Shown here: piece by piece, positions 1 to 64,000 of the stretch
Layout of the letters: every line of letters begins with the position of its first letter
Numbering within the stretch: position 1 is the first letter of the stretch
Assembly: GCF_002196705.1 (NCBI RefSeq)
Contig: NZ_NADJ01000033.1
Location: 124,001-188,000, forward strand
Origin: Desulfosporosinus sp. FKB
Lineage (GTDB): Bacteria; Bacillota; Desulfitobacteriia; Desulfitobacteriales; Desulfitobacteriaceae
Length of the DNA stretch: 64,000 nucleotides
Direction of reading: 5' to 3'
Translations under genes and position numbers: made by a program
The notes under the pieces: model-generated
The model's database searches: none
What the model was told of the DNA's origin: nothing
Seen by the model: the letters and a program-made list of their open reading frames with translations, nothing else

Positions 1-663
1 CCGGACCTTGGAACGGTTATGGTCTTGGGCCTGACAAGCGCCGTTATGCTGCTGCAGACGGAGCTCCCGACTCTGTGGTTTGTAGCTGCAGTACCTGCTC
101 TCGGACTGCCCCTGATGTATTTTATTCATGGCTACCAATGGCAGCGAATTTTAGTTTGGCTTAATCCCTGGAAATATGCCAGCGATATTGGTTATCAAAT
201 TACGAACGCCGAGATAGCCTTCGGTTCAGGCGGTTTGTTTGGGGTAGGTTTGGGAAGGAGTTTGCAGAAGTATGGGTTTCTTCCCGAAAATCATACGGAT
301 ATGATTTTTGCTATGGTTGGTGAAGAATTAGGGCTTGTCGGAACCTTTTTGCTGATTGCTCTCTTCGCAGTTCTCTTTGCCCGCGCCTTTTATGTTATTC
401 GGGGATGTCCGGATCGTTTTGGCCGCCTTTTAGGTTTTGGCTTAATCTCTTCCCTGGCTATTCAAACGGCAATTAACCTCTCCGTTGTAACTGGTGTTTT
501 ACCCGTTACCGGAATAACCCTGCCCTTGATTTCTTACGGGGGGAGCTCCTTGGTTATCACGTTGACCGAACTAGGCATGATCTTAAACGTCAGTCGTTAT
601 TGCCAAAAATCCCAAAGTAACAATAAAAGTAATAATCCAGGGATATCCAACGTCCCGGTGTAA
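1..663 (+). CDS. FtsW/RodA/SpoVE-family membrane protein (3' part)
   Basis: The reading frame is open from base 1, so this is the 3' part of a longer gene. The first visible residues, PDLGTVMVLG, match the PDLGT motif of SEDS-family peptidoglycan glycosyltransferases, and the C-terminal PLISYGGSSL segment is the other family signature. Several hydrophobic segments lie between them. SEDS proteins polymerise lipid II at the membrane in elongation, division or spore cortex synthesis. The sequence does not tell FtsW from SpoVE or RodA. A short hydrophilic Asn/Ser-rich tail ends the protein. The first internal ATG (19) is not the start. Confidence 0.9.
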   Translation, partial: PDLGTVMVLGLTSAVMLLQTELPTLWFVAAVPALGLPLMYFIHGYQWQRILVWLNPWKYASDIGYQITNAEIAFGSGGLFGVGLGRSLQKYGFLPENHTDMIFAMVGEELGLVGTFLLIALFAVLFARAFYVIRGCPDRFGRLLGFGLISSLAIQTAINLSVVTGVLPVTGITLPLISYGGSSLVITLTELGMILNVSRYCQKSQSNNKSNNPGISNVPV

Positions 664-720
664 ACTTTTTCTAACTGGGAATAATAAGTCTAGGTTTTCC
701 CATTAGAGGAGGAGTTCCCG

Positions 721-1359
721 GTGAATTTTCCTTTTGGAGAATGGATTCTCTTAGGTATAACCCTGGTAACCTTTGTTGAAAAGCAACGATCACGCTGGTT
801 TTTTCTGAAATTATCGGCCATCTGGCTCGGAGGAAAGCTTTTTGAGATAATGCTCAGTTCATCAAGTGTTTGGCATTACCATTATGCTCGGCTGGCCGTT
901 ATCCTCTACCTGGGCGGTTATGCCTGGAAACGTGCTCGGCGCAGAGTTTGGCCTCTGGTTTTAACAAGCTTTGTCATAAGTATAGAAACCTTATTCCTTG
1001 TCAATGATCCTGGAGTACTTCCTTTCAGTTCTTGGCTTTTTGCCCTTGCTCTTGTGTCAGTTGCCTGGTTAACTGCGAAATCCTATTGGGGAACAGTCTT
1101 GGCCTTAGTTGGGAGTGTTCTCTGGGATCAAGGTTTAGAACGATTTGTCTATGAGGGGATCCTCAGGCACGTAGATTTACCAGACCCTTTCATATGGAAC
1201 TTTGGAGCACTTTTCTTAACGGTTTGGGCAGGATTGCTCTTAGCTTTAAAATGGAGGGCTAATGCACACGAAGTAAGGGTAATTCCTGCTCTCGATAGTC
1301 TAATGTCTGCCCGAGACGAAGGCACTTTTGATCCTTCAAAGGACCAGGATCTCAGGTAG
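721..1359 (+). CDS. unknown polytopic membrane protein
   Basis: A 212-aa protein starting with GTG at 721, placed well after the AGGAGG at about 706-712. It has about six hydrophobic segments and a hydrophilic C-terminal tail (from about residue 185). I do not recognise the family. It lies 57 bp downstream of the FtsW/SpoVE-type gene on the same strand and just ahead of the DUF512 gene, so it may be co-transcribed with either. No catalytic motif is visible. Confidence 0.75.
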   Translation: MNFPFGEWILLGITLVTFVEKQRSRWFFLKLSAIWLGGKLFEIMLSSSSVWHYHYARLAVILYLGGYAWKRARRRVWPLVLTSFVISIETLFLVNDPGVLPFSSWLFALALVSVAWLTAKSYWGTVLALVGSVLWDQGLERFVYEGILRHVDLPDPFIWNFGALFLTVWAGLLLALKWRANAHEVRVIPALDSLMSARDEGTFDPSKDQDLR

Positions 1360-1446
1360 CATGTCCAATCTAAATATAGTATACTGTAAGGCAGTAAAGG
1401 ACTGGGATAATATTCCCTGCTCTGATTGCTTAGGAGGATGGAACGT

Positions 1447-2775
1447 TTGGTTAAAGGTCTGGTGATTGCGGGGGTTAGCCCAGGCAGTATTGCAGAAGAA
1501 ATGGAGATTCAGGTCGGAGATCGGGTTCTGGCTGTAAATGGTGAAGAATTGAGAGATGTTATCGATTTTCAGTATGGCATTTCTGAAGAGGAATTTACGT
1601 TACTTATTGAAAAAGGTAATGGCGAAGAATGGGAATTGGAAATCGAAAAGGGTCCGGGGGAATTTTTAGGTATAGACGTTGAAACCATTAGCTCAGAAGG
1701 AACGAAACTCTGTTGTAATAATTGTACCTTTTGCTTTGTAGCTCAAATGCCACAGGGGATGCGGGCTACACTTTATGATAAAGATGATGATTATCGGCTT
1801 TCCATGACTCAGGGGAGTTTCATTACTCTTTCGAATTTGAGTGATGAAGAAATCAAGAGGATTATTGACTTTCATCTTAGCCCGCTCTATATTTCGATTC
1901 ATGCTTGGAATCCGGAAGTACGTGTCAAGCTAATGAAGAATCCACAGGCCGGGAAACTTCCTCAGCAGATTCAACGTCTAACGAAGGCAGGCATTGCTAT
2001 TCATGCCCAAATTGTCTTAGTTCCTGAGCACAACGATGGAGAGGTGCTGACGGAGACAATTATGAAGCTGGGAGAACATTATCCGTCCATACAGTCGATC
2101 GCCGTTGTTCCCGTGGGATTAACCCGCTATCGGGAACGTTTGACGCCCCTGCGTGGATTTACTCCCGCAGAAGCGGCTCATTTATTGGATCAGGCTGAAC
2201 TGTGGCAGCAGGATTTTTATCAGCGAACAGGACAGCATTTGGTTTATTTTGCCGATGAGTTTTATGTTTTAGCAGACCGGGAGTTTCCTGAAACTTCAGT
2301 TTATGATGATTTTCCCCAGTTAGAAAACGGAGTAGGTATGGCTCGAACGTTTATTTCAGAACTGGAAATAGGGTGGCCCCATTTGCCAGATTCGATTTCG
2401 CAAAGACATGTGCATCTTGTCACCGGAACTTCGGCCCAGGGACTTTTTGAAAAATGGTCCCGGAAATTAATGGACCACGTGAGGGGCTTGACGATAACTG
2501 TTCATGCCATTCGCAATGACTTTTTCGGAACCTCGGTGACAGTAGCCGGTTTACTGACTGCTCAAGATATTGCCCTTCAACTGGGTGATTTGGGGGGAGA
2601 CGACTTTCTTATTCCCCAGGTTATGCTGAAAGCGGATGAACCGATCTTTCTCGATGATTACAGTATTCAATGGTTAGAAGAAAAAGTTAACGGCCGGGCT
2701 AAAATTGTTGAAAATCAGGGAACAGCGTTTTTAGAACAGGTCGTTGGATATAGCTTGGGGGGGAAAACAGTTTGA
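1447..2775 (+). CDS. DUF512 PDZ/radical-SAM-like protein
   Basis: The N-terminus ([17 protein letters not shown] onward) is a PDZ-like domain. It is followed by a cysteine cluster ([10 protein letters not shown]) and a C-terminal DUF512 region with VTGTSA and [12 protein letters not shown] motifs. This protein is commonly encoded directly before der in clostridia, as here; its reaction is not established. The open frame reaches back to a TTG at 1426, but AGGAGG sits at 1432-1437, so TTG 1447 (spacing 9) is the likely start; ATG 1438 would touch the RBS. The stop overlaps the der start by four bases, indicating translational coupling. Confidence 0.88.
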
Positions 2776-4103
2776 GTAAGCCAGTGGTAGCAATTGTCGG
2801 ACGTCCTAATGTTGGCAAATCGACTCTTTTTAATCGTATAGCCGGAGGGCTTGTGGCAATTGTCGAAAATAAACCTGGAGTAACGAGAGATCGTCTCTAT
2901 CGGGATGCTGAGTGGTTGGGCCGCAAATTTGCCTTAATTGATACTGGAGGCATCGAGTTTAGAGCTGAAGGTACGCCTATTGCTTCACAGATGCGCAGAC
3001 AAGCAGAGATTGCTGTGGAAGAGGCTGATGTGGTGATTTTTGTTGTGGATGCCCAATTGGCGCCCACGCCTGATGACGATTTGATTGCGCGTACTCTGCG
3101 GCGCTCAGGGAAACCGGTGTTGTTGGCAGCAAATAAAGTTGAAAACTTTGAAAAGGCTGAGGGGCAACTCTACGACTTTCTGGCCCTGGGGCTTGGGGAA
3201 CCGATTCCTGTTTCAGCGGTACATGGCATGAACATGGGAGACCTGTTGGATATGGTTGTTTCCAATTTGCCGAAAAATCCTGAGGAGGATTATGACCCCG
3301 ATGTTATACGGATTTCTGTTATTGGACGACCTAATGTGGGTAAATCGTCTTTAGTCAATAATATGCTGGGAAAAGAACGAGTCATAGTCAGCAACATTCC
3401 CGGAACGACCCGAGATGCTATCGATACCCCTTTTGAGTATGAAGGAAAACATTATATTCTCATTGATACTGCCGGTATGCGCCGCAAAGGCCGTATCGAG
3501 GAACTAACAGAACAATACAGCGTTGTGCGTTCCTTACATGCAGTTGACCGTTCCGATGTGATCCTTATGCTGCTTGATGCCACAGAAGGGGTTACAGAAC
3601 AAGATAAAAAAATAGCGGGATATGCCCATGATGCCGGTAAGGCTATCGTTATCGTGGTCAATAAGTGGGACCTTGTGGAAAAAGACGAGAAGACCATTAA
3701 CAAATTCGAAAAGATGATTCGCGAAGAATTGGGCTTTTTGCAATATGCGCCTACGATGTTCATTTCTGCAAAAACCGGGCAGCGTGTGCATAAAATATTA
3801 GAGCTCGTTGATTTTGTAACCGAGCAGAATTCTACGCGAGTGGCAACAGCAACCTTAAACACCTTGGTGCGCGAATGGCTTCATCTTAATCCCCCCCCAA
3901 CGGATAAAGGGCGGAGATTAAAGGTGCTTTATCTTACACAGGCAAGTGTAAAACCTCCTACGTTTGTTTTCTTTGTCAATGACCCGGAATTGATGCATTT
4001 TTCCTATAAGCGCTATTTAGAGAATCAGATGCGGAAACATTTCGGATTTGAAGGAACACCGATCCGAATTGTTGTGCGCCAAAAAGATGAAGAGAAGGAG
4101 TAA
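2772..4103 (+). CDS. der: ribosome biogenesis GTPase Der (EngA)
   Basis: A 443-aa protein with two tandem Era-like GTPase domains: G1 motifs GRPNVGKST (about residues 10-18) and GRPNVGKSS (about 186-194), DTGG and DTAG G3 motifs, and NKVE/NKWD G4 motifs. A KH-like domain follows ([10 protein letters not shown] near the end). Der acts in 50S subunit assembly. The start is TTG, overlapping the TGA of the preceding gene (TTGA). Full length for the family. Confidence 0.98.
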
Positions 4104-4106
4104 GTG

Positions 4107-4697
4107 ATGTTACGCTACTTGATATTTATCTTAGCGTATTTTCTTGGAGCAATTCCTTTTGCCTATTTCGCAGGTCTCCTTAAAGGAATTGACGTCCGGC
4201 GGCATGGCAGCGGGAATGTTGGTACCACCAATGCCTTTCGCCTCTTAGGCGTAAAATTAGGGATTGCTGTGCTGTTCGGTGATTTTATGAAAGGAGCTTT
4301 AGCGGCAGCTCTGGGTTATTGGGCTTTTGGTGCCTGGGGCGGCATTGCAGGAGGATTATTGGCTATGGCCGGCCATAGCTGGAATCCTTTTTTTGCTTTT
4401 CGACCGAGCGGTAAAGGGGTAGCGGCAGGGTTTGGAATTATCACGGTCCTAATGCCCAAGGTTATGCTGCTGGCTGTCGGGTTGTTTATTCTCGTTGTTT
4501 GGGCAACACGCTATGTTTCCTTGGGATCGATTGTTGCGGCTCTTACAGTGGCCATATCTGTGTTCCTCTTTCAGGAGCCCCTGGCTTATCGGATTTTTGG
4601 TTTAGTCGGGGCTTCGATTGTGATAGTTCTTCATCGCTCGAATATCAAACGGCTTCTGCACGGGACTGAAAATAAGTTTGGGAAAAAGAAGACCTGA
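4107..4697 (+). CDS. plsY: acyl-phosphate:glycerol-3-phosphate acyltransferase PlsY
   Basis: A membrane protein of about 196 aa with the three PlsY motifs: [12 protein letters not shown] (about 36-47), [18 protein letters not shown] (about 90-107) and the C-terminal region ending in [13 protein letters not shown]. It acylates glycerol-3-phosphate from acyl-phosphate, the first membrane step of phospholipid synthesis. A GTG at 4104 directly abuts the der stop; ATG 4107 has better spacing from GAGAAGGAG and is preferred. Followed by gpsA, which supplies its substrate. Confidence 0.97.
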
Positions 4698-4766
4698 GAC
4701 CAGGTAGGAACGTACTAATCGAACCTCGAATATCGAATATCTAACATCGAATTAGGAGGTAGCTTA

Positions 4767-5780
4767 ATGTCGAAAGTGGCGGTTTATGGAGCTGGGAGCT
4801 GGGGAAGCGCCTTGGCTGTTCTCTTGAGCAAAGCGGGGCATCAAGTCTCATTGATTGGCCGGAAGGCTGATGAAATGGCACAAATGAGCAAGCTCCGTGA
4901 AAATGTGCGCTATTTGCCGGGAGTTGTCTTACCTTCAGGACTCACGCCCACCACAGATGTTACAGAACTGAACGCTGATCTCGTGATTTTGAGCGTCCCC
5001 TCCCACAATATTCGCGAGGCTGCTCGGTTTATAAAACCTAACTTAAGACCGGGCGGAATTGTGGTTAATACGGCGAAGGGATTGGAAGAAGAAACACATA
5101 ATCGTCTTTCGGAAGTATTGAAACAAGAACTGACCGGTCAAGCTATTGCCGTTTTATCAGGCCCTAGTCATGCGGAAGAAGTTGGCAGAGATATTCCGAC
5201 AACTGTGGTGGTGGCTTCTGATGTTGATATCGCTGAAAAAGTTCAGGATTTAATGATGACCCCAAAATTCAGAGTATATACCAACCCCGATGTAATTGGT
5301 GTGGAACTCGGGGGAGCGTTAAAAAACGTCATTGCCTTATGTACGGGAATTGCCGAAGGGCTGGGTTTTGGTGATAACACAAAGGCTGCTTTGATGACCC
5401 GAGGACTGGCAGAAATTGCCCGTTTGGGAGTGGCCATGGGCGGTCATCCTCTTACCTTTGCCGGGTTGTCCGGTGTTGGTGACCTGATTGTGACGTGTAC
5501 GAGTCAACATAGCCGCAACCGGCGTGCGGGCGTTGCTCTTGGACAGGGAAAGCCCCTGGATACTGTTCTTCATGACGTAGGTATGGTTGTTGAGGGGGTT
5601 AGAAATACTCGAGTAGCCTATCAACTCAGTCTGGAAAAGAATATTTCCATGCCGATTACCCAACAAGCCTACAAGGTCTTGTTCGAAGGCGCTGATCCCC
5701 AGATTGCCGTTACTGATTTGATGATGCGCGGGAAAAGGCATGAACTTGAGGAAGTCGTAGAAATGAGTTGGTTTAAGTAA
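4767..5780 (+). CDS. gpsA: NAD(P)-dependent glycerol-3-phosphate dehydrogenase
   Basis: A 337-aa protein with an N-terminal Rossmann motif (GAGSWGSALA), the LSGPSHAEEV motif, the catalytic-lysine region GVELGGALKNVIAL, and GLSGVGDLIVTCTS with SRNRR. It reduces dihydroxyacetone phosphate to sn-glycerol-3-phosphate for phospholipid synthesis, directly feeding PlsY upstream. A strong AGGAGGT RBS precedes ATG 4767. Confidence 0.98.
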   Translation: MSKVAVYGAGSWGSALAVLLSKAGHQVSLIGRKADEMAQMSKLRENVRYLPGVVLPSGLTPTTDVTELNADLVILSVPSHNIREAARFIKPNLRPGGIVVNTAKGLEEETHNRLSEVLKQELTGQAIAVLSGPSHAEEVGRDIPTTVVVASDVDIAEKVQDLMMTPKFRVYTNPDVIGVELGGALKNVIALCTGIAEGLGFGDNTKAALMTRGLAEIARLGVAMGGHPLTFAGLSGVGDLIVTCTSQHSRNRRAGVALGQGKPLDTVLHDVGMVVEGVRNTRVAYQLSLEKNISMPITQQAYKVLFEGADPQIAVTDLMMRGKRHELEEVVEMSWFK

Positions 5781-5866
5781 GCGAAACAATTTAGTTAAGG
5801 AGCTGTACCAAAACTTGTTGGCACCCTCATTGAGTTCCCAATTTTGCTTGCCTGATCATTGAATAG

Positions 5867-5909
5867 AGGCGTTCTCACTCCACTATATACTAGTGAAGCG
5901 AGAACGCCT
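5867..5909 (+). terminator. hairpin terminator after gpsA
   Basis: Perfect 10-bp arms AGGCGTTCTC (5867-5876) and GAGAACGCCT (5900-5909), with an inner CACTA/TAGTG pairing and a moderately T-rich tail. It lies between gpsA and spoIVA. The rest of the 5781-6128 gap holds no supported gene. Confidence 0.7.
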
Positions 5910-6128
5910 TTGGTTATTTGCACCCAATTTGGATTTTTAGAGTTAAGTTTTTACGCAACCCCTTTTTTCTACTGTCATATTTTCGGAAAAACCCCAATAT
6001 AATTATATTGCTTAATGTGCTAGTCCAGTCATCGGGTATCCACGAGTTACAGGGAGGTGGAAGGGGAGATAAGGTGGAGGCCCTTCCCCAATTTTTGGGA
6101 CAGCACTCAAAAGGGAGGGAAATTTCTA

Positions 6129-7613
6129 ATGGAAAAACTAGACATTTTTAGGGATATCGCAGAACGTACGGGGGGCGATATTTACCTCGGTGTCGTCGGG
6201 CCAGTCCGCACAGGTAAGTCCACCTTCATCAAACGTTTCATGGACCTCCTGGTCCTACCCAACATTCAAGATGCCTTTGAGCGGGAACGGGCTAAAGATG
6301 AGCTTCCTCAAAGCGGGACAGGTCGAATGATTACGACGACAGAACCGAAGTTTATTCCCTCGGAATCCGTGGAAATCGTCGTCAAAGACTCTATCCATAT
6401 GAATGTGCGTTTAGTGGATTGTGTGGGCTACGGTGTTGAGGGTGCTATAGGTTATGAGGCCGAAGATGGAGAAGAACCACGTATGATGAAGACCTCTTGG
6501 AGCGATGAACCCATGTCTTTCCAAGAGGCAGCGGAATTAGGCACTCGCAAAGTTATTACTGACCATGCGACCATTGGGGTTGTCATTACAACCGATGGTT
6601 CTATCACCGATCTTCCTCGGGAGGCATACTTAGACGCAGAGGAGAGAGTCATATACGAGCTTCGTCAGCTTGGAAAACCCTTTGTTGTACTTCTGAATAC
6701 GACCCGTCCCTATGCGGACAACACCATGGAATTATGTCGCGATCTGGAAGAAAAATACAGCATTCCGGTTCTCGCAGTGAACTGCTTGGATATGACCCAA
6801 GAAGATATCACCCAAATTCTCGAAGAAGTACTTTATGAGTTCCCGGTGGCTGAGGTTAACATCGATCTGCCGAAATGGGTTGAAGAACTTGAAAGCACCC
6901 ATCCGGTGCGGGCGGCTTTTGAAGATACTGTCCGCAAAGCTATTGAAGGCGTTCGTCGTTTACGGGATATTGATCAAGCTTTGGATGCCTTAACAGAATG
7001 TGAGTATGCTCAAGATGTTCTTTTAAAGGAAATGAACCTGGGTACAGGTGTAGCCAATATTGAAATAACAGCTGTCGAGGGTCTCTTTAAATCAGTCTTA
7101 CAGGAGCTTACAGGGTTAGAAATCGAAGGAGATCACTCCTTACTGCGTATTGTTCAGGATTACAGCAAAGCTAAGAGGGAATGGGACAAAATGTCCGTCG
7201 CCATCGAAGAAGTTCGGGTCAATGGCTATGGTGTTGTAACTCCCCAATTAGAAGAAATGTTCTTGGAAGAACCCGAACTTGTTAAGCAAGGAGGACATTA
7301 TGGCATCAAGCTCAAAGCAAGTGCTCCTTCCCTTCATATCATCAGGGCAGATGTCACGACTGAAATCACCCCTTTGATTGGTACTGAAAAACAAGCAGAG
7401 GAATTGGTAAAATACATTCTCGATGAATTTGAAAGCGATCCTAAAAAGGTTTGGAGTTCCAATATCTTCGGCAAATCACTGCATGATTTAGTCCGGGAAG
7501 GAATCCAAAATAAACTTTACAAGATGCCGGAAAATGCCCAGCATAAACTGCAAGACACATTACAGCGGATTGTTAATGATGGCAACGGCGGGCTGATCTG
7601 TATCATTATTTAA
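6129..7613 (+). CDS. spoIVA: stage IV sporulation protein A
   Basis: A 494-aa protein starting MEKLDIFRDIAERTGGDIYL, nearly the length of Bacillus SpoIVA. A Walker A (GPVRTGKSTF) lies at about residues 25-34; it hydrolyses ATP to polymerise into the basement layer of the spore coat around the forespore. An in-frame ATG at 6057 would add 24 residues, but AGGGAGGG directly precedes ATG 6129 and this start matches the family. Its presence marks an endospore former. Confidence 0.98.
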   Translation: MEKLDIFRDIAERTGGDIYLGVVGPVRTGKSTFIKRFMDLLVLPNIQDAFERERAKDELPQSGTGRMITTTEPKFIPSESVEIVVKDSIHMNVRLVDCVGYGVEGAIGYEAEDGEEPRMMKTSWSDEPMSFQEAAELGTRKVITDHATIGVVITTDGSITDLPREAYLDAEERVIYELRQLGKPFVVLLNTTRPYADNTMELCRDLEEKYSIPVLAVNCLDMTQEDITQILEEVLYEFPVAEVNIDLPKWVEELESTHPVRAAFEDTVRKAIEGVRRLRDIDQALDALTECEYAQDVLLKEMNLGTGVANIEITAVEGLFKSVLQELTGLEIEGDHSLLRIVQDYSKAKREWDKMSVAIEEVRVNGYGVVTPQLEEMFLEEPELVKQGGHYGIKLKASAPSLHIIRADVTTEITPLIGTEKQAEELVKYILDEFESDPKKVWSSNIFGKSLHDLVREGIQNKLYKMPENAQHKLQDTLQRIVNDGNGGLICIII

Positions 7614-7687
7614 CACGAGAATGTAATCTGAAAAACGTGGATATTCATTAAGTATTTATCAGTTATCATTTGTTCATGTTGAAGTGC

Positions 7688-7737
7688 AAAATAGGAACGT
7701 TAGTGCGCCCGAAGGCTGTGTCTGACGTTCCTATTTT
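7688..7737 (+). terminator. terminator after spoIVA
   Basis: A 13-bp perfect stem, AAAATAGGAACGT (7688-7700) with ACGTTCCTATTTT (7725-7737), GC-poor at the base. It lies 75 bp after the spoIVA stop; the A/T-rich arms make it potentially bidirectional. Confidence 0.75.
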
Positions 7738-7797
7738 CTATGTCTGGCTGACTTCATGGAAGAATTGGGCCTCTGCGCTCAAAATATGCAGAATATT

Positions 7798-7824
7798 ATT
7801 TATATTAAAATATTTAATATAAAT
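7798..7824. promoter_or_regulatory. AT-rich dyad upstream of the sigma54 activator
   Basis: A hyphenated perfect inverted repeat, ATTTATATTA and TAATATAAAT separated by 7 bases, about 67 bp before the activator start. It could be an operator or simply an AT-rich promoter region; no regulator can be assigned. Confidence 0.35.
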
Positions 7825-7890
7825 GGAGAAGGAAGTAAGAAATTTTTAGGGAATGTTTAGGAAGCTCGATTGTAAGAGGTGTTATTCGAT

Positions 7891-9936
7891 ATGAAGGTTG
7901 AAAATCTTATGATTGCCCCAATATGTATTCAACCCGAGCAAACACTTACAGAAGTTGTAACGAAATTATTTGATGCAAATGTTGCAGGATTACTAGTTAC
8001 ATTACACGAAAAAGTTCTTGGAATCGTTGAACGTCATCAGCTGATAAATCCCCAAATAATATCTAACCCCAGTCTTAGTGCTGCTGATTTTATGAAAACA
8101 GATTTCCCCAAGATTTATTTGCGAGATAACTTGCAAAAAGTATGGCATGGGGGATTGGAGATATTACCCGTGTTTAACCAAGGTCTTTTGGTTGGGATGG
8201 TAGAACGCGAAGTAGTTGGGATGACACTTTTTCGAGAAAAGGAACTCTGGGTTAAGACATTTGAGGCCGTCTCCAATTCTGTGACCAGCGGTATTGTCGC
8301 TATTGATCAAACTGGTAAAATTACAGCCTTTAATAAAGCCGCCGAAAAATTTACCTGGCGCAAACAGCATGATGCTTTAGGAAAGTATTTGGCAGATATG
8401 ATTATTCCCACAGGACTTTTAGACGTTGTCGGGACAGGATTGCCGCAGTTTGATTTTCGAATTGAGGCGTTTAATAGAGCCTATGTGAGCAATCGTACAC
8501 CGATCATCGAAGATGGCAAAGTTGTCGGTGCCGTAGGCGTCTTTCAAGATATATCAGAAATAGAGAGTGCTTCACAAGAACTTAAAGTTCTTAATGCGCT
8601 TAATGACGAATTAAACACTGTTCTTAATTCATCATTTGACGGAATATTGGTAACTGATGAAGCTGGCCGAGTTTTGCGTGCAAATTCGGCAGCTTACAAG
8701 CTTTGTAATTTAGATGAGCAGCATATTCTCCAGTGTTTTATTGATAATGTGCTGCAGTTACAGAGACCCTCGCTTTGGAAATGTATTCTCCATGGGCGTA
8801 AGGCTGTTACTAAAGAGATAAAGGATCGGCATCTTCTAATTACGGGAAATCCCGTTTTTAAGGAAGACGGTACCTTGCAGCGGGTAATTTTTAATTTAAG
8901 AGATCTAAGCTTGCTGCATGAATTGCGTGATGAATTAAACACAACCAGGGAGCTTTCGCATAAATATCGTCAGGAATTGGATTCTCTGCGTAAAGGAGGG
9001 GATATCATAGCTAATTCTCCTAAAATGCTGATGGTACTTGATTTGGCTAAGCGAGTGGCATCCGTAGATTCATCTGTATTTATCAAAGGGGAATCTGGGG
9101 TAGGTAAAGAGGTTATCGCAAAGTTTATACATAAAAACAGTAAACGTGCTTCTGGGCCATTTATTCAAGTGAACTGTGCCGCGATTCCCGAGAACCTGCT
9201 GGAGTCGGAACTTTTTGGCTACGATGGCGGTGCGTTTACAGGATCTAGAAAGGAAGGGAAACCGGGCCTTTTCGAATTAGCCAATCAAGGAACTTTGTTA
9301 TTGGATGAAATCGGCGATCTTCCGTTAATTCTGCAAAGCAAACTGTTGCGCGTTATTCAGGAACGAGAATTTGTGCGGGTTGGGGGCACAAAAGTACGGA
9401 AAATAGATGTTCGTTTCCTCTCAGCAACTCATAGAGATATCTCTGAGATGGTTAAAGAGGGATTATTTCGAGATGATTTGTTTTTTAGACTTCATGTTGT
9501 TCCTCTTACTATTCCTTCACTCCGTGAACGATCTGAGGATATTTTGCCTCTTGTTCATACCTTCCGTGAACGAGTATGCAAAAAGTATGGACTGGATAAA
9601 GACTTTGCTCCTGAAGTCCTGCAATGGTTTTTAAACGAACAATGGCCCGGCAATGTTCGTCAGCTCCAAAATACGGTTGAACAATTAATCGTAACTTGTC
9701 CTGAACCTATAGTAACCATTAGTCAGCTGATGCAAGAACAATCGGATGATAAGCCGGCTATCCAAGTTAATTCAATTATCCCCCTTAAAAAAGCAAGCAG
9801 TGAAATGGAACGTCAAATTCTCGGTTTAGCTTTGAGGCAGACGCGAAATACCTATGATTTAGGAAGATTATTAGGTGTTAATCAATCTACGGTTGTACGT
9901 AAGCTTCAACGATTAGGTATTGGTATATTGGAGTAA
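7891..9936 (+). CDS. sigma54-dependent activator, CBS-PAS-PAS-AAA+-HTH
   Basis: About 681 aa. An N-terminal CBS-type pair (about 1-115) is followed by two PAS-like regions (about 125-230 and 245-345) and a sigma54-interacting AAA+ domain (about 370-600) with Walker A GESGVGKE, loop GGAFTGS (GAFTGS rather than the usual GAFTGA) and LLLDEIGDLP. A TyrR/Fis-like HTH ends it (YDLGRLLGVNQSTVVRKL). CBS domains suggest sensing of a nucleotide or CoA-type ligand (inference). It faces a metabolic module with two sigma54 promoters, so it is probably their activator. ATG 7891 is preferred over in-frame GTG 7879, which overlaps the AGAGGT. Confidence 0.93.
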   Translation: MKVENLMIAPICIQPEQTLTEVVTKLFDANVAGLLVTLHEKVLGIVERHQLINPQIISNPSLSAADFMKTDFPKIYLRDNLQKVWHGGLEILPVFNQGLLVGMVEREVVGMTLFREKELWVKTFEAVSNSVTSGIVAIDQTGKITAFNKAAEKFTWRKQHDALGKYLADMIIPTGLLDVVGTGLPQFDFRIEAFNRAYVSNRTPIIEDGKVVGAVGVFQDISEIESASQELKVLNALNDELNTVLNSSFDGILVTDEAGRVLRANSAAYKLCNLDEQHILQCFIDNVLQLQRPSLWKCILHGRKAVTKEIKDRHLLITGNPVFKEDGTLQRVIFNLRDLSLLHELRDELNTTRELSHKYRQELDSLRKGGDIIANSPKMLMVLDLAKRVASVDSSVFIKGESGVGKEVIAKFIHKNSKRASGPFIQVNCAAIPENLLESELFGYDGGAFTGSRKEGKPGLFELANQGTLLLDEIGDLPLILQSKLLRVIQEREFVRVGGTKVRKIDVRFLSATHRDISEMVKEGLFRDDLFFRLHVVPLTIPSLRERSEDILPLVHTFRERVCKKYGLDKDFAPEVLQWFLNEQWPGNVRQLQNTVEQLIVTCPEPIVTISQLMQEQSDDKPAIQVNSIIPLKKASSEMERQILGLALRQTRNTYDLGRLLGVNQSTVVRKLQRLGIGILE

Positions 9937-10038
9937 TGCTCTAGTGCATTTTTTAATGCATTTGAGCATTATAGGGCGTTAAGGCAATATTCATATTATT
10001 TGGATAAGTTGGATTTATTATAAATGCACTTATGCATT
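9935..10038. promoter_or_regulatory. three AATGC-N6-GCATT dyads (candidate activator sites)
   Basis: Three perfect 16-bp dyads AATGC-N6-GCATT lie at 9935-9950, 9955-9970 and 10023-10038. The first overlaps the activator stop codon and the first two start 20 bp apart, about two helical turns. TyrR-type HTH proteins bind dyads with a 6-bp centre, so these could be sites for the adjacent activator (inference). No promoter lies directly downstream. Confidence 0.5.
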
Positions 10039-10057
10039 ATAAGTTCTTAAATGCAGA

Positions 10058-10104
10058 AGAGGGTGTTGGAAAACTGCTTTTTCAGAAGTTTTCCAACACC
10101 CTCT
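10058..10104. terminator. bidirectional terminator
   Basis: An 18-bp perfect stem (arms 10058-10075 and 10087-10104, core GGGTGTTGGAAAACT) between the convergent activator and thioesterase genes. T-rich on both exits. Confidence 0.88.
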
Positions 10105-10151
10105 TTGATAATTATTTTAGTAAGGTAAATGAGCAAATAAAATATTATGTG

Positions 10152-10544
10152 TTAGAGATAAGTAACCATAAATGTTGCTGTGCCGAAGGCTATTAAATGG
10201 CCAGCATCATCCTTGATTTCACCTTGTCCAACAATTAAATTTCTTCCTTTTTGGATTACTTTGCCTTGAGCTCGAAGGCTTCCTTTATTGGCAGGGCGCA
10301 AATAGTTTATTTTCATTTCAACGGTGGAAGCACCTTCGCCGGTATCTAATTGTTGGTTTACTGCAACTGCAATAGAAGAATCCAGCAACGAAGCAATGAC
10401 TCCGCCGTGAACATTTCCATAAAACTGCTTTAAATTATCAGTTATCTCAATCATGACTTCAATTTCTCCGGCGTTATTCTCAACCGTTCTCATGCCCATG
10501 TGATTCCAATAGTTACCGCTTTCTAGATCCGCAATTCTTACCAT
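10152..10544 (-). CDS. PaaI-type hotdog thioesterase
   Basis: A 130-aa protein with the hotdog signature YGNVHGGVIASLLDSS (about 41-56), where the HGG loop and the following acidic residue are typical of PaaI/YdiI acyl-CoA thioesterases, and a C-terminal IAFGTATFMV strand. It hydrolyses acyl-CoA thioesters in the cytoplasm. As the last gene of the leftward operon behind the decarboxylase beta and gamma-like genes, it could release CoA from pathway intermediates. RBS AAGGGGGG precedes ATG 10544. Confidence 0.88.
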   Translation of the reverse strand: MVRIADLESGNYWNHMGMRTVENNAGEIEVMIEITDNLKQFYGNVHGGVIASLLDSSIAVAVNQQLDTGEGASTVEMKINYLRPANKGSLRAQGKVIQKGRNLIVGQGEIKDDAGHLIAFGTATFMVTYL

Positions 10545-10659
10545 AGTTCAGTAAGCCCCCCTTGATATCTTAATTTTAATACCATTATGCTGCATTTGCT
10601 TTATCGCTGAAAGGGGTTGCTCCAAATTCGAATGTAATTTTGAACGTTGCAGGGATCTC

Positions 10660-10821
10660 CTAGCTTTTTTTATTACCTTCTGGAGATTCGGGAAATTTGC
10701 TGTTAATAAAACCTAAACCTTTTATAAAAAAACTAATCCCCCAAAGGACAAAGAAGCAAGCAACAAAATCAAAAACGCTTAATACGAGAGCTCCCGAAAA
10801 AGTATCTGGAATGATTGACAC
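10660..10821 (-). CDS. 53-aa membrane peptide, OadG-like gamma subunit candidate
   Basis: GTG at 10821 directly follows the TAA of the OadB-like gene, so the two are coupled. The peptide has one long hydrophobic segment (about residues 11-33) and a Lys/Ser/Pro-rich hydrophilic tail ending in NKKS. Its size, topology and position match the small gamma (OadG/GcdD-like) subunit that anchors Na+-translocating decarboxylases, but sequence similarity is too weak to assert. No other gene fits between the beta subunit and the thioesterase. Confidence 0.65.
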   Translation of the reverse strand: MSIIPDTFSGALVLSVFDFVACFFVLWGISFFIKGLGFINSKFPESPEGNKKS

Positions 10822-11946
10822 TTAAAACACCCCCAATAAAGTCAGCATAATTCCGCCTGCCACTGCTGTTCCCAAAACACCTGCCAGATTTGGTCCCATT
10901 GCATGCATGATTAGGTAATTGCGTTTATTATATTTTATTCCAACATTATGAGATACCCGAGCAGCCATAGGTACAGCTGCAATGCCTGCAGAGCCGATTA
11001 AGGGATTTATTTTCCCCTTGCTTATTTTACACATAAGCCTTGCCCAGAGAATTCCGCTTGCTGAACCTGAACAGAAAGCAATGAGTCCCAAGGTTACAAT
11101 TTTTAAAGTTTGGAGGTTAACGAAGTTCTCGGCACTCATTGTTGAGCCAATTGCTACGGCAATAAATACCGTAATGATATCTAAAAATACCCCTCCAATG
11201 GTAGCAGATACCCTATCCATAACACCAGATTCTCGTATCAAATTACCTAACATTAAACATGAAATTAAGGGCGCAATAGGCGGTAATAAAACTAAAACAA
11301 TCATGATCATCATAATGGGAAAAATTATTTTTTCGCGTCTGGACACAGGTCTCATTTTTTCCATGGCTATTTTTCTTTCTTCCATGGGAATCAATGCTTT
11401 CATAATAGGCGGTTGAATTAGCGGAAGCAGCGCCATATAGGAGTATGCGGCAACCGCAATCTGACCAAGCAAATGGGGGGCCAGTTTAGTAGCTACATAG
11501 ATAGCCATCGGTCCGTCTGCTCCGCCGATGATCCCAATAGCGCTGGATTCAGCAATACTGAAGCCTAGAAGCTTAGCACCGATTAAGGCAATGAAAATAC
11601 CAAGATGGGCAGCAGCTCCAAGGATAATTGTGCTTGGATTTGCTATCAAAGGCCCAAAGTCCGTCATCGCTCCGACTCCTAAAAATATTAAGGGTGGATA
11701 AATGACATTCGTTATTCCTTGGTAATTAAAATGTAAAAGTCCTCCAGGCCCCATTAAACCCGTCCCGGGAATGTTTACCAGGATACATCCTACTCCCAGA
11801 GGAACTAACAGAAAGGGCTCATATTTTTTGACAATGCCGAACCATATAAATAACATGCCAAAAAACAACATGATGATATGGGCCGGAGTAAAATTTGCGA
11901 GACCCGTACCTTGCCCCATCGCCTTAATCATCGTCAATATTTCCAT
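10822..11946 (-). CDS. Na+-transporting decarboxylase beta subunit (OadB/GcdB/MmdB family)
   Basis: A 374-aa polytopic membrane protein with the family motifs GIIGGADGPMAIY (about 137-149) and NPLIGSAGIAAVPMAARV (near 315-332). In this family the beta subunit decarboxylates carboxybiotin and couples this to export of two Na+. Full length. ATG 11946 follows a GGAGAAA. It is transcribed from a sigma54 promoter at 12112-12127 and lies back-to-back with the operon encoding the carboxytransferase and biotin carrier, so the pump is split over two divergent transcripts. Confidence 0.95.
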   Translation of the reverse strand: MEILTMIKAMGQGTGLANFTPAHIIMLFFGMLFIWFGIVKKYEPFLLVPLGVGCILVNIPGTGLMGPGGLLHFNYQGITNVIYPPLIFLGVGAMTDFGPLIANPSTIILGAAAHLGIFIALIGAKLLGFSIAESSAIGIIGGADGPMAIYVATKLAPHLLGQIAVAAYSYMALLPLIQPPIMKALIPMEERKIAMEKMRPVSRREKIIFPIMMIMIVLVLLPPIAPLISCLMLGNLIRESGVMDRVSATIGGVFLDIITVFIAVAIGSTMSAENFVNLQTLKIVTLGLIAFCSGSASGILWARLMCKISKGKINPLIGSAGIAAVPMAARVSHNVGIKYNKRNYLIMHAMGPNLAGVLGTAVAGGIMLTLLGVF

Positions 11947-12111
11947 AGTTTTTCTCCTTTTTAAATAAAGTAATGATTCCCAACTTCAAACGTTCAGCTA
12001 CTTAAGAAATATTAATTAAAAATTCATTCCCCCTTTATCGAAAAACAATCGAGACTTTGAACAAGAGCTAAAGTGAATTTTGAATTTGGATTCGGTCTTA
12101 ATAGGCAAATA

Positions 12112-12127
12112 AGCAAGTTCTATGCCA
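12112..12127 (-). promoter_or_regulatory. sigma54 promoter, leftward
   Basis: On the minus strand: TGGCAT-N5-TTGCT, matching the -24/-12 consensus TGGCAY-N5-TTGCW at every defined position. Predicted start near 12101, about 155 bases before the OadB-like ATG. Confidence 0.82.
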
Positions 12128-12170
12128 AGGAACTATGGTAAAGTATGTAATTTGCTGATCTTGAATAGCA

Positions 12171-12187
12171 TGGCACATTATTTGCAT
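12171..12187 (+). promoter_or_regulatory. sigma54 promoter, rightward
   Basis: TGGCAC-N5-TTGCAT, a perfect -24/-12 element with predicted start near 12197, 27 bases before the biotin-carrier ATG. Its -24 box is only 43 bp from that of the divergent promoter. Confidence 0.88.
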
Positions 12188-12223
12188 AATTCGAAGTTGA
12201 GTATTTTTTGGGGGGGGATTGAA

Positions 12224-12433
12224 ATGGCAAATTTAGATAGCCCAATTGCAGGTAAAATTCTTGAGGTCTATATAAAGGTGGGTCAGCAGATTACGGAGGA
12301 CGATGAATTATTCATCATTGAGGCTATGAAAATGGAGAATCCCGTATACGGTGATGCAGGTACAGTAAAAGAGGTTAATGTCAAAGTTGGGGACCGTGTG
12401 CAAGAGGGGGATACTTTGGCAATTATCGAGTAA
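12224..12433 (+). CDS. biotin carboxyl carrier protein (biotinyl domain only)
   Basis: A 69-aa protein consisting solely of a biotinyl/lipoyl-attachment domain, with the biotinylation motif EAMKMENP (Lys36). It shuttles CO2 as carboxybiotin from the carboxytransferase to the membrane beta subunit. The Ala/Pro-rich linker found in many GcdC/OadA carriers is absent. An upstream ATG at 12122 is in frame but overlaps the sigma54 promoter; ATG 12224 after GGGGGGGATT is the start. Confidence 0.95.
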   Translation: MANLDSPIAGKILEVYIKVGQQITEDDELFIIEAMKMENPVYGDAGTVKEVNVKVGDRVQEGDTLAIIE

Positions 12434-12444
12434 AAGACAAACTA

Positions 12445-12468
12445 GCCCTCAATCTTTTAATTGAGGGC
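12445..12468 (+). promoter_or_regulatory. intercistronic hairpin
   Basis: Perfect 9-bp stem GCCCTCAAT (12445-12453) and ATTGAGGGC (12460-12468) with a 6-base loop but no U-tract. It lies between the biotin carrier and the dehydrogenase. It could stabilise the 3' end of the carrier mRNA or partly attenuate, letting the small carrier be made in excess (inference). Confidence 0.6.
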
Positions 12469-12514
12469 AGGCAAAATGTTTGAAAAAGTTGTCTTAAAGA
12501 GAGGGGAGAGTTCT

Positions 12515-13672
12515 ATGGATTTTGGCTTAACAGAAGAACAACGAATGGTTCAAGAAATGGCCCGAGATTTTGCTGAAAAAGAAATAGTTCCTAACGTTGA
12601 AGAAGACGAAGAGAATCATTATTATCGGCGAGAGATCTTAACTAAAATGGGCGAGTTGGGCTTGTTAGGCTGGAGCATTCCTGAGGAATACGGCGGAAAT
12701 GGCATGGGTTGGATGGAAGCTGTTACGGCGTTATATGAAATAGCAAAAGTTCATACTTCCTGGAGACTAAGTATCAGCGGCAACTGCTGGGGACCGGCGA
12801 TGACGATCAATGAATATGGCACTGAAGAACAAAAAAGAAAGTATATCCCTGGATTGGTAAGTGGGAATTATGTCGGAAGTTTTGCGATGACTGAAGCCAA
12901 TACGGGTTCTGACGTAGCTAGTATGAAGACCTTTGCCGAAGATAAGGGTGACCATTTTTTAATTAACGGTTCCAAAATGTGGATATCAGGAGGCCATACT
13001 TGTGATGTGGGACTTCTCTATCTCGTTACTGAAAAAGATGCAGGAGCAAAGGGCCTTTCCTGTTTAATCGTGGATTATAATAATACCCCAGGCGTGACCC
13101 GAATTCCGATTACGAAAAAAGTCGGCATGTGGCCGGCCCCGACGTCAGAACTCGTCTTCGAGAATGCTGTGGTTCCTAAGGAAAATCTCTTGGGGCCTAA
13201 AAATAAAGGTTTTCAAATATGCATGTGGATGCTGAATAATACTCGGATGGGCTGCGCAACCGGTGCAGCGGCACTTTCGGCAGCGTGTTTGGAGGGTGCG
13301 GTTCAATATGCCAATGAGCGTACTCAGTTTGGTAAACAAATTGGTCAATTCCAAATGATACAGCAGCAAATAGCTGAAATGAAACTTGAAGATGAAGCAG
13401 CCAAATACCTTGTTTATCGGGCCGCTTGGCTTAAAGAGAATAAACTGCCGAGTCAACAAGCAACTTCATTGGCTAAACTATTCGGTTGCAATGCAGCTGT
13501 TCACGCTGCAAATATGGCTATGAAACTTTATGGTTCCTATGGTTATTCGACAGAATATCCTTGCGGCAGGTGGCTTCGCGATGCCAAACAATTCGAAACT
13601 TTAGAGGGAACCTCCAATATCCACATGCAGATTATCTCCAAAATTGAACTTGGTTACCAGGCAAATAGATAA
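12515..13672 (+). CDS. acyl-CoA dehydrogenase, probable non-decarboxylating glutaryl-CoA dehydrogenase
   Basis: A 385-aa FAD enzyme with FAMTEANTGSD and the C-terminal LEGTSNIHMQ motif, Glu364 being the expected catalytic base. Arg84 in TSWRLS aligns by eye with the glutarate-binding Arg of glutaryl-CoA dehydrogenases; the residue before the catalytic Glu is Leu rather than the Tyr of decarboxylating enzymes. Since a separate biotin decarboxylase is encoded next to it, a non-decarboxylating glutaryl-CoA to glutaconyl-CoA oxidation is the best guess. Other acyl-CoA substrates remain possible. ATG 12515 follows GAGGGGAGAG; the frame extends back to 12461 inside the hairpin. Confidence 0.82.
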   Translation: MDFGLTEEQRMVQEMARDFAEKEIVPNVEEDEENHYYRREILTKMGELGLLGWSIPEEYGGNGMGWMEAVTALYEIAKVHTSWRLSISGNCWGPAMTINEYGTEEQKRKYIPGLVSGNYVGSFAMTEANTGSDVASMKTFAEDKGDHFLINGSKMWISGGHTCDVGLLYLVTEKDAGAKGLSCLIVDYNNTPGVTRIPITKKVGMWPAPTSELVFENAVVPKENLLGPKNKGFQICMWMLNNTRMGCATGAAALSAACLEGAVQYANERTQFGKQIGQFQMIQQQIAEMKLEDEAAKYLVYRAAWLKENKLPSQQATSLAKLFGCNAAVHAANMAMKLYGSYGYSTEYPCGRWLRDAKQFETLEGTSNIHMQIISKIELGYQANR

Positions 13673-13714
13673 TTGAATATTCAAAATTTAATTGTTTGTT
13701 GAGGAGGGTTAATA

Positions 13715-15457
13715 ATGGGAGACTACGAATATTCAATGCATCCGTATTTTAAAGAAATGCCCGCTCTTGGTAAGGGGCTGTCACGCAGAATAGAGCAAAA
13801 TGCAGAAGAGCTTAAAACCATAGAAGCTGAAATTGCTAAAGAAGTCGAAAGGGTTAAGAATTCAGGCAAAGCGACGGAGGCTTTGAACAAAAAAGGGGAA
13901 TTGTCAGCCTGGCAGCGCATTGACTACTTAGTTGATCCAGGGACTTGGTGTCCACTGCATACAATTTATGATCCGGCCAATAATGAGGAGAAAAATACCG
14001 GAGTTATTGACGGTTTGGGAAAAATTTCTGGTAAATGGGCAGTTATCATTGCTTCAAATAATAAAGTAATGGCGGGTGCATGGCTTGCCGGACAGGCCGA
14101 TAATGTTCTGCGGGTAACTGATATAGCTAAGCGGCTGCACTTGCCTTTGGTTTGGGTACTCAACTGCAGCGGCGCTAAATTAATGGAACAAGAAGAGCTT
14201 TACGCTAACAGAAGAGGGAGCGGTACTCCTTTCTTTCGGCACGCCGAACTACAAAAGCTTGGCATACCCATAATAGTAGGTATATACGGTACAAATCCTG
14301 CCGGCGGCGGCTATCATTCGATAAGTCCGACAATTTTAATTGCCCATAAGAACGCTAATATGGCCGTTGGCGGAGGCGGCATTGTTGGCGGCATGAATCC
14401 TAAAGGATATGTCGATGAAGAGGCAGCAGAGAGTTTGATCGAACAAACGCGTATGTTTAAAGCCACACCTCCTGGCAGAGTGGAAATTCATCATAATGGA
14501 ACAGGTTTCATGAGAGATGTTTGTGATACGGAAGAAGAAGTTTTGGATCGAATTAAGAAATACATGATGGATCTCCCGGCTTATGCCAAAGACTTTTTCA
14601 GAGTGGCTGATCCGGCTGAACCTAAATTTCCTGCAGAGGATCTTTATAGTTTAATACCCTTTAACCAGAAAAGAGTTTATCCGATGCATGAAGTCTTGGC
14701 CAGGCTTTTTGACAATAGTGAACATATGGAATTTAGACCAGATTATGGTCCGGAGGTATATTGCGGATTAGTTAAAATTGATGGTTACTTATGCGGATTT
14801 GTCGCCAATAATCAGGGGATTTTAGGGAAAGGTTATCCAAGATATGCAGATTATCAAGGAATCGGCGGAAAATTATATCGCGAAGGGCTCATTAAAATGA
14901 ACGAGTTCGTGACTCTTTGCGGCCGAGATAGAATTCCGATGATCTGGGTGCAGGATACCACCGGTATTGACGTTGGTGACACCGCTGAAAAGGCAGAAAT
15001 GTTAGGACTGGGAATGTCCTTGATCTATTCTATAGAACAGTCCGATCTTCCCATGATGAGTATTATTTTGCGTAAAGGAACAGCTGCTGCCCACTACGTA
15101 CTTGGGGGACCTCAGGCCAATAATAATAATGTTTTCACGTTAGGAACTGCGGCTACGGAAGTTTATGTTATGCACGGAGAAACAGCCGCAGCTGCTTCCT
15201 ATGCGAGACGTTTGGTCAAAGACAACGATGAGAGCAAGCCTTTAGAACCAACCATTCATAAAATGAATGATATGATTAAAGATTACTACGATAAATCCAG
15301 ACCCGCATATTGCGCTAAAAAGGGCTATGTTGATGAAATTGTGGACTTAGAGAATTTGCGCAAATACTGCATAGCTTTCGTAGGGTCCTATTATCAGAAC
15401 CCAGTTTCCATTTGCGCTGCCCATCAGATGTTAACACCGAGAGTTATCAAAGGATAA
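13715..15457 (+). CDS. gcdA: glutaconyl-CoA decarboxylase alpha-type carboxytransferase
   Basis: A 580-aa two-lobed carboxyltransferase (crotonase fold), the length of Acidaminococcus GcdA. Both lobes carry oxyanion-forming Gly-rich segments (NPAGGGYHS and AVGGGGIVGGMNPKGY in the first; the GDTAEKAEM and HYVLGGPQANNNN region in the second). In GcdA this subunit transfers the gamma-carboxylate of glutaconyl-CoA to biotin. Related enzymes act on methylmalonyl-CoA, but the overall sequence reads as GcdA. RBS GAGGAGGG before ATG 13715. It sits between the dehydrogenase and a biotin ligase. Confidence 0.88.
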   Translation: MGDYEYSMHPYFKEMPALGKGLSRRIEQNAEELKTIEAEIAKEVERVKNSGKATEALNKKGELSAWQRIDYLVDPGTWCPLHTIYDPANNEEKNTGVIDGLGKISGKWAVIIASNNKVMAGAWLAGQADNVLRVTDIAKRLHLPLVWVLNCSGAKLMEQEELYANRRGSGTPFFRHAELQKLGIPIIVGIYGTNPAGGGYHSISPTILIAHKNANMAVGGGGIVGGMNPKGYVDEEAAESLIEQTRMFKATPPGRVEIHHNGTGFMRDVCDTEEEVLDRIKKYMMDLPAYAKDFFRVADPAEPKFPAEDLYSLIPFNQKRVYPMHEVLARLFDNSEHMEFRPDYGPEVYCGLVKIDGYLCGFVANNQGILGKGYPRYADYQGIGGKLYREGLIKMNEFVTLCGRDRIPMIWVQDTTGIDVGDTAEKAEMLGLGMSLIYSIEQSDLPMMSIILRKGTAAAHYVLGGPQANNNNVFTLGTAATEVYVMHGETAAAASYARRLVKDNDESKPLEPTIHKMNDMIKDYYDKSRPAYCAKKGYVDEIVDLENLRKYCIAFVGSYYQNPVSICAAHQMLTPRVIKG

Positions 15458-15508
15458 GGTTTCTCACTCGAGTTGATTAAACAATTTATTGTAAAAAGGG
15501 TGATCAGG

Positions 15509-16324
15509 GTGTTAAACATGGCCGCCAATGTTAGGAACGAAACTGCTTTACCACACAAACATATTAAAGTATTCGAAAAGGATCTATTCCTATATCGAAA
15601 AGTATCCTCTACCAACAGAGTTGCACAATCTTTAGCCCGTTCAGGAATTATTGAGGGCACAATTGTTTTGAGCAGTATGCAGACCTCGGGAATGGGAAGG
15701 ATGAAACGAAAGTGGGAATGTCCAGCCGGGCGAGGAATCTTAATGTCCATGATATTTAAACCTGAAATCAGCCTTAAGCTAGTTCCGCAGCTGACGCTTC
15801 TTTGCGGGGTTGTGGCAGCGGAAACAATTCGCAAGATAACAGGATGTCAAGCAGATATAAAATGGCCTAATGATATTGTCATCGGAGGAAAAAAGGTTTG
15901 TGGAATTCTCGCTCAAAGCTGTTTCTCTAATAACGAGCTATCATACGTAGTCATGGGCGTTGGAATTAATGTAAACCAGACTCGGGATCAACTTCCCCCT
16001 GATTGCAGAGAAACAAGTACCTCACTAAAGTTAGAAGTTGGACATAAAGTTTCTCGTCTTAGGTTACTCGAAGTGTTTATTATGCTTTGGAACGAATATT
16101 ATGCGCTTTTTCTTAAGAGAGGGCACTCATTTCTAAAGCCGAAATGGAAAGCCTACAATGTTACTTTAGGACGTGAAGTCAGCATCAATAGCGGAGATGG
16201 ACTCCGACATGGTTTAGCTATCGATATCAGCGAAAGAGGAGGGTTGATCGTAAATTTTCCCGACGGTTTGTCTGAGGAGTTTTTGGCTGAAGATCTTAGT
16301 TTAGGCAGAGCTCATTATGGATGA
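15509..16324 (+). CDS. birA: biotin--[acetyl-CoA-carboxylase] ligase lacking the HTH domain
   Basis: About 271 aa with the biotinyl-AMP motif region GMGRMKRKWECPAGRG, the KWPNDIV motif and GVGINVN, then a small C-terminal SH3-like domain. There is no N-terminal winged-helix domain, so it is a monofunctional ligase and not a repressor. Its place behind gcdA suggests dedicated biotinylation of the 69-aa carrier. GTG 15509 is 8 bases after AAAGGG; ATG 15518 is an alternative. Confidence 0.92.
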   Translation: MLNMAANVRNETALPHKHIKVFEKDLFLYRKVSSTNRVAQSLARSGIIEGTIVLSSMQTSGMGRMKRKWECPAGRGILMSMIFKPEISLKLVPQLTLLCGVVAAETIRKITGCQADIKWPNDIVIGGKKVCGILAQSCFSNNELSYVVMGVGINVNQTRDQLPPDCRETSTSLKLEVGHKVSRLRLLEVFIMLWNEYYALFLKRGHSFLKPKWKAYNVTLGREVSINSGDGLRHGLAIDISERGGLIVNFPDGLSEEFLAEDLSLGRAHYG

Positions 16325-16351
16325 TAATCTCGGGAAATACTTAACTGAATT

Positions 16352-16388
16352 AATGCCTGAATGCATTTAGCTTATGCATTTAGGCATT
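16352..16388. promoter_or_regulatory. second pair of AATGC-N6-GCATT dyads
   Basis: AATGC-CTGAAT-GCATT at 16352-16367 is perfect; TATGC-ATTTAG-GCATT at 16373-16388 has one mismatch. They start 21 bp apart. A further GATGC-ATAA-GCATT lies near 16440. The gap 16325-16587 holds no gene. Two weak GG-N10-GC sigma54-like elements (near 16471 and 16517) lie downstream, at a distance usual for an enhancer. Confidence 0.5.
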
Positions 16389-16587
16389 AATCGAGATAAA
16401 TAGAAAATGTTCCTGTTTTAATAATCAATCTATGTTCGAGATGCATAAGCATTAATTTGTATTAAGTATGTGGAGGGTAAGAGGCATAGCGTCTATGTAA
16501 TTCAGAAAATTTAGAATAGGGTAAACAGGCGCAAGATTCGTACTTTTATTTTATGGAACACAGATTTTGTGATCGGAGGTGAATCCA

Positions 16588-16896
16588 ATGCAAGATACCT
16601 TAGAAGTTAATCAGAAGTTAGTTAGCCATTTTCAACAAATCATGCAAAGAGTTTGGTGTGATAATTCTCTCATCAACGGTTTAGAAGAAGTTCAAGAAAA
16701 CTTAGAGCAAATTATAAAATCGGCAGAGGCAAGTAAAGTAGTCTTAAGTCAACTAAGCAAAGCTCATAAAGAGGCTCTTCAAAAGGACTGGGATTTAAAG
16801 TATCGAGTCTTAGAAAACTTTCTGGTGTCCATGGAACATGTGTTAAAACAATTTCAGGAAGAACGTCAACAATTACGCGGGAATGGTTCACAGTAA
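16588..16896 (+). CDS. small helical protein of unknown function
   Basis: About 102 aa, almost entirely charged and predicted alpha-helical, with heptad-like Leu/Val spacing suggesting a coiled coil; one Cys. No family recognised. ATG 16588 follows GGAGGTGA; GTG 16579 is a weaker alternative. It is the first gene after the 260-bp regulatory gap and immediately precedes another unknown small gene and the CoA-transferase, so it may be specific to this pathway. Confidence 0.7.
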   Translation: MQDTLEVNQKLVSHFQQIMQRVWCDNSLINGLEEVQENLEQIIKSAEASKVVLSQLSKAHKEALQKDWDLKYRVLENFLVSMEHVLKQFQEERQQLRGNGSQ

Positions 16897-16920
16897 ATGA
16901 ACTGGAAAGGAGAGTAAACA

Positions 16921-17160
16921 ATGCTTAACTTATATTGGGAAAATATGCCGTTGCTGATATTGCTTGAACAGCGTCTCAGGCAGTGGGGGAATGTTGACCT
17001 GATTGGTAAGCATACTCTGCGCTTAATTCCTTCAGATTCTAAAGTGCCGCCAGTTTATATTCATCAAAATGGTGCGATTGACGTTCTGACTTCAGGTCTT
17101 GATTTATTTGAACAAGAGGATTGTATCGAAAGATTAGAACTTTGGCTAGGGGTTAACTGA
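16921..17160 (+). CDS. small protein of unknown function
   Basis: 79 aa, starting MLNLYWENMPLLILLEQRLR, with a mixed alpha/beta pattern, acidic C-terminus and no recognised domain. GGAAAGGAGAG precedes ATG 16921. It lies 24 bp after the preceding small gene and 18 bp before the CoA-transferase start, so it is certainly in that operon. Confidence 0.72.
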   Translation: MLNLYWENMPLLILLEQRLRQWGNVDLIGKHTLRLIPSDSKVPPVYIHQNGAIDVLTSGLDLFEQEDCIERLELWLGVN

Positions 17161-17178
17161 TTCAAGGAGGTGACCGTA

Positions 17179-18294
17179 TTGTCTGATTTAATGTCAAAAG
17201 TGATGTCAGCTAAAGAAGCTGTTCAGAGATTTATACCACCAGGAACACATATCGCTTTTGGTGGCTTTACCATACTTCGCCGGCCAATGGCTATTGCGCG
17301 TGAAATTGTCCGGCAAAGAGTCGGGAACCTTTATTTAACAATGAATGGCGGAACATTGTGCGAAGAGATGCTTGCAGGTGCAGGTTTGGTAAAGTGGCTG
17401 GAAAGTACTTATTTAGGATTGGAAGGCGGGATGCCCGTAGCCTATGGCATGCGAAAAGCTATTGAGGAAGGGGAAATAGAACTTCTCGAGGATTATACAA
17501 ATTGGAGTTTTGCCCTGCGAACGATAGCCGGTCGGTATGGACTTCCCTTTATGCCTTGCTTAGGTGATATTGGGAGCGACCTTGTTACCTATGATGTATT
17601 CGGTAAGGCAGGATTAAGAGGAAAAAATGATCAGGGCGAATGGATTCATCCCGGTATTCCTCCTCATAAATATTCCATGATGGATGATCCCTTCGACGGT
17701 TGGGGCTTAAGACCTCATAAGTTTAGAACTGGAGAGGATACGTGCGGAAATCGGACAAATGTCTACCGAAAGGGAAAGGTGACATCTGTTAAATATACGG
17801 GAAAACCCGGAGTTAAGGTTGCTCTTGTTCCGCCAATATTGCCGGAGGTCTGCGTAGTTCATGCTCAACGCGTTGCTTTGGATGGGACGGTACGTTTCGA
17901 GGGGCTTATTGGGCCCGACATTGATCAATCCCTCTGCGGCCGTATCCTAATTGTCGAATGCGAACGGATCTGTTCCCCTGAAGAACTGCGTCATTGTCCT
18001 GAGAAAAACCAGATTGCAGCACATGCTGTTCATGCCATTGTAGAAGCACCTTTTGGATGTTATCCTTCTGCAGTTCCAAATTATTATGATTATGATTACA
18101 GTTGGTTCAAAAATTACGTTAAGGAAGTTAATCATAAATCAAAGGATGAAGTTAAAGCTTACTGGTTGGAAACAGTCGGTTCAACTAAAGATGAATGGGA
18201 TTATCTCTTAGGCGTCGTAGGTATGGATAAGCTTTTTTCCTTGAGAACGGACCCAGTATATCACTACAATCCCACAATTGAACGATTTAAGTAA
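17179..18294 (+). CDS. glutaconate CoA-transferase subunit A-like
   Basis: About 371 aa, a family I CoA-transferase alpha subunit (FGGFTILRRPMAIAREI near the N-terminus, MNGGTLCEEMLAG, later SAVPNYYDYD). It is about 50 residues longer than Acidaminococcus GctA (320 aa), with a C-terminal extension. With the next gene it would move CoA from acetyl-CoA or another acyl-CoA to a dicarboxylate such as glutarate. TTG 17179 is 8 bases after AAGGAGG; ATG 17191 is an alternative. Confidence 0.85.
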   Translation: MSDLMSKVMSAKEAVQRFIPPGTHIAFGGFTILRRPMAIAREIVRQRVGNLYLTMNGGTLCEEMLAGAGLVKWLESTYLGLEGGMPVAYGMRKAIEEGEIELLEDYTNWSFALRTIAGRYGLPFMPCLGDIGSDLVTYDVFGKAGLRGKNDQGEWIHPGIPPHKYSMMDDPFDGWGLRPHKFRTGEDTCGNRTNVYRKGKVTSVKYTGKPGVKVALVPPILPEVCVVHAQRVALDGTVRFEGLIGPDIDQSLCGRILIVECERICSPEELRHCPEKNQIAAHAVHAIVEAPFGCYPSAVPNYYDYDYSWFKNYVKEVNHKSKDEVKAYWLETVGSTKDEWDYLLGVVGMDKLFSLRTDPVYHYNPTIERFK

Positions 18295-18309
18295 AGGAGG
18301 TGTATCGAA

Positions 18310-19176
18310 ATGACGGCAGATCAAGTTTATCAGGATTATCTTGACCGAACAGGGCTAAAAGCAGAAGAGTTTACTCTAATGGAGTTACTCGCGGTGGCGA
18401 CTAAACGGGAAATTCCCAACGGGGCGTTTGTTTTCGTAGGAACTGGGCTCCCATTGCTTTCTGCTATGTTAGCTCAACATACAGATGCACCGGATATGAC
18501 AATGATCCTTGAGGCGGGAACAGTGGGGCCGACGATCAAACATTTGCCGATTTCAGTTGCCGATCCACGGGCCGCTTATCAAGCATCTGTATTATCAACT
18601 GTAGCTGATGCCTTTGGAACAATTGCCTGTCGTGGTTATTGTACCTTGGGGTTGCTTGGAGCCGCCGAGTGTGACATGTATGGAAACTTAAACTCTAGTG
18701 CTGTTGGTGGATATTTGCCTGCGGGAGTATCGGAAAACGGACATGGACCGTCAACTCGTTTAACAGGCAGCGGCGGAGCCAACAACATTGCTTCCTTAGC
18801 AGACAAAGTTATTGTTTCCATGGTTCACGAAAAGCGCCGAATGGTAGAAAAAGTGGAATATTTGACGTCGCCCTGTGGAATGCGTGGCCCCAAAGGGGAA
18901 AATCGCTTTGACTACGGGCTGTTTCGCGGCGGGAATTTAGTAGTAATTAGTGACTTGGGAATGCTGCGTCCAAATCAAGAGAGCGGAATCTTAGAGCTGG
19001 ATATGTATTATCCAGGTGTCAGCCCTGAATTAATTAAGGAAAATACAGGTTGGTCCCTTAACATTGAAAATGCTAAAGAAATGAAGTCTCCTACATTTGA
19101 GGAACTCCGGATTTTACGTACGTTAGTAGATCCTGATCGCTTGTTCCTTGGGCGTAAAAGTAAGCGTAAAGCCTAA
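18310..19176 (+). CDS. glutaconate CoA-transferase subunit B-like
   Basis: A 288-aa family I CoA-transferase beta subunit. The segment ILEAGTVGP is where the glutamate forming the CoA-thioester intermediate is expected in GctB-like proteins (assigned by eye). A long Gly-rich region, TGSGGANNIASLA, follows. The start is 15 bp after subunit A behind AAAGGAGGTG. Both subunits together form the enzyme. Confidence 0.87.
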   Translation: MTADQVYQDYLDRTGLKAEEFTLMELLAVATKREIPNGAFVFVGTGLPLLSAMLAQHTDAPDMTMILEAGTVGPTIKHLPISVADPRAAYQASVLSTVADAFGTIACRGYCTLGLLGAAECDMYGNLNSSAVGGYLPAGVSENGHGPSTRLTGSGGANNIASLADKVIVSMVHEKRRMVEKVEYLTSPCGMRGPKGENRFDYGLFRGGNLVVISDLGMLRPNQESGILELDMYYPGVSPELIKENTGWSLNIENAKEMKSPTFEELRILRTLVDPDRLFLGRKSKRKA

Positions 19177-19222
19177 TATTATCTGTCAATGGTGAATTTT
19201 GAGAAGGCAGGAGGAACACATT

Positions 19223-20635
19223 ATGCATCTCACAACAGTTCACATTATCTTCATTATCTTGGCAGTGGTTTTTGTCATAGGCGTAGGTGTATATTCAGGT
19301 ACCCGTGTAAAGAGTGCAGAGGATTTCGCTGGGGGAGGAAGGGCTTCAGCGCCACTTGTTGCTGGTATAATTATGGGAACTCTTGTAGGCGGATCATCAA
19401 CCGTTGGCACTGCCCAGCTTGCCTTTCAAGTTGGGGTGTCAGCATGGTGGTTTACTCTGGGTGCAGGGATAGGTTGTTTAGCGTTAGGCCTTTTTCTGGC
19501 AAAGCCTCTGAGAGAATCGGGCAAAGAAACTATTCCTCAATTTTTAGTCTCAACATATGGCCCGAATTCCGGACCAATAACTACGGTTTTTAGTTCCATA
19601 GGAATTTTTCTTAATGTTGTTGCACAAATTCTAGCAGCCAATGCCTTATTAGCTTCTATGTTTGGGCTTAATCTAATAACTGGTTCGCTAATTTCTATTA
19701 TCTTAGTTGTACTTTATGTATTTTTTGGTGGAAACGCAGGTTCAGGCATGACAGGAATTGCTAAACTTTTGCTTCTCTATTCGTCCCTAATTGTTGTAGG
19801 TGTTTTGGCCTATTCTCAAGCAGGAGGAATTGCAGGCATAACAAGTCATTTTCCGGCTTTCCCAACGTTTAGCCTATTTGGCCGCGGTTTTGAAATCGAC
19901 TTTGCTGCTGGTTTCTCCTTACTTGTTGGCGTTATCTCCACCCAAACATATTTCGGAGCATTATTTGCCGCTAAAGATGCAGCAACTGCCCGTCGTGGTG
20001 CTCTAATCTCTGCAATACTAATTCCTCCTACAGGAATTGCGGGTATACTAGTAGGTTTATATATGAAAATGAATTTCCCTAAAATGAGCGCGGCAGAGGC
20101 TTTACCGACGTTTGTCATCAATTATCTGCCTTCATGGTTTAGTGGTATCGTTTTGGGAACTCTTTTAATTGCTGTAATCGGCACTGGAGCGGGTTTGGTT
20201 CTTGGAATCAGTACGATGCTGACGAAGGATGTCTACAAGCGCTTTATTGCTCCCCAGGCGAGTGACCGGACTGTTCTGTTTGTTTCCAGAGGTCTTCTTG
20301 TAGTTGTTGCTGCCTTGAACCTAGTATTTGTGACCGGAAACTTAAAATCCCTAATCTTACAGTGGTCCTTCCTGTCAATGGGGTTGAGAGGTTGTACGGT
20401 ATGCATTCCTCTTTTAGGAGCTATTTTCTTCAAAGACAAGGTAAGCTCTAAGGCGGGTTTAATCGCCCTTGTTCTGGGCCCTGTTGCATGTTTAGCTTGG
20501 AAATTGATTTACCCTAAAGGTATCGATCCGTTATATATTGGATTATTGGCCAGCTTCGTATGTCTAGTTATTGGTTCGATGATATTTCCTGCCTCGAAAA
20601 ATAACCCCGCAGATAGGAATATTGTTTTTAAGTAA
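19223..20635 (+). CDS. sodium:solute symporter (SSS family)
   Basis: A 470-aa protein with about 12-13 hydrophobic segments and the SSS N-terminal pattern (YSGTRVKSAEDFAGGGR, then GTLVGGSSTVGTAQLAF). It imports an organic solute with Na+. As the last gene of the dicarboxylate module it probably carries the substrate and closes a Na+ cycle with the decarboxylase pump. ATG 19223 is 8 bases after AGGAGG; the frame opens earlier with TTG 19199. Confidence 0.9.
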   Translation: MHLTTVHIIFIILAVVFVIGVGVYSGTRVKSAEDFAGGGRASAPLVAGIIMGTLVGGSSTVGTAQLAFQVGVSAWWFTLGAGIGCLALGLFLAKPLRESGKETIPQFLVSTYGPNSGPITTVFSSIGIFLNVVAQILAANALLASMFGLNLITGSLISIILVVLYVFFGGNAGSGMTGIAKLLLLYSSLIVVGVLAYSQAGGIAGITSHFPAFPTFSLFGRGFEIDFAAGFSLLVGVISTQTYFGALFAAKDAATARRGALISAILIPPTGIAGILVGLYMKMNFPKMSAAEALPTFVINYLPSWFSGIVLGTLLIAVIGTGAGLVLGISTMLTKDVYKRFIAPQASDRTVLFVSRGLLVVVAALNLVFVTGNLKSLILQWSFLSMGLRGCTVCIPLLGAIFFKDKVSSKAGLIALVLGPVACLAWKLIYPKGIDPLYIGLLASFVCLVIGSMIFPASKNNPADRNIVFK

Positions 20636-20667
20636 GGGTAAAGATGGCTGTTAATACTTGTGTAAAT

Positions 20668-20693
20668 GAGGGTTTGTCTGTTAACAAACCCTC
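20668..20693 (+). terminator. terminator of the dicarboxylate operon
   Basis: 10-bp stem GAGGGTTTGT (20668-20677) and ACAAACCCTC (20684-20693) with a 6-base loop, 33 bp after the symporter stop. Confidence 0.7.
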
Positions 20694-20761
20694 AAATTCA
20701 TATAAAGGGAATTTTTGCAATCCGGTGGACGGACTATTTATTAACCTACCCTTATATTGAG

Positions 20762-20872
20762 GACAAGTACAATAAGAATGAGGTAAATATCGTTGGTTGG
20801 TATTACGCAATTGAAACAGGAGAAGTTTTTGCTTTTAACCTCTATAAGGAAGAGTTTATATTACTAAATTAA
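20762..20872 (+). pseudogene. C-terminal remnant resembling beta-carbonic anhydrase
   Basis: An open stretch ending at TAA 20872 reads NEVNIVGWYYAIETGEVFAF, like the C-terminal strand and helix of beta-class carbonic anhydrases. The catalytic Cys/His part is missing; upstream the frame runs into the terminator. No RBS or proper start. Assigned from memory of the family. Confidence 0.4.
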
Positions 20873-20917
20873 ATCTTGCTTTGAATTAAAAAGAGTGAAT
20901 AAGGTGGAGGGAGTACG

Positions 20918-21736
20918 ATGAATAAAAAAGTTAATGCGATGTATTTCAGCCCGACAGGAACAACGAAAAAAATAGTATCTAGTATCGCCCAGAAGATTTC
21001 AGACAATATTTGTAAAGATTTAGTGCTAAATACCATTGATTTTACTTTACCAGAGGGAAGATCGAAGGCTGTTTCGTTTTCGAATGAAGACATTGTTGTC
21101 ATAGGGGTTCCTGTCTATGCGGGAAGAGTTCCGAACATCCTATTAAAATACTTAAATACGATTCAAGGTAATAATGCCTTAGCAATCCCAGTTGTTGTGT
21201 ATGGAAACAGAAACTTTGACGATGCTTTAATCGAACTAAAAGATATTCTCGAGTTTAATACTTTTAAAGTGGTTGCGGGTGGGGCATTTATAGGGGAGCA
21301 CTCATTTTCAGTAATTCTTGCTAAAAATAGACCGGATGACAAGGACATGGAGATAGTCGATCAATTCGCTCATCGTATATCCACAAAAATTACAACTCAG
21401 CAAGAAATAGTTACTGTAGCAATAAAAGGAAATCAACCCTATAGACCGTATTATATGCCCAAAGACAAAAATGGCACTCCCGTGGATATCAGAAGAGTTA
21501 CTCCAAAAACAAACGATAATTGCATTGACTGTAAACTTTGTGTCAGTGTTTGTCCTATGGGCTCAATTGATGAGGAAGATACTTCTAAATTAAAAGGAAT
21601 CTGTATCAAATGCGGGGCCTGTATTAAAAAATGTCCTTCTCAAGCAAAATATTATGATGATGCAAATTATTTAAGACATAAGCAAGAACTAGAAATTGAG
21701 TATTCTTTCAGAAAAGAACCCGAATTGTTTATCTAA
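20918..21736 (+). CDS. EFR1-type flavodoxin/ferredoxin fusion protein
   Basis: 272 aa. An N-terminal flavodoxin-like domain (YFSPTGTTKK, an FMN phosphate loop, at about 9-18; VPVYAGRVP near 67-75) is followed by two ferredoxin motifs, CIDCKLCVSVCP and CIKCGACIKKCP, for two [4Fe-4S] clusters. An electron-transfer protein; partner unknown. GGTGGAGGGAG precedes ATG 20918. Transcribed towards bioB, but a 170-bp gap with a BirA operator separates them. Confidence 0.9.
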   Translation: MNKKVNAMYFSPTGTTKKIVSSIAQKISDNICKDLVLNTIDFTLPEGRSKAVSFSNEDIVVIGVPVYAGRVPNILLKYLNTIQGNNALAIPVVVYGNRNFDDALIELKDILEFNTFKVVAGGAFIGEHSFSVILAKNRPDDKDMEIVDQFAHRISTKITTQQEIVTVAIKGNQPYRPYYMPKDKNGTPVDIRRVTPKTNDNCIDCKLCVSVCPMGSIDEEDTSKLKGICIKCGACIKKCPSQAKYYDDANYLRHKQELEIEYSFRKEPELFI

Positions 21737-21850
21737 AATATTGATCAAAATATTAATTTCGAATATTAAAACAAATAATCTAATAATTGTCGAGACAATT
21801 GAACTTCTAATTATATGAAATTTCATAAGTGGAAATTTCTTTAAAAATTA

Positions 21851-21883
21851 TTGTAAACTTTTATTAGTGCTTATAGTTTACAA
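21851..21883 (+). promoter_or_regulatory. BirA operator upstream of bioB
   Basis: TTGTAAAC (21851-21858), a 17-base spacer, then GTTTACAA (21876-21883). This is the two-half-site pattern of bifunctional BirA operators (TTGTAAAC..., about N15 with flanking bases). It lies about 60 bp before bioB, consistent with biotin repression. Confidence 0.8.
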
Positions 21884-21945
21884 TTCGGGCATTTTTATTA
21901 TAATTGTTTATAAAGAAATTATTTGACGATAGGGTAGTGGATCAA

Positions 21946-22917
21946 ATGAACCATGTACAGAATCTTAAAGGAAAAGTCTTAAATGGAGAATTTTTATCAA
22001 AAGAAGAAGCATTGCTGCTTGTTAATGTTCCCTTAGAAGAACTTTGTCTGGCAGCGAATGAAATCAGACAATGTTTTTGTGGAAACAACTTTGATATTTG
22101 TACAATTATTAACGGAAAGAGCGGAAGGTGCTCTGAAGACTGTAAATATTGTGCACAATCTTCTTTCTATCATACCGCTATTAACAATTATCCATTATTA
22201 GATACGAATCAAATTCTAGGACAGGCGAAGATTAGTGAAAGGAAAGGAGTGCTTCGTTATTCTATTGTAACTTCCGGAAAAAAACTAAATGATGATGAAG
22301 TCGATAAGGCTTGTGAAAGTATCAAAGCTATACGAAAAGAAACCGGAATTGCAGTTTGTGTTTCCTTCGGGCTTTTGGATGAAGTTCAATTCAAGAAAAT
22401 TAAAGAGGCAGGTGCAACTAGAATCCATAACAATTTAGAAACATCCAGAAATTACTTTCCTAAAATTTGTTCTACCCATTCCTACGATGACAAAATCAAA
22501 ACTATTACGTCTGCACAGCGTGCGGGGTTAAATGTATGCAGCGGAGGTATTGTAGGGCTTGGAGAGACTATGGAAGACAGAATAGATATGGTTTTAACGA
22601 TTAGAGAACTAGGCATTCGCTCAATTCCAGTAAATATGCTTAATCCTATTTCAGGAACTCCTTATGAAGATAATGATAAATTATCTGACGAAGAGATGTG
22701 CCGTATCGTAGCAATATTTCGCTTTCTTGTTCCGAATGCCTCTATCCGTCTTGCGGGTGGTCGAGGGTTGTTGAAAGATAAAGGTGTGAAATGCTTTCAA
22801 TCAGGAGCTAATGCAGCGATTTCTGCGGATATGCTTACCACTGCCGGTATTTCCATTGAACAAGATATGCAACTTTTGGAGGAACTAGGATATAAGGTGG
22901 TTTTATGGAATGGGTAA
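21946..22917 (+). CDS. bioB: biotin synthase
   Basis: About 323 aa radical-SAM enzyme with CSEDCKYCAQSS (the CxxxCxxC cluster loop), HNNLETSRNYF, GGIVGLGET and the IRLAGGR motif. It inserts sulfur into dethiobiotin. It supplies the cofactor needed by the decarboxylase 6-9 kb upstream. ATG 21946 is chosen; the frame opens at TTG 21904, which would overlap the promoter. The RBS is weak. No other biotin genes are adjacent. Confidence 0.95.
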   Translation: MNHVQNLKGKVLNGEFLSKEEALLLVNVPLEELCLAANEIRQCFCGNNFDICTIINGKSGRCSEDCKYCAQSSFYHTAINNYPLLDTNQILGQAKISERKGVLRYSIVTSGKKLNDDEVDKACESIKAIRKETGIAVCVSFGLLDEVQFKKIKEAGATRIHNNLETSRNYFPKICSTHSYDDKIKTITSAQRAGLNVCSGGIVGLGETMEDRIDMVLTIRELGIRSIPVNMLNPISGTPYEDNDKLSDEEMCRIVAIFRFLVPNASIRLAGGRGLLKDKGVKCFQSGANAAISADMLTTAGISIEQDMQLLEELGYKVVLWNG

Positions 22918-23009
22918 AGGAATCTTTATTATATCCATTACACTACCGATGATTATCTCTTGGGGCAGGGGGCAAAAGTTTTAGATGGTGTGTTGATAAG
23001 TTCGAGTTC

Positions 23010-23039
23010 TTGCAAAACCCGTACTAATTAGCGTATAAT
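23010..23039 (+). promoter_or_regulatory. sigmaA-type promoter for the ACT protein
   Basis: TTGCAA (23010-23015), an 18-base spacer and TATAAT (23034-23039), 43 bp before the predicted GTG start. Confidence 0.55.
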
Positions 23040-23081
23040 AATTCTGGACATTTAGGATGATCGAGAGATAGGAGAGATTTG

Positions 23082-23528
23082 GTGGTTGGCAAGACGAACG
23101 ATTTTTTAATAGTTAGTAAAGACATTTTGCCCGAAGCCATATTGAAGACTGCAAAGGCAAAGGAACTCCTGGTAAAAGGAGATGTCTATACGATTAATGA
23201 GGCAGTTGAACGAGTAGGTTTAAGCAGAAGCGCCTACTATAAATATAAAGACGGTGTGTTTCCGTTTTATGAAGCCAGCCGCGAAAAGATCTTAACCATT
23301 TCTCTGATTTTGGAAAACAAAGCCGGAGTGCTTTCTCACGTCCTGAATTTTATTGCTTCCTTAAAAGGAAATGTCTTAACCATCAATCAGGGAATTCCCC
23401 TTCAGGGCATCGCCAATGTTTCAATTTCCTTGGAAACAGCAGGAATGGATGACATCCCTGAAAATCTCTTAAACGGACTTGGTAAAATCACCGGGGTCCG
23501 AAAAATTGAGATAATAGGTCAAACCTAG
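23082..23528 (+). CDS. ACT-domain protein, UPF0735/PheB type
   Basis: About 148 aa. The N-terminal half has a helical HTH-like segment (VERVGLSRSAYYKYKDGV), the C-terminal half an ACT domain (ISLILENKAGVLSHVLNFI). Members sit near homoserine/threonine or phenylalanine genes and are thought to be amino-acid-responsive regulators. GTG 23082 is 6 bases from AGGAGAG; TTG 23079 is possible. It stands alone here, just before the tRNA. Confidence 0.88.
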   Translation: MVGKTNDFLIVSKDILPEAILKTAKAKELLVKGDVYTINEAVERVGLSRSAYYKYKDGVFPFYEASREKILTISLILENKAGVLSHVLNFIASLKGNVLTINQGIPLQGIANVSISLETAGMDDIPENLLNGLGKITGVRKIEIIGQT

Positions 23529-23656
23529 GGGCAGAGAGCTGATTACTTGATAATTTGCTTTATTAATAGGATAAAAGAATGAAATGAGTTTAGAATGGGG
23601 TTGCATTTTTTTTCTTAGTATGTTAATCTGTATAAGTCTTCTTTTGGAGAAAGAAT

Positions 23657-23733
23657 CGGGGCGTGGCTCAGCTTGGTAGAGCGCTACCTTGGGGTGGTAG
23701 AGGTCGCACGTTCAAATCGTGTCGCTCCGACCA
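23657..23733 (+). tRNA. tRNA-Pro (GGG anticodon)
   Basis: 77 nt including encoded CCA. Acceptor stem CGGGGCG/CGCTCCG (one G-U), D-arm with GGTAG, anticodon stem CTACC/GGTAG with loop TTGGGGT (anticodon GGG), T-arm with GTTCAAATC. Its 3' 18 bases are repeated exactly at 50410-50427; it is the integration site of the following island and is left intact. Confidence 0.97.
23716..23733. repeat. island attachment repeat within tRNA-Pro
   Basis: ATCGTGTCGCTCCGACCA, the tRNA 3' end, identical to 50410-50427 in direct orientation. Confidence 0.9.
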
Positions 23734-23855
23734 GTAATATCAAGGCTTTCAGGGTCTTAGTCATTCTGAAAAGCCGTTCAAATAATGCAACGTTACTGCA
23801 ATAGAGTAATCAAAACTAATCCTCTCACTTACGAGGGGATTTTTTTTTTAGGAGG

Positions 23856-24650
23856 TTATTCATTTTTTTCAGAAGAGGGTCGCTTTATTTCTGGCATAAC
23901 ATGAACATAAGTATTTCCGGTAGTTGATATATCCGTATGTCCCAGCAGCTCGGATACCGTTTTTATATTTTCGCCTTCTTCAAGCAGCCTTGTCGCATAG
24001 GTATGTCTCAATGCGTGGAGATTAATTTCGTTTGAGATACCGGCTCTTTCTCTAACTTCGCAAAACTTTTTAGTCAAGAATCTTGGGTCTATTGGTTTTT
24101 CGCTTTTTGCACAAAAAATCAGATTGTTATCTTCGTACTTTTCCTTAGCATACTTTTTGATTTTTCGGTTTTAGGACTTTTCAGAATTAAGCCTTCCGAT
24201 TTAGTTTTGACAAGCGCTTGAACAACATGAATTGTTCTTTGGTGAAGGTCTATGTCTTTCAAGCGTAGCCCTAGCCCTAGCACTTCTCCTAATCTTAAGC
24301 CTGTTCCAATTAGTATTAAGAATGCCGCTCTTAATACCTCAGTTTCGATGGCTTCTAAGAATTGGTTCATTTCTGTCTTATTCATGGCATTGACTTGTTT
24401 CGTTTCTAACTTTGGTAAAGTAACTGCTGTTGCGGTATTCCAGCTTTCATTTTGTTATAAAGTTTTTGTATATCACTTGTACTAAGGTTTCCAAGATATA
24501 TGTCTCCTATTCGGGTACTATGTGCTTTTTTATGGACCCTTGGTAGTTCTCCCAGATGGCTGGTCTAAGCTCAATTCTTTTGTGGTTTTCCATCCAATCG
24601 GTCAACCATTCTCCGAACTTTAGCTTAGATTGAGCTTGGAGGTCTTTTAT
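23856..24650 (-). pseudogene. tyrosine recombinase (island integrase), frameshifted
   Basis: Three fragments in at least two frames, in order on the minus strand: an N-terminal core-binding piece (KFGEWLTDWMENHK, about 24650-24507), a middle piece with the first catalytic Arg region TGLRLGEVLGL (24385-24119), and a C-terminal piece with HALRHTYATRLLEEG, LLGHTDISTT and Tyr in NTYVHVMP (24077-23856). All catalytic elements are recognisable but the frame is broken. The gene ends 122 bp from the tRNA. Confidence 0.85.
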
Positions 24651-25206
24651 TAGACCACTTAATCCCTGGGAGACATCGAACTCATGATCAGGGCCAAAAC
24701 CCAATTCATTTGGTCCTGTGGCTATATTTTGGGGACTTAGATTATTTCCCCACACCATGTATGCCAAGGCTGAATTTGAAAAACAAGATAACGGACAAAC
24801 CTTAAAACTCTATGTTTATGCTCGCAAGTAGTTTTTCGCCAGGGATTTGAAGACAAATTATAACATTTATGCTTGTTATGAAAGAATTAAAAAGTTAAGT
24901 CAACAGAATTCCCAGATTAGGCAACTCTTGTTTAGTTATGTGAATGTCTTTATGAAAGTCCTTTGACAAAGTGGACTTTTATATCAAGATTTCTTGAATA
25001 CAAATTGATAGTCACTTCGATTTTATTATTCCTAAATTTGGAATAATTTTTAGTACTTGTTTCGTTATTGCAAAGGAATTCTATCTTGCTATGTAGAAAT
25101 ATAGTAAAAATTTTATATTAGATTAAGCGGAAAAAATCATCACCTTAAAAATCGAGTTATAACTTATTGTGTAGTGGAGAGTTATTTATGAAGGGAGAGT
25201 AGTTGC
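24651..25206. other. no intact gene
   Basis: An AT-rich stretch between the integrase remnant and the next gene. One 24-codon frame from ATG 24758 has no RBS. Nothing else supportable. Confidence 0.5.
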
Positions 25207-26262
25207 TTGGCAAATTCAAATACGAATCCTAACACATCTACACAATCGTCTACTGATCACTTTAGAAGGCGTGGGGTAATCGAAACTTTTTTTATTTTTT
25301 GTAACCCACTTACAGTCATTAGTGCCTTTGGGTTATTATTTGTTACTTTATATGAGCATAACTTTGATTTTTCATTATTAAATGAAATTTTAATTGATTT
25401 TTTTAAGGAATTTTTTATTGCTGTTTTTATTGTAGGTAGTGTTGCTATTTTTATGGAATTAACTCATTATGGTCGTAACCTTATAAATTCCTTAAGAAAA
25501 ATGATGACAACATACGATTTTATCAAAGATCTTGAATGGAGTAGATTAAAAGCATTAAAGAGAGAGGTTGATAAAAGGTTATATTATGGAACAAATGATC
25601 CTACTAGCTTTTTTTATGTTGTTGAAGATGAAATAAGTAATTTTCTCAATGAATGTTATTATAAAGAATATATTAATGATGTTGAGTGTATAATAAATGA
25701 TGAAAAAAAATACATGAAAAAGATTATTACTAGAGTATTTACAATTGTAAATCCAACATTTGAGAAAAAGAGTAAGACTGTTCCAGTCGGTGCTTATATG
25801 ACACCAATTAAAGATGTGGATGATAGTGAATTATATAAAATTACGAAATGCCGCGTTACCATCGGAAATCAAATTATAGATAAAAATATCAAACTATCGA
25901 TTGAAAGGTGTAATAACCTACCGACAAGTGGAGATCCGATTTACGAAGTAGATATTTCTGGTCAATTTACTATTGAAATAGAAGACAGTTGTTCTATAGA
26001 ACTAGTAGCAGAGTCTCTTGTTCCAATTACCGATATTCATTATCAGCATCGTATAACTGCACCATGTAAACGCTTTAGTAGCAATTTTATGTTAAGTAAT
26101 TCATCCCCTTATCGTGTTAATGGTTTTGGATTCGGTTTTATGGATGAAAAGAAATTGAAAATTATTCCTTACAAGAATACTAATGGGGTTAGGATTGAAT
26201 TTAATGGTTGGATACTCCCTGGTGACGGAGTTATTTTTACAATTGCCAAAGATATGGTTTAA
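25207..26262 (+). CDS. unknown two-TM protein with C-terminal beta-rich domain
   Basis: 351 aa starting TTG 25207 behind AAGGGAGAG. Two hydrophobic segments (about residues 28-50 and 66-90) are followed by a helical region and, from about residue 200, a beta-rich soluble domain. Very AT-rich, unlike the core genes. No family recognised. The 2-TM plus soluble-domain layout resembles membrane modules in some conflict systems, but no partner effector is adjacent, so no function is assigned. Confidence 0.7.
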   Translation: MANSNTNPNTSTQSSTDHFRRRGVIETFFIFCNPLTVISAFGLLFVTLYEHNFDFSLLNEILIDFFKEFFIAVFIVGSVAIFMELTHYGRNLINSLRKMMTTYDFIKDLEWSRLKALKREVDKRLYYGTNDPTSFFYVVEDEISNFLNECYYKEYINDVECIINDEKKYMKKIITRVFTIVNPTFEKKSKTVPVGAYMTPIKDVDDSELYKITKCRVTIGNQIIDKNIKLSIERCNNLPTSGDPIYEVDISGQFTIEIEDSCSIELVAESLVPITDIHYQHRITAPCKRFSSNFMLSNSSPYRVNGFGFGFMDEKKLKIIPYKNTNGVRIEFNGWILPGDGVIFTIAKDMV

Positions 26263-26373
26263 GATTAAATAAATGTGATATAATAATAGCAGTGGACAAG
26301 TTTTTCTGACTATGGACAAGCACCTTTGCCTAAAATACGAATAAGATAAATTAACCAATGGGAGGTAGTTAAT

Positions 26374-26400
26374 ATGTATAATGAGTCAAGCAGAGGTTAA
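26374..26400 (+). other. 8-codon mini-ORF with strong RBS
   Basis: GGGAGGT precedes ATG 26374; the frame encodes MYNESSRG and stops at TAA 26400. A long hairpin follows at 26419. It may be a leader-type peptide or a gene cut off by rearrangement. Confidence 0.35.
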
Positions 26401-26418
26401 TTTTTCAGGCATATATGG

Positions 26419-26458
26419 AATAGAAGAAGCACTAATGAATATTAGTGCTTCTTCTATT
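26419..26458 (+). terminator. long perfect hairpin after mini-ORF
   Basis: 18-bp perfect stem (arms 26419-26436 and 26441-26458; GAAGAAGCACTAAT) with a 4-base loop. No clear U-tract. The following stretch to 26756 holds no supported gene. Confidence 0.6.
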
Positions 26459-26756
26459 CTTATGCGATAAACATATCTGTAAACATTTAGAACCAAATAT
26501 TGTTCTGCATCATTATTGCAACGGTCTTAAAAAAACCTTCAAGGCCACATCGTTTGTTTTGAGAATAAAATTAATTGGATTAGTGCGAATTTTTCCTATA
26601 TCAACTTTCGGTGAGGGTTTTTGGTTATTGGGAAAATTGGATATTTTTTCAACCCTAAAAGGAATATGTGTCACTAACACTTAGCTGCTTACAAAGGTTT
26701 GAGGGCTGAATATTGACAGGAAAATAGAAAAGATATATTATTGATTAAACATATAA

Positions 26757-26768
26757 GTGTATATACAC
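26757..26768. promoter_or_regulatory. MarR operator candidate, copy 1
   Basis: Perfect palindrome GTGTATATACAC, 46 bp before the marR-type gene. An identical palindrome lies downstream of that gene at 27316. Confidence 0.65.
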
Positions 26769-26813
26769 CTTTACGTTTTAATTCTACTATATTTTGAAAG
26801 ACGATAGAGTTAA

Positions 26814-27254
26814 ATGAATCAAATTGTTAAATGCACGCCTAAATCTCCAAGCCCTTGTCACTGTTTGAACTTAAGGCGAGCTTCCAGGGCAGTAACTCAA
26901 TTTTATGACAAGGTGTTGGAACCAAGCGGACTTAAAATTACGCAATATTCCTTATTGCGGAGTCTCGAAAGATTTGAGTCTGTGAGTATCAGTGTATTAG
27001 CTAAGAACATGAACATTGACAGAACTACTTTGAATCGGAATATGAAACCTTTAATGAATGCCGGGTTAATAGCGGTTAACACTGGTAAAGATTCGCGCTC
27101 TAGGATGGTAACGCTCACCGAGGACGGTAAAGCTTCCTTGGCTAACGCTATGGTACTATGGGGAGAAGCGCAAACATCACTGGAGAAATTTTTTGGAAAG
27201 GCGGAATTAGATGGTTTTGAAAAATTGCTTTCAAAACTTGAAGCTTTTGTTTAG
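26814..27254 (+). CDS. MarR-family transcriptional regulator
   Basis: 146 aa with the MarR winged helix (ISVLAKNMNIDRTTLNRNMKPL, then the wing TGKDSRSRMVTLTEDGK). Three Cys in the N-terminal KCTPKSPSPCHCLN could respond to thiol stress or metal (inference). Flanked by two identical 12-bp palindromes, one before itself and one before the next gene, suggesting autoregulation and control of the Fe-S protein downstream. Confidence 0.92.
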   Translation: MNQIVKCTPKSPSPCHCLNLRRASRAVTQFYDKVLEPSGLKITQYSLLRSLERFESVSISVLAKNMNIDRTTLNRNMKPLMNAGLIAVNTGKDSRSRMVTLTEDGKASLANAMVLWGEAQTSLEKFFGKAELDGFEKLLSKLEAFV

Positions 27255-27315
27255 TAATCTGAGATAAGTGGGTTAAGCAGAAGGGTAATTAAAATGAATT
27301 CTTGTCGTTAAATAT

Positions 27316-27327
27316 GTGTATATACAC
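27316..27327. promoter_or_regulatory. MarR operator candidate, copy 2
   Basis: GTGTATATACAC, identical to 26757-26768, 61 bp before the QueG-like gene. Confidence 0.65.
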
Positions 27328-27387
27328 TTTTAAATATAACAAAGTCTGGTACTTTGATTAAACTAAGAATTGAGAGGAGATATGAAA

Positions 27388-28515
27388 ATGTCACTAACAA
27401 CACAGATCAAAGAATTTGCTTTAGATCTTGGATACAGTAAGGTCGGTATTATTCCTGCCGACAGTTTTCCTGAATATATCGCTGAGTTAACCACTAGACA
27501 AGACATGTATTCTTTTTATATAAATAGCCCGGGTCGTCCATTGGTTGCAGCGGAACCCCGTTCGCTTATGAAAAATGCAAAATCAATCATTACAACAGTT
27601 TATGATTATTCGCAAAAGAGCTTTCCAAAGGAATTGACCGGTAAAATTGGCCGGATTTATCAAGCAAGGAGTTATTACGCGCCGCCTAATACTATCAATG
27701 GTGCCAGGACACGATTGATGCGGGAATATTTGCGCAGGCTCGGATGCGAAGTAGCTGATAAGATTAGTTTACCAGAAAGGTTGGTTGCAGCTAAAGCGGG
27801 TATTGTGAATTTCGGTAGAAACAATTTCGCTTATGCAGAAGGCATTGGGTCCTTTATCTTCCTTTCCTCCTTTGTGGTTGATAAAGAGCTCGAATATGAC
27901 AGCCCTACCGTTGAGATCGGTTGCCCGGCAGGATGTTCAGCCTGCATGAAAGCTTGTCCTACGAAAGCTATTTATGAGCCGAATAAATTAAATCCGCGCC
28001 GTTGCATAGCGTTTAATACGTTTTTGACGCAAGAGCGTATGGTAGGCAGTTACATTGAACCTGAAATTCGCGAAAAAATGGGGACAAAAGTCCATGGATG
28101 TGACATTTGCCAAGAAGTATGTCCCCGCAATCAGGCAAGGCTAAAGGCAAAACTGCCGGACGATCCGTTTTTGGTGAATGTGGCAAACGATTTCAGTCTT
28201 TCGCAAATGCTTAGGATGACAGATGAGTTTTATGCAACACGAGTGGAGCCCTTGATGTACAACTATATTCATGAGAAGAAATACTTTCAACGGAATGCCG
28301 CCATTGCGCTAGGCAATTTGGGTGACCCGGCATTTATTCCTGACCTAGCAAAGGCGATGGATGAACCCGAAGAATTAGTACGTGGTTACTCCGCATGGGC
28401 ATTAGGAAAAATCGGTGGCAGATCAGCTAAACAAGTTCTTGAGAAGAAAATTGAATACGAAACTTCAGAATCTGTGATCAAAGAGATTAGAGAGGTTCTA
28501 TTGGCAATAATGTAA
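27388..28515 (+). CDS. QueG-like Fe-S protein with HEAT repeats
   Basis: About 375 aa. A QueG-type N-terminal domain is followed by two [4Fe-4S] motifs (CSACMKACPTKAI and CDICQEVCPRN, with CIAFN before the second) and a C-terminal HEAT-like region (RNAAIALGNLGDPA, GYSAWALGKIGG). The layout matches epoxyqueuosine reductase, which reduces the epoxide of the queuosine precursor in tRNA. The cobalamin-binding part is divergent and the island location with a MarR suggests another reductase role. ATG 27388 is 8 bases from GAGGAG. Confidence 0.82.
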   Translation: MSLTTQIKEFALDLGYSKVGIIPADSFPEYIAELTTRQDMYSFYINSPGRPLVAAEPRSLMKNAKSIITTVYDYSQKSFPKELTGKIGRIYQARSYYAPPNTINGARTRLMREYLRRLGCEVADKISLPERLVAAKAGIVNFGRNNFAYAEGIGSFIFLSSFVVDKELEYDSPTVEIGCPAGCSACMKACPTKAIYEPNKLNPRRCIAFNTFLTQERMVGSYIEPEIREKMGTKVHGCDICQEVCPRNQARLKAKLPDDPFLVNVANDFSLSQMLRMTDEFYATRVEPLMYNYIHEKKYFQRNAAIALGNLGDPAFIPDLAKAMDEPEELVRGYSAWALGKIGGRSAKQVLEKKIEYETSESVIKEIREVLLAIM

Positions 28516-28575
28516 TCGGACCAAATTAAAGGATCGCTTTAGGAACAAGAAAAAGATGGAAGTGGAGGCAAACAG

Positions 28576-28737
28576 CACTTTAGCCTCTGCTACTGTCAAT
28601 CCATTGATATTACTGGCATCTATGAGTTTAGTAAGTTGTATTCCAGAAGAACAAGGTTGACGCAGATTGATGCGATCAGAGATACTCTTAAAGTCATTGA
28701 TATAAGTGGATTAAACCAAATGAATAATCATCGTTAA
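28576..28737 (+). pseudogene. 3' gene remnant, unidentified
   Basis: A 53-codon open stretch ending in TAA 28737, with coding-like composition (CQSIDITGIYEFSKLYS..., DTLKVIDISG), has no start or RBS and overlaps the 3' end of the convergent MarR gene. Family not recognised. Confidence 0.3.
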
Positions 28738-29245
28738 AAAGTCCATTTGCTAATAAGGTTTTGATAACGGAACCATCGACGGCTATACTGTAGCAGTAAT
28801 TGATGGAACATAGTTTTTTAACGAGTAGTTTCCAAAGAATTTCCAACTCCTCCTGCTTGAAATCTTTAAAAATATCCGCCATAAAATCAATGGTTACACT
28901 GCCTCCGCAGCTTACCAAAGTTTGAATTCCCAACTCAGTCAAATGCACATTGACTGCCCTTTTATCTTTTGGGCTGGGGATAATGGTGATGAAGCCTTTT
29001 TTCTTCAGGCTATTAATCAGCTGGGTGATATTTTGTTTAGTTGCTCCCAGCTTGTTTGCAATGTTAACGATCGTCGTCTCATCTTCGGGCAAATGGAGAA
29101 TTGCCAGCACAGTCATATATTGCCTGGATGTTAATGGTGTATTGTACCTATCACCTGTCGTCTGAAGCCTATTTGAAACTGAAATCAGGCTGGAATAGAC
29201 TTGTTCCATAAGATGCAACAGAAAGAATTCTTTATTGTAATCCAT
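28694..29245 (-). CDS. MarR-family regulator with long C-terminus
   Basis: 183 aa from ATG 29245. The winged helix is clear (NIANKLGATKQNITQLINSL and the wing PSPKDKRAVNVHLTELG). Typical MarR proteins are about 140-150 aa; the last about 35 residues run over the unidentified remnant on the other strand and may be a run-on after a lost stop. Target unknown. Confidence 0.85.
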   Translation of the reverse strand: MDYNKEFFLLHLMEQVYSSLISVSNRLQTTGDRYNTPLTSRQYMTVLAILHLPEDETTIVNIANKLGATKQNITQLINSLKKKGFITIIPSPKDKRAVNVHLTELGIQTLVSCGGSVTIDFMADIFKDFKQEELEILWKLLVKKLCSINYCYSIAVDGSVIKTLLANGLFNDDYSFGLIHLYQ

Positions 29246-29427
29246 GACAAAAACCAACCTCAGCAATCATCGTCTATTACTTAGTCAATTGATTGTCTAT
29301 TATTGTATCGGTGAATTAAAAAAAGTTAAGAACTCGAGAGATATAGTGAACGTATTGGGACTCAAAACTGTTTTTCACAGCTTTGGGTCCCTTAAAAATA
29401 TAATTATGACTTTGGATAAAGATACTG

Positions 29428-29800
29428 TCATGGTTCTTGAAAGAAACTAATTGTTCTTTTAAAGGATTGAACTTGACCTTCTATGTTTCCTTCAACGGTT
29501 TCTCCGATAGAAGACATGCCTCCGTTCAATGGCATTCTGAGGGTCATATAGAGTGGAAGGACATAGGGAATTGGAAGAGTGCCCCATATTTTCGTAAGAT
29601 AACAATTCCATATGATGTTTATAATTGCTGCTTTTTCAATGCTTTTCCGGTAGGTACTTAAAAATCCGAACGGTATTCCTTGTTCATTGTCCTTTTTTTG
29701 ATCCGCAAAGAAAATATTATTATCTACTTCAATAAATGGAATCGATTTTCCTTGATAGGTCCAAGAAGAGACATCCTTTCCACTCATCAACCCGTCTAAC
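29428..29800 (-). pseudogene. BAAT-type acyl-CoA thioesterase/hydrolase C-terminal remnant
   Basis: The minus-strand frame reads SSWTYQGKSIPFIEV, SIEKAAI and near its end GETVEGNIEGQVQSFKRTIS, resembling the C-terminal catalytic domain of BAAT-family acyl-CoA thioester hydrolases from memory. The GHxI-type His region is scrambled and no N-terminal domain or RBS is present. A decayed fragment; moderate doubt about the family. Confidence 0.4.
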
Positions 29801-29802
29801 GC

Positions 29803-30128
29803 TTGAAAACAATAGATGTGAGGGATATGGAGACTATCAAAGAGAAGGTTTTGGAACATGAATTTGTACAAGTTATGAATAGGATTATTAGTAATAAAGA
29901 AGCTTTTCTGATTGGGGAAGATAAGGGCGCGAAGTTTGGCTGTGAGGATATCTATACAAGGTTAGCGGAACTTCAGAATGCGTTGATGAATGTGGTCCAG
30001 AATATGGGGATTTGTTTCGGAAGTTGATTGAGAGGGTTAAGGTTCAGTCGATTGTTGAAGTGGAGTCTGTATTTAAAACAGGGGTAGAGGAGGGAAGTAC
30101 TTGTATAATGGGAAGCCTATTCACATAA
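29803..30128 (+). pseudogene. small helical gene remnant, frameshifted
   Basis: A frame from 29803 reads KEKVLEHEFVQVMNRIISNK... to about residue 65, then shifts frame near 30000 and continues (KLIERVKVQSIVEVESVFKT) to TAA 30128. Highly helical; family unknown. The gap up to 30412 holds only a palindrome (30258). Confidence 0.4.
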
Positions 30129-30257
30129 ATCGAATATCCTATGGAGGTAAATATTTTACCGCAGCCAGATAAAGGTATAAGGCTAAGGTGAAGAAGTGCT
30201 CAAAGTTTAGTTCGAATTTTTCCTGAATCAATATTGCTGTGATTAGAGGAAATTATA

Positions 30258-30273
30258 GAATTCTATAGAATTC
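30258..30273. promoter_or_regulatory. 16-bp perfect palindrome
   Basis: GAATTCTATAGAATTC, 140 bp upstream of the GC-rich LuxR regulator. Possible operator; no second copy seen. Confidence 0.3.
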
Positions 30274-30412
30274 CAGATATATGCAGATTGAAAAACCGAG
30301 TGGCAGTGAGGAATCTGCAGCTCAATGTAAAGTACAAATTTAAACTGGATACATTGACCGAGTTTCCCTTTCGATACCAGACTGGAATTTATATATATTA
30401 TGAGGTGGCGGG

Positions 30413-33031
30413 ATGAAAAGAAAGATTATTCCCTTAAATAATTATACACTCCGGGTTCCTTTGCTTCAGACCAAGCTGCAAATGCCGCTCTCCTTATCTG
30501 GCCTGGTAGAACGTCCGCGGATTTATTCCTTTTTGGACGGCATGCTGCATAATAGCGGACTCAGCTTGGTGACTGCGCCCGCTGGCTACGGTAAGACAAG
30601 TGCCGTAGTTCAATGGGCCGAGCAAAAGGGTTTCCCCGTGGCCTGGCTGTCTTTAGACGATGGCGATAACGACCCGGTGCGTTTCTGGACCTATGTTACA
30701 GCTGCTCTTAGCGGCATAGGGGAGGGCCTGGGTAAAGAGACGGTGCCCATATTGCATTCCTCAACCAATCCCCCTTGGGAAACGGTCATTTCTCTGCTCA
30801 TAGACGATCTTGCGCAGCTGCCCTTTGATTGTATCCTGGTTATAGACGATTATCACCTCATCAGTGAACCCCTTGTTCACGAAACCCTCTCATTCCTGCT
30901 GCGCTACGCACCCCGGCAATTGCATCCGATCATCATCGGACGCACAGAACCGCCTCTGCCGGTGTCCCGCCTCCGGACCTCTGGACAGGTGGCGGAATTG
31001 ACTGTTCAGGATCTTGTCTTTGCCACCGGGGAAGCGGCGGCCTTTTACAGTCATCGAAATATTGATCTCACCGGCGAAGAGGTCGAAAAATTAACCAAAC
31101 GTACCGGAGGCTGGGCGGCCGGCCTGCAGATGGCTGCTATGTCCTTGTTGAAAAGTGACGATAAAGCTGCTACGATCGAACGATTCGGGGGCAGAGACCG
31201 CCTGCTGGCCAGCTATTTCCGAGAAGAGGTGTTTGGGGGGATTGGGCCAAATGTGCAGGAATTCCTGCTCCAAACCTCTATACTAGGCCATCTCTCCGGG
31301 CCGCTTTGTGAGGCGGTGACCGGAAGGCTGGACAGCGGCGCTGTGCTCACCGCGTTGGCCCAGGCAAGTGGTTTTGTGACCTGCCTGGACGAAAAGGAGG
31401 GCTGGTACGTCTATCATCACCTCTTTGCCGAATTCTTAAGGGGACTTCTTCAGGAAAAATATCCGGAGCAGATCCCAGGCTTGTATGGTAAGGCCGCCCG
31501 TTGGTGTGAGGATGTCGGGCTGACTGCTAAAGCCGTCGATTACTTCTTGCAAGGGGAGGATTTCCAGCATGCGGCCGGTTTGGTGAAGCGGCTGTTTCTG
31601 GAAATGCTGGGTTGGGATGAAACTGCCACGCTGTTCCGGTGGCTGCAGGCCCTGCCGGCCGAGAAACTGAATGAAAGCCCAGCTCTGTGTATGGCGCAGG
31701 CTTGGGCTGCAGTTGCAGCCAACCAGCCTGCCGAAGTGGAGCGGTGGCTGAATCAGGCGGATGCCGTCTCTCGGGATATAAAACAAAATGGTATTAGCGA
31801 TACAAACAGGATAGCTATCGACCGGGCTGTTTTAGGGGCCTACCTGGCGGTTAAACGAAGGGATGTGCCGGAAAGCCTCCGCTGGTTGGCCCAGGCCGGT
31901 CAGGCCCGGAAAAAGTTTTTTACGTATACCTTAATAAATATATTGCAATCGCAAGAACCCAGCCTGCTGGGAGGAGTACTGGGAGGGTTCGGCCATCTGA
32001 AAGAGAAGGCACAGGCCATGGAGAGCGGGTCCTATCTCAAAGTCAGAGCGCTGGTTGCCCCAGCCATCCGCGCGGGTTACGCTCTGGTAGCTAACGCTGA
32101 GGCCCTTTACGAATGGAACAAGCAAGATGATGCGACTCGGAGCCTGGCGGAAGGAATGGAGGAGGCCCAAAGGATGGAAGAGGCTGGAGCTTTGGTGCCG
32201 GCCCTATTCACTTTCTCCAAGATCCACTTCGCCCGCGGCGACCTAGCGGGCGCCCTGACTGTAGCCACCGAGGGAGAAAAGATTGTCCGGAGCTTAAGCC
32301 AGCCGCAGTGGCTGCTCCCCCTGGCCGCCCTTAAGGCGCGCCTCCACCTGGCGGCTGGTGATGCGCCGGCAGTCGAGGAATGGCTGGCCGGGAGCCGTCT
32401 GGACGTATACGATCGCCTTAGCGCCGCTCGGACATACGAACATATAACCCTGGCCAGGGTTTTGCTGGCCAGGGGATGGCGGGACGAGGCCCTGCTGCTT
32501 TTGGAACGATTACGGGTGTTTGCTGAAAAAGAGGAGCGTCTGCCCGGAATCATCGAAATAACCAACCTGCAGGCCATGGCCCTCGACGCTGCGGGTCGGA
32601 CGGCAGAAGGTCTGGAGATCCTCCGGCAGAACCTCGTTCTTGGTCGGGAGAACGCTTACCTGCGCAGCTTCGTAGACGAAGGAGCGCCGATGATGGCCCT
32701 CCTTCGACGGCTGGGCCGCAGCCGGGAGCAGGAGGAGGGTGAGTCAGCCTATGTCCGGCAGTTGCTCTCTCTCTTGCGCGGGAGCCCGGTGATCAGTTAC
32801 CCGGGGCTGCAGACGGTGCCGGCGGCTCACCTGGCCGAACCGCTCACGGCCAAGGAACTGGCGGTGCTGCACCTGTTGGCTCAAGGCATGGACAACCGAT
32901 CGATCGCCGCGGAACTCGGCGTCAAGCCCGTGACGGTGAAAGCCCATCTGACCAGCATCTATGGCAAGCTGGGGGTCACTGGGCGTCGGGAGGCGTTGGA
33001 GTTGTCCCGGGAGTCGGGCCTGCTGCGGTAA
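30413..33031 (+). CDS. MalT-like LuxR-family STAND regulator, GC-rich
   Basis: 872 aa. N-terminal STAND NTPase with Walker A APAGYGKTS (about 55-63) and Walker B ILVIDDYH (about 140-147), a long TPR-like middle, and a C-terminal LuxR HTH (LTAKELAVLHLLAQG... VKAHLTSIYGKLGV). MalT-type proteins bind an inducer and ATP, oligomerise and activate promoters. The gene is markedly richer in G+C (codons ending GCC, CTG, CGC) than all neighbours, a sign of separate origin. RBS GAGGTGG precedes ATG 30413. Confidence 0.93.
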   Translation: MKRKIIPLNNYTLRVPLLQTKLQMPLSLSGLVERPRIYSFLDGMLHNSGLSLVTAPAGYGKTSAVVQWAEQKGFPVAWLSLDDGDNDPVRFWTYVTAALSGIGEGLGKETVPILHSSTNPPWETVISLLIDDLAQLPFDCILVIDDYHLISEPLVHETLSFLLRYAPRQLHPIIIGRTEPPLPVSRLRTSGQVAELTVQDLVFATGEAAAFYSHRNIDLTGEEVEKLTKRTGGWAAGLQMAAMSLLKSDDKAATIERFGGRDRLLASYFREEVFGGIGPNVQEFLLQTSILGHLSGPLCEAVTGRLDSGAVLTALAQASGFVTCLDEKEGWYVYHHLFAEFLRGLLQEKYPEQIPGLYGKAARWCEDVGLTAKAVDYFLQGEDFQHAAGLVKRLFLEMLGWDETATLFRWLQALPAEKLNESPALCMAQAWAAVAANQPAEVERWLNQADAVSRDIKQNGISDTNRIAIDRAVLGAYLAVKRRDVPESLRWLAQAGQARKKFFTYTLINILQSQEPSLLGGVLGGFGHLKEKAQAMESGSYLKVRALVAPAIRAGYALVANAEALYEWNKQDDATRSLAEGMEEAQRMEEAGALVPALFTFSKIHFARGDLAGALTVATEGEKIVRSLSQPQWLLPLAALKARLHLAAGDAPAVEEWLAGSRLDVYDRLSAARTYEHITLARVLLARGWRDEALLLLERLRVFAEKEERLPGIIEITNLQAMALDAAGRTAEGLEILRQNLVLGRENAYLRSFVDEGAPMMALLRRLGRSREQEEGESAYVRQLLSLLRGSPVISYPGLQTVPAAHLAEPLTAKELAVLHLLAQGMDNRSIAAELGVKPVTVKAHLTSIYGKLGVTGRREALELSRESGLLR

Positions 33032-33317
33032 ATAAATTTTTCATTTCTTATACTTTTGAGTCAATTTTATTATACCCGGTATAATAACAGAACTTAAAAT
33101 TTTTGGTAAAATGCATCAGGCAGTGTATGCCGGGTGCATTTTTTTGACCAGATGACCAATCAGTCGCTCCCATGAGAGGCAGTCTTTCTGGTCAAAGTGC
33201 GGCCATTTGTTAAGGAGGCTTAATGCCGCTCGGTGGAGGATGGTGACGGAATATTAGTATAATTCGGCTGAAATCGAGAACTGGGAACGCCGGAACGTAC
33301 TACAGGGTGGTGTATAT

Positions 33318-35795
33318 ATGTCCATAGCAAAACGTTATAATCAAAAAGCACTCTATTTATCAGATAAGCTAAAGGAAGCCTTAAATAGCATAATTGAATA
33401 TCCAATAACCATTGTTGAAGCCCCCATGGGCTATGGGAAAACAACGGCTGTTAGGGAGTGTTTAAATAATACTGATGCTAATGTACTTTGGCAAAGAGTT
33501 TATGACAGTTCGATAGACAGTTTTTGGCATAGCTTTAGTCATCTGTTTGATGAATTGGATGGTTTCTGTTCTCGGAACCTTGAGTTGCTTGGATTTCCTG
33601 ACGATAGTGTATCAAGACAGGAAGCCCTAAAGTTAATTGAGGGTCTTGAACTGAGTGTTAAAACTGTGCTTGTAATAGATGATTACCACTTAATAGACAA
33701 TTTATTAGTCAACAGTTTTATCGAGTTTCTCATAATCAGCGAAGTGGCGAATCTGCATGTAATCTTAGTCGCACGCTATACGGAACTTCAAGTTCTTGAT
33801 GAATTGAAGCTTAAAGGTAATTTATGTCATATTACTAAGCAAACTTTTGAATTAATGCCTAAGGAAATAGCAGGTTATTACGGACTGTGTGGAATCAGTC
33901 TTAAAACTGTTGAAGCAGACGAGTTATATTTGTTGACTGAGGGGTGGATAAGCGCCTTGTACCTGCTGATGCTCAATTACATAGAGGAGGGCAACTTTAC
34001 TACCATCACAAATATCTATAATCTGATTGAAAAGGCGGTTTATAAGTCTTTTTCTGAGGAGGTTAAAACTTTTCTCTTGACCCTGTGTCTGTTTGACAGC
34101 TTTACCCTCGAGCAGGCCTTTTACATGTGGCATAAAGAAAATGCAGATCAACTTTTAAATGAGGTTATTAACAAAAATGCTTTCTTAAAATACGATCACA
34201 AGGCTAAGACCTATCAAATGCATAATATCTTCACTAACTTCCTTAGAAATAAGCTGGAAAGCAAAACCGTAAAGTGGGAAATCGAATGGAGAGCAGCACA
34301 GTGGTACTTGAAAGCCGGTGACCATTTTGCCGCTATGCACTATTTTTATGGATGTAAAGACTTTGAGCAATTGCTGCTTACAATTGAACACAACAAAGCT
34401 AATGGAGTAAACACACCGAACAGAAGGGAATTATTCATAAAATATTTTGAAGAATGCCCGGATGAGGTAAAGCGCAAGCATCATTTGGCTTTACTTATTT
34501 TTGCTCTGGCCTTCACTTCATATAAAGAGCCCGTCTTGGCTGAAAAGGCTTGTCGTGAATTCACCCGCAATATTCAAAAGGTTGAGAGCTTGAATGATGA
34601 CCTCAAAAAACGGCTTTTAGGGGAATATGAGCTGTTACTTAGCTTCACCGAATATAATGATATTAATAAAATGTCAGAGCACCATCAGAAAGCTGTCCAA
34701 TTGCTTAGTGAGCCTACTTCACTTATAGATTTACGATCTAATTGGACCTATGGAGCTCCTTCGGTTTTACATATGTTTTATAAAGAAAGCGGAAAGCTTG
34801 AAAAACACGTTCATGACTTAATAGAGGCTTTACCCCACTATTACCGAATCACCAATGGTCATGGCAGCGGTGCCGAATATATCATGGAGGCGGAAAGATA
34901 TTTTAGTTTAGGTGATGTTATAAATGCTGAGATTGTAATGCATAAAGCCCTCTACAAAGCTCAAGCAAATAAGCAGATTGGGATTGTTTTATGTGCTCTG
35001 TTTCTGCAAATTCGTCTTAGCTTTTTTAAAGGGGATTATTCCTCTCTGTTGGAGCTATTTCAAAGCATGTATAAGAGCATATTAGACATAAGGCATAGTA
35101 ATTTTATTCATACCATCAATATATGTGAAGGGTTTGTTTTTTCGCTTCTCAATCAACGGGATAAAATACCAAACTGGATAGAAACAGGTGATTTTAACAG
35201 CAGCCGGCTTCTTTTTCCAACGATGCCAATGATAAATATCGTGTATGGCAGAGTGCTTTTAATTGATGGGGAATACTTACGGCTCATAGGCAGTGCTGAA
35301 CATTTTATTGGTATAGCCTCTGTTTTCCCTAATCTGCTCGGACAAATTTATACATACATCTACCTTGCAGCTGCAAATTGGCAAATATATAGGTCGGAGG
35401 AGGCATTATTTGCGCTTTTGAAGGCACTTGCCATAGCTATGCCGGACAAGGTTTACATGCCCTTTGTAGAGAACTGTGATTATATTAAACCTCTGTTTGA
35501 GCAACTTTATAACGAAGGTAAATATCTGAAGGACATCATCAAAATATTGGAACTTTATGATATATATCAGAAGTCGGTAGACCAAATGATTAAGAAGAAC
35601 TTTCTGGCAGAGGGGAAACCCGAACTAACTGAAAGAGAGACTCAAATTGCTGAGCTTGCAGCTGACGGACTCACCAATAAGGAGATAGGTCAAAGATTGT
35701 ATATTTCCCCAAACACAGTCAAAACCCAGTTGAAAAGTATATTTGAGAAACTTGGCGTGAATTCACGGGCTCTTTTGAAGCAGTATCATTTTTGA
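33318..35795 (+). CDS. MalT-like LuxR-family STAND regulator, AT-rich
   Basis: 825 aa with the same layout as the preceding regulator: Walker A APMGYGKTT (about 35-43), Walker B VLVIDDYHLI, a long repeat-like middle and a C-terminal LuxR HTH (LTERETQIAELAADG... VKTQLKSIFEKLGV). Composition is AT-rich, like the genes downstream. Three promoters just downstream carry the same palindrome at an activator position, so this protein is the best candidate for controlling them. The 33032-33317 gap holds nothing firm. Confidence 0.93.
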   Translation: MSIAKRYNQKALYLSDKLKEALNSIIEYPITIVEAPMGYGKTTAVRECLNNTDANVLWQRVYDSSIDSFWHSFSHLFDELDGFCSRNLELLGFPDDSVSRQEALKLIEGLELSVKTVLVIDDYHLIDNLLVNSFIEFLIISEVANLHVILVARYTELQVLDELKLKGNLCHITKQTFELMPKEIAGYYGLCGISLKTVEADELYLLTEGWISALYLLMLNYIEEGNFTTITNIYNLIEKAVYKSFSEEVKTFLLTLCLFDSFTLEQAFYMWHKENADQLLNEVINKNAFLKYDHKAKTYQMHNIFTNFLRNKLESKTVKWEIEWRAAQWYLKAGDHFAAMHYFYGCKDFEQLLLTIEHNKANGVNTPNRRELFIKYFEECPDEVKRKHHLALLIFALAFTSYKEPVLAEKACREFTRNIQKVESLNDDLKKRLLGEYELLLSFTEYNDINKMSEHHQKAVQLLSEPTSLIDLRSNWTYGAPSVLHMFYKESGKLEKHVHDLIEALPHYYRITNGHGSGAEYIMEAERYFSLGDVINAEIVMHKALYKAQANKQIGIVLCALFLQIRLSFFKGDYSSLLELFQSMYKSILDIRHSNFIHTINICEGFVFSLLNQRDKIPNWIETGDFNSSRLLFPTMPMINIVYGRVLLIDGEYLRLIGSAEHFIGIASVFPNLLGQIYTYIYLAAANWQIYRSEEALFALLKALAIAMPDKVYMPFVENCDYIKPLFEQLYNEGKYLKDIIKILELYDIYQKSVDQMIKKNFLAEGKPELTERETQIAELAADGLTNKEIGQRLYISPNTVKTQLKSIFEKLGVNSRALLKQYHF

Positions 35796-35821
35796 GAAAA
35801 ACTTTAATAAATATTCCGATT

Positions 35822-35865
35822 TCACCCATTGGGTGATATAAATCCCAAAAAGTCCACTTTACAAT
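35822..35865 (+). promoter_or_regulatory. regulon promoter copy 1 (operator plus -10)
   Basis: Palindrome TCACCCATTGGGTGA (35822-35836) with a TACAAT -10 at 35860-35865, 31 bases from palindrome centre. A TCCAC/GTGGA inverted repeat overlaps the start region. Drives the DUF2442 gene. Confidence 0.72.
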
Positions 35866-35902
35866 TATGTAGGGTGGATTTTTTATCTGGGGAGGTAATG
35901 TA

Positions 35903-36133
35903 ATGAGCCGTATAAAAAGTGTGGTGCCTAAGGGGGATTACCGCTTGGAGGTACACCTTGACAACGGGAACAGTGTAACGCTGAATTTTGAAAGCAGGCT
36001 TCAGACTTTAAGGTTTGGCATGCTTTCGGACAAGGATTATTTTAATACGGTAACTACAGATGGAATTTGTATTCGGTGGGGCAACAATATTGAAATATCT
36101 GTTAGCGAACTTTTTCAATTAGCAAACAAATAA
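35903..36133 (+). CDS. DUF2442 protein
   Basis: 76 aa beginning MSRIKSVVPKGDYRLEVHL and carrying the DUF2442 core with a TDGICIRWGNNIEIS segment. DUF2442 proteins are small, often near toxin-antitoxin or regulatory genes; function unknown. GGGGAGGT precedes ATG 35903. A truncated copy of the same gene lies in front of the giant adhesin (37902). Confidence 0.85.
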   Translation: MSRIKSVVPKGDYRLEVHLDNGNSVTLNFESRLQTLRFGMLSDKDYFNTVTTDGICIRWGNNIEISVSELFQLANK

Positions 36134-36338
36134 GCTGAGAGGGTTAAGAAATATGGTTATTATTTGGCTGTAGCAGAGAGCCAAGTATAATCTGTGGCGT
36201 TAGCTTGGTGAACGATACAAAGGAGAGGGTGTTCAATGCATTTTAATAATCTGCAATAGCAAACTTCAGAGCTGCGTTTTCATCAGCTCGATACCCTCGT
36301 GGTGATTTTTGCTAAAAACATAAAACTTTACAAAAAGA
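36134..36338. other. no intact gene
   Basis: A 7-codon frame with RBS (ATG 36236 after GGAGAGGG) is the only start-like signal; probably a truncated gene. Confidence 0.35.
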
Positions 36339-36382
36339 TCACCCACTGGGTGATATAAACTAAAAATAGTTCACTGTACAAT
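36339..36382 (+). promoter_or_regulatory. regulon promoter copy 2
   Basis: TCACCCACTGGGTGA (36339-36353) and TACAAT (36377-36382), again 31 bases from palindrome centre to -10. It lies 160 bp before the GNAT gene. Confidence 0.68.
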
Positions 36383-36540
36383 AATAATTGGGTTTTGGTA
36401 AAGGCATTTATAATAGATTTCAAATTGTTAAACGGTTATTGCACATCAAATAAATGATCCTGAAAAATACCTGCTACAATAATTCAGTTAAATCAGAAAA
36501 AGGTTTTGGTATTAATTAAGTTATAGAGGGAAAATGATAA

Positions 36541-37038
36541 ATGAAAAATATTGAGGATAGTGATCAAATAAGTATTATTCCATCGTGTCCTGTGGAATCA
36601 GGTCATAAGGATTTTTTATTAAAATTGTTTAAAGAATGTCGCCCGGATTTAGCCTTCATCAATGGTATAAGTAAAGAGATAAAAGCAACTGTAATATTAC
36701 AGCAGTTTAACATAGAACAACAGCAATTGCAGCAATTGTATCCAGAGGCCGAATTAAATATAGTGATGCTTCATAAAGAACCAGTTGGACGACTTTATTT
36801 ATTACGTGGAAAAAATGAAGTACGTGTTTTGGCACTAGGGTTGCTGGAAAAATACCGATGTAGGGGCATTGGCAGAAAACTTATGACTGCAGTAATTGAA
36901 AATGCCGCAAACAGAGGGAAAACTGTAAGCCTTCAAGTAACTTGGTTTAATCAAAGCGCCTATGCTTTTTATGAAAAAATAGGATTTAAAGTTATTGAAA
37001 ATAAAGGCGTCTCTTTGGAAATGCAGTACATGCCTTAA
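36541..37038 (+). CDS. GNAT-family N-acetyltransferase
   Basis: 165 aa with the acetyl-CoA loop region LALGLLEKYRCRGIGRKLM (about 100-118) and the C-terminal NQSAYAFYEKIGFKV motif. Transfers an acetyl group to an unknown substrate. Genes like this often accompany tail-collar (microcystin-dependent) protein genes, as here 83 bp downstream, but their joint role is not known to me. Confidence 0.88.
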   Translation: MKNIEDSDQISIIPSCPVESGHKDFLLKLFKECRPDLAFINGISKEIKATVILQQFNIEQQQLQQLYPEAELNIVMLHKEPVGRLYLLRGKNEVRVLALGLLEKYRCRGIGRKLMTAVIENAANRGKTVSLQVTWFNQSAYAFYEKIGFKVIENKGVSLEMQYMP

Positions 37039-37121
37039 TATATTAGTTTATCAAAGTGTAGTCGGGTGTAAGAAAATTACGTCTTCGATTATAAATAACA
37101 ATCAATGAGAGGAGCATTAAG

Positions 37122-37757
37122 ATGGATTGTTTTATAGGAACAATTTTACTTTGGCCTATGGAATGGGCACCTGAGGGGTGGGCACTCTGTAACGGACAGG
37201 AACTTCAAATAGTACAGAATCAAGCACTCTTTTCGTTATTAGGCGCAAGATTTGGAGGAAATGGAACTACTACCTTTAAGCTGCCAGATTTGCGTGGCTG
37301 TGTACCAGTAGGTATGGGCCTTGCACCAACAAACACAAATTATTTACTTTGCCAAACGGGAGGGGCAGAAACTTCAACCCTATCATTAGCTAATATGCCA
37401 GCACATAATCACCAAGCGACTTTTAATCCTGCAGGTATGACATGTGCTGCAAGTGGCAGTTTTACAATACCCGCAACATCTACTCTTGGAAATGTTGCAA
37501 CACCGGATAATACAAGTTATCTTGCCCAAGCGCCCAGGGCTGGAACTACTACAGTAACTACATATAATAATAATGCTTCTGTTGCAAAAGATGTGCAATT
37601 GCCCGGAGGAACAGTAAATGTAAGTGGAACGGTAAGTGGCAATGGCATAGTAGCAGTTGGTAGTACCGGAAGTGGGGCAGCAGTCAATAATATGCAGCCT
37701 TACCTCGTATTGAATTATATTATTGCTATAACCGGTATGTATCCAATCAGATCATAG
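37122..37757 (+). CDS. phage tail collar-domain protein (MdpB-like)
   Basis: 211 aa. The N-terminus reads IGTILLWPMEWAPEGWALCN with GTTTFKLPDLRGCVPVGMG, the collar-domain signature, then a low-complexity Thr/Ala/Gly/Asn region and NNMQPYLVLNYIIAI at the end. Related proteins form trimeric fibre tips. It follows the GNAT gene in a likely two-gene operon. No phage genes surround it. Confidence 0.88.
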   Translation: MDCFIGTILLWPMEWAPEGWALCNGQELQIVQNQALFSLLGARFGGNGTTTFKLPDLRGCVPVGMGLAPTNTNYLLCQTGGAETSTLSLANMPAHNHQATFNPAGMTCAASGSFTIPATSTLGNVATPDNTSYLAQAPRAGTTTVTTYNNNASVAKDVQLPGGTVNVSGTVSGNGIVAVGSTGSGAAVNNMQPYLVLNYIIAITGMYPIRS

Positions 37758-37818
37758 ATTAATATTAGGTTACAAATAATGCTGATAAAGTAAAAGACTG
37801 TTATTTTAATTAAAAAGA

Positions 37819-37862
37819 TCACCCATTGGGTGATATAAATCCCCAAAAGTCCACTGTACAAT
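37819..37862 (+). promoter_or_regulatory. regulon promoter copy 3
   Basis: TCACCCATTGGGTGA (37819-37833) and TACAAT (37857-37862), palindrome centre 31 bases from the -10. Nearly identical to copy 1 over about 60 bp, including the TCCAC/GTGGA inverted repeat. Confidence 0.72.
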
Positions 37863-37901
37863 TATTGTATGGTGGATTTTGACTTTTTGGAGGTGAATGA
37901 A

Positions 37902-38084
37902 ATGAACCGTATAAAAAGTGCGGTACCCATAGTAAATTACCGTTCAGAGGTTGCTTATGCCAACAAACAAAAGCTGTATTTTGATAGCAAACATGGAAAT
38001 GGACGATTTGGCATGATGACAGATACGTTATTTTTTAACAGCGAAGCAACAATAATTAAGCAAAGGATTTTAAAGGAGTTTAGT
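37902..38084 (+). pseudogene. truncated DUF2442 copy fused in frame to adhesin
   Basis: From ATG 37902 the frame reads MNRIKSAVPIVNYRSEV... NGRFGMMTDTLFFN, a diverged copy of the 35903 protein up to about residue 45, then runs without a stop into the adhesin start. RBS TGGAGGT precedes it. The last third of DUF2442 is missing. Confidence 0.6.
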
Positions 38085-41000
38085 ATGATAAAGTTTAAGA
38101 AAAGAAAAATATCATATATTTTTGTGTTAATATTTGTTCTTTCAGCAGTTATAATGCCGAATTTAGCTTATGGAGCTATTGGTAATGCTACTGTGAGTTT
38201 TACAGGTACTGACACAAACAATGTGGGAAGTACATTGCATGATGGTAGTTTAGGTTCAACTGACATTAGTGGAATTCAGTTGGATATTTTTAATGCCAAT
38301 AGAACAGTTCCTGATACTCCAGTAGAATATTTTGGGTTAGGGAATAATTCTAGCACTTATGATTCACCTGTAATTATTCCCAATTACGATCCGGGTACAG
38401 GTATAGCGCCAGATTTCATTGTTATTAAAAGCGATGATGGAAGTGCGTTTGACTTCAAGTCAATATATGTTCTGGATTACCTAGCGAGTGAGCCACAGAT
38501 AAAATTTGAGGGTTTTCGGAATGGTATTTCAACGGGCTCAGTAATTCTTAATATAAATCAAACTGATTATCAGGAGACATTTACTTCAACAAACGGACTA
38601 ACTCCGTCAATATTTCAAAATATTGATGAAGTTAGAATATCCAATCAATATGATGGAGACATGACATACGGTAACTATGTAGGAATTAATAATATACAAA
38701 TTGGCGATCCACCGGATGTAACAAACCCAACGGCAGGAAACAGCGGAACAATCATCCCGAGTAATGCAACGAGCAGCAGTGTGGATTTAAGCTGGGCAGC
38801 AGGAAGTGACAATGTAACAGCAGCAGCGAATTTGCAATACAAGGTGATCTATTCGACCAGTAACAATTTAGGTACAGTAACTAATGCGGAAGCCAATGGA
38901 ACAGTGGCCCAGGACTGGAGTGCCAATCTGACCGATAAACAAGTGACTGGACTAAGTGCCGGCACAACCTACTATTTCAATGTTCTCATCAAAGATGAAG
39001 CCGGAAATGAGAGCGTTTATACAACCGCAACTCAGGTGACAACGGCAGCGCCGGTTGCTTTGCAAAGCATCGCTATCACAACTCCGGCCACGAAGCTCAT
39101 CTACACAGCCGGGGACAGTCTGGACATCAGCGGAATGGTAGTCACAGGGACTTACAGTGATAACAGTACAAAGACCGAGAGTATAACTGCAGCGGATGTC
39201 AGCGGTTTTGACAGCAGTGCGCCTGAGGCCAGGCAGACATTGACCGTAACGGTAGGAGGCAAGAGCACGACTTACACCATCGAGATACAGGCAGCACCGG
39301 TTGCTTTGCAAAGCATTGCCATCACAACTCCGGCGGCGAAGCTCATCTACACTGTCGGGGACAGCCTGGACATCAGCGGAATGGTAGTCACAGGGACTTA
39401 CAGTGATAACAGTACAAAGACCGAGAGTATAACTGCAGCGGATGTCAGCGGTTTTGACAGCAGTGCTCCTGAGACCAGCCAGACATTGACCGTAACGGTA
39501 GGAGGCAAGAGCACAACTTATACCGTCGAGATACAGGCAGCACCGGTTGCTTTGCAAAGCATTGCCATTACAACACCGGCGGCGAAGCTCATTTACACAG
39601 TCGGGGACAGCCTGGACATCAGCGGAATGGTAGTCACGGGGACTTACAGTGATAACAGCACAAAGACCGAGAGCATAACTGCAGCGGATGTCAGCGGCTT
39701 TGACAGCAGGGCTCCTGAGACCAGCCCGACATTGACCGTAACGGTAGGAGGCAAGAGCACGACTTACACCGTCGAGATACAGGCAGCACCGGTTGCTTTG
39801 CAAAGCATTGCCATCACAACACCGGCGGCGAAGCTCATCTACACAGTCGGGGACAGCCTGGACATCAGCGGAATGGTAGTCACAGGGACTTACAGTGATA
39901 ACAGTACAAAGACCGAGAGTATAACTGCAGCGGATGTCAGCGGTTTTGACAGCAGTGCTCCTGAGGCCAGCCAGACATTGACCGTAACGGTAGGAGGCAA
40001 GAGCACAACTTATACCGTCGAGATACAGGCAGCGCCGGTTGCTTTGCAAAGCATTGCCATTACAACACCGGCGGCGAAGCTCATTTACACAGTCGGGGAC
40101 AGCCTGGACATCAGCGGAATGGTAGTCACGGGGACTTACAGTGATAACAGCACAAAGACCGAGAGTATAACTGCAGCGGATGTCAGCGGCTTTGACAGCA
40201 GTGCCCCTGAGGCCAGCCAGACATTGACCGTAACGGTAGGAGGTAAGACCACGACTTACACCATCGAGATACAGGCAGCACCGGTTGCTTTGCAAAGCAT
40301 TGCCATCACAACTCCCGCCGCCAAGCTCGTTTACCCCGTCGGCGCCAGCCTGGGCATCAGCGGAATGATAGTCACGGGGACTTACAGGGATAACAGCACA
40401 AAGACCGAGAGTATATCTGCAGCGGATGGCAGCGGTTTTGACAGCAGTGCTCCTGCGGCCAGCCAGACATTGACCGTAACGGTAGGAGGCAAGACCCCGA
40501 CTGACCCCATCGCGATCCAGGCACCACCGGTTGCCTTGCAAAGCATTGCCATCACAACTCCGGCGGCGAAGCTCATTTACACTGTCGGGGACAGCCTGCA
40601 CATCAGCGGAATGGTAGTCACAGGGACTTACAGTGATAACAATACAAAGACCGAGAGTATAACCACAGCGGATGTCAGCGGCTTTGACAGCAGTGCCCCT
40701 GAGGCCAGCCAGACATTGACCGTAACGGTAGGAGGTAAGACCACGACTTACACCATCGAGATACAGGCAGCACCGGTTGCTTTGCAAAGCATTGCCATCA
40801 CAACTCCGGCGGCGAAGCTCATTTACACAGTCGGGGACAGCCTGGACATCAGCGGAATGATAGTCACGGGGACTTACAGTGATAACAGCACAAAGACCGA
40901 GAGTATATCTGCAGCGGATGTCAGCGGTTTTGACAGCAGTGCTCCTGAGGCCAGCCAGACATTGACCGTAACGGTAGGAGGCAAGAGCACAACTTATACC

Positions 41001-43493
41001 ATCGAGATACAGGCAGCGCCGGTTGCTTTGCAAAGCATTGCCATCACAACACCGGCCGCGAAGCTCATTTACACTGTCGGGGACAGCCTGGACATCAGCG
41101 GAATGGTAGTCACAGGGACTTACAGTGATAACAGCACAACACAGGAAGCAATCACATTAGCTAATGTAACAGGCTTTGACAGCAGTGCCCCTGAGGCCAG
41201 CCAGACATTGACCGTAACGGTAGGAGGTAAGACCACGACTTACACCATCGAGATACAGGCAGCTCCAGTTATCGCAACCCTAGTCAGCATCACAACACCG
41301 TCAGCTATTACCGGAGTAGCCAACGGAACAGCTAAAACAGCGTCGGCCCTGGGACTGCCATCGACAGTGACGATGGTGACTGGTAGTGGAAATGTTCAGG
41401 CGAACGTGACCTGGGATGTAGACTCCTGTAGTTATAACGCGTCTTCAACCAGCGCGCAGACCTTCACGGTCAGTGGGACAGCAACTCTACCGACAGGTGT
41501 GGTGAACACGAATAATGTTCCGCTGACCACCGGCATCAGCGTTGCCGTTAATGCGGCGCAGGCTCCAACCTATGCCCTCACCATCAAAGCAGGGACCGGC
41601 GGAACCATTACGGAAGGTAGCAGCGGCAATTATGCGGCAGGAGACATCATTAGTCTTGCAGTTACCACGAATTCTAATTATAGCTTCAACGGCTGGACTT
41701 CTTCGAACGGGGGAACCTTTGCCAACGCAAACAGTGCAACGACTACCTTTGCAATGCCCATGTGTGCAACTGCCCTTACGGCTACCTTTACCTATAACGG
41801 GGGTAGTGGAGGCGGTGGCGGAAGTGGAAATTCATCAGGCGGTAGTATCCCATCAAGTGGAGGAACAAGCGTTTCTGGCAGTGTCGTTGATGGAACAACT
41901 GGTGCTACTGTTTCCAACCTAACAGGAACTGTAATGACCGACAGAAACGGAAATTATACAGTTTCAATGCAAGCATCTCAAACGGTAACCCTCCAACAGC
42001 CTGACGGAACCACGAGCCCTTTAAGCGATCTGACAAAAGTGAGCTATGAATCAGCAGGGGGAGCGTTATTAAGCGCTTCAGCAAATGGAACTATCAATTT
42101 TGCCAACCTAGCCAAAGGAACAGACAATCAATATAAGATCACCTATGATTTAGGCAACGGACAAACAATTACGCTGGGAACCATGGAAGTCATCGTTTCA
42201 AACGATGGAACTGTCAGTTTAAAATGTACCTTAATAGACCCATATGGCATAATCACGGATGCTGCAACTGGTAAACCGATTGCCGGAGCAAAGGTTACCT
42301 TGTACTATGCTAATACGGAACGCAACAAGACTAATGGCAAAATACCGGACAATGTTGTAACCTTACCGAGCATTAACGGCTTTAAGCCCAATAACAATCA
42401 AAACCCGCAGACCAGTGATGGGAATGGAGCTTATGGTTTTATGGTCTTCCCTGACACGGATTACTACATTGTAGCTTCCAAGGGTGGATATGAATCATAT
42501 ACCAGTCCTACCATATCCGTAGGTCAAGACATCGTTCATTGGGATTTTAAAATGAGTATACCCATCATGGAAGTCAATCGACTGGCAGGGCAAAGCCAGG
42601 TGGATACCGCTTTGGCTATTGCAAAAGCAAACTATACAGGAATGCTTTCCAATGTGGTTCTCACGACCGCAGATAACTATCAAGATGCTTTAGCAGGAAG
42701 TGTCCTGGCTTACAAACTTAATGCACCAATTCTCTTGGTCGGAAGCTCGGAGACTGATCAAGCAAAAGCATTAGATTATATGAAGTTGAATCTTGACCCG
42801 TTAGGAAACGTTTATCTCTTAGGCGGTATAGCAGCAGTCAGTGCTGATATGGAAGCCAAAATCAAAGCAGATGGTTTCAGTAAGATTACCCGCCTGGGCG
42901 GGACGGACGGCAATGATACTTGCGTCAAAATCACCGATCAATTACAGGCCAAGAGCGGAACACCAATTGTGCTGGTCAATGGCGAAAACTATCCGGATGT
43001 TTTATCTATTAGCAGTATTGCTGCTGAAAATCAGTACCCTATCCTTCTAGTTCAAAAAGATGGAATTAGCGATGGAGTCAAGAATGAAATAGCTGCTATT
43101 AAACCAAGTAAGGTCTATATCATCGGAGGAGAAGGGGTTATTAGCTCAGCAGTGGAAAGTCAGGTAGAACAGGTAACATCTTTAGATAAAGCCAATATTG
43201 TGAGAATTGCCGGACAAGATCGCTATGATACCTCCCTGGCTGTCGCCCAATACTTCAACTTATCCGGGCAAAGTGTCTGTATCACCACTGGCAACAATTT
43301 TCAGGATGCACTGGCCGGAAGTGTCTATGCGGCTAATCATAATACCCCGATTATTCTGGCAGATGGCAGCTTGTCTGATCAAGTTGTGAATTATCTGAAG
43401 AGCAAAAAACTGACCGGAGCAACTCTATTCGGAGGCGAGGCCGTCGTGGGCAAGAGCATTGAGCAGCAGCTTAATCAATTGATCGGAAAATAG
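38085..43493 (+). CDS. giant secreted adhesin with Ig-like repeats and CWB2 domains
   Basis: About 1802 aa from ATG 38085 (AAAGGAG 7 bases upstream), starting with a signal peptide (basic MIKFKKRK, hydrophobic core, cut near AYGA). Order: a beta-rich N-domain; a fibronectin III-like domain (about 215-320); nine 82-aa bacterial Ig-like repeats (about 323-1060); another Ig-like domain; an InlB B-repeat-like unit; a Gly/Ser linker; carboxypeptidase-regulatory-like domains; and three cell-wall-binding CWB2 repeats (last about 310 residues, e.g. GQDRYDTSLAVAQYF). CWB2 anchors proteins to anionic wall polymers, so this is a surface protein. The frame is open upstream to 37869 through a DUF2442 remnant. 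Confidence 0.93.
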   Translation: MIKFKKRKISYIFVLIFVLSAVIMPNLAYGAIGNATVSFTGTDTNNVGSTLHDGSLGSTDISGIQLDIFNANRTVPDTPVEYFGLGNNSSTYDSPVIIPNYDPGTGIAPDFIVIKSDDGSAFDFKSIYVLDYLASEPQIKFEGFRNGISTGSVILNINQTDYQETFTSTNGLTPSIFQNIDEVRISNQYDGDMTYGNYVGINNIQIGDPPDVTNPTAGNSGTIIPSNATSSSVDLSWAAGSDNVTAAANLQYKVIYSTSNNLGTVTNAEANGTVAQDWSANLTDKQVTGLSAGTTYYFNVLIKDEAGNESVYTTATQVTTAAPVALQSIAITTPATKLIYTAGDSLDISGMVVTGTYSDNSTKTESITAADVSGFDSSAPEARQTLTVTVGGKSTTYTIEIQAAPVALQSIAITTPAAKLIYTVGDSLDISGMVVTGTYSDNSTKTESITAADVSGFDSSAPETSQTLTVTVGGKSTTYTVEIQAAPVALQSIAITTPAAKLIYTVGDSLDISGMVVTGTYSDNSTKTESITAADVSGFDSRAPETSPTLTVTVGGKSTTYTVEIQAAPVALQSIAITTPAAKLIYTVGDSLDISGMVVTGTYSDNSTKTESITAADVSGFDSSAPEASQTLTVTVGGKSTTYTVEIQAAPVALQSIAITTPAAKLIYTVGDSLDISGMVVTGTYSDNSTKTESITAADVSGFDSSAPEASQTLTVTVGGKTTTYTIEIQAAPVALQSIAITTPAAKLVYPVGASLGISGMIVTGTYRDNSTKTESISAADGSGFDSSAPAASQTLTVTVGGKTPTDPIAIQAPPVALQSIAITTPAAKLIYTVGDSLHISGMVVTGTYSDNNTKTESITTADVSGFDSSAPEASQTLTVTVGGKTTTYTIEIQAAPVALQSIAITTPAAKLIYTVGDSLDISGMIVTGTYSDNSTKTESISAADVSGFDSSAPEASQTLTVTVGGKSTTYTIEIQAAPVALQSIAITTPAAKLIYTVGDSLDISGMVVTGTYSDNSTTQEAITLANVTGFDSSAPEASQTLTVTVGGKTTTYTIEIQAAPVIATLVSITTPSAITGVANGTAKTASALGLPSTVTMVTGSGNVQANVTWDVDSCSYNASSTSAQTFTVSGTATLPTGVVNTNNVPLTTGISVAVNAAQAPTYALTIKAGTGGTITEGSSGNYAAGDIISLAVTTNSNYSFNGWTSSNGGTFANANSATTTFAMPMCATALTATFTYNGGSGGGGGSGNSSGGSIPSSGGTSVSGSVVDGTTGATVSNLTGTVMTDRNGNYTVSMQASQTVTLQQPDGTTSPLSDLTKVSYESAGGALLSASANGTINFANLAKGTDNQYKITYDLGNGQTITLGTMEVIVSNDGTVSLKCTLIDPYGIITDAATGKPIAGAKVTLYYANTERNKTNGKIPDNVVTLPSINGFKPNNNQNPQTSDGNGAYGFMVFPDTDYYIVASKGGYESYTSPTISVGQDIVHWDFKMSIPIMEVNRLAGQSQVDTALAIAKANYTGMLSNVVLTTADNYQDALAGSVLAYKLNAPILLVGSSETDQAKALDYMKLNLDPLGNVYLLGGIAAVSADMEAKIKADGFSKITRLGGTDGNDTCVKITDQLQAKSGTPIVLVNGENYPDVLSISSIAAENQYPILLVQKDGISDGVKNEIAAIKPSKVYIIGGEGVISSAVESQVEQVTSLDKANIVRIAGQDRYDTSLAVAQYFNLSGQSVCITTGNNFQDALAGSVYAANHNTPIILADGSLSDQVVNYLKSKKLTGATLFGGEAVVGKSIEQQLNQLIGK
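39051..41264 (+). repeat. nine tandem 246-bp repeats
   Basis: Nine in-frame units of exactly 246 bp, each encoding an 82-aa Ig-like domain (PVALQSIAITTPAAKLIYTV at the start). Units are nearly identical; the sixth (about 40281-40526) and part of the third carry clustered A-to-C and T-to-G differences. The ninth has a diverged middle. Confidence 0.95.
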
Positions 43494-43594
43494 AAAAGAG
43501 TAGATTTCCAGTGACAATTTTTAACGACACAAAGAGATGCTATAGGAATTATTCAAAATATAATATTCCTCGTTGAATCAATTTGGAGTATTTT

Positions 43595-43637
43595 GCTAAT
43601 TGGGAATAGCAACTATATTCTCCATCCCCAAATTAGC
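43595..43637 (+). promoter_or_regulatory. structured leader before lanthipeptide gene
   Basis: Inverted arms GCTAATTGGG (43595-43604) and CCCAAATTAGC (43627-43637, one bulged base) enclose a smaller TTGCTA/ATAGCAA pairing. May be an operator or mRNA structure. Confidence 0.4.
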
Positions 43638-43672
43638 TGAATTAATCAGAGAGAAGGGAGGTTGCGATAATA

Positions 43673-43861
43673 ATGAAAGCTATAAATGAAAAAATTATGA
43701 AGGCGCTGGAAGATGATAAAGAATTAATGCTCAAGATACAAAACGTAGTTAGATTAGCCGTTGAAAAAGAGCTTGTTGATGCTAATATTATTGAAAGTGG
43801 TGAACTTCATAACACAGTTGGCTGTGTAAGTGTTTTGTTTACAATAACTTGCACGTGCTAA
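43673..43861 (+). CDS. class II lanthipeptide precursor
   Basis: 62 aa. A charged helical leader (residues 1 to about 47) precedes a short core ending TVGCVSVLFTITCTC, with Cys51, Cys60 and Cys62 and Ser/Thr at 48, 53, 57, 59 and 61, enough for three (methyl)lanthionine rings. No GG site; cleavage could follow Gly50 or lie earlier. GGGAGG precedes ATG 43673. A terminator-like hairpin and a LanM gene follow directly, which supports the assignment. No close relative comes to mind. Confidence 0.85.
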   Translation: MKAINEKIMKALEDDKELMLKIQNVVRLAVEKELVDANIIESGELHNTVGCVSVLFTITCTC

Positions 43862-43898
43862 AGAGATCAGAATTCAATACTCTGTAAGTTAACTGAAG

Positions 43899-43941
43899 AA
43901 ACTTCCGCATTTTCGAATTAATTAATAAAAAGCGGAAGTTT
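43899..43941 (+). terminator. terminator/attenuator between lanA and lanM
   Basis: 10-bp stem AAACTTCCGC and GCGGAAGTTT followed by TTTTAG. Typical partial terminator giving more precursor than enzyme. Confidence 0.75.
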
Positions 43942-43984
43942 TTTAGTTGATTAAAGTTTAGATTCTTAATAAAGGAGCCAAATA

Positions 43985-46900
43985 ATGTTTTCTAAAAATT
44001 ATTTAAAAGAATTATATGAGAAATCAAGTTTTTTAAATGAAAGTATAGGAGAACAACATTGTCCATTTATTCCTTTATGGATGCAATTCCTCAATAAGGT
44101 TATTGAAAGCACCGAAATTTATTCATTGCAAACTAGAAGGAGCGAGCAGTTATTTGAACAAACTAATCCGATCCCATTTCAAGAGATTTTATCCTTATTT
44201 GTATTTGTGGGTACAGAAGAATTGTTTAAAAAGAATAGCCAAATAATGAACATTTTTTCTAAAAATTCAATACTTGATATGCAGAAGTACCTTTTAAAGA
44301 GTCTTGCAAAAATATCATCTGAAATTTTTTATATTGAATTTTGCGCAAATAATATTCAATATATTAAACGCTTTTTAGCGGAAACTGACGAATTCGAAAA
44401 TGATAGCAATTCTAATATACAGTACAAGAATTTTATTGAAAAAATGCTTCATGGTGGCCGGTTAAAGGATTTTTTTATGGAATACGCTGTATTAGCAAAG
44501 CATCTTTCACAAACTGTATGTCGTTGGGTTGATTTTATGACAGAACTTACATCAATTCTCAAAAAAGATTATAACGAGATAAGTCACATTTTTTTTGAGG
44601 GAAGTGTACAAGGAAAGGTTTTGTCAATGGAATCAGGGTTATCTGACAATCATAATAATAATAAAACAGTAGTGAAATTAACCTTTGAAAATCAAAGAAG
44701 TATTATCTTTAAGCCTAGAAATATCGGTGTGGAAAAAGCATACTATAAACTTCTGGACTTTTTAAATAAAAGAAATTGTGTACTTCGTCAACGGATACTG
44801 AAAATTATTGATGGTGAAACCTACGGATGGATTGAATATGTAGAGCATCTACCTTGTAAAACGCTTGAACAAGTGAGAAATTATTATAGACGTTCAGGAG
44901 CGTTACTATGTATAGTTTATGTCTTTTGCGGATCAGATTTTCATTTAGAAAACATTGTTGCAAGTGGAGAGACGCCCGTTTTAATTGATCTCGAAATGCT
45001 CATAAACAATAATCAAGACTTAAGCAATATCAATTCATGGCTACAAATAGACGATGTATTGAAAAAAAACAACTCTGTTCTTTATACAGGGTTACTTCCA
45101 GTTCCGTATAAAATGCAGGATGGTAAAATATCAGACTTAAGTGGTCTTGGAGGGGAAACGGATGTTGAAACAACTCTAAAAGAATCTATTTGGAAAAACA
45201 TTAATACTGATTCAATGTATGTAGAGATTAAACATATTAAGAATCTTTCATATAAAAATGTTGTTAAATTAAATGGAAAGCCTATTGCCCCAGTAAATTA
45301 TGTTGATGAAATCGCAAAAGGGTTCGAGGAAACATATAGGATATTTATTGAATTAAAAGATGAATTTTTGCAGGAGAAAAGTATTCTACACCTGTTTTCA
45401 CATCAATTGATGCGGTATGTATTTCGAGAGACCAAAAATTACTCTCAACTAATTAAAAATTCTTTAAAGCCTCCATTTATGCGCAATGGAAAGGATTGGA
45501 GTAAAGAACTTGATAGATTTTTCTCTGCCTTACACGTTGGGCTTGAACCTATTCATGAAATTTTAGGATATGAATACCAAGCCATCAATAAATTAGATGT
45601 GCCGTTCATTAGCTATTGGACTGATAGTAAAGATTTGATTCTTGGCCAAAACGTTAGAATCAACAATTATTTTTGTAAAACATCCTTTGATAAATTAAAA
45701 GACAATATCATGAGTTTAAATGAAGAAGACATCCAAAAACAGATAGGTGCAATAAAAAGTTCATACAACATACTAAACGAAATGAAAAACCCTGCTTCTA
45801 ATGTGCCAGATGTATCTCACATAGTTTCGTGCAGCAAAAATAACTTAGAGCAATCCTTTTTTGTTCATGAGGCGGAGAAAATAGCAAAAGAAATCCTGGA
45901 AAACAGAATAGAGTCGTATGGAAGTGTGAACTGGAGTCAGCTTATAGTGTCAAATACACATACTTATATGATAAAAATGATGGGATCTGGCCTATATAGT
46001 GGAAATGCAGGGATTGCAATATTTTTTTCAGCATTAAGTAAAATAGTAAGTAAAACCGATTACCATGGTCTTGCTCGTAAAACGCTTAAACCTATCAGAG
46101 ATTATTTATGCGGAAGATCGGTTCTATCACTTCCCAAAAGGATAAACCTCGGAATGGCCTCTGGTCTTGGAGGAGTAATATACTCCACTGTTTTAGCAGG
46201 AAAATTTTTAGAAGATGATACGTTCAATAAAGAAGCAGTTAATATAATTCCGAAAATATCCAATGAAATCATTGAACAAGACAACATACTTGATATTATA
46301 GGTGGCAGCTCAGGTATGATATTGAGTTTGTTGTCACTTTACAATGAAACAAAAAATGAAGCAACACTTTTAACTGCAATACGCTGTGGAAAACACTTAT
46401 TGAAAAATCGTTCTAAAAGTCAAAATGGCTTGAGGGCATGGAAACATAATATGGTTTTAGCAGTAGATGAACAACCTTTATGCGGGTTTTCACATGGTGC
46501 ATCTGGAATAGCATATGCATTGCTTAAGCTATTTAAGGTTACTGGTATCAAAGAATTTCTTGATGCAGCTGAGGAAGCAATTTTATACGAAGACGGGTTA
46601 ATTTCAGGAGAAATGGAACAATGGCCTGATTTACGAAAAGCGTATACAGGCGATGAAAATAAGAAGCTTTATAATGCTTGGTGTCATGGTGCCGCAGGAA
46701 TTTTGATTACTCGAATGGAAGCACTTTGTTTTCTTAATAAAGAAAACATGATGACAGATATCAATAGAGCTCTTCAAATTATCATAAACATGCCTTCAAG
46801 TGTGGATCACGTATGCTGCGGAACCTATGGGAAGATTGATGTTTTATTGACAGCATCACAAAGGCTTTCCAGACCGGATTTGCAGGAAAAAGCTTTGGAA

Positions 46901-47068
46901 ATGGCCTCATTTACTTATTCTGAAGATAATATGAGAAGCAGATATAACAATTTAGCCAAAGGATATACCAATTTTGGGTTCTTTCAGGGAGTGTCTGGGA
47001 TTGCTTACACAATGTTGAGGCTGTCACATAAGGATGCGATTCCATCTGTGTTGTCATTTGACATTTAG
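43985..47068 (+). CDS. lanM: class II lanthipeptide synthetase LanM (CCG type)
   Basis: 1027 aa. The N-terminal dehydratase domain phosphorylates and eliminates Ser/Thr (KLTFENQRSIIFKPRNIGVEK, then GSDFHLENIVASGETPVLIDLEM). A C-terminal LanC-like cyclase begins near residue 660, with zinc-site Cys900 (WCHGAAG) and Cys944-Cys945 (CCGTYG). The usual CHG is CCG, as in the substrate-tolerant ProcM group (known from the literature). Full length. RBS AAAGGAG. No LanT exporter, protease or immunity gene adjoins. Confidence 0.95.
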   Translation: MFSKNYLKELYEKSSFLNESIGEQHCPFIPLWMQFLNKVIESTEIYSLQTRRSEQLFEQTNPIPFQEILSLFVFVGTEELFKKNSQIMNIFSKNSILDMQKYLLKSLAKISSEIFYIEFCANNIQYIKRFLAETDEFENDSNSNIQYKNFIEKMLHGGRLKDFFMEYAVLAKHLSQTVCRWVDFMTELTSILKKDYNEISHIFFEGSVQGKVLSMESGLSDNHNNNKTVVKLTFENQRSIIFKPRNIGVEKAYYKLLDFLNKRNCVLRQRILKIIDGETYGWIEYVEHLPCKTLEQVRNYYRRSGALLCIVYVFCGSDFHLENIVASGETPVLIDLEMLINNNQDLSNINSWLQIDDVLKKNNSVLYTGLLPVPYKMQDGKISDLSGLGGETDVETTLKESIWKNINTDSMYVEIKHIKNLSYKNVVKLNGKPIAPVNYVDEIAKGFEETYRIFIELKDEFLQEKSILHLFSHQLMRYVFRETKNYSQLIKNSLKPPFMRNGKDWSKELDRFFSALHVGLEPIHEILGYEYQAINKLDVPFISYWTDSKDLILGQNVRINNYFCKTSFDKLKDNIMSLNEEDIQKQIGAIKSSYNILNEMKNPASNVPDVSHIVSCSKNNLEQSFFVHEAEKIAKEILENRIESYGSVNWSQLIVSNTHTYMIKMMGSGLYSGNAGIAIFFSALSKIVSKTDYHGLARKTLKPIRDYLCGRSVLSLPKRINLGMASGLGGVIYSTVLAGKFLEDDTFNKEAVNIIPKISNEIIEQDNILDIIGGSSGMILSLLSLYNETKNEATLLTAIRCGKHLLKNRSKSQNGLRAWKHNMVLAVDEQPLCGFSHGASGIAYALLKLFKVTGIKEFLDAAEEAILYEDGLISGEMEQWPDLRKAYTGDENKKLYNAWCHGAAGILITRMEALCFLNKENMMTDINRALQIIINMPSSVDHVCCGTYGKIDVLLTASQRLSRPDLQEKALEMASFTYSEDNMRSRYNNLAKGYTNFGFFQGVSGIAYTMLRLSHKDAIPSVLSFDI

Positions 47069-47106
47069 ACCTTACCAAGGATGAGTGCAGAACTAAACTC
47101 AATTAA

Positions 47107-47247
47107 GTGGTACAGGGCTGGACAAATTACTTCAAACCTGCGGATCAAAAGAACCTGCTCAAAGGTTTGGAGGAATGGATGCGAAGTCGCATACGGATGG
47201 TAACTTGGAAGCAATGTATTAGAAATGGCGTAGATATCTATTTTTAA
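47107..47247 (+). pseudogene. group II intron maturase C-terminal fragment
   Basis: The frame reads VQGWTNYFKPADQKNLLKGL followed by EEWMRSRIRMVTWKQ, the C-terminal maturase (X) region of group II intron reverse transcriptases, then stops at TAA 47247. RT domains and ribozyme are absent. A remnant of a retroelement directly after lanM. Confidence 0.75.
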
Positions 47248-47332
47248 ACAAAATAATTGACTATAAACTAGTACACGTTATATAGTGAAAATATCGTAAT
47301 ATATTCACTAATGTATAAAATTAAGATGATGA

Positions 47333-47368
47333 AGCTCCTGAGTATAATATTCTCCGGGGCTTTTTAGT
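47333..47368 (+). terminator. rho-independent terminator
   Basis: AGCTCC/GGGGCT stem (one G-U) followed by TTTTTAGTTTTTT. Probably ends the lanthipeptide transcript. Confidence 0.6.
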
Positions 47369-47517
47369 TTTTTCTGCGTAAAATTCTGTAATGATCTTTG
47401 ACATTAAATATCATTGAAGTAATTGCCCGTTTTTGATGAGGAGGGATGTTTATGCCCATTTACTATTTCTTGAAAAATCGAACTAAAAGCGCGTCACATG
47501 AATTAGGGGTTAAGCTC

Positions 47518-47673
47518 TTATAATGTTATTTTTTCGTGGCACTGAAGACAAGTGATTATAATCGAATGATCATAATCACTCATTATTTCAAATCCCTGAA
47601 TTTGACCTTCACCCTCTATGTCCTCCAAAATATTACCTTTATTTCCACATGTGCAGGTAATTGTTAATTCCAT
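47518..47673 (-). CDS. 51-aa zinc-ribbon-like protein
   Basis: From ATG 47673 behind AGAGGAG. Two Cys pairs, CTCGNKG near residue 7 and CLQCHEK near residue 43, suggest a zinc ribbon or rubredoxin-like knuckle; the middle is acidic. Family unknown. On the opposite strand to its neighbours in a region (47248-48029) otherwise empty except for a 23-codon frame at 47452. Confidence 0.6.
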   Translation of the reverse strand: MELTITCTCGNKGNILEDIEGEGQIQGFEIMSDYDHSIIITCLQCHEKITL

Positions 47674-48029
47674 CGATATCAACTCCTCTTTAGTGTAATA
47701 TACGCAAATAATTTGCCATATAGTATGATGCCGTCAACGAGCGGTCTTTTTTATGCCCAAATTTAAGCCCGAAAAGCCTTAGAAGATGGCGGCCATTCCC
47801 AAACCTCTCTCGTATGGAATCGACTTTCCGATCTACTGCGTGCTGTTTACCATAATCTTTAGACCTTTATTTTTTACAATGACTCAAAAAGGTCCCCTTG
47901 CTTCAGTTTTGCTTTTGAACAATTCTTTGTGCCTATTGGAAAACCATTGTATGAAGAGAATACTTTTAGTATAATATATTTTTAAATTCGAATAATATTA
48001 TAATCTTACTAAATTAAGGAGGATTTCTT

Positions 48030-48443
48030 ATGATTGAAGAATTAACAAATGAACTTTTATTTTTCTTTAACGGGTTTTCGTCTTGGGAAAATTCAATAGT
48101 ACGAGCAAGTGATTTAACAATTTCAGAGGCCCATGCCCTAGAAGTGTTGGGAGAACACGAAAAAATAAATATGAAAGCTCTAGCGCAAAAACTGGGAGTT
48201 ACGACGGGAACGACCACTGTTAGTGTAGACAGGCTGGAAAAGAAAAATTTAGCGAAACGTGAATCAACACAGGAAGACAGAAGAGTTAATCTGATTACTT
48301 TAACAGAAAACGGCAAAATGGCTTTTGAGGAACATCATAATTATCATATGCAATTAACTGAACAGATGGTTTCCGTTTTGAGCGAAGATGAAATAAGGAA
48401 ATTCCTCGATACTCTTAAAAAGATAAATTTGGAGACTTTTTAA
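48030..48443 (+). CDS. MarR-family regulator
   Basis: 137 aa with a complete MarR winged helix (ALAQKLGVTTGTTTVSVDRL and wing TQEDRRVNLITLTENGK). AAGGAGG precedes ATG 48030. It probably represses a downstream or unlinked transporter; only a tiny membrane peptide follows. Confidence 0.92.
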   Translation: MIEELTNELLFFFNGFSSWENSIVRASDLTISEAHALEVLGEHEKINMKALAQKLGVTTGTTTVSVDRLEKKNLAKRESTQEDRRVNLITLTENGKMAFEEHHNYHMQLTEQMVSVLSEDEIRKFLDTLKKINLETF

Positions 48444-48495
48444 TCTGGTTCGGTAAAGTCTATCCTTATAAGAAGGAGAGAGGAAATGAGTGTGT

Positions 48496-48597
48496 GTGAT
48501 TGAAGTTGTGCCTGATAACACATGGAGCAAAATTTGGCTGCGGCACGGAGGATTGATAATCACTGTCCTTTGCCTAATATTAATTAGTCTATCTTGA
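48496..48597 (+). CDS. 33-aa single-TM peptide
   Basis: GTG 48496, about 10 bases after AGAGGAAA. Encodes VIEVVPDNTWSKIW followed by one hydrophobic helix (about 19-33) and stops. It lies 52 bp after the MarR gene. It may be a real micropeptide or the truncated start of a transporter. Confidence 0.4.
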   Translation: MIEVVPDNTWSKIWLRHGGLIITVLCLILISLS

Positions 48598-48705
48598 GGA
48601 AGCAGAAGGTTAGTTTTGTGAAAACATTAATTTCACCGAGGGGAAGTGAGAAGGATGAAGAAAAGGATCACTGGGCTAGAATCTAAGGTTAATGACCACA
48701 AAAAA

Positions 48706-48736
48706 GCCGAACTGAAAGAGTAAGTTTCAGTTCGGC
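48706..48736 (-). terminator. terminator of the leftward 69-aa gene
   Basis: 12-bp perfect stem GCCGAACTGAAA/TTTCAGTTCGGC, followed on the minus strand by TTTTTT. Confidence 0.8.
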
Positions 48737-48772
48737 GTGGGTAATTAGTGTTGATTAAGGATTTTGCTTAAA

Positions 48773-48982
48773 CTACTCAGGGCTATTTAACCAATTGTGA
48801 TATTTCTCGAGAAGTTCAAAAGCGCAAATAGTGCTCATGACTGTTATTATGCCAGCCAAGTCATTTGAATTCTCTTGAGTCAAAGGAAATGGGATCTGAA
48901 TTCCAAGTTGGTCAATGGCATCTACAGCATTTGCATAATGTTCTTCTCTGACTTGCCCTACGAATTCTTTAAAATCTTTCAA
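48773..48982 (-). CDS. small helical protein, unknown
   Basis: 69 aa from TTG 48982, 8 bases after AGGAG on the minus strand. The frame continues upstream to 49099 but without RBS. Mostly helical, starting with KDFKEFVGQVREEHYANAVD and ending with a hydrophobic/acidic helix. Family unknown. It has its own terminator. Confidence 0.6.
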   Translation of the reverse strand: MKDFKEFVGQVREEHYANAVDAIDQLGIQIPFPLTQENSNDLAGIITVMSTICAFELLEKYHNWLNSPE

Positions 48983-49257
48983 GTAAACAACTCCTGCCTT
49001 TTTCTGTTCTGTTGATATAGTCAATCTCATTCGACACAAATGATTAAAACCCTGTAAATTAATCACGAAAGTAAGGCAAAAAACACATGAGCGTGACAAC
49101 GAAAGATTAAATTAACAATAAAGACCAAGCGAGTGAAATAATCAAAACCTGTTGTTTTTACCTGTTCATAGAACAGTCGCCCTATGATCCGTTTTAGAGC
49201 AAGAAAATAATAACAACATGGTTTCTAAGCATATTCCTATAGATTCCCCAGGGGCGA

Positions 49258-49386
49258 GTAGTTGGTAGTATATGGATTGGGGCTAAAATATTTGGTTTTT
49301 TACTGGAAGATACTGTCTTAGAGTATGTTTTCGTTAAAATGTTGGCGGGCCCCATTATAGAGTTCCACCTTGTGTATGGCAACTGA
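49258..49386 (+). pseudogene. membrane-protein 3' remnant
   Basis: A 42-codon frame reads VVGSIWIGAKIFGFLLEDTV... and ends at TGA 49386, overlapping the 3' end of the DsrJ-like gene on the other strand. Upstream coding appears to continue in another frame (ATG 49219). Family unknown. Confidence 0.3.
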
Positions 49387-49744
49387 AACAGTTCACCTGA
49401 ACGCCTACATAATTATGGCAGGTAATACAGAACTGGTCAGAGTTAGCTCCTACAGTGTTACTCCAGGTATTAATATTAATCGGGAATTTCTCACCTTGAC
49501 TATTGACGTGGATTGTCTGACCATCTCGAACATATTCCTGTCGCCATTGATCCAGAAGTTTCATATGATTAGCTATCATCCATGAAGCTGGCTCTATATC
49601 ATGCTGTGTACTTTTTATTAATTTAATGTTCTCAGCTAAATTCTTAGGTTCAGCATTGGCTTTTCCCATATTATAAAAGAATGGGATACATAGGAAAGCC
49701 ACAAATACAACGAGGGAAGCAATTATTCTACCGCCTTTATACAT
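49355..49744 (-). CDS. orphan DsrJ-like c-type cytochrome, heme site lost
   Basis: 129 aa with an N-terminal membrane/signal helix, the DsrJ-like block EPASWMIANHMKLLDQWRQE (about 51-70), and two heme motifs, CITCH (106-110) and CFSCH (119-123). DsrJ of the DsrMKJOP complex normally has three CxxCH motifs; the segment where the first is expected reads NTWSNTVGA. RBS AAAGGAGGGAAA before ATG 49744. No other dsr gene is nearby, so it is a divergent paralogue or decaying copy. Confidence 0.72.
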   Translation of the reverse strand: MYKGGRIIASLVVFVAFLCIPFFYNMGKANAEPKNLAENIKLIKSTQHDIEPASWMIANHMKLLDQWRQEYVRDGQTIHVNSQGEKFPININTWSNTVGANSDQFCITCHNYVGVQVNCFSCHTQGGTL

Positions 49745-49940
49745 TATTCATTTCCCTCCTTTCCAGGGAGATCATTTAAATGAAGATCAGTGTTTCTTTC
49801 TTTATCGCCCTTCATGACAGTGCGTTACCCACCAGTTCATGAGTTCCAGAAACTGATACACCTGGGCACAGCATTTTACCTGCTAAAGCAGGAGTTGCAT
49901 AAACGCTACATTTCGATGTTTTTATTATTGCTCAGGCCTA

Positions 49941-49992
49941 TGAATTAGCCGTGAATAAGTTGTGAATAAGCTATGAATAAGTCATGAAAATA
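49941..49992. repeat. 11-bp tandem iterations TGAATAAG
   Basis: Units starting at 49941, 49952, 49963, 49974 and 49985, all 11 bp apart: TGAATTAG, three TGAATAAG, then TGAAAATA. About 420 bp inside the right island end. Could be arm-type recombinase sites or iterons (inference). Confidence 0.6.
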
Positions 49993-50053
49993 ATATTCTA
50001 TGTTTTAGCAGGTTACCTCGTTAGACATAATACGTAAACTTATTCCAATAAGG

Positions 50054-50179
50054 CGGATCATCGTCTGGGACGATCCTCAAATAAATCAAAGGGATGTGAT
50101 GTCGACCGTTTCTGGATTGGATTATCAAGAAATTGGCAGCAAAGGAATTCAAGTAACCTGCACGGTCAGAAAGTATTAA
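50054..50179 (+). pseudogene. C-terminal gene remnant, unidentified
   Basis: A 41-codon coding-like stretch (DDPQINQRDVMSTVSGLDYQ ... VTCTVRKY) ends at TAA 50179, with no start or RBS. The surrounding 49745-50409 holds no intact gene. Confidence 0.3.
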
Positions 50180-50409
50180 TTGGTAAAGCTCTGCATTACT
50201 CGAACCGGAACGCGTAGTGAATCAAACGGTTAAGGCAGAGAGAAAACACACTATAATTAAGTGGAGACTTAGCTATGTAAGCAGAGAGATGTGTTCATAA
50301 TGTTTTAACTGGAGACGTAACGAAACGATGGTTTTGTTGCGTCTTTTTATTCATTAGAAATTCAGAACTTTTCCATGAGATCATCGTATCTCAAGTTTAC
50401 ACTAAATAC

Positions 50410-50427
50410 ATCGTGTCGCTCCGACCA
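50410..50427. repeat. right island attachment repeat
   Basis: ATCGTGTCGCTCCGACCA, an exact copy of the tRNA-Pro 3' end (23716-23733) without any tRNA around it. Confidence 0.92.
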
Positions 50428-50753
50428 TAAATGAAATTGGGTAAATCATTTTATTTAAACACCCTAATATCCGGTGATTTCTGTATCTGCCAGAAAAAAG
50501 TGGATAATGCTATGTAGAGATAATGTTACTTCTGTCGAGCCATATCTCTTTTAGTTATTGATACTAAGCAAGCATAACAACAGCAGTATACTGAAAATAT
50601 CAGAAGCAAATATAATAAGCCTGTAATTTTTACGCAAAATATATTTGTACTTCAATTTCCTAACTTTTTCTCAACCATTGACTTGATATACTCTAAATAC
50701 AGGTTGCAACCCTGATACAAAATTAAAGTTACAATTGAAAGGGGCAAACAAGA
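50428..50753. other. no gene seen
   Basis: AT-rich intergenic DNA between the island end and the secreted-protein gene; only promoter-like A/T runs. Confidence 0.5.
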
Positions 50754-51143
50754 ATGTTTTTAACAAAACACAAAAAGCTTATCGTGAGTCTTGCCGCTGT
50801 AGCAGTAATGACTTTGGGAGGAGCAGCAACTGCAATGGCGGCAACAACGGGGAATTCACTCACTCCTGCCGGGTCTTTCGATTCATCGAATATAAAAATT
50901 ATTCCAGGTACCTATACTGTAGTTAAAGGTGTAACCCCAGATATCGTTGGTGGCCATACAGCCACAACTCTGCCGAATCTGAAACTGAAACTGACTAATC
51001 CCTCTGGCGTGCCGGTTTCGCCTATCTCCGTCGGTGTCGATGCTTCGGACTTCCTAGGGAAAAACTTTACCGTTAAAACCCTCGGTCCTCAGGATTTTCA
51101 TTCTCTTACACCCGGACAAAACCATACTACAGCGGCTAAATAA
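50754..51143 (+). CDS. small secreted protein
   Basis: 129 aa with a clear signal peptide (KHKKLIVSLAAVAVMTLGG, cut after AMAA) and a beta-rich mature part with TVVKGVTPDIVGG. GAAAGGGG precedes ATG 50754. Family unknown. It lies 65 bp before a two-component system, so it may be the sensed or controlled envelope protein. Confidence 0.8.
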   Translation: MFLTKHKKLIVSLAAVAVMTLGGAATAMAATTGNSLTPAGSFDSSNIKIIPGTYTVVKGVTPDIVGGHTATTLPNLKLKLTNPSGVPVSPISVGVDASDFLGKNFTVKTLGPQDFHSLTPGQNHTTAAK

Positions 51144-51154
51144 TTTGGAATTAG

Positions 51155-51185
51155 TAAGGTGAACAACATTTTGCTGTTCACCTTA
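51155..51185 (+). terminator. hairpin between secreted-protein and regulator genes
   Basis: 11-bp stem TAAGGTGAACA/TGTTCACCTTA, 12 bp after the stop; weak U-tract, so possibly an attenuator. Confidence 0.6.
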
Positions 51186-51208
51186 CCTGCTTTTACATTG
51201 GAGGCTTT

Positions 51209-51889
51209 ATGAAAATATTATTTGTTGAAGATGAAGAAGAATTATCCGAGATTGTTGCTCGTGGCCTTAAAAAATGCGGTTATGCTGTGGATAAAGCATA
51301 TGATGGAGAAGAAGCATTGGATTACTATAAGATAAACGAGTACGACGTTATATTACTAGATTTAAATATACCCAAAATTGACGGTTTAGAAGTTCTGAGA
51401 TGTATTAGACAGAAAGACAAAAAAGCTAAGATACTGATTTTATCTGCCCGCAATGCAGTTGACGATCGAGTACAAGGGCTGGACATGGGAGCAAACGATT
51501 ATCTGACTAAGCCTTTTGATTTTTTGGAATTAGAGGCAAGAATACGCACCTTGACACGTATAGCGTATATCCAGCAGGAAAACGAGCTTTCATGTGGCGA
51601 CCTGAAATTAAATATGGCGACAAAGGTTGTTTCATTTCGTTCGGTTAACTTATCCTTAACCAAAAAGGAATATGCAATCTTAGAATATATGATGCTCCAA
51701 AAAGGACGGGTCGTTAGTAAGGAGCAGCTACTGAATCATGTCTGGGACAGCGACAACGATTTATTCCCCGCAACCCTAAAGTATCATATCTATTCGTTGA
51801 AAAAAAAGCTCTCCGAAACAGGCTGCAGTCAGGAGCTTATTCAGAATACACGGGGGATGGGGTATAAAATTGGCGAGGTGAGCGAATGA
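51209..51889 (+). CDS. OmpR-family response regulator
   Basis: 226 aa. Receiver domain with the acidic pair in FVEDEEEL, phospho-acceptor Asp in DVILLDLNIPKIDG (about 51) and Lys in YLTKPFD, then a winged-helix output domain (LTKKEYAILEYM, RGMGYKIGE). Overlaps the histidine kinase start by four bases. TTGGAGG precedes ATG 51209. Confidence 0.96.
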   Translation: MKILFVEDEEELSEIVARGLKKCGYAVDKAYDGEEALDYYKINEYDVILLDLNIPKIDGLEVLRCIRQKDKKAKILILSARNAVDDRVQGLDMGANDYLTKPFDFLELEARIRTLTRIAYIQQENELSCGDLKLNMATKVVSFRSVNLSLTKKEYAILEYMMLQKGRVVSKEQLLNHVWDSDNDLFPATLKYHIYSLKKKLSETGCSQELIQNTRGMGYKIGEVSE

Positions 51890-53043
51890 GATTAGTGAAT
51901 AGGATATCCTTGAGAATGCGCATTACATTGCTTTCCGGTACTATTTTACTGCTTTCTTCCGCTATTCTGACCCTGGGTGCCTCTTATAACGCCCATACAC
52001 AGTTTAATAACATCAACATCACAATGGGCGGCACACTCACAGCCGTGCCAAGTAAAGTACTCTCAAAGGCAGAAGTATATCCTAGCCTTTCGGCAACCGC
52101 GGAGTCCATGATTACTAAACCGGCACTGACTGCAGCCAGGCAACAATTTGATACAACGAATATTTTAATCCTCGCCGTTGTTTCAGTACTAGGTATGGTC
52201 ATGGTTTATATTATCGCAGGCCGGTCCCTTCATCCGATCCACGAATTAAGCAGGACAATTTCCGCAATCAGTGAAGACAATTTGAGACAGCGCATCCCTG
52301 AGGATCAAAGAAATGATGAAGTTGGAATGTTGAGTGGCTCCTTTAACATTATGCTGGATCGACTTGAAAAGTCATTTTTAAGGCAAAAACGTTTTTCTGC
52401 TAATGTTGCCCATGAATTAAAGACTCCGCTTGCTACAATCAATGCGGGAATTCAGGTGCTTCATCTTGATAAAAACCCATCCGTTTCCGAATACGAGGAA
52501 ACACTTGCAACCACAGAGAGGAATGTAAAACGTCTCATGGCTGTAGTAGATGATCTAATGGCCCTTTATGATGAAAATGAAAAGTTGGAGACCGTTCCCA
52601 TTAACCTGCAGGGTATGTTTGAATCAATTTTAAGTGAACTTCGTCCTCTGTTTGATGATAAGCAAATTAAAACGGAACTTCAATGTGGTCTTAAAACGGT
52701 TTTTTATGGGAATCATATTTTACTTTATCGAGCCTGTTTCAATCTGGTGGAAAATGCGGCGAAATACAATAAAGGCTGCGGAAAAATACTGATTGAAACG
52801 AAGGCAGATAATAAAGTTGGGCAAATTATCATAACCGATACAGGCAATGGAATTCCAGCAGACGAGCTAGAACAGATTTTTGAACCGTTTTATCGTGTGA
52901 ACAAATCACGCTCGCGAAAAGAGGGCGGGGCTGGACTTGGATTGTCCATAGTTAAAACAATTATTGAGAAGCATGGATGGGAAATCTCTGTTCACAGTAC
53001 ATTGGGACATGGTTCAGTATTTACAATATCATTATGTTTGTAA
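51886..53043 (+). CDS. sensor histidine kinase
   Basis: 385 aa. Two TM helices (about 11-30 and 94-112) flank a roughly 60-residue extracellular loop, then a HAMP domain, H-box NVAHELKTPLATI, N-box CFNLVENAAKYNKG, and G-boxes ITDTGNGIPADE and GGAGLGLSIVK. Pairs with the preceding regulator. Its 3' half is duplicated at 61404-61941. Confidence 0.96.
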   Translation: MRLVNRISLRMRITLLSGTILLLSSAILTLGASYNAHTQFNNINITMGGTLTAVPSKVLSKAEVYPSLSATAESMITKPALTAARQQFDTTNILILAVVSVLGMVMVYIIAGRSLHPIHELSRTISAISEDNLRQRIPEDQRNDEVGMLSGSFNIMLDRLEKSFLRQKRFSANVAHELKTPLATINAGIQVLHLDKNPSVSEYEETLATTERNVKRLMAVVDDLMALYDENEKLETVPINLQGMFESILSELRPLFDDKQIKTELQCGLKTVFYGNHILLYRACFNLVENAAKYNKGCGKILIETKADNKVGQIIITDTGNGIPADELEQIFEPFYRVNKSRSRKEGGAGLGLSIVKTIIEKHGWEISVHSTLGHGSVFTISLCL

Positions 53044-53107
53044 TCTAAAATGAGACTATGGCCTTTTATTATATTGGCATTAATTTCTGTCTCAGTGACC
53101 GCTAGTA
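52506..53107 (+). repeat. 602-bp direct duplication, left copy
   Basis: Covers the 3' 538 bp of the kinase plus 64 bp beyond. Matches 61404-62005 with no gaps and about 10 mismatches by eye. Confidence 0.95.
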
Positions 53108-53127
53108 CTAGTTTTTTCTTCGCTTAA
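53050..53127 (+). pseudogene. truncated start of the kinase-downstream gene
   Basis: ATG 53050 begins MRLWPFIILALISVSVTAS, a signal or membrane segment, identical (one change) to the start of the gene at 61948. After the duplication ends at 53107 the frame runs into unrelated DNA and stops. Confidence 0.65.
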
Positions 53128-53580
53128 TGAAACGATTGATTGGGCGGCAACGACTCCAAATATCGTATTTTGTATAAGTGTTGAGTAATAGCTTATAGAA
53201 GTATGATGTTTTATGCTATATAATTTTGCTTTAGCAAATATGTTATATAAAAGGCCCCAAGTTGCTAGTCCATAGCCCCACCCTTTTATTTTAGGGTATT
53301 TTTTAGTTGTTTTTAATGTATAGGCTAAAGGTATGCCTAATATCCCACCTGTTATTAGATGTTCGATTTGGCCTAGGAGAAAGTTTTGGGGCTTTTTTGT
53401 TTTACGGGCAGGAATAAAAATTGAACCAGCGAAATGACCCCATAGTGCTTCAGATGCATGGATTTTATACAAAAATAGGTTAGCAATGTCCATAGATAAG
53501 GTACCTATTAAACCACTTATTGCCCCTAACATTATAGTATCCTCACGACAAGCCATTTTGATTATTTTCCACATTTTCAT
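53092..53580 (-). CDS. unknown membrane protein
   Basis: 162 aa from ATG 53580, 7 bases after AAAGGAG. Three or four hydrophobic segments (e.g. LGAISGLIGTLSMDIANLFL). The last few residues (TSTSGH) are encoded by the end of the 602-bp duplication, so the native 3' end was replaced at the junction. Family unknown. Confidence 0.7.
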   Translation of the reverse strand: MKMWKIIKMACREDTIMLGAISGLIGTLSMDIANLFLYKIHASEALWGHFAGSIFIPARKTKKPQNFLLGQIEHLITGGILGIPLAYTLKTTKKYPKIKGWGYGLATWGLLYNIFAKAKLYSIKHHTSISYYSTLIQNTIFGVVAAQSIVSLSEEKTSTSGH

Positions 53581-53840
53581 ACAGGTTCTCCTTTCAAGCA
53601 TAACTTAATGATTTCTTCTTGCCTTTATAGTCTGTTAGAAATAATGAAAATAAACTAAGAAAATAAAGTATTTAATTTAATATTTGCCATAAGCCTTCTA
53701 ACCTTGTTTTGGCATGTGCATAATGTACTGCCAGCTGTGCTTTTGGGGCTGCCCCCGCTGAATCTAGTATTGCCAAAGACGGTTGTCTGGTCTGTGGTTA
53801 ACTAAATTTGAAGTTACTAATGTAAAAATGAAGAAATCAC

Positions 53841-53871
53841 TTGACTTGGTGTTAACTCCAGGTGATATGGT
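53841..53871 (+). promoter_or_regulatory. MerR-type promoter
   Basis: TTGACT -35 followed by an imperfect dyad CTTGGTGTTAACTCCAGG and a TATGGT -10, giving the long 19-bp spacer typical of MerR-activated promoters; it precedes the merR-type gene by 26 bp. Confidence 0.6.
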
Positions 53872-53896
53872 TGTAAAGACGAGGAGGTAATCTCAT

Positions 53897-54283
53897 ATGA
53901 CGATTGCAGAAGTAAGTGAAAAATACGATCTTACTCAGGATACACTTCGCTACTATGAACGCATCGGTCTGATTCCTCATGTTAACCGCAATAAAAGCGG
54001 TATCAGGGATTATACGGAAGAGGATTGCAAGTGGGTCGAATTTATCAAATGTATGAGAAATGCTGGTCTTCCAATAGAAGCATTAATTGAGTATGTTGCG
54101 CTGTTTCAACAGGGAGATGAAACAATTGGGACTAGAAAGGAACTATTAATTGAACAGCGGAAGCAATTAATTAAAAGAATGGAAGATATGCAGAAAACAC
54201 TGGAACGATTGAATTACAAAATTGAGAGCTATGAACAGTTAGTGGTTAAAAAGGAAAAAGAGCTAAAAAGAGTGGAGGAGTAG
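53897..54283 (+). CDS. MerR-family regulator
   Basis: 128 aa with the MerR HTH (TIAEVSEKYDLTQDTLRYYERIGLI) and a C-terminal coiled coil. No C-terminal metal-binding Cys, so probably senses a small molecule or redox state. GAGGAGGT RBS. It is followed 4 bp later by a flavoprotein gene that it likely regulates. Confidence 0.94.
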   Translation: MTIAEVSEKYDLTQDTLRYYERIGLIPHVNRNKSGIRDYTEEDCKWVEFIKCMRNAGLPIEALIEYVALFQQGDETIGTRKELLIEQRKQLIKRMEDMQKTLERLNYKIESYEQLVVKKEKELKRVEE

Positions 54284-54287
54284 ATTT

Positions 54288-54824
54288 ATGGCTAAAAAAG
54301 TATTGGTGCTATCCGCCAGCCCGAGAAAAGGCGGGAATTCCGATCTGCTTTGCGATCAGTTTATACTTGGTGCAAACGAAGCAGGAAATCAGACCGAAAA
54401 GATTTTCTTGCGAGATAAAAAGATTGGCTACTGCACCGGCTGTGAGTCGTGCTATGCCAGCCATAAGTGTGTTCAGAACGATGACATGGCGGAAATATTA
54501 GAAAAAATGATTCGTGCAGAAGTTATTGTCATGGCGACACCGGTTTACTTCTATACAATGAACGCTCAGATGAAAACGTTGATTGATAGAACGGTCCCTA
54601 AATATCAAGAAATCACTGGCAAGGAGTTCTATTTCATTGTTGCAGCTGCCGACAGCAGTGAGCAGGCCATGGAAAGGACAATTGACGGTTTTCGCGGATT
54701 TACGTTATGTCTGAACGGTGCAAAAGAAAAGGGTGTTGCCTACGGTGTTGGCGCATGGCATAAGGGTGACATTAAGGGCAGCGAAGCTATGCAGCAGGCC
54801 TTTGAAATGGGGAAGAATGTATAA
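54288..54824 (+). CDS. NADPH-dependent FMN reductase / iron-sulfur flavoprotein type
   Basis: 178 aa flavodoxin fold. SASPRKGGNSD (FMN phosphate loop, about 9-19), a Cys cluster CTGCESCYASHKC (about 46-58) and TPVYFYTMNAQMKTLIDR. Reduces quinone-like or other electrophilic substrates (family knowledge). Operon with the MerR gene. Confidence 0.9.
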   Translation: MAKKVLVLSASPRKGGNSDLLCDQFILGANEAGNQTEKIFLRDKKIGYCTGCESCYASHKCVQNDDMAEILEKMIRAEVIVMATPVYFYTMNAQMKTLIDRTVPKYQEITGKEFYFIVAAADSSEQAMERTIDGFRGFTLCLNGAKEKGVAYGVGAWHKGDIKGSEAMQQAFEMGKNV

Positions 54825-55012
54825 AAAAAGAATCGCCACTTACTTTATTCGATAAAGACTTTTGGCATTATTCTCATGGCCGTTGAAGAGACTAAATAAA
54901 TGGTTTTAGAAAGATGAAATAGCCGATTATAAGGTATCTAATGGGGATTGGTATTTCTAAGCACATCCAAATTATTGATAAGAAGTAATCTTATTGAAGG
55001 AGTCATTAGGTA
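54825..55012. other. no intact gene
   Basis: AT-rich DNA with multiple stops in all frames; nothing supportable. Confidence 0.4.
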
Positions 55013-55454
55013 ATGCCTATAACCGAAACAGCTAATCAAAACTATGAAAAATTGTTTCCAAATCATAAGAACACTACCAATCAGGATACCAGAATGGAGA
55101 AAGATTAAAAATCCAAAATGAGATCGTTGGAGCAGAAGTAATTGATAAGATGTATGAAAATTCTCCAGAAAGCCAGATTCATATTCAAAACTATTTATCT
55201 GCAAACTGTTTTGGAGATTATTATACAAGAAATGGACTTGATATTAAGACAAGAGAACTGCTTACGTTTTCCATCTGATTGCTATGGGGGGATGCGAACC
55301 ACAGGCAAAAGGGCATATAATGGCAAACTTAAATGTAGGAAATGATAAACAGCTTTTATTAAAGGTTGTTACAAATCTGCTGCCCTACCTCGGTTATCCA
55401 AGAACATTAAGCGCAATCAGTTATTTAAATGAGATGATTCCAGAGAGTAAATAA
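55013..55454 (+). pseudogene. carboxymuconolactone decarboxylase-like gene, frameshifted
   Basis: From ATG 55013 the coding sense changes frame several times: an N-terminal piece, then FGDYYTRNGLDIKTRELLTF, then GGCEPQAKGHIMANLNVGND and LLPYLGYPRTLSAISYLNEM to TAA 55454. Together these make an AhpD/CMD-family protein. The catalytic-type Cys is present but the frame is broken at least twice. Confidence 0.75.
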
Positions 55455-55510
55455 AAGAGAAGGATAGCAAATGAGTGAAGTAAATGAATGTTATGAGAGG
55501 GGTAAAAAAA

Positions 55511-56614
55511 ATGTCCAGTAAAGTATACTTTGTAAATCTGCGGGCAAGATCAGACAAGGAAAATAAAATTAGCAAAATCAGAACTTTATTTGATCGTGCG
55601 GGTTTTAACGAGCTCATTCAAAAGGATGATCTCACAGCCATTAAATTACACTTCGGTGAACGCGGCAGTGATGGCTTTATTAGTCCTCTTTATGTGCGTC
55701 AAGTGGTGGATAAAATTAAGGAAAAGGGTGCTAAACCCTTTCTAACTGATACTAATACGCTCTACGGCGGAAGTCGGCATAATTCGGTTGATCATTTGCA
55801 GACTGCCTTGGAACATGGTTTTGATTATACGGTTACAGGTGCACCAATTATCATAGCTGATGGGCTGCGCAGTGATAATATTACTGAAGTAGAGATTAAC
55901 CAAAAGCATTTTAAGAACGTAAAGCTGGCTAAAGATATAGTGAATGCTGACAGTGTAATTGTCATGACTCACTTTAAGGGGCATGAGATGGGTGGCTACG
56001 GTGGGGCCATAAAAAATCTTGCCATGGGAGGTGCACCATCGGTTGGCAAAAAAGAGCAGCATGGTACCAAGATTATAGTCGATCAAGATAAATGTATTGG
56101 CTGTGGTGAATGTAGTGAAGTTTGTCCAGAACAGGCGATCACTGTGAATGAGAAAGCACAAGTTGACTTGGATAAATGTATCGGCTGTGGCGAGTGTCTA
56201 ACCGTTTGTCCAGTCAAGGCCAATGGAATCGATTGGCAGACAGACTTAGAAGCTTTTCTTGAACGGATGGCTGAATATGGATATGGCTTTGCGAAGGTAC
56301 ATGAAAACCGTATCGGTTATATAAACTTTCTCATAAATATCACTCCTGATTGTGATTGCGCATCTTGGAGCGACGCACCAATTGTTCCTGATATCGGTTT
56401 TTTAGCCTCCACTGATCCTGTAGCTCTTGACCAGGCAAGCTATGATCTGGTTAATAAACAGATTGGATTCTCTGGCTCTCTCCTTTCTTGCAATCATGAA
56501 TCCCGTGCGGATAAGTTCAAAGGTTTGCGTTCCTATATTGACGGTACTATCCAGATGCGACATGGTGAAGAAATCGGTATGGGCAGCCGGGATTATGAAT
56601 TAATCGTCCTGTAG
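55511..56614 (+). CDS. DUF362 protein with two [4Fe-4S] clusters
   Basis: 367 aa. DUF362 N-terminal part (LHFGERGSDGFI, DTNTLYGGSRHNS, THFKGHEMGGYGGAIKNLAMG) with inserted ferredoxin motifs CIGCGECSEVCP and CIGCGECLTVCP near residues 195-245. Function unsettled; probably electron transfer. ATG 55511 after GAGAGGGG; the frame opens at 55484. Confidence 0.9.
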   Translation: MSSKVYFVNLRARSDKENKISKIRTLFDRAGFNELIQKDDLTAIKLHFGERGSDGFISPLYVRQVVDKIKEKGAKPFLTDTNTLYGGSRHNSVDHLQTALEHGFDYTVTGAPIIIADGLRSDNITEVEINQKHFKNVKLAKDIVNADSVIVMTHFKGHEMGGYGGAIKNLAMGGAPSVGKKEQHGTKIIVDQDKCIGCGECSEVCPEQAITVNEKAQVDLDKCIGCGECLTVCPVKANGIDWQTDLEAFLERMAEYGYGFAKVHENRIGYINFLINITPDCDCASWSDAPIVPDIGFLASTDPVALDQASYDLVNKQIGFSGSLLSCNHESRADKFKGLRSYIDGTIQMRHGEEIGMGSRDYELIVL

Positions 56615-56741
56615 TTTGTTCTCAATGAACCGATTCCAAGGCCTATCTTAGAATTGTAGGAAGAGGCTAGTCTCAAAATTATTATCCGGAAAATATAAGG
56701 TAAAGATTGCCAAAGAACTCCTCAAATTAAACACTAGAAAA

Positions 56742-56780
56742 CTACAGACATATTAGAGTGATATTCTAATATGTCTGTAG
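56742..56780 (+). terminator. terminator after DUF362 gene
   Basis: 15-bp perfect stem CTACAGACATATTAG/CTAATATGTCTGTAG with 9-base loop. The rest of 56615-56915 is empty. Confidence 0.75.
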
Positions 56781-56915
56781 TCTGTAACTTTAAAATGGAT
56801 AAGTAATAAACTTCTTATCCCAGTTGATCCGGTCGGACAATAATAAGAATAGTCGTTAATAGCCTAAAAAAGATGATAGAAAAATGACAATGAAAACTAG
56901 TATAGGAGAAGCTCG

Positions 56916-58187
56916 ATGAAAAAAGTTTTATATTATGATTGTTTTTGTGGAATAAGTGGAGATATGAATTTAGGTGCCTTACTGGATTTGGGAGTGGAGG
57001 AAGATTACTTAAGACACGAGTTATCTAAACTTAATTTAGAAGCTGAATATGAGTTCCAGGTAAAAAAGGATAATAAAAAAGGAATAACTGGAACTAGGGT
57101 GGATGTTTTATTAAAAAATGCAGCACATACTCATCAAAATGAGCACCATCATAATGGCCATCACCATCATGAAGCACCTACCTCCCATGAGTCTGATAAT
57201 TACCACACCCATCATGTTCATAGAAATTTAAAGGATATTGAAACTATAATCATAAACAGCAGTCTGAATAATAGGGTAAAAAAGTTAAGTTTGGCTATCT
57301 TTATGAAGGTTGCAGGGGCTGAGGCAAAGGTTCACGGAAAGCCTTTACATGAGGTGCATTTCCATGAGGTTGGGGCAGTTGACTCTATTGTTGATATTGT
57401 TGGGGCTGCAGTGTGCATAGATTACCTGAAGGTTGATAAAATTATGGCCTCGTCAGTTCAAGTGGGCGGAGGTTTTGTCAAATGTGCCCATGGAATTATT
57501 CCCGTTCCTGCTCCGGCAACTGTTGAGATTTTAAAGGATATTCCTGTGAAATCCGGCATAGTGCCTTTTGAAACAACGACTCCTACGGGAGCAGCAATAC
57601 TGGCGGCAAATGTGGCAGTGTTTACAGATCAAATGGACTTTTCAATAGAAAAGATAGGCTACGGGATAGGCCATAGAGAGCTTGAGATCCCAAACGTTTT
57701 AAGGATATATCTTGGCTACGAAAATAAAGACGTCACGAGAGAAGATCAATATATATTGGAAACCAATATTGATGATATGAACCCGGAACTCTATGGCTAT
57801 ATTGAAGAAAAACTTTTTGCAGAAGGGGCTTTAGATGTATATAAGACTGCAATTAGTATGAAAAAGGGCAGGGCCGCCACAAAACTTAGTATATTGGTTA
57901 ATGAGGAAAATGAGAAAAGTGTTCTCGACATAATTTTTCGAGAAACCACTTCCATTGGTGTGAGAAAATATAAGGTCGAAAAAATTATGCTGCCAAGGGA
58001 TTTCGAAAAGGTTTGCACGCAGTATGGAAATGTAACTATAAAAAATGCTTATTATCAAGGGGAAAAGGTTAAATATAAGCCAGAGTATGAAGACTGCAGA
58101 AGAATAGCAATTGAGAAAAATATACCGATTGCCAGGGTATATCGAGAAGTATCTAAAATGATGGAAGGTGGTAATTATGATAAATGA
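56916..58187 (+). CDS. larC: nickel-pincer cofactor biosynthesis protein LarC
   Basis: 423 aa. N-terminal YYDCFCGISGDMNLGALLDLG, a His-rich insertion (about residues 68-103, HHHNGHHHH) for nickel, HFHEVGAVDSIVDIVGA and TTTPTGAAIL. LarC inserts Ni into the pyridinium bis-thiocarboxylate of the lactate racemase cofactor. Single uninterrupted frame, whereas some homologues are made by frameshift (LarC1/C2). Confidence 0.95.
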   Translation: MKKVLYYDCFCGISGDMNLGALLDLGVEEDYLRHELSKLNLEAEYEFQVKKDNKKGITGTRVDVLLKNAAHTHQNEHHHNGHHHHEAPTSHESDNYHTHHVHRNLKDIETIIINSSLNNRVKKLSLAIFMKVAGAEAKVHGKPLHEVHFHEVGAVDSIVDIVGAAVCIDYLKVDKIMASSVQVGGGFVKCAHGIIPVPAPATVEILKDIPVKSGIVPFETTTPTGAAILAANVAVFTDQMDFSIEKIGYGIGHRELEIPNVLRIYLGYENKDVTREDQYILETNIDDMNPELYGYIEEKLFAEGALDVYKTAISMKKGRAATKLSILVNEENEKSVLDIIFRETTSIGVRKYKVEKIMLPRDFEKVCTQYGNVTIKNAYYQGEKVKYKPEYEDCRRIAIEKNIPIARVYREVSKMMEGGNYDK

Positions 58188-58222
58188 TTTAATAGTCACT
58201 CTGAAATTCCAAGGAGGAAATA

Positions 58223-58969
58223 ATGAATAAGGCCGATATAAAAAAACTGCTGCTAGATGTGAAGAACGGCGAAATAGAAGTCGAAGCAGCCTTGGAAAAA
58301 ATCGAAGATTTACCTTATAAGGACTTGGGGTTTGCTAAAATAGATAATCACCGGGAACTAAGGGTAGGATATCCTGAAGTCATCTATTGCGAAGGTAAAA
58401 CAGTCGAACAAGTAAAAAATATCATCGAATTCATGCTGACTAAGGAAAATAATATATTAGCAACCCGGGCTAACGAGAAGATGTATGAAGCAGTAAAAGC
58501 TGTCTGTCCAGAGGCCAAATATAACCCTCTAGGAAGGACAATCACCTTCAGAATGCGTGAAGAAGTGCTCACCGATAGTTATATTGCCATTGTGGCAGCA
58601 GGAACTTCTGATATGCCCGTAGTGGAGGAAGCGGCAGAAACAGCAATCCTTCTGGGCAATCGTGTGGAAAAGATTATGGATGTGGGAGTTGCTGGCATTC
58701 ATAGACTTTTCTCTAAGATAGACATTATTCGAGGGGCAAAGGTAGTTATTGTAGTTGCAGGCATGGAAGGAGCCCTTGCCAGCGTTATCGGAGGACTAGT
58801 AGATAAACCCGTCATTGCCGTCCCTACGAGTGTTGGTTATGGGGCAAACTTTGGTGGTCTTGCGGCTTTGTTATCTATGCTGAATAGTTGTGCAAGTGGC
58901 ATTACAGTCGTTAATATTGATAACGGCTTTGGCGCAGCTTATAGCGCAAGTATAATTAATAAATTATAA
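58223..58969 (+). CDS. larB: nickel-pincer cofactor biosynthesis protein LarB
   Basis: 248 aa with AIVAAGTSDMPVVEEAA and VVAGMEGALASVIGGLVDKP, the PurE-like core of LarB, which carboxylates and hydrolyses nicotinic acid adenine dinucleotide. 35 bp after larC. LarE and LarA are not in this window. Confidence 0.96.
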   Translation: MNKADIKKLLLDVKNGEIEVEAALEKIEDLPYKDLGFAKIDNHRELRVGYPEVIYCEGKTVEQVKNIIEFMLTKENNILATRANEKMYEAVKAVCPEAKYNPLGRTITFRMREEVLTDSYIAIVAAGTSDMPVVEEAAETAILLGNRVEKIMDVGVAGIHRLFSKIDIIRGAKVVIVVAGMEGALASVIGGLVDKPVIAVPTSVGYGANFGGLAALLSMLNSCASGITVVNIDNGFGAAYSASIINKL

Positions 58970-59016
58970 GAGAATATGGCAATTTACCTTTGTCTACTAA
59001 TGATTGGAGAGTGATT

Positions 59017-59172
59017 ATGGGAAGCATGATTAAAAGAATTCTAAACATTGGAGCGCCTTTTGGCTTCGAAAATGGAAGTCTTGGAAGACTGATTGTATTA
59101 AGCGTTGTCTCAATGTTTGAAACCGCATCAATTGCAGCTAATTCGCGCAGGGTGGCTCTGAACTACAACTGA
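59017..59172 (+). CDS. 51-aa protein, unknown or truncated
   Basis: ATG 59017 after TTGGAGAG. Reads MGSMIKRILNIGAPFGFENG, then LIVLSVVSMF. No family recognised. 47 bp downstream of larB; perhaps the truncated start of a further cofactor or transporter gene. Confidence 0.4.
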   Translation: MGSMIKRILNIGAPFGFENGSLGRLIVLSVVSMFETASIAANSRRVALNYN

Positions 59173-59246
59173 CTTCACACGCCGTTGCCCTATATCAATG
59201 AAGCAACGGCATAAGTTAAATAACAGAATTTGAGGAGTTGATTCTA

Positions 59247-59651
59247 ATGAACAAGCAAGAAAATCCTAGTGTATTCCCAATGGGGAACGAACTGCCGGAA
59301 ATGTTCAGTAAATTTTTTATCGGGCAGGCATATTTACAGCCGCTGACTGACAAAGGCGGCCCGATTGCGAATGTCACCTTTGAACCTGGATGCCGGAACA
59401 ACTGGCACATTCATCATAAAGGCGGACAAATTCTCCTTGTAACCGGCGGTAAAGGCTGGTATCAGGCGTGGGGCGAACCAGTTCGGGAACTGAATCCAGG
59501 CGATGTGGTAAACATACTTCCTGAGGTAAAACACTGGCACGGGGCGGCAAAGGACATCTGGTTTTCCCATCTGGCCGTCGAAGTTCCGGCAGAGGGAGCT
59601 TCCAACGAATGGCTGGAAGCTGTAAATGATGAAGAATACAACAAACTTTAA
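59247..59651 (+). CDS. cupin-domain protein
   Basis: 134 aa single cupin: motif 1 NWHIHHKGGQILLVTGGKG and motif 2 NPGDVVNILPEVKHWHG, giving His/Glu/Gln-type metal ligands. Related cupins accompany carboxymuconolactone decarboxylase proteins; a broken copy of such a gene lies 4 kb upstream. ATG 59247 is 9 bases after GAGGAG. Confidence 0.9.
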   Translation: MNKQENPSVFPMGNELPEMFSKFFIGQAYLQPLTDKGGPIANVTFEPGCRNNWHIHHKGGQILLVTGGKGWYQAWGEPVRELNPGDVVNILPEVKHWHGAAKDIWFSHLAVEVPAEGASNEWLEAVNDEEYNKL

Positions 59652-59830
59652 TGACTGACGGAAGAAACCTGTATTATCGGTTAACTTATCTGCAGTTATA
59701 CTATCTTTCTGGCTTAATCAATCGACTGTAACGCGATACTTGATTTTTGGAATATTATTGGAGATATTTCAGCTTCATTAGAATTAAGTTTTTATGGCAT
59801 TAAAAATATATTGATCTTTAGTAAGATGTT

Positions 59831-59852
59831 ACGGGGTCGTAGAAGACCCCGT
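59831..59852. terminator. terminator between cupin and micropeptide genes
   Basis: ACGGGGTC/GACCCCGT, 8-bp GC-rich stem between convergent genes. Confidence 0.65.
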
Positions 59853-59868
59853 TTAATATCTGATTTTT

Positions 59869-60018
59869 CTAGAAGATTACGCCAAGTGCAATAAGAATCA
59901 AAATAGCAATGGCAATAATGCCTGCACCTAAGCATGAGCCACCCATACCATAACCTGATCCGCCGTAACCCATGCCATAGCCCATACCCATACCCATACC
60001 ATAACCCATTCCGTACAT
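59869..60018 (-). CDS. Gly/Met/Tyr-rich YjcZ-like micropeptide
   Basis: 49 aa from ATG 60018 behind GGAAGGAGG. The N-terminal half is repeated GMGYGMG, then a single hydrophobic helix AGIIAIAILILIALGVIF at the C-terminus. Such peptides resemble the YjcZ/SscA group found in spores of Bacilli. The frame extends to 60108 without RBS. Confidence 0.7.
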   Translation of the reverse strand: MYGMGYGMGMGMGYGMGYGGSGYGMGGSCLGAGIIAIAILILIALGVIF

Positions 60019-60038
60019 CAATTTTCCTCCTTCCTTAA

Positions 60039-60149
60039 TTAAAATACGATACCCATTGCAATAAGCAGAAGAATAATTACTACGACAATACCAATACCAG
60101 CTCCCCATCCGAAGCCACCAGCAGCTCCATCTACACCACCGAATGCCAT
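60039..60149 (-). CDS. single-TM micropeptide
   Basis: 36 aa from ATG 60149, about 8 bases after AAAGGAGG. Gly-rich start (MAFGGVDGAAGGFGW) then helix IVVVIILLLIAMGIVF. 20 bp upstream of the preceding leftward micropeptide gene, likely one operon. The C-terminal half nearly matches the broken gene at 60578. Confidence 0.65.
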   Translation of the reverse strand: MAFGGVDGAAGGFGWGAGIGIVVVIILLLIAMGIVF

Positions 60150-60155
60150 GTGCAT

Positions 60156-60577
60156 TTCCTCCTTTATTAAGAGATAGTACATATTATGCACAAGCATTAG
60201 CGCATGGAACAATATGGTAACTTTTAAAGTGTCTTTTTTTAGAACAAGTAATGTAATATTTATTTACTCTCTGTAATCTTGCTTGGAAATCGAACGTAAT
60301 GAACCGGACTTTTCTCTGGCAAATTATACTGGCTCAGTTGGTACTCCGTTCATAGTACGATTTCCCTACGTTAGAAAAAAATTGAGATGAAAGAAAGAAA
60401 AATTAATCGCTATGCTTTTGCTCTTTCAAAGTGGATAGGTTTTTATCGCTTTTTATTGTGTCTTAATATATCATTTTTTGAACTCCGAGCGTTAAAGCTA
60501 GTAACATGTCTTCTAGATTACCATATTATGTATTACATAGATCAAGATGGAAAAATACTATTAAGGTAAGGGAGGAT
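60156..60577. other. spacer between divergent micropeptide clusters
   Basis: A 60-codon frame at 60387 lacks an RBS and is not convincing. Probably holds the divergent promoters; none assigned. Confidence 0.35.
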
Positions 60578-60694
60578 ATGTAATAAGCATTCGGAGGAGC
60601 AGGTGTAGATGTTTGTGTCCCTAACTTCATACTGGGTATTGGAATTGTAGTTGTTATCATTCTTCTGCTTATAGTTATGGGCATTGTATTTTAA
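60578..60694 (+). pseudogene. broken single-TM micropeptide gene
   Basis: After GGGAGGAT an ATG (60578) is followed at once by TAATAA; in that frame the coding continues as AFGGAGVDVCVPNFILGIGI and ends VMGIVF at TAA 60694. It closely resembles the 60039-60149 peptide. A small indel after the start would explain it. Confidence 0.6.
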
Positions 60695-60728
60695 TCTATA
60701 ATCATATTTTTGCAAAGGAGGATATACT

Positions 60729-60902
60729 ATGTTCGGATACGGAGTAGGTCATTACCCCAATATTTCCCCGGTGGGTGCACCACCACACATCGGACCTGTT
60801 ACAACCTGTTGTAGACCTTTGCCAGTTGTTCCTGTCTGCACAGGCGTAGGCATTATTTTTATCGCAGTTCTTATTTTAGTTGCCTTAGGAGTTATTTTCT
60901 AG
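60729..60902 (+). CDS. 57-aa single-TM peptide with Pro/Cys-rich head
   Basis: ATG 60729 after AAAGGAGG. Head MFGYGVGHYPNISPVGAPPH with CC and one further Cys, then a C-terminal helix IIFIAVLILVALGVIF like the neighbouring micropeptides. Sporulation-associated role is inference. Confidence 0.68.
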   Translation: MFGYGVGHYPNISPVGAPPHIGPVTTCCRPLPVVPVCTGVGIIFIAVLILVALGVIF

Positions 60903-60953
60903 CTTAATTAGTAAAATATAAATAATAACTACAGTATAAAAGGAGGGATTCCT

Positions 60954-61031
60954 ATGTGGTGGGGCCGCGGATGGGGGTTCGGCTTTGGTTGGCCTTTCTT
61001 TGGTTTTGGATTTTTCCCCTGGTGGTGGTAA
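60954..61031 (+). CDS. 25-aa Trp/Phe/Gly peptide
   Basis: ATG 60954 after AAAGGAGGG. The peptide begins MWWGRGWGF and ends FPWWW; it has seven Trp, seven Phe and seven Gly. Strong RBS, own terminator and position in a micropeptide cluster support expression. No family known. Confidence 0.55.
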   Translation: MWWGRGWGFGFGWPFFGFGFFPWWW

Positions 61032-61074
61032 TAAAATTTCTTCGACGCTTTATTGTTCTTATCACTAAAGAAAG

Positions 61075-61098
61075 AACCGTGCTTTTCGGAGCACGGTT
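61075..61098 (+). terminator. terminator of the rightward micropeptide cluster
   Basis: 9-bp stem AACCGTGCT/AGCACGGTT with TTTTCGG-type loop and short T tail. Confidence 0.75.
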
Positions 61099-61122
61099 TT
61101 GCAACATGTATTTTGGCCAAAT

Positions 61123-61254
61123 TTATAAAGTCATATTATCCAATGGATTATATTTTTGAAACTGCTCCAGCTTTTCATCAGTTGACCAATAAAGGTATTT
61201 TTCAAATGTTGTAATAGTTAGATGTCCCAATTGCTCCCGTAGTGAAGCCGTGAA
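61123..61254 (-). pseudogene. possible phage-type recombinase C-terminal remnant
   Basis: A 43-codon minus-strand stretch reads SLREQLGHLTITTFEKYLYW and ends at TAA 61123. The LGH...TT..KYL pattern resembles the C-terminus of tyrosine recombinases. No upstream domain. It lies 150 bp from the right duplication copy. Confidence 0.4.
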
Positions 61255-61403
61255 GTTAAAAGACCTATTCTATTGAAGAACGTTTTCAAAAAGCGTCTTA
61301 CCTTGCTAAAATCGGTAATAGTCGCTTTTGCATTTGGCTAAAAAAGATGTGTAATATTAACATTAATATTACTAAAAGCGTATTTGGAATTAAATTTAAC
61401 CTC

Positions 61404-61941
61404 TGCAACCACAGAGAGGAATGTAAAACGTCTCATGGCTGTAGTAGATGATCTAATGGCCCTTTATGATGAAAATGAAAAGTTGGAGACCGTTCCCATT
61501 AACCTGCAGGGCATGTTTGAATCAATTTTAAGTGAACTTCGTCCTCTGTTTGATGATAAGCAAATTAAAACGGAACTTCAATGTGGTCTTAAAACGGTTT
61601 TTTATGGGAATCATGTTTTACTTTATCGAGCCTGTTTCAATCTGGTGGAAAATGCGGCGAAATACAATAAAGGCTGAGGAAAAATACTGATTGAAACGAA
61701 GGCAGATGATAAAGTTGGGCAAATTATCATAACCGATACAGGCAATGGAATTCCAGCAGACGAGCTAGAACAGATTTTTGAACCGTTTTATCGTGTGAAC
61801 AAATCACGCTCGCGAAAAGAGGGCGGGGCTGGACTTGGATTGTCCATAGTTAAAACAATTATCGAGAAGCATGGATGGGAAATCTCTGTTCACAGTACAT
61901 TGGGACATGGTTCAGTATTTACAATATCATTAAGCCTGTAA
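61404..61941 (+). pseudogene. 5'-truncated duplicate of the histidine kinase
   Basis: Encodes the kinase from just after the H-box helix to the stop, 98% identical to 52506-53043, but with TGC to TGA after AAKYNKG and no sensor, TM or H-box. Non-functional. Confidence 0.92.
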
Positions 61942-62005
61942 TTTAAAATGATACTATGGCCTTTTATTATATTGGCATTAATTTCTGTCTCAGTGACCGC
62001 TAGTA
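61404..62005 (+). repeat. 602-bp direct duplication, right copy
   Basis: Offset of exactly 8898 bp from the left copy throughout. Confidence 0.95.
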
Positions 62006-62267
62006 TTTATAACAGACATTATCAATCCTACCAATCTATAAAGAATTATTGTATAGAGTTCTTGGAAAGAATGAAAGACAAGACTTTTATAACAATGATC
62101 AGGGTAAGAAAGTTACCTTTCTCCAGATGACCGGAGAATCATTTATAATGTTGAAGGTGGGGGAACTTAACGTACTTCCATTATTGTGTCTTCCCAGAAA
62201 AAAAGTGAGATTCAATTCTGCTAAAGATCTATTAGGTTACTTCATATGGGGATTATTTAAGCTATAA
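61948..62267 (+). pseudogene. kinase-downstream gene, frameshifted
   Basis: Starts MILWPFIILALISVSVTASI, an N-terminal membrane or signal segment, and runs on to about residue 40; the coding sense then appears to shift near 62050 into the frame YRVLGKNERQDFYNNDQGKK ... ending at TAA 62267. This is the fuller version of the gene cut off at 53050. Family unknown. Confidence 0.45.
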
Positions 62268-62281
62268 AAAATCACTCCGTT

Positions 62282-62325
62282 AAAAAGGCTGAAGCCCTTG
62301 GTATAAAAGGGTCTTCAGCCTTTTT
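62282..62325. terminator. bidirectional terminator
   Basis: 13-bp stem AAAAAGGCTGAAG/CTTCAGCCTTTTT, T-run on the plus strand and A-run giving T on the minus strand; between convergent genes. Confidence 0.85.
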
Positions 62326-62408
62326 TCTTCCTAGTCCGGATTGTTTCTTTAACTCAATTCACTTTAATAAATCCTTCTAGTTTAACAGTGAAAAATATTG
62401 TTAAATCA

Positions 62409-63641
62409 TTAACAATGTTTAGCAAGTAAGTCGCGTAAACTTTGGGCTACTAATTCAGGATCTACTTTCTTATTAGCAACGCCGCTCTCAATAGCTGCTT
62501 TTGCGACAGCAGCCGCAACTGTAGGGGAAACTCTATTATCAAAAGCTTTGGGGATTATATAGTCAGCGCTAAGTTCCGAGGGACTGACCAGAGAAGCAAT
62601 TGCTTCCGCCGCCGCTATTTTCATTGCTCCATTAATCTCTCTTGCTTCACAGTCAAAAGCACCACGGAAAATGCCTGGAAAAGCTAGAATGTTGTTGATT
62701 TGATTTGGAAAGTCTGAACGGCCTGTGCCAACCACCGCTGCGCCAGCTTTGATTGCTTCTTCCGGCCAAATTTCAGGGATAGGATTTGCCTGAGCAAAAA
62801 TGATGGGCTCTTTTGCCATTGATTTAATCATCTCAGGAGTCACGGTATTTCCCACAGAGATTCCGATAAAAACATCAGCCCCTTTCAGAGCATCTGCGAG
62901 ACTTCCTTTGATCATGGCGCGATTTGTTTTCCTAGCGATTTCTTCTTTGTATTTATTCATTCCAACAGGACGTCCTTCATAAATTGCTCCTTTGGAATCG
63001 CACATGATCACGTTTTGCAGGCCACAATCCATTAATAGTTTGACTATAGCAATACCGGCAGCACCTGCACCGCTTGTAACTATAGTAACGTTTTTTAGAT
63101 CTTTGCTGACTATCTTCAAGGCGTTTATTATAGCAGCCAAAGTTACAATTGCTGTGCCGTGTTGATCATCATGGAAAACAGGACCTGCATATATTTGCTT
63201 TAGTTTTTCTTCAATTTCAAAACACTCAGGGGCTTTGATATCTTCTAGGTTGATACCGCCAAAGGTAGGCTCCAGTAATTTAACGAATTCTACTATTTTA
63301 TCCGTATCTTTTGTATTAATACAGATTGGAAATGAATCTACACCTGCAAAATGTTTAAATAGCAGGGATTTCCCTTCCATCACAGGCATAGCAGCCCGTG
63401 GACCTATGTCACCTAGTCCAAGAACAGCCGTTCCATTGGACACCACAGCCACGCAGTTGGCTCTGTTAGTATATACATTCACCAAGTCCGGCTTACTTGC
63501 AATTTCCAGACAAGGCTCAGCAACTCCTGGAGAATAAGCAAGACTTAAATCGTTTTGATCACGACAGGGAACCTTAATAGACAGTTCTATTTTTCCATGA
63601 TTACTAGTGTGAAGATTTAAAGCATCATCCCTCAACGACAT
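62409..63641 (-). CDS. NAD(P)-dependent malic enzyme
   Basis: About 410 aa, the short bacterial type without a phosphotransacetylase domain. Motifs: LAYSPGVAEPCLEIA, GLGDIGPRAAMPVMEGK (catalytic Lys), VFHDDQHGTAIV (metal-binding acidic residues) and GAGAAGIAI (NAD). Converts malate to pyruvate and CO2. ATG 63641 is chosen by similarity; in-frame ATG 63653 is possible. Confidence 0.95.
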   Translation of the reverse strand: MSLRDDALNLHTSNHGKIELSIKVPCRDQNDLSLAYSPGVAEPCLEIASKPDLVNVYTNRANCVAVVSNGTAVLGLGDIGPRAAMPVMEGKSLLFKHFAGVDSFPICINTKDTDKIVEFVKLLEPTFGGINLEDIKAPECFEIEEKLKQIYAGPVFHDDQHGTAIVTLAAIINALKIVSKDLKNVTIVTSGAGAAGIAIVKLLMDCGLQNVIMCDSKGAIYEGRPVGMNKYKEEIARKTNRAMIKGSLADALKGADVFIGISVGNTVTPEMIKSMAKEPIIFAQANPIPEIWPEEAIKAGAAVVGTGRSDFPNQINNILAFPGIFRGAFDCEAREINGAMKIAAAEAIASLVSPSELSADYIIPKAFDNRVSPTVAAAVAKAAIESGVANKKVDPELVAQSLRDLLAKHC

Positions 63642-63765
63642 TATCAACACCATCTTTCCGTATGTTGTAGGCTGTAAAATATCGAAAATCAGACGAGTCA
63701 TATATTCAGGGGAAGATCTAAATTTTATGGAAATTTATCAACTGCATAATGATGTATCTACTATT

Positions 63766-64000
63766 TTAGGACCTTAATTTTTCATTGATCTCTGCTTGGG
63801 CTTTAAGAATATCCACCGCATTAAGATAAACTGGCGTGTCAACCATCTTGTTATTGTATGAAACAGCCGCTTTACCCTTAGCAATAGCCTCTTCTTCAAA
63901 GACTTTAACGATATTTTTAGCCCATTCGACATCTAATGGATCAGGTGAGTATAGACGGTTAGAAGGTTTGACTAAATTGGGATGAACAATCATACGGCCT
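63766..64000 (-). CDS. CitE/HpcH-type aldolase-lyase (3' part)
   Basis: The frame is open through the window edge; visible residues are the C-terminal 78. GRMIVHPNLV and a helix ending with KGKAAVSYNNKMVDTPVYLN match the C-terminus of citrate lyase beta/malyl-CoA lyase family proteins. Next to malic enzyme it suggests C4/C5 acid metabolism; the exact substrate is not visible. Confidence 0.75.
   Translation of the reverse strand, partial: GRMIVHPNLVKPSNRLYSPDPLDVEWAKNIVKVFEEEAIAKGKAAVSYNNKMVDTPVYLNAVDILKAQAEINEKLRS

Follow-up and report, generated by a model that had tools for sequence, protein, structure and literature searches.

A sigma54-controlled gene cluster of Desulfosporosinus that probably directs the conversion of glutarate to crotonyl-CoA

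In Desulfosporosinus sp. FKB, genes for a transporter, a CoA-transferase, an acyl-CoA dehydrogenase and a biotin-dependent decarboxylase lie beside the gene of a sigma54-dependent activator, raising the question of whether these genes serve a single pathway and, if so, for which acid. This was considered in the window, i.e., the whole 64,000-nucleotide stretch of DNA analysed, and by comparison with related loci. It is fairly probable that the cluster encodes a sigma54-switched module for the uptake of a five-carbon dicarboxylate, with glutarate the most probable one, and for its conversion to crotonyl-CoA. Glutarate would be imported by the SSS transporter and loaded with CoA from an acyl-CoA donor by GctAB, following which the Leu-type dehydrogenase would convert glutaryl-CoA to glutaconyl-CoA without loss of CO2, delivering electrons to an ETF encoded outside the cluster. 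GcdA would then load the carboxyl group onto the biotin carrier, itself charged by the biotin ligase, and the OadB-like subunit would decarboxylate carboxybiotin, conserving energy across the membrane. Crotonyl-CoA would be finished by enzymes encoded elsewhere. For Desulfosporosinus, the cluster represents a candidate regulon for glutarate; those parts of the literature that were searched yielded no account of these bacteria using glutarate.

Gene content and layout of the cluster

Profile and PDB searches of the window located every gene named in the original prediction (activator, symporter, CoA-transferase, dehydrogenase, GcdA, carrier, ligase, pump and an OadG-like peptide, the last a weak call by profile) within 7.9-20.6 kb, as follows:

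7879..9936, +: sigma54-dependent activator with CBS, two PAS stretches, AAA+ sigma54-interaction domain and C-terminal HTH (Pfam)
9935..10050: AATGC(n)GCATT palindromes clustered in the gap separating the activator and thioesterase genes, putative activator binding sites
10152..10544, -: hotdog-fold PaaI-like thioesterase (NCBIfam TIGR00369, 92.1 bits; cut-off 36.6)
10660..10821, -: OadG/GcdD-like peptide, 53 aa (OAD_gamma, 17.5 bits, under the cut-off of 27)
10822..11946, -: OadB/GcdB-like membrane subunit (Pfam OAD_beta, 479.9 bits; aligned to 6iva)
12112..12127, -: sigma54 -24/-12 promoter of the oadB string, TGGCATAGAACTTGCT (score 19.5/21)
12171..12186, +: sigma54 -24/-12 promoter of the biotin carrier-dehydrogenase-gcdA-birA string, TGGCACATTATTTGCA (score 21/21)
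12224..12433, +: free biotin carrier, 69 aa, EAMKME (Pfam Biotin_lipoyl, 60.6 bits)
~12509..13672, +: glutaryl-CoA dehydrogenase, non-decarboxylating group, with Leu-Glu and a retained Arg (3mpi, 342 bits; tree)
13715..15457, +: GcdA, carboxyltransferase subunit of glutaconyl-CoA decarboxylase (3gf3, 787.5 bits; 1pix, 782.8 bits)
15473..16324, +: biotin protein ligase (Pfam BPL_LplA_LipB, 72.8 bits)
16352..16388: palindrome 5' of the second gene string, putative upstream activating sequence, near-identical in G025
16588..16896, +: small protein SP1, 102 aa (no Pfam family above cut-off)
16921..17160, +: small protein SP2, 79 aa (beside gctA in 3/60 genomes)
17170..18294, +: GctA-like CoA-transferase subunit, 374 aa, of a subtype carrying an additional loop (1poi_A, 142 bits)
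18310..19176, +: GctB-like CoA-transferase subunit, ILEAG (1poi_B, 148 bits)
19223..20635, +: SSS-family (SSF) transporter, TM8 AVIGTGAG (Pfam SSF, 95.2 bits; cut-off 22.8)

The module had been described as complete, with a role for every gene. Neither description holds in that form. Among the assigned open frames of 7.9-20.6 kb, none corresponded to ETF, enoyl-CoA hydratase, hydroxyacyl-CoA dehydrogenase, thiolase or butyryl-CoA dehydrogenase, such that the cluster contains neither an ETF nor any step past crotonyl-CoA, while SP1 and SP2, which track the GctA subtype, have no assigned role. A profile search of the genome returned seven ECH_1 matches elsewhere. The PaaI-type thioesterase gene, which had gone unnamed, is the last of the leftward oadB string and is kept in two other genomes, G019 and G025.

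The dehydrogenase and decarboxylase core

The best PDB match of the dehydrogenase is 3mpi, the non-decarboxylating glutaryl-CoA dehydrogenase of Desulfococcus multivorans (also 3mpj). In a tree of 44 chosen rows, a branch (100/97) unites 3mpi with 33 others, including the window dehydrogenase, in a clade separate from two YEGTHD-type enzymes and other acyl-CoA dehydrogenases. With numbering from MDF, residues 84-85 are Arg-Leu and residues 363-364 are Leu-Glu. The window protein shares with the Desulfococcus enzyme the Arg and the absence of Tyr before the catalytic Glu, but differs from it in presenting Leu rather than Val at that position and in scoring 415.5 bits on NCBIfam GlutCoADH_Des, under the equivalog cut-off of 470. 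Replacement of this Tyr by Val in non-decarboxylating enzymes was reportedly described by Wischgoll in 2010.

In the 88 rows of at least 50% identity among the matches listed (one search of dehydrogenase relatives giving the best 80 of 592), the residue before Glu is Leu in 47, Val in 37 and unreadable in four. One of the two peptide patterns used in searching required L or V before Glu and matches all 47 Leu rows and seven of the 37 Val rows; the second also matches 43 of the Leu rows and 34 of the Val rows. Pattern-free genome searches yielded 27 rows, with 23 Leu, two Val and two unreadable. The tree supports assignment to the non-decarboxylating group, as originally predicted, and dehydrogenation would be expected to proceed without CO2 loss. 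A decarboxylating dehydrogenase, which would render Gcd redundant, was rejected in view of the tree and the residues.

The prediction of a Gcd-type decarboxylase was likewise borne out, with the next PDB match of GcdA after 3gf3 and 1pix scoring only 144.2 bits and with the carrier containing MKM. Elsewhere in the genome, the two other PF01039 hits are adjacent partial hits resembling AccD and AccA, while the biotin ligase is one of five PF03099 matches. In its GcdA (~787 bits), free biotin carrier and OadB-like subunit, the system resembles GcdABCD of Acidaminococcus fermentans and Clostridium symbiosum. The C. symbiosum carrier is, however, described as comprising about 30 aa, an AP region and 70-71 aa, and its GcdD as being 95 aa long (PMC7145394), whereas the window carrier is 69 aa long and lacks an AP-rich linker, and its GcdD-like partner contains 53 aa.

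Linkage of the two activities was considered across loci. Among 40 loci containing dehydrogenase orthologs, the window being one, gcdA (55% or more) was found in 31, or in 28 of 36 once four duplicate records were removed (L032=L053, L040=L055, L042=L066 and L038=L067); L028/L029 and L036/L037 are neighbouring stretches from one genome per pair. A close gcdA was not seen in the other 9/40. In G019, the core is accompanied by enoyl-CoA hydratase, hydroxyacyl-CoA dehydrogenase, thiolase and a CoA ligase pair, with no such SSS-GctAB in the stretch examined, while in G003 it is found with GctAB, hydroxyacyl-CoA dehydrogenase, thiolase and a CitMHS/Na_sulph_symp-type transporter. One core thus appears surrounded by differing uptake and activation units. 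The predicted conversion of glutaryl-CoA via glutaconyl-CoA to crotonyl-CoA is well supported, because dehydrogenase orthologs lie near gcdA and the cores of sister species are accompanied by beta-oxidation genes.

The pairing of a non-decarboxylating dehydrogenase with Gcd is not in itself novel, having been published for strict anaerobes (PMC5852087). The two occur together, on one contig or in one organism, in a benzene-degrading consortium (acd-gcdBC contig; PMC5852087) and, as similar genes, in benzene degraders (PMC13101534, PMC13416013). Those systems differ in acting at the end of benzoyl-CoA breakdown, and the available portions of these reports mention no uptake or CoA-transferase partner.

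Operation of the core in reverse, with crotonyl-CoA being carboxylated to make glutaryl-CoA, might be imagined given that, among the matches listed, relatives come from records bearing the names Smithella and Syntrophomonas, and that biotin decarboxylase pumps are reported to be reversible (PMC7274780). Still, an uptake system and a CoA-transferase beside the core, together with sigma54 control, fit catabolism, making this reading highly improbable.

Activation, uptake and sigma54 control

Both CoA-transferase subunits match those of glutaconate CoA-transferase (1poi), and ILEAG of GctB aligns with VESG of 1poi_B, such that the Glu, the catalytic residue of class I CoA-transferases, is kept. 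By contrast, the window GctA is ~55 aa longer than 1poi_A, owing to an internal loop common to eight other members of the subtype that were aligned. An AibAB- or IpdAB-like decarboxylase or hydrolase is not favoured, given the presence of the Glu and the far higher 1poi scores. The loop, together with Leu for Val in the dehydrogenase, could point to a near relative of glutarate, such as a methylglutarate, as substrate. This is quite improbable, with GcdA being very close to two glutaconyl-CoA decarboxylases and beta-oxidation genes following the G019 and G003 cores.

The GctA subtype usually comes together with genes for an SSS transporter and a small protein. Its loci contain the dehydrogenase in 2/16 cases and do not in the other 14/16 stretches, some of them short, and it is separable from the dehydrogenase-gcdA core; a plasmid search with GctA gave no match. 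Since the subtype mostly occurs without the dehydrogenase, its acid could be another. As such, the window could contain two adjoining modules, namely a glutaryl-CoA core fed internally, through the breakdown of lysine, pimelate or aromatics, and a unit of SSS transporter and GctAB serving a different carboxylic acid. In line with this are the 14 stretches without the core, some near an IlvD-type dehydratase, the G019 core with no such SSS-GctAB in the stretch examined, and the palindrome and intergenic gap ahead of SP1. Yet the gene order is identical in two species, G000 and G025, and the same palindromic motif adjoins both units, suggesting one activator. Two modules are considered unlikely.

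SP1 contains W..N in 10/10 aligned sequences, and relatives or positional counterparts are found 5' of gctA in other loci. Its single-sequence model is a weak one, showing one long helix (pTM 0.40), with four of five models having a mean pLDDT of at most 65.1. A single SP1 family over all loci is unsupported, with a two-group profile comparison giving a probability of 9.5% (P-value 0.0034). SP2 was found in 3/60 genomes, including its own, adjoining gctA in 3/3; its single-sequence model was likewise weak (pLDDT 66.9), and a PDB fold search with SP2 turned up nothing at E 0.001 or better. That SP1 and SP2 are Gcd subunits is not favoured, as they follow the GctA subtype rather than gcdA.

Sigma54 control, as originally proposed, was corroborated. 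The activator scores 227.9 bits for Sigma54_activat, 59.1 for PAS and 25.8 for CBS, with HTH_50 (26.1 bits) falling slightly below the cut-off of 27 (all Pfam), and homologs are present in 30/40 dehydrogenase loci. Both divergent -24/-12 promoters are conserved in G025 and G019, hence in three species with the window, and the AATGC(n)GCATT motif, to which the activator is predicted to bind, occupies the equivalent activator/thioesterase gap in both. Before SP1, a candidate sigma54 promoter scores 19.5/21 in G025 and a degenerate 14.5 in the window.

For the reading of one glutarate module speak the 3mpi clade, the GcdA scores (787 vs 144 bits), the GctB Glu, gcdA linkage, the conserved promoters, the G019 and G003 neighbours and the seven ECH_1 matches; against it stand the missed GlutCoADH_Des cut-off, Leu in place of Val, a GctA subtype mostly found without the dehydrogenase and the nine of 40 loci with no close gcdA (the locus standing for the window among the 40, L140, stops before GctAB-SSS). 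Judged from sequence, glutarate is likely the substrate and the likeliest acid, as had been predicted.

The coupling ion

It had also been proposed that the pump exports Na+ and that the SSS transporter imports glutarate on that Na+. Here, the sequences of both proteins raise doubts. In alignment with 6iva, the window OadB keeps Asp144 (=D203) but has Met147 (=T206), Gly252 (=N311) and Ala323 (=S382). Ala replaces Ser382 in 12/82 OadB proteins, with Ser in the other 70, a sample in which this group is enriched because the rows were collected by similarity to the window protein. The 12 form one clade in the tree, spanning four families, in which T206M and, mostly, N311G accompany S382A. In the transporter, which scores 91.7 bits on NCBIfam sss (cut-off 184), the TM8 Na2 site reads Gly-Thr, as opposed to Ser-Ser in aligned choline transporters, and Gly replaces the first Na2-site serine in all nine distinct homologs listed as well (13 rows, four duplicates).

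Published accounts treat Gcd and OAD as Na+ pumps (PMC7274780, PMC8473912), and the Asp203 and Asn412 equivalents are retained in the window OadB and the 11 other clade members, both of which favour a Na+ circuit. The first Na+ site of such pumps is, however, described as comprising Asp203 and Ser382, and is incomplete here; in OAD of Salmonella, the S382A exchange eliminated Na+ binding and caused severe inhibition of decarboxylation (PMC7274780). Likewise, transport was lost in SiaT S342A or S343A, yet the Na2 site is not kept in 45.8% of SSF sequences surveyed (PMC5931594). As such, a Na+ circuit seems possible but somewhat doubtful. Given the missing serine, the pump may run on another ion, and Na+ and H+ are given about equal weight. 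Rather more tentatively, decarboxylases of the Ala clade, here Gcd, having kept the protonatable Asp203, might pump H+ or be uncoupled, with the pump, a transporter lacking a normal Na2 site and an ATP synthase with no Na+ ligands in its c subunit forming a proton circuit; no mention of a proton-moving biotin decarboxylase was found in a limited literature search. A natural Ala382 group of single origin, spanning four families and here part of an intact, conserved and regulated cluster, would imply one of two things: the coupling ion has changed, or the site does not work in the way indicated by the Salmonella mutant.

The OadG-like peptide has conserved counterparts following oadB in G019 (79%) and G025 (69%), and peptides of 49-50 aa occupy the same position in G140 and G399.

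Gene content and the type of dehydrogenase

Searches of open frames, profiles and sequences located all of the genes that the original prediction had assigned to a glutarate module in the window, as well as a thioesterase gene, absent from its list, that ends the leftward string. In PDB searches, GcdA matched two Gcd structures at 787.5 and 782.8 bits (next match, 144), GctA and GctB matched glutaconate CoA-transferase (1poi) at 142 and 148 bits, respectively, and OadB scored 376 bits against 6iva. Across the 5.12 Mb genome (40 contigs) of this Desulfosporosinus, a member of a sulfate-reducing genus, GcdA was the only full-length PF01039 match, the two further matches being partial, adjacent and resembling AccD and AccA, and the biotin ligase of the cluster was one of five PF03099 matches. 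Downstream (20918-22917), a flavodoxin/ferredoxin-type protein and a biotin synthase-like radical SAM protein are encoded, the latter of which may serve as biotin source for the cluster. Elsewhere in the same genome, locus L052:6472-13216 (contig C33 of G000) holds a second GctAB pair (32/42% to that of the window), together with an acyl-CoA dehydrogenase, a thiolase-like gene and another sigma54 activator.

The best PDB match of the cluster's dehydrogenase was 3mpi, a glutaryl-CoA dehydrogenase (342 bits; next, 309), and a tree built from 44 chosen rows placed the window protein, 3mpi and 32 others on one branch (support 100/97). Replacement of Tyr by Val was reportedly put forward by Wischgoll and colleagues in 2010 as a mark of the non-decarboxylating type. 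In the window protein, Leu precedes the catalytic Glu. Among the matches listed, the 88 rows of at least 50% identity present Leu (47), Val (37) or, in no case, Tyr at this place (4 unreadable), while the Arg position is occupied by Arg in 84, by another residue in three (L087, L090, L106) and is unreadable in one. The Leu types formed a single clade (17 rows; 100/100) amid the Val types in the tree of 44 chosen rows. In two proteobacterial records (L093, L098), a Val-type dehydrogenase and gcdA lie in one stretch, with a YEGTHD-type enzyme, taken for the decarboxylating glutaryl-CoA dehydrogenase, encoded separately.

In obligate anaerobes, a passage of PMC5852087 states, the non-decarboxylating enzyme works together with a sodium-dependent Gcd. 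The pairing of dehydrogenase and Gcd is already in print, as passages of PMC5852087, PMC13101534 and PMC13416013 attest. Among the open-licence papers listed, no title named a cluster of this kind or joined Desulfosporosinus and glutarate, nor did any paper there link glutarate, glutaryl-CoA and crotonyl-CoA with sulfate reducers.

A conserved core and a separable transporter-GctAB unit

A dehydrogenase ortholog of at least 83% identity occurs in 20 of 60 genomes, the window's own included. Among the matches listed, 40 loci contain an ortholog of at least 77% identity, accompanied by gcdA (at least 55%) in 31, a biotin carrier in 25, an OadB-like gene in 26 and a sigma54 activator in 30; once four duplicate records were removed, gcdA was present in 28 of 36. 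The nine fetched stretches in which no such gcdA was found include five under 10 kb (L034, L038, L044, L061, L067), two longer counter-examples (L035, L115) and two with only a distant carboxyltransferase (L057, L059; 24-25%).

In another Desulfosporosinus, G019, the core (activator, 82%; OadB, 95%; dehydrogenase, 92% identity to the window) is followed by a biotin ligase, an ATP-grasp/CoA-binding CoA ligase pair, enoyl-CoA hydratase, acyl-CoA dehydrogenase, thiolase and 3-hydroxyacyl-CoA dehydrogenase. In compared genome G003, genes for 3-hydroxyacyl-CoA dehydrogenase, thiolase, a CitMHS/Na_sulph_symp-type transporter, GctAB (32/41% to the window's), OadB, biotin carrier and gcdA follow a dehydrogenase copy; in G015, TRAP-TAXI-type genes and a CoA ligase with ATP-grasp_5 and Succ_CoA_lig domains lie near one copy. 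As these neighborhoods differ, a single core is seen to be surrounded by different uptake and activation genes, which, with the beta-oxidation genes after it in G019 and G003, offers the main support for glutaryl-CoA entry and crotonyl-CoA exit. In Sinanaerobacter chloroacetimidivorans (L056:1501-12616), two 88% dehydrogenase copies lie near genes for biotin carriers, ETF, an OadB-like protein, an aldehyde dehydrogenase and a permease-like protein, a setting that hints at lysine or 5-aminovalerate breakdown.

Among 82 genomes of the class, 5 carry the 374-aa GctA subtype, as do 12 of a phylum-wide sample of 398; both sets include the genome of the window. At the 16 loci concerned, an SSS transporter gene (at least 46% identity) is adjacent in 11 and a small open frame lies directly upstream of gctA in 10, while the dehydrogenase-Gcd core is adjacent in two (G000 and G025, another Desulfosporosinus), although four stretches (L049, L157, L149, L161) are under 8 kb and could conceal it. 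At the other loci, the unit has no core beside it; an IlvD-type dehydratase lies near it in some, and 2-oxoacid oxidoreductase-like genes and a PucR-like regulator, read by eye, are further neighbors. Units of SSS gene, small open frame and GctAB (374 aa) also occur in other families (L149, L152-L161). Small protein SP1 resembles small frames of G025 (62%), G024 (28%) and G013 (27%), and comparison of profiles did not establish kinship with those of other families. SP2 is present in three of 60 genomes (own included), each time beside gctA. The observation behind the original prediction was confirmed and its interpretation partly supported, but the claim that glutarate breakdown would use every gene is not established, since the SSS-GctAB unit mostly stands without the core and SP1 and SP2 go with the GctA subtype.

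Residues bearing on the coupling ion

Alignment places Ala323 of the window OadB opposite Ser382 of the Salmonella and Klebsiella proteins (Salmonella numbering hereafter). In the Salmonella decarboxylase, according to PMC7274780, exchanging this Ser for Ala removes Na+ binding and strongly impairs decarboxylation. Of 82 distinct OadB sequences with enough cover, gathered by similarity to the window protein, 12 have Ala and 70 Ser at position 382, the 12 lying on one side of a branch (100/99) recovered in all 200 bootstrap trees. They derive from G000, G019, G025, G140, G399, G326, G451, G198, G433, G164, G321 and G250 (loci L176-L178, L201-L204, L206-L210 and L230-L238; families f1, f18, f32 and f67). 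This clade retains Asp203, Asn412 and the Glu40 equivalent, and has Met206 in 12 of 12 and Gly311 in 10 of 12. The latter two residues alone are no mark of the clade, since nine proteins of a remote Ser-type subfamily (28-33%) have Met206 and four of those Gly311. That the window OadB is a decaying copy is counted against by the 94-95% identity of two other Desulfosporosinus members. Outside the genus, G140 and G399 show the same layout, with oadB divergent from biotin carrier, gcdA and biotin ligase; in G198, oadB lies, as read by eye, in a string with methylmalonyl-CoA mutase, MeaB-like and epimerase genes.

In TM8, the transporter reads AVIGTGAG, as opposed to AVMSS in aligned choline transporters. 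Nine distinct homologs (13 rows, of which L141-L144 are repeats) all have Gly at the first Na2 place, and three of them lack both hydroxyls. The sole PF00137 match in the genome, the ATP synthase c subunit (L239:1483-1743), has N-G and E-A where Na+-type subunits presumably carry Q-G and E-S. Portions of PMC5931594 report that SiaT coordinates Na2 through Ser342 and Ser343, that Ala at either abolishes transport and that the site is kept in only 54.2% of SSF sequences; CbrA, an SSS protein lacking the Na2 residues, appears proton-driven in a passage of PMC7918813. A proton circuit is possible on the combined evidence of the pump, transporter and c subunit residues; those of OadB could equally well reflect an altered Na+ site or an uncoupled enzyme.

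Promoter elements and palindromes

Motif scans of the window yielded the following features.

12171 (start), + strand: perfect sigma54 -24/-12 element between the divergent strings
12127 (start), - strand: sigma54 -24/-12 element scoring 19.5 of 21, back to back with the preceding one
9935-10080: AATGC..GCATT palindrome cluster, 6 overlapping hits
16352-16388: AATGC..GCATT palindrome cluster, 4 overlapping hits

The 64 kb contain two perfect -24/-12 sites, a score that no site reached in 20 Markov simulations; four sites score at least 19.5 (1.0 expected). The other perfect site (36830-36845, + strand) lies outside the cluster. Both divergent elements are kept in G025 and G019 amid poorly conserved DNA. 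When 16 dehydrogenase loci were scanned, no such site was found before the dehydrogenase in several with a 39%-type activator. A candidate promoter before SP1 scores well in G025 (19.5), whereas its counterpart in the window is degenerate (14.5).

AATGC..GCATT palindromes gave 19 hits in the 64 kb versus 8.6 expected. The sigma54 activator, we infer, would bind these palindromes; those near its gene lie far from the divergent promoters, some 2 kb away. In G025, both positions carry the motif, as does the one corresponding position in G019.

Follow-up and report, generated by a model that had tools for sequence, protein, structure and literature searches.

CCG-type lanthipeptide synthetases and the locus of Desulfosporosinus sp. 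FKB

The CCG-type LanM enzymes are usually discussed as cyanobacterial lanthipeptide synthetases that are promiscuous and act on many substrates. ProcM and SyncM of picocyanobacteria are bifunctional class II LanMs with a three-Cys (CCG) zinc site which serve about 30-80 precursors, the prochlorosin leader being of the Nif11 type, and which do not require an adjacent dedicated exporter. Loci of filamentous cyanobacteria, including those of Nostoc sp. ATCC 53789 (pNsp_b, L007) and Scytonematopsis (L018), have precursors with Nif11 or NHLP leaders, and several contain C39 exporters and HlyD. Haloarchaeal clusters (Halobiforma, Halocatena) combine the CCG zinc site with short non-Nif11 leaders and Cys-rich cores. 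Each locus has several precursors, and the ABC transporters encoded close by contain no C39 domain; several short Cys-rich precursor candidates at haloarchaeal CCG loci are unannotated and have a shared leader (e.g., MSTQQASFGMAHKQRDSELK...), being located at L025:1675-2562 and 10554-10787 and at L026:2428-2598 and 3807-4007. Class II lanthipeptides, haloarchaeal CCG enzymes and clusters without dedicated transport are already known (PMC10027976, PMC10783134), export without dedicated transporters has been suggested in some strains (PMC10783134), and a solitary LanM-type gene, CA_C0082 of Clostridium acetobutylicum, is known from an anaerobe without other lanthipeptide genes (PMC10301443); the gene pair described here therefore belongs to a known kind, within which it is unusually isolated.

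The window, the whole stretch of 64,000 nucleotides that was analysed, comprises bases 124001-188000 of a 312,440-base contig of Desulfosporosinus sp. FKB (genome of 5.12 Mb in 40 contigs). Inspection of its open reading frames (ORFs) revealed the presence of both genes proposed in an earlier note on this DNA, at the positions given there: lanA, encoding a precursor of 62 aa (43673..43861, + strand), and lanM, encoding a class II lanthipeptide synthetase of 1027 aa (43985..47068, + strand). The precursor gene lies upstream, with 123 nt between its stop and the start of lanM, and ribosome-binding sites were read directly from the sequence for both genes (AAGGGAGG at 43654..43661 and AAGGAG at 43972..43977, both + strand). 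The earlier reading of the locus, as an orphan lanthipeptide of class II paired with a LanM of CCG type, was borne out, and the enzyme groups with other CCG enzymes.

The encoded LanM shares with ProcM and SyncM the class II bifunctional architecture, the three-Cys zinc site and a setting in which no adjacent dedicated exporter is required; however, one precursor rather than about 30-80 was found, its leader does not belong to the Nif11 type and the host is of Bacillota type. Neither of the hallmarks of prochlorosins, a Nif11-type double-Gly leader and many precursors in one genome, was found in searches for family matches up to E = 1 and for similar precursors up to E = 10. The likeness to the ProcM group drawn in the earlier note stands with respect to the zinc site and the clade, but a close tie to ProcM biology is not supported because the leader is not of Nif11 type. 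The loci of filamentous cyanobacteria share 33-35% LanM identity and an identical zinc motif with the present one, which has neither their leader types nor their C39 exporters and HlyD. The haloarchaeal clusters resemble it in zinc site, short non-Nif11 leader and Cys-rich core, whereas their ABC transporters and additional precursors have no counterpart here and their cores and leaders are unrelated to LanA. CA_C0082 has no zinc ligands, dehydratase residues or precursor, all of which are kept here. The present LanM is a deep outlier of the CCG clade in an unrelated host and is paired with a single short precursor; such a minimal pair allows one to ask whether the CCG site alone means substrate promiscuity and what becomes of a LanM product in a genome without a C39 exporter and, if it is only a relic, it documents the erosion of lanthipeptide clusters after transfer.

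The LanM synthetase and its relatives

Regarding domain structure, LanM matches TIGR03897 with 824.8 bits (cut-off 304) over profile positions 6-931 of 932, and has the dehydratase DUF4135 (PF13575, residues 167-541) fused to the LANC_like cyclase (PF05147, residues 665-1023), an arrangement and a length in keeping with LanMs of about 900-1200 aa. Compared by sequence with solved structures, it matches LicM2 (6st5, E 1.5e-94) and CylM (5dzt, E 1.5e-38). The residues needed for phosphorylation and elimination are known from mutagenesis of CylM (PMC4550811), and when mapped onto LanM all of them are kept (D221, H223, K243, D318, H320, N323, D335, R477, and T483). In the cyclase, H837 and the zinc ligands C900 (46682-46684), C944 (46814-46816) and C945 (46817-46819; the three spanning 46682..46819, + strand) were detected in the alignment columns and a motif table. 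The zinc site reads WC(900)HG ... HVC(944)C(945)G; column 945 is C in other members of the CCG clade and H in CHG-type LanMs; with Cys as third ligand in place of the His of CHG-type enzymes, LanM is of CCG type. Judged from its sequence, the protein passes as a LanM in all tests made, and both motif and tree mark it as CCG type. Structure prediction (11 sequences) reached a mean pLDDT of 58 and a pTM of 0.44, too poor for use.

LanM was not detected in any of the 45 other family genomes searched (45 species, 29 of them of the same genus). A class-wide search of 83 genomes revealed one other LanM match, of 22% identity, and a phylum-wide search of 398 genomes two, which are CHG-type or divergent. 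The nearest sequences in all searches were cyanobacterial CCG LanMs with 33-35% identity over nearly the full length, in a sample that is cyanobacteria-heavy partly because two of the three scan queries were from Nostoc; in the plasmid search, which was without that query bias, Nostoc and haloarchaea were again near the top. Neither the species genomes, searched with peptide patterns from the single sequence, contained a close relative of LanM, nor did the viral contigs contain a LanM, and in a phage collection the one LanM found was distant (23.5% identity) and came from a record that is unverified and carries no annotation. In maximum-likelihood trees, from which ProcM itself is absent, LanM joins the cyanobacterial/haloarchaeal CCG clade with 100/100 support, whether or not the haloarchaeal rows are included. 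It forms a long branch of its own, 1.6-1.9 changes per column away from the CCG enzymes sampled, and the length of this branch could reflect relaxed constraint.

Among the cyanobacterial LanMs there is a well-supported subclade (L008:7740-11000, L014:8659-12000, L015:8728-11976, and L024:5707-8922) in which the cyclase His and the zinc ligands are lost (A stands in the column of C900, W in that of C945 and, in L024, additionally M in that of C944), while all dehydratase residues but one (His-to-Gln or similar) are kept. From these residues, the four enzymes are possibly dehydratase-only LanMs located beside Nif11 genes.

The LanA precursor and its missing partners

LanA reads MKAINEKIMKALEDDKELMLKIQNVVRLAVEKELVDANIIESGELHNTVGCVSVLFTITCTC (62 aa) and has the make-up of a lanthipeptide precursor, a short ORF adjoining the synthetase gene with a Ser/Thr- and Cys-containing core after a leader. 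The leader covers approximately residues 1-47 to 1-51, and the C-terminus (TVGCVSVLFTITCTC) contains three TxxC units in the last 15 residues, TVGC (T48-C51), TITC (T57-C60), and TCTC (T59-C62). Among the 421 ORFs of 30-120 aa in the window, LanA is the only one whose last 20 residues contain three [ST]xxC; this pattern occurred in one of the 12,363 ORFs from 20 simulated windows, and the TxTCxC ending in none of them. The order TxGC ... TxTCxC resembles ring B, the hinge and the interlocked rings D/E in the nisin sequence. With respect to the nisin ring layout (PMC10257480), T48-C51 looks like ring B and the TITCTC spacing is that of the interlocked rings D/E. Nisin, however, is a class I lanthipeptide made by a different synthetase, LanA has no counterpart of ring A or C, and its locus is without immunity and export genes; the likeness is one of spacing only, a lead and not homology.

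No Pfam or NCBIfam family matched LanA up to E = 1, and no significant relation of its leader to Nif11, NHLP, haloarchaeal or Bacillus leaders was found; the best match was an NHLP leader, and with 17 of 500 shuffles as good this is not significant over 19 comparisons. A close relative of LanA was not found in the genomes searched. A match at E 0.005 among the 398 phylum genomes was rejected since it contains two internal stops, the plasmid search returned noise only (E 4-9), and in viral contigs a single 16-residue stretch was found and judged to be chance. Peptidases of the C39 type recognize leaders with the consensus L(-12)-x3-E(-8)-L(-7)...double Gly (PMC6363468), which was tested as L(-12)xxxE(-8)L(-7)...G(-2)[GAS](-1). 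With E44-L45 set at -8/-7, LanA has I40 at -12 and G50 at -2, in agreement with the C39 register, but C51 at -1, and Cys at -1 does not make a standard C39 site (G-C instead of G-G/A/S). C51 is a leader or a core residue according to where the peptide is really cut.

Between the two genes, a hairpin followed by a T-run (AACTTCCGC...GCGGAAGTTTTTT, 43896..43944, + strand) was detected as inverted repeat I2 with arms of 18 nt and folds at -27 kcal/mol (shuffle mean -17.1, z -3.3); Rfam gave only a sub-threshold plant miRNA match over it, which is implausible. In lantibiotic operons, hairpins between lanA and lanM are commonly partial terminators. The hairpin and T-run here are likely to be a leaky terminator lowering lanM relative to lanA, as suggested by analogy with such operons.

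Regarding partner genes, the earlier observation that no exporter, protease, immunity gene or second precursor lies nearby agrees with the ORFs of the window and can be extended to the whole genome. LanM is the sole LanC-like gene of the genome; neither Peptidase_C39 (the same search being positive in 8 of 14 control genomes) nor Nif11 (up to E = 1) was detected genome-wide, and without a C39 peptidase there is no standard LanT. Nor does the window contain any other dedicated exporter, with or without immunity genes, that would make it a complete class II cluster. The idea that further precursors may exist elsewhere in the genome was not supported: besides the negative Nif11 result, an own-genome similarity search to E = 10, which precursors with an unrelated leader would escape, returned LanA alone. 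The suggestion that distant genes may serve the pair can be retained for generic transporters and proteases only. Subtilase (S8) matches are present on other contigs only, so that a non-dedicated protease is possible.

Origin of the pair and fate of its product

Downstream of lanM, 38 nt past its stop, lies a remnant of the C-terminus of a group II intron maturase (47107..47247, + strand), which comprises 37 aa of the GIIM domain (PF08388, E 2e-9; positions 317-352 of 353 in TIGR04416), is truncated at both ends and occurs as a single copy in the genome; no group II intron RNA was matched in Rfam. The GC content of lanM is 31-36%, compared with approximately 37-48% for most of the window. The low GC and the maturase scrap point to a cassette that was gained horizontally and is possibly truncated, and from the absence in relatives, the GC content and the mobile debris we infer a foreign origin of the pair; the simplest reading is that of foreign gain, perhaps accompanied by loss on the side of the exporter. 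A MarR-family regulator gene (48030-48443) approximately 1 kb further on is a second copy, with a 91%-identical copy on another contig (C5), and the gene is conserved in 19 of 30 genus genomes. No empty site was recovered through MarR synteny, the neighbourhood of the window copy differing from that in relatives, and the region around the pair is strain-variable.

On this sequence evidence we favour, with reasonable though by no means full confidence, a horizontally acquired lanA-lanM pair that belongs to the CCG branch and is catalytically intact, and whose product would have no dedicated export, and with almost the same confidence we regard the pair as probably active. LanM would bind the LanA leader, phosphorylate Ser/Thr residues of the core and then eliminate the phosphate to give Dha/Dhb, and the three-Cys zinc site would promote addition of Cys thiols to form up to three small methyllanthionine TxxC rings. 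Rings are predicted at T48-C51, T57-C60, and T59-C62; the second and third would interlock, spaced as rings D/E of nisin are. The stretch T48-C62 contains up to five Ser/Thr residues. As there is a G-C at the leader site and no C39 exporter in the genome, the modified peptide would either remain leader-bound in the cell or rely on non-dedicated proteases and ABC transporters for its maturation and export. A bolder version, which we regard as rather doubtful, is that of a self-sufficient two-gene system which may have dispensed with the C39 exporter, the double-Gly site having become G-C and the peptide acting inside the cell, or with its leader on, or via a housekeeping exporter, the whole being a mobile cassette in one species of the family.

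Among the rival explanations, a decaying remnant of a lanA-lanM-lanT cluster is possible but unlikely. According to this explanation the exporter was lost recently through the group II intron and a deletion downstream, the enzyme is intact because the loss is recent, and the system delivers no product now. The position directly after lanM, which holds the C39 exporter gene in the closest exporter-bearing loci (L007, L027, and L029-L031), is here occupied by the maturase scrap, and the G-C off the C39 consensus in a genome devoid of C39 fits with such a loss; however, both ORFs are intact, no catalytic residue has been lost, the ribosome-binding sites and the hairpin are still present, and some related CCG-clade loci are likewise without a nearby C39 gene. 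An assembly gap or contamination, by which lanT would be absent from the draft only or the contig would be foreign, was named in the earlier note, as far as a gap is concerned, as what would refute its reading. The assembly is indeed a 40-contig draft with a contamination estimate of 2.52%, but its completeness score is 100% and, because the pair lies approximately 168 kb inside the 312-kb contig with uninterrupted sequence on both sides and no C39 domain was detected assembly-wide, this explanation is to be considered highly improbable.

Two further explanations concern the role of the enzyme. A diversity system like that of ProcM, with a single promiscuous LanM acting on several scattered precursors, would be in line with the CCG zinc site and the clade, CCG enzymes having been linked with many precursors (PMC10027976), but the genome-wide precursor search (to E = 10, which would miss quite different leaders) and the Nif11 search (to E = 1) speak against it and we consider it improbable. 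Recruitment of LanM to a non-lanthipeptide role, with the small ORF being incidental, has a precedent in CA_C0082, a LanM-like gene that stands alone and has a regulatory phenotype (PMC10301443); in the homologues of CA_C0082 (670-728 aa), however, the zinc ligands and dehydratase residues that are all kept here are missing, and a Thr/Cys-rich precursor gene lies directly upstream of lanM, so that such a role appears very improbable.

Regarding other genes in the window, a 51-aa ORF at 47518-47673 (- strand; MELTITCTCGNKG...ITCLQC), zinc-ribbon-like with CxC...CxxC and without a Pfam match, has the hexapeptide TITCTC in common with the lanA core. This is probably a coincidence because there is no DNA repeat, and the idea of a core copied from or shared with this small CxC ORF was dropped for the same reason. 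Upstream of lanA, a surface-protein-like gene (37869-43493, 1874 aa) encodes eight Big_3 repeats, three CWB2 cell-wall binding repeats and a fibronectin-like part, and the 693-aa ORF antisense to it (38952-41033) is an artefact of these repeats. It adjoins a gene for a phage tail-collar domain protein (PF07484, 37122-37754), beside which no other phage gene was seen. Between 31001 and 33000, the GC content rises to 55-63% over a large regulator gene of LuxR type (MalT-like), compared with approximately 40% in the surrounding sequence, which suggests that this gene, too, is foreign.
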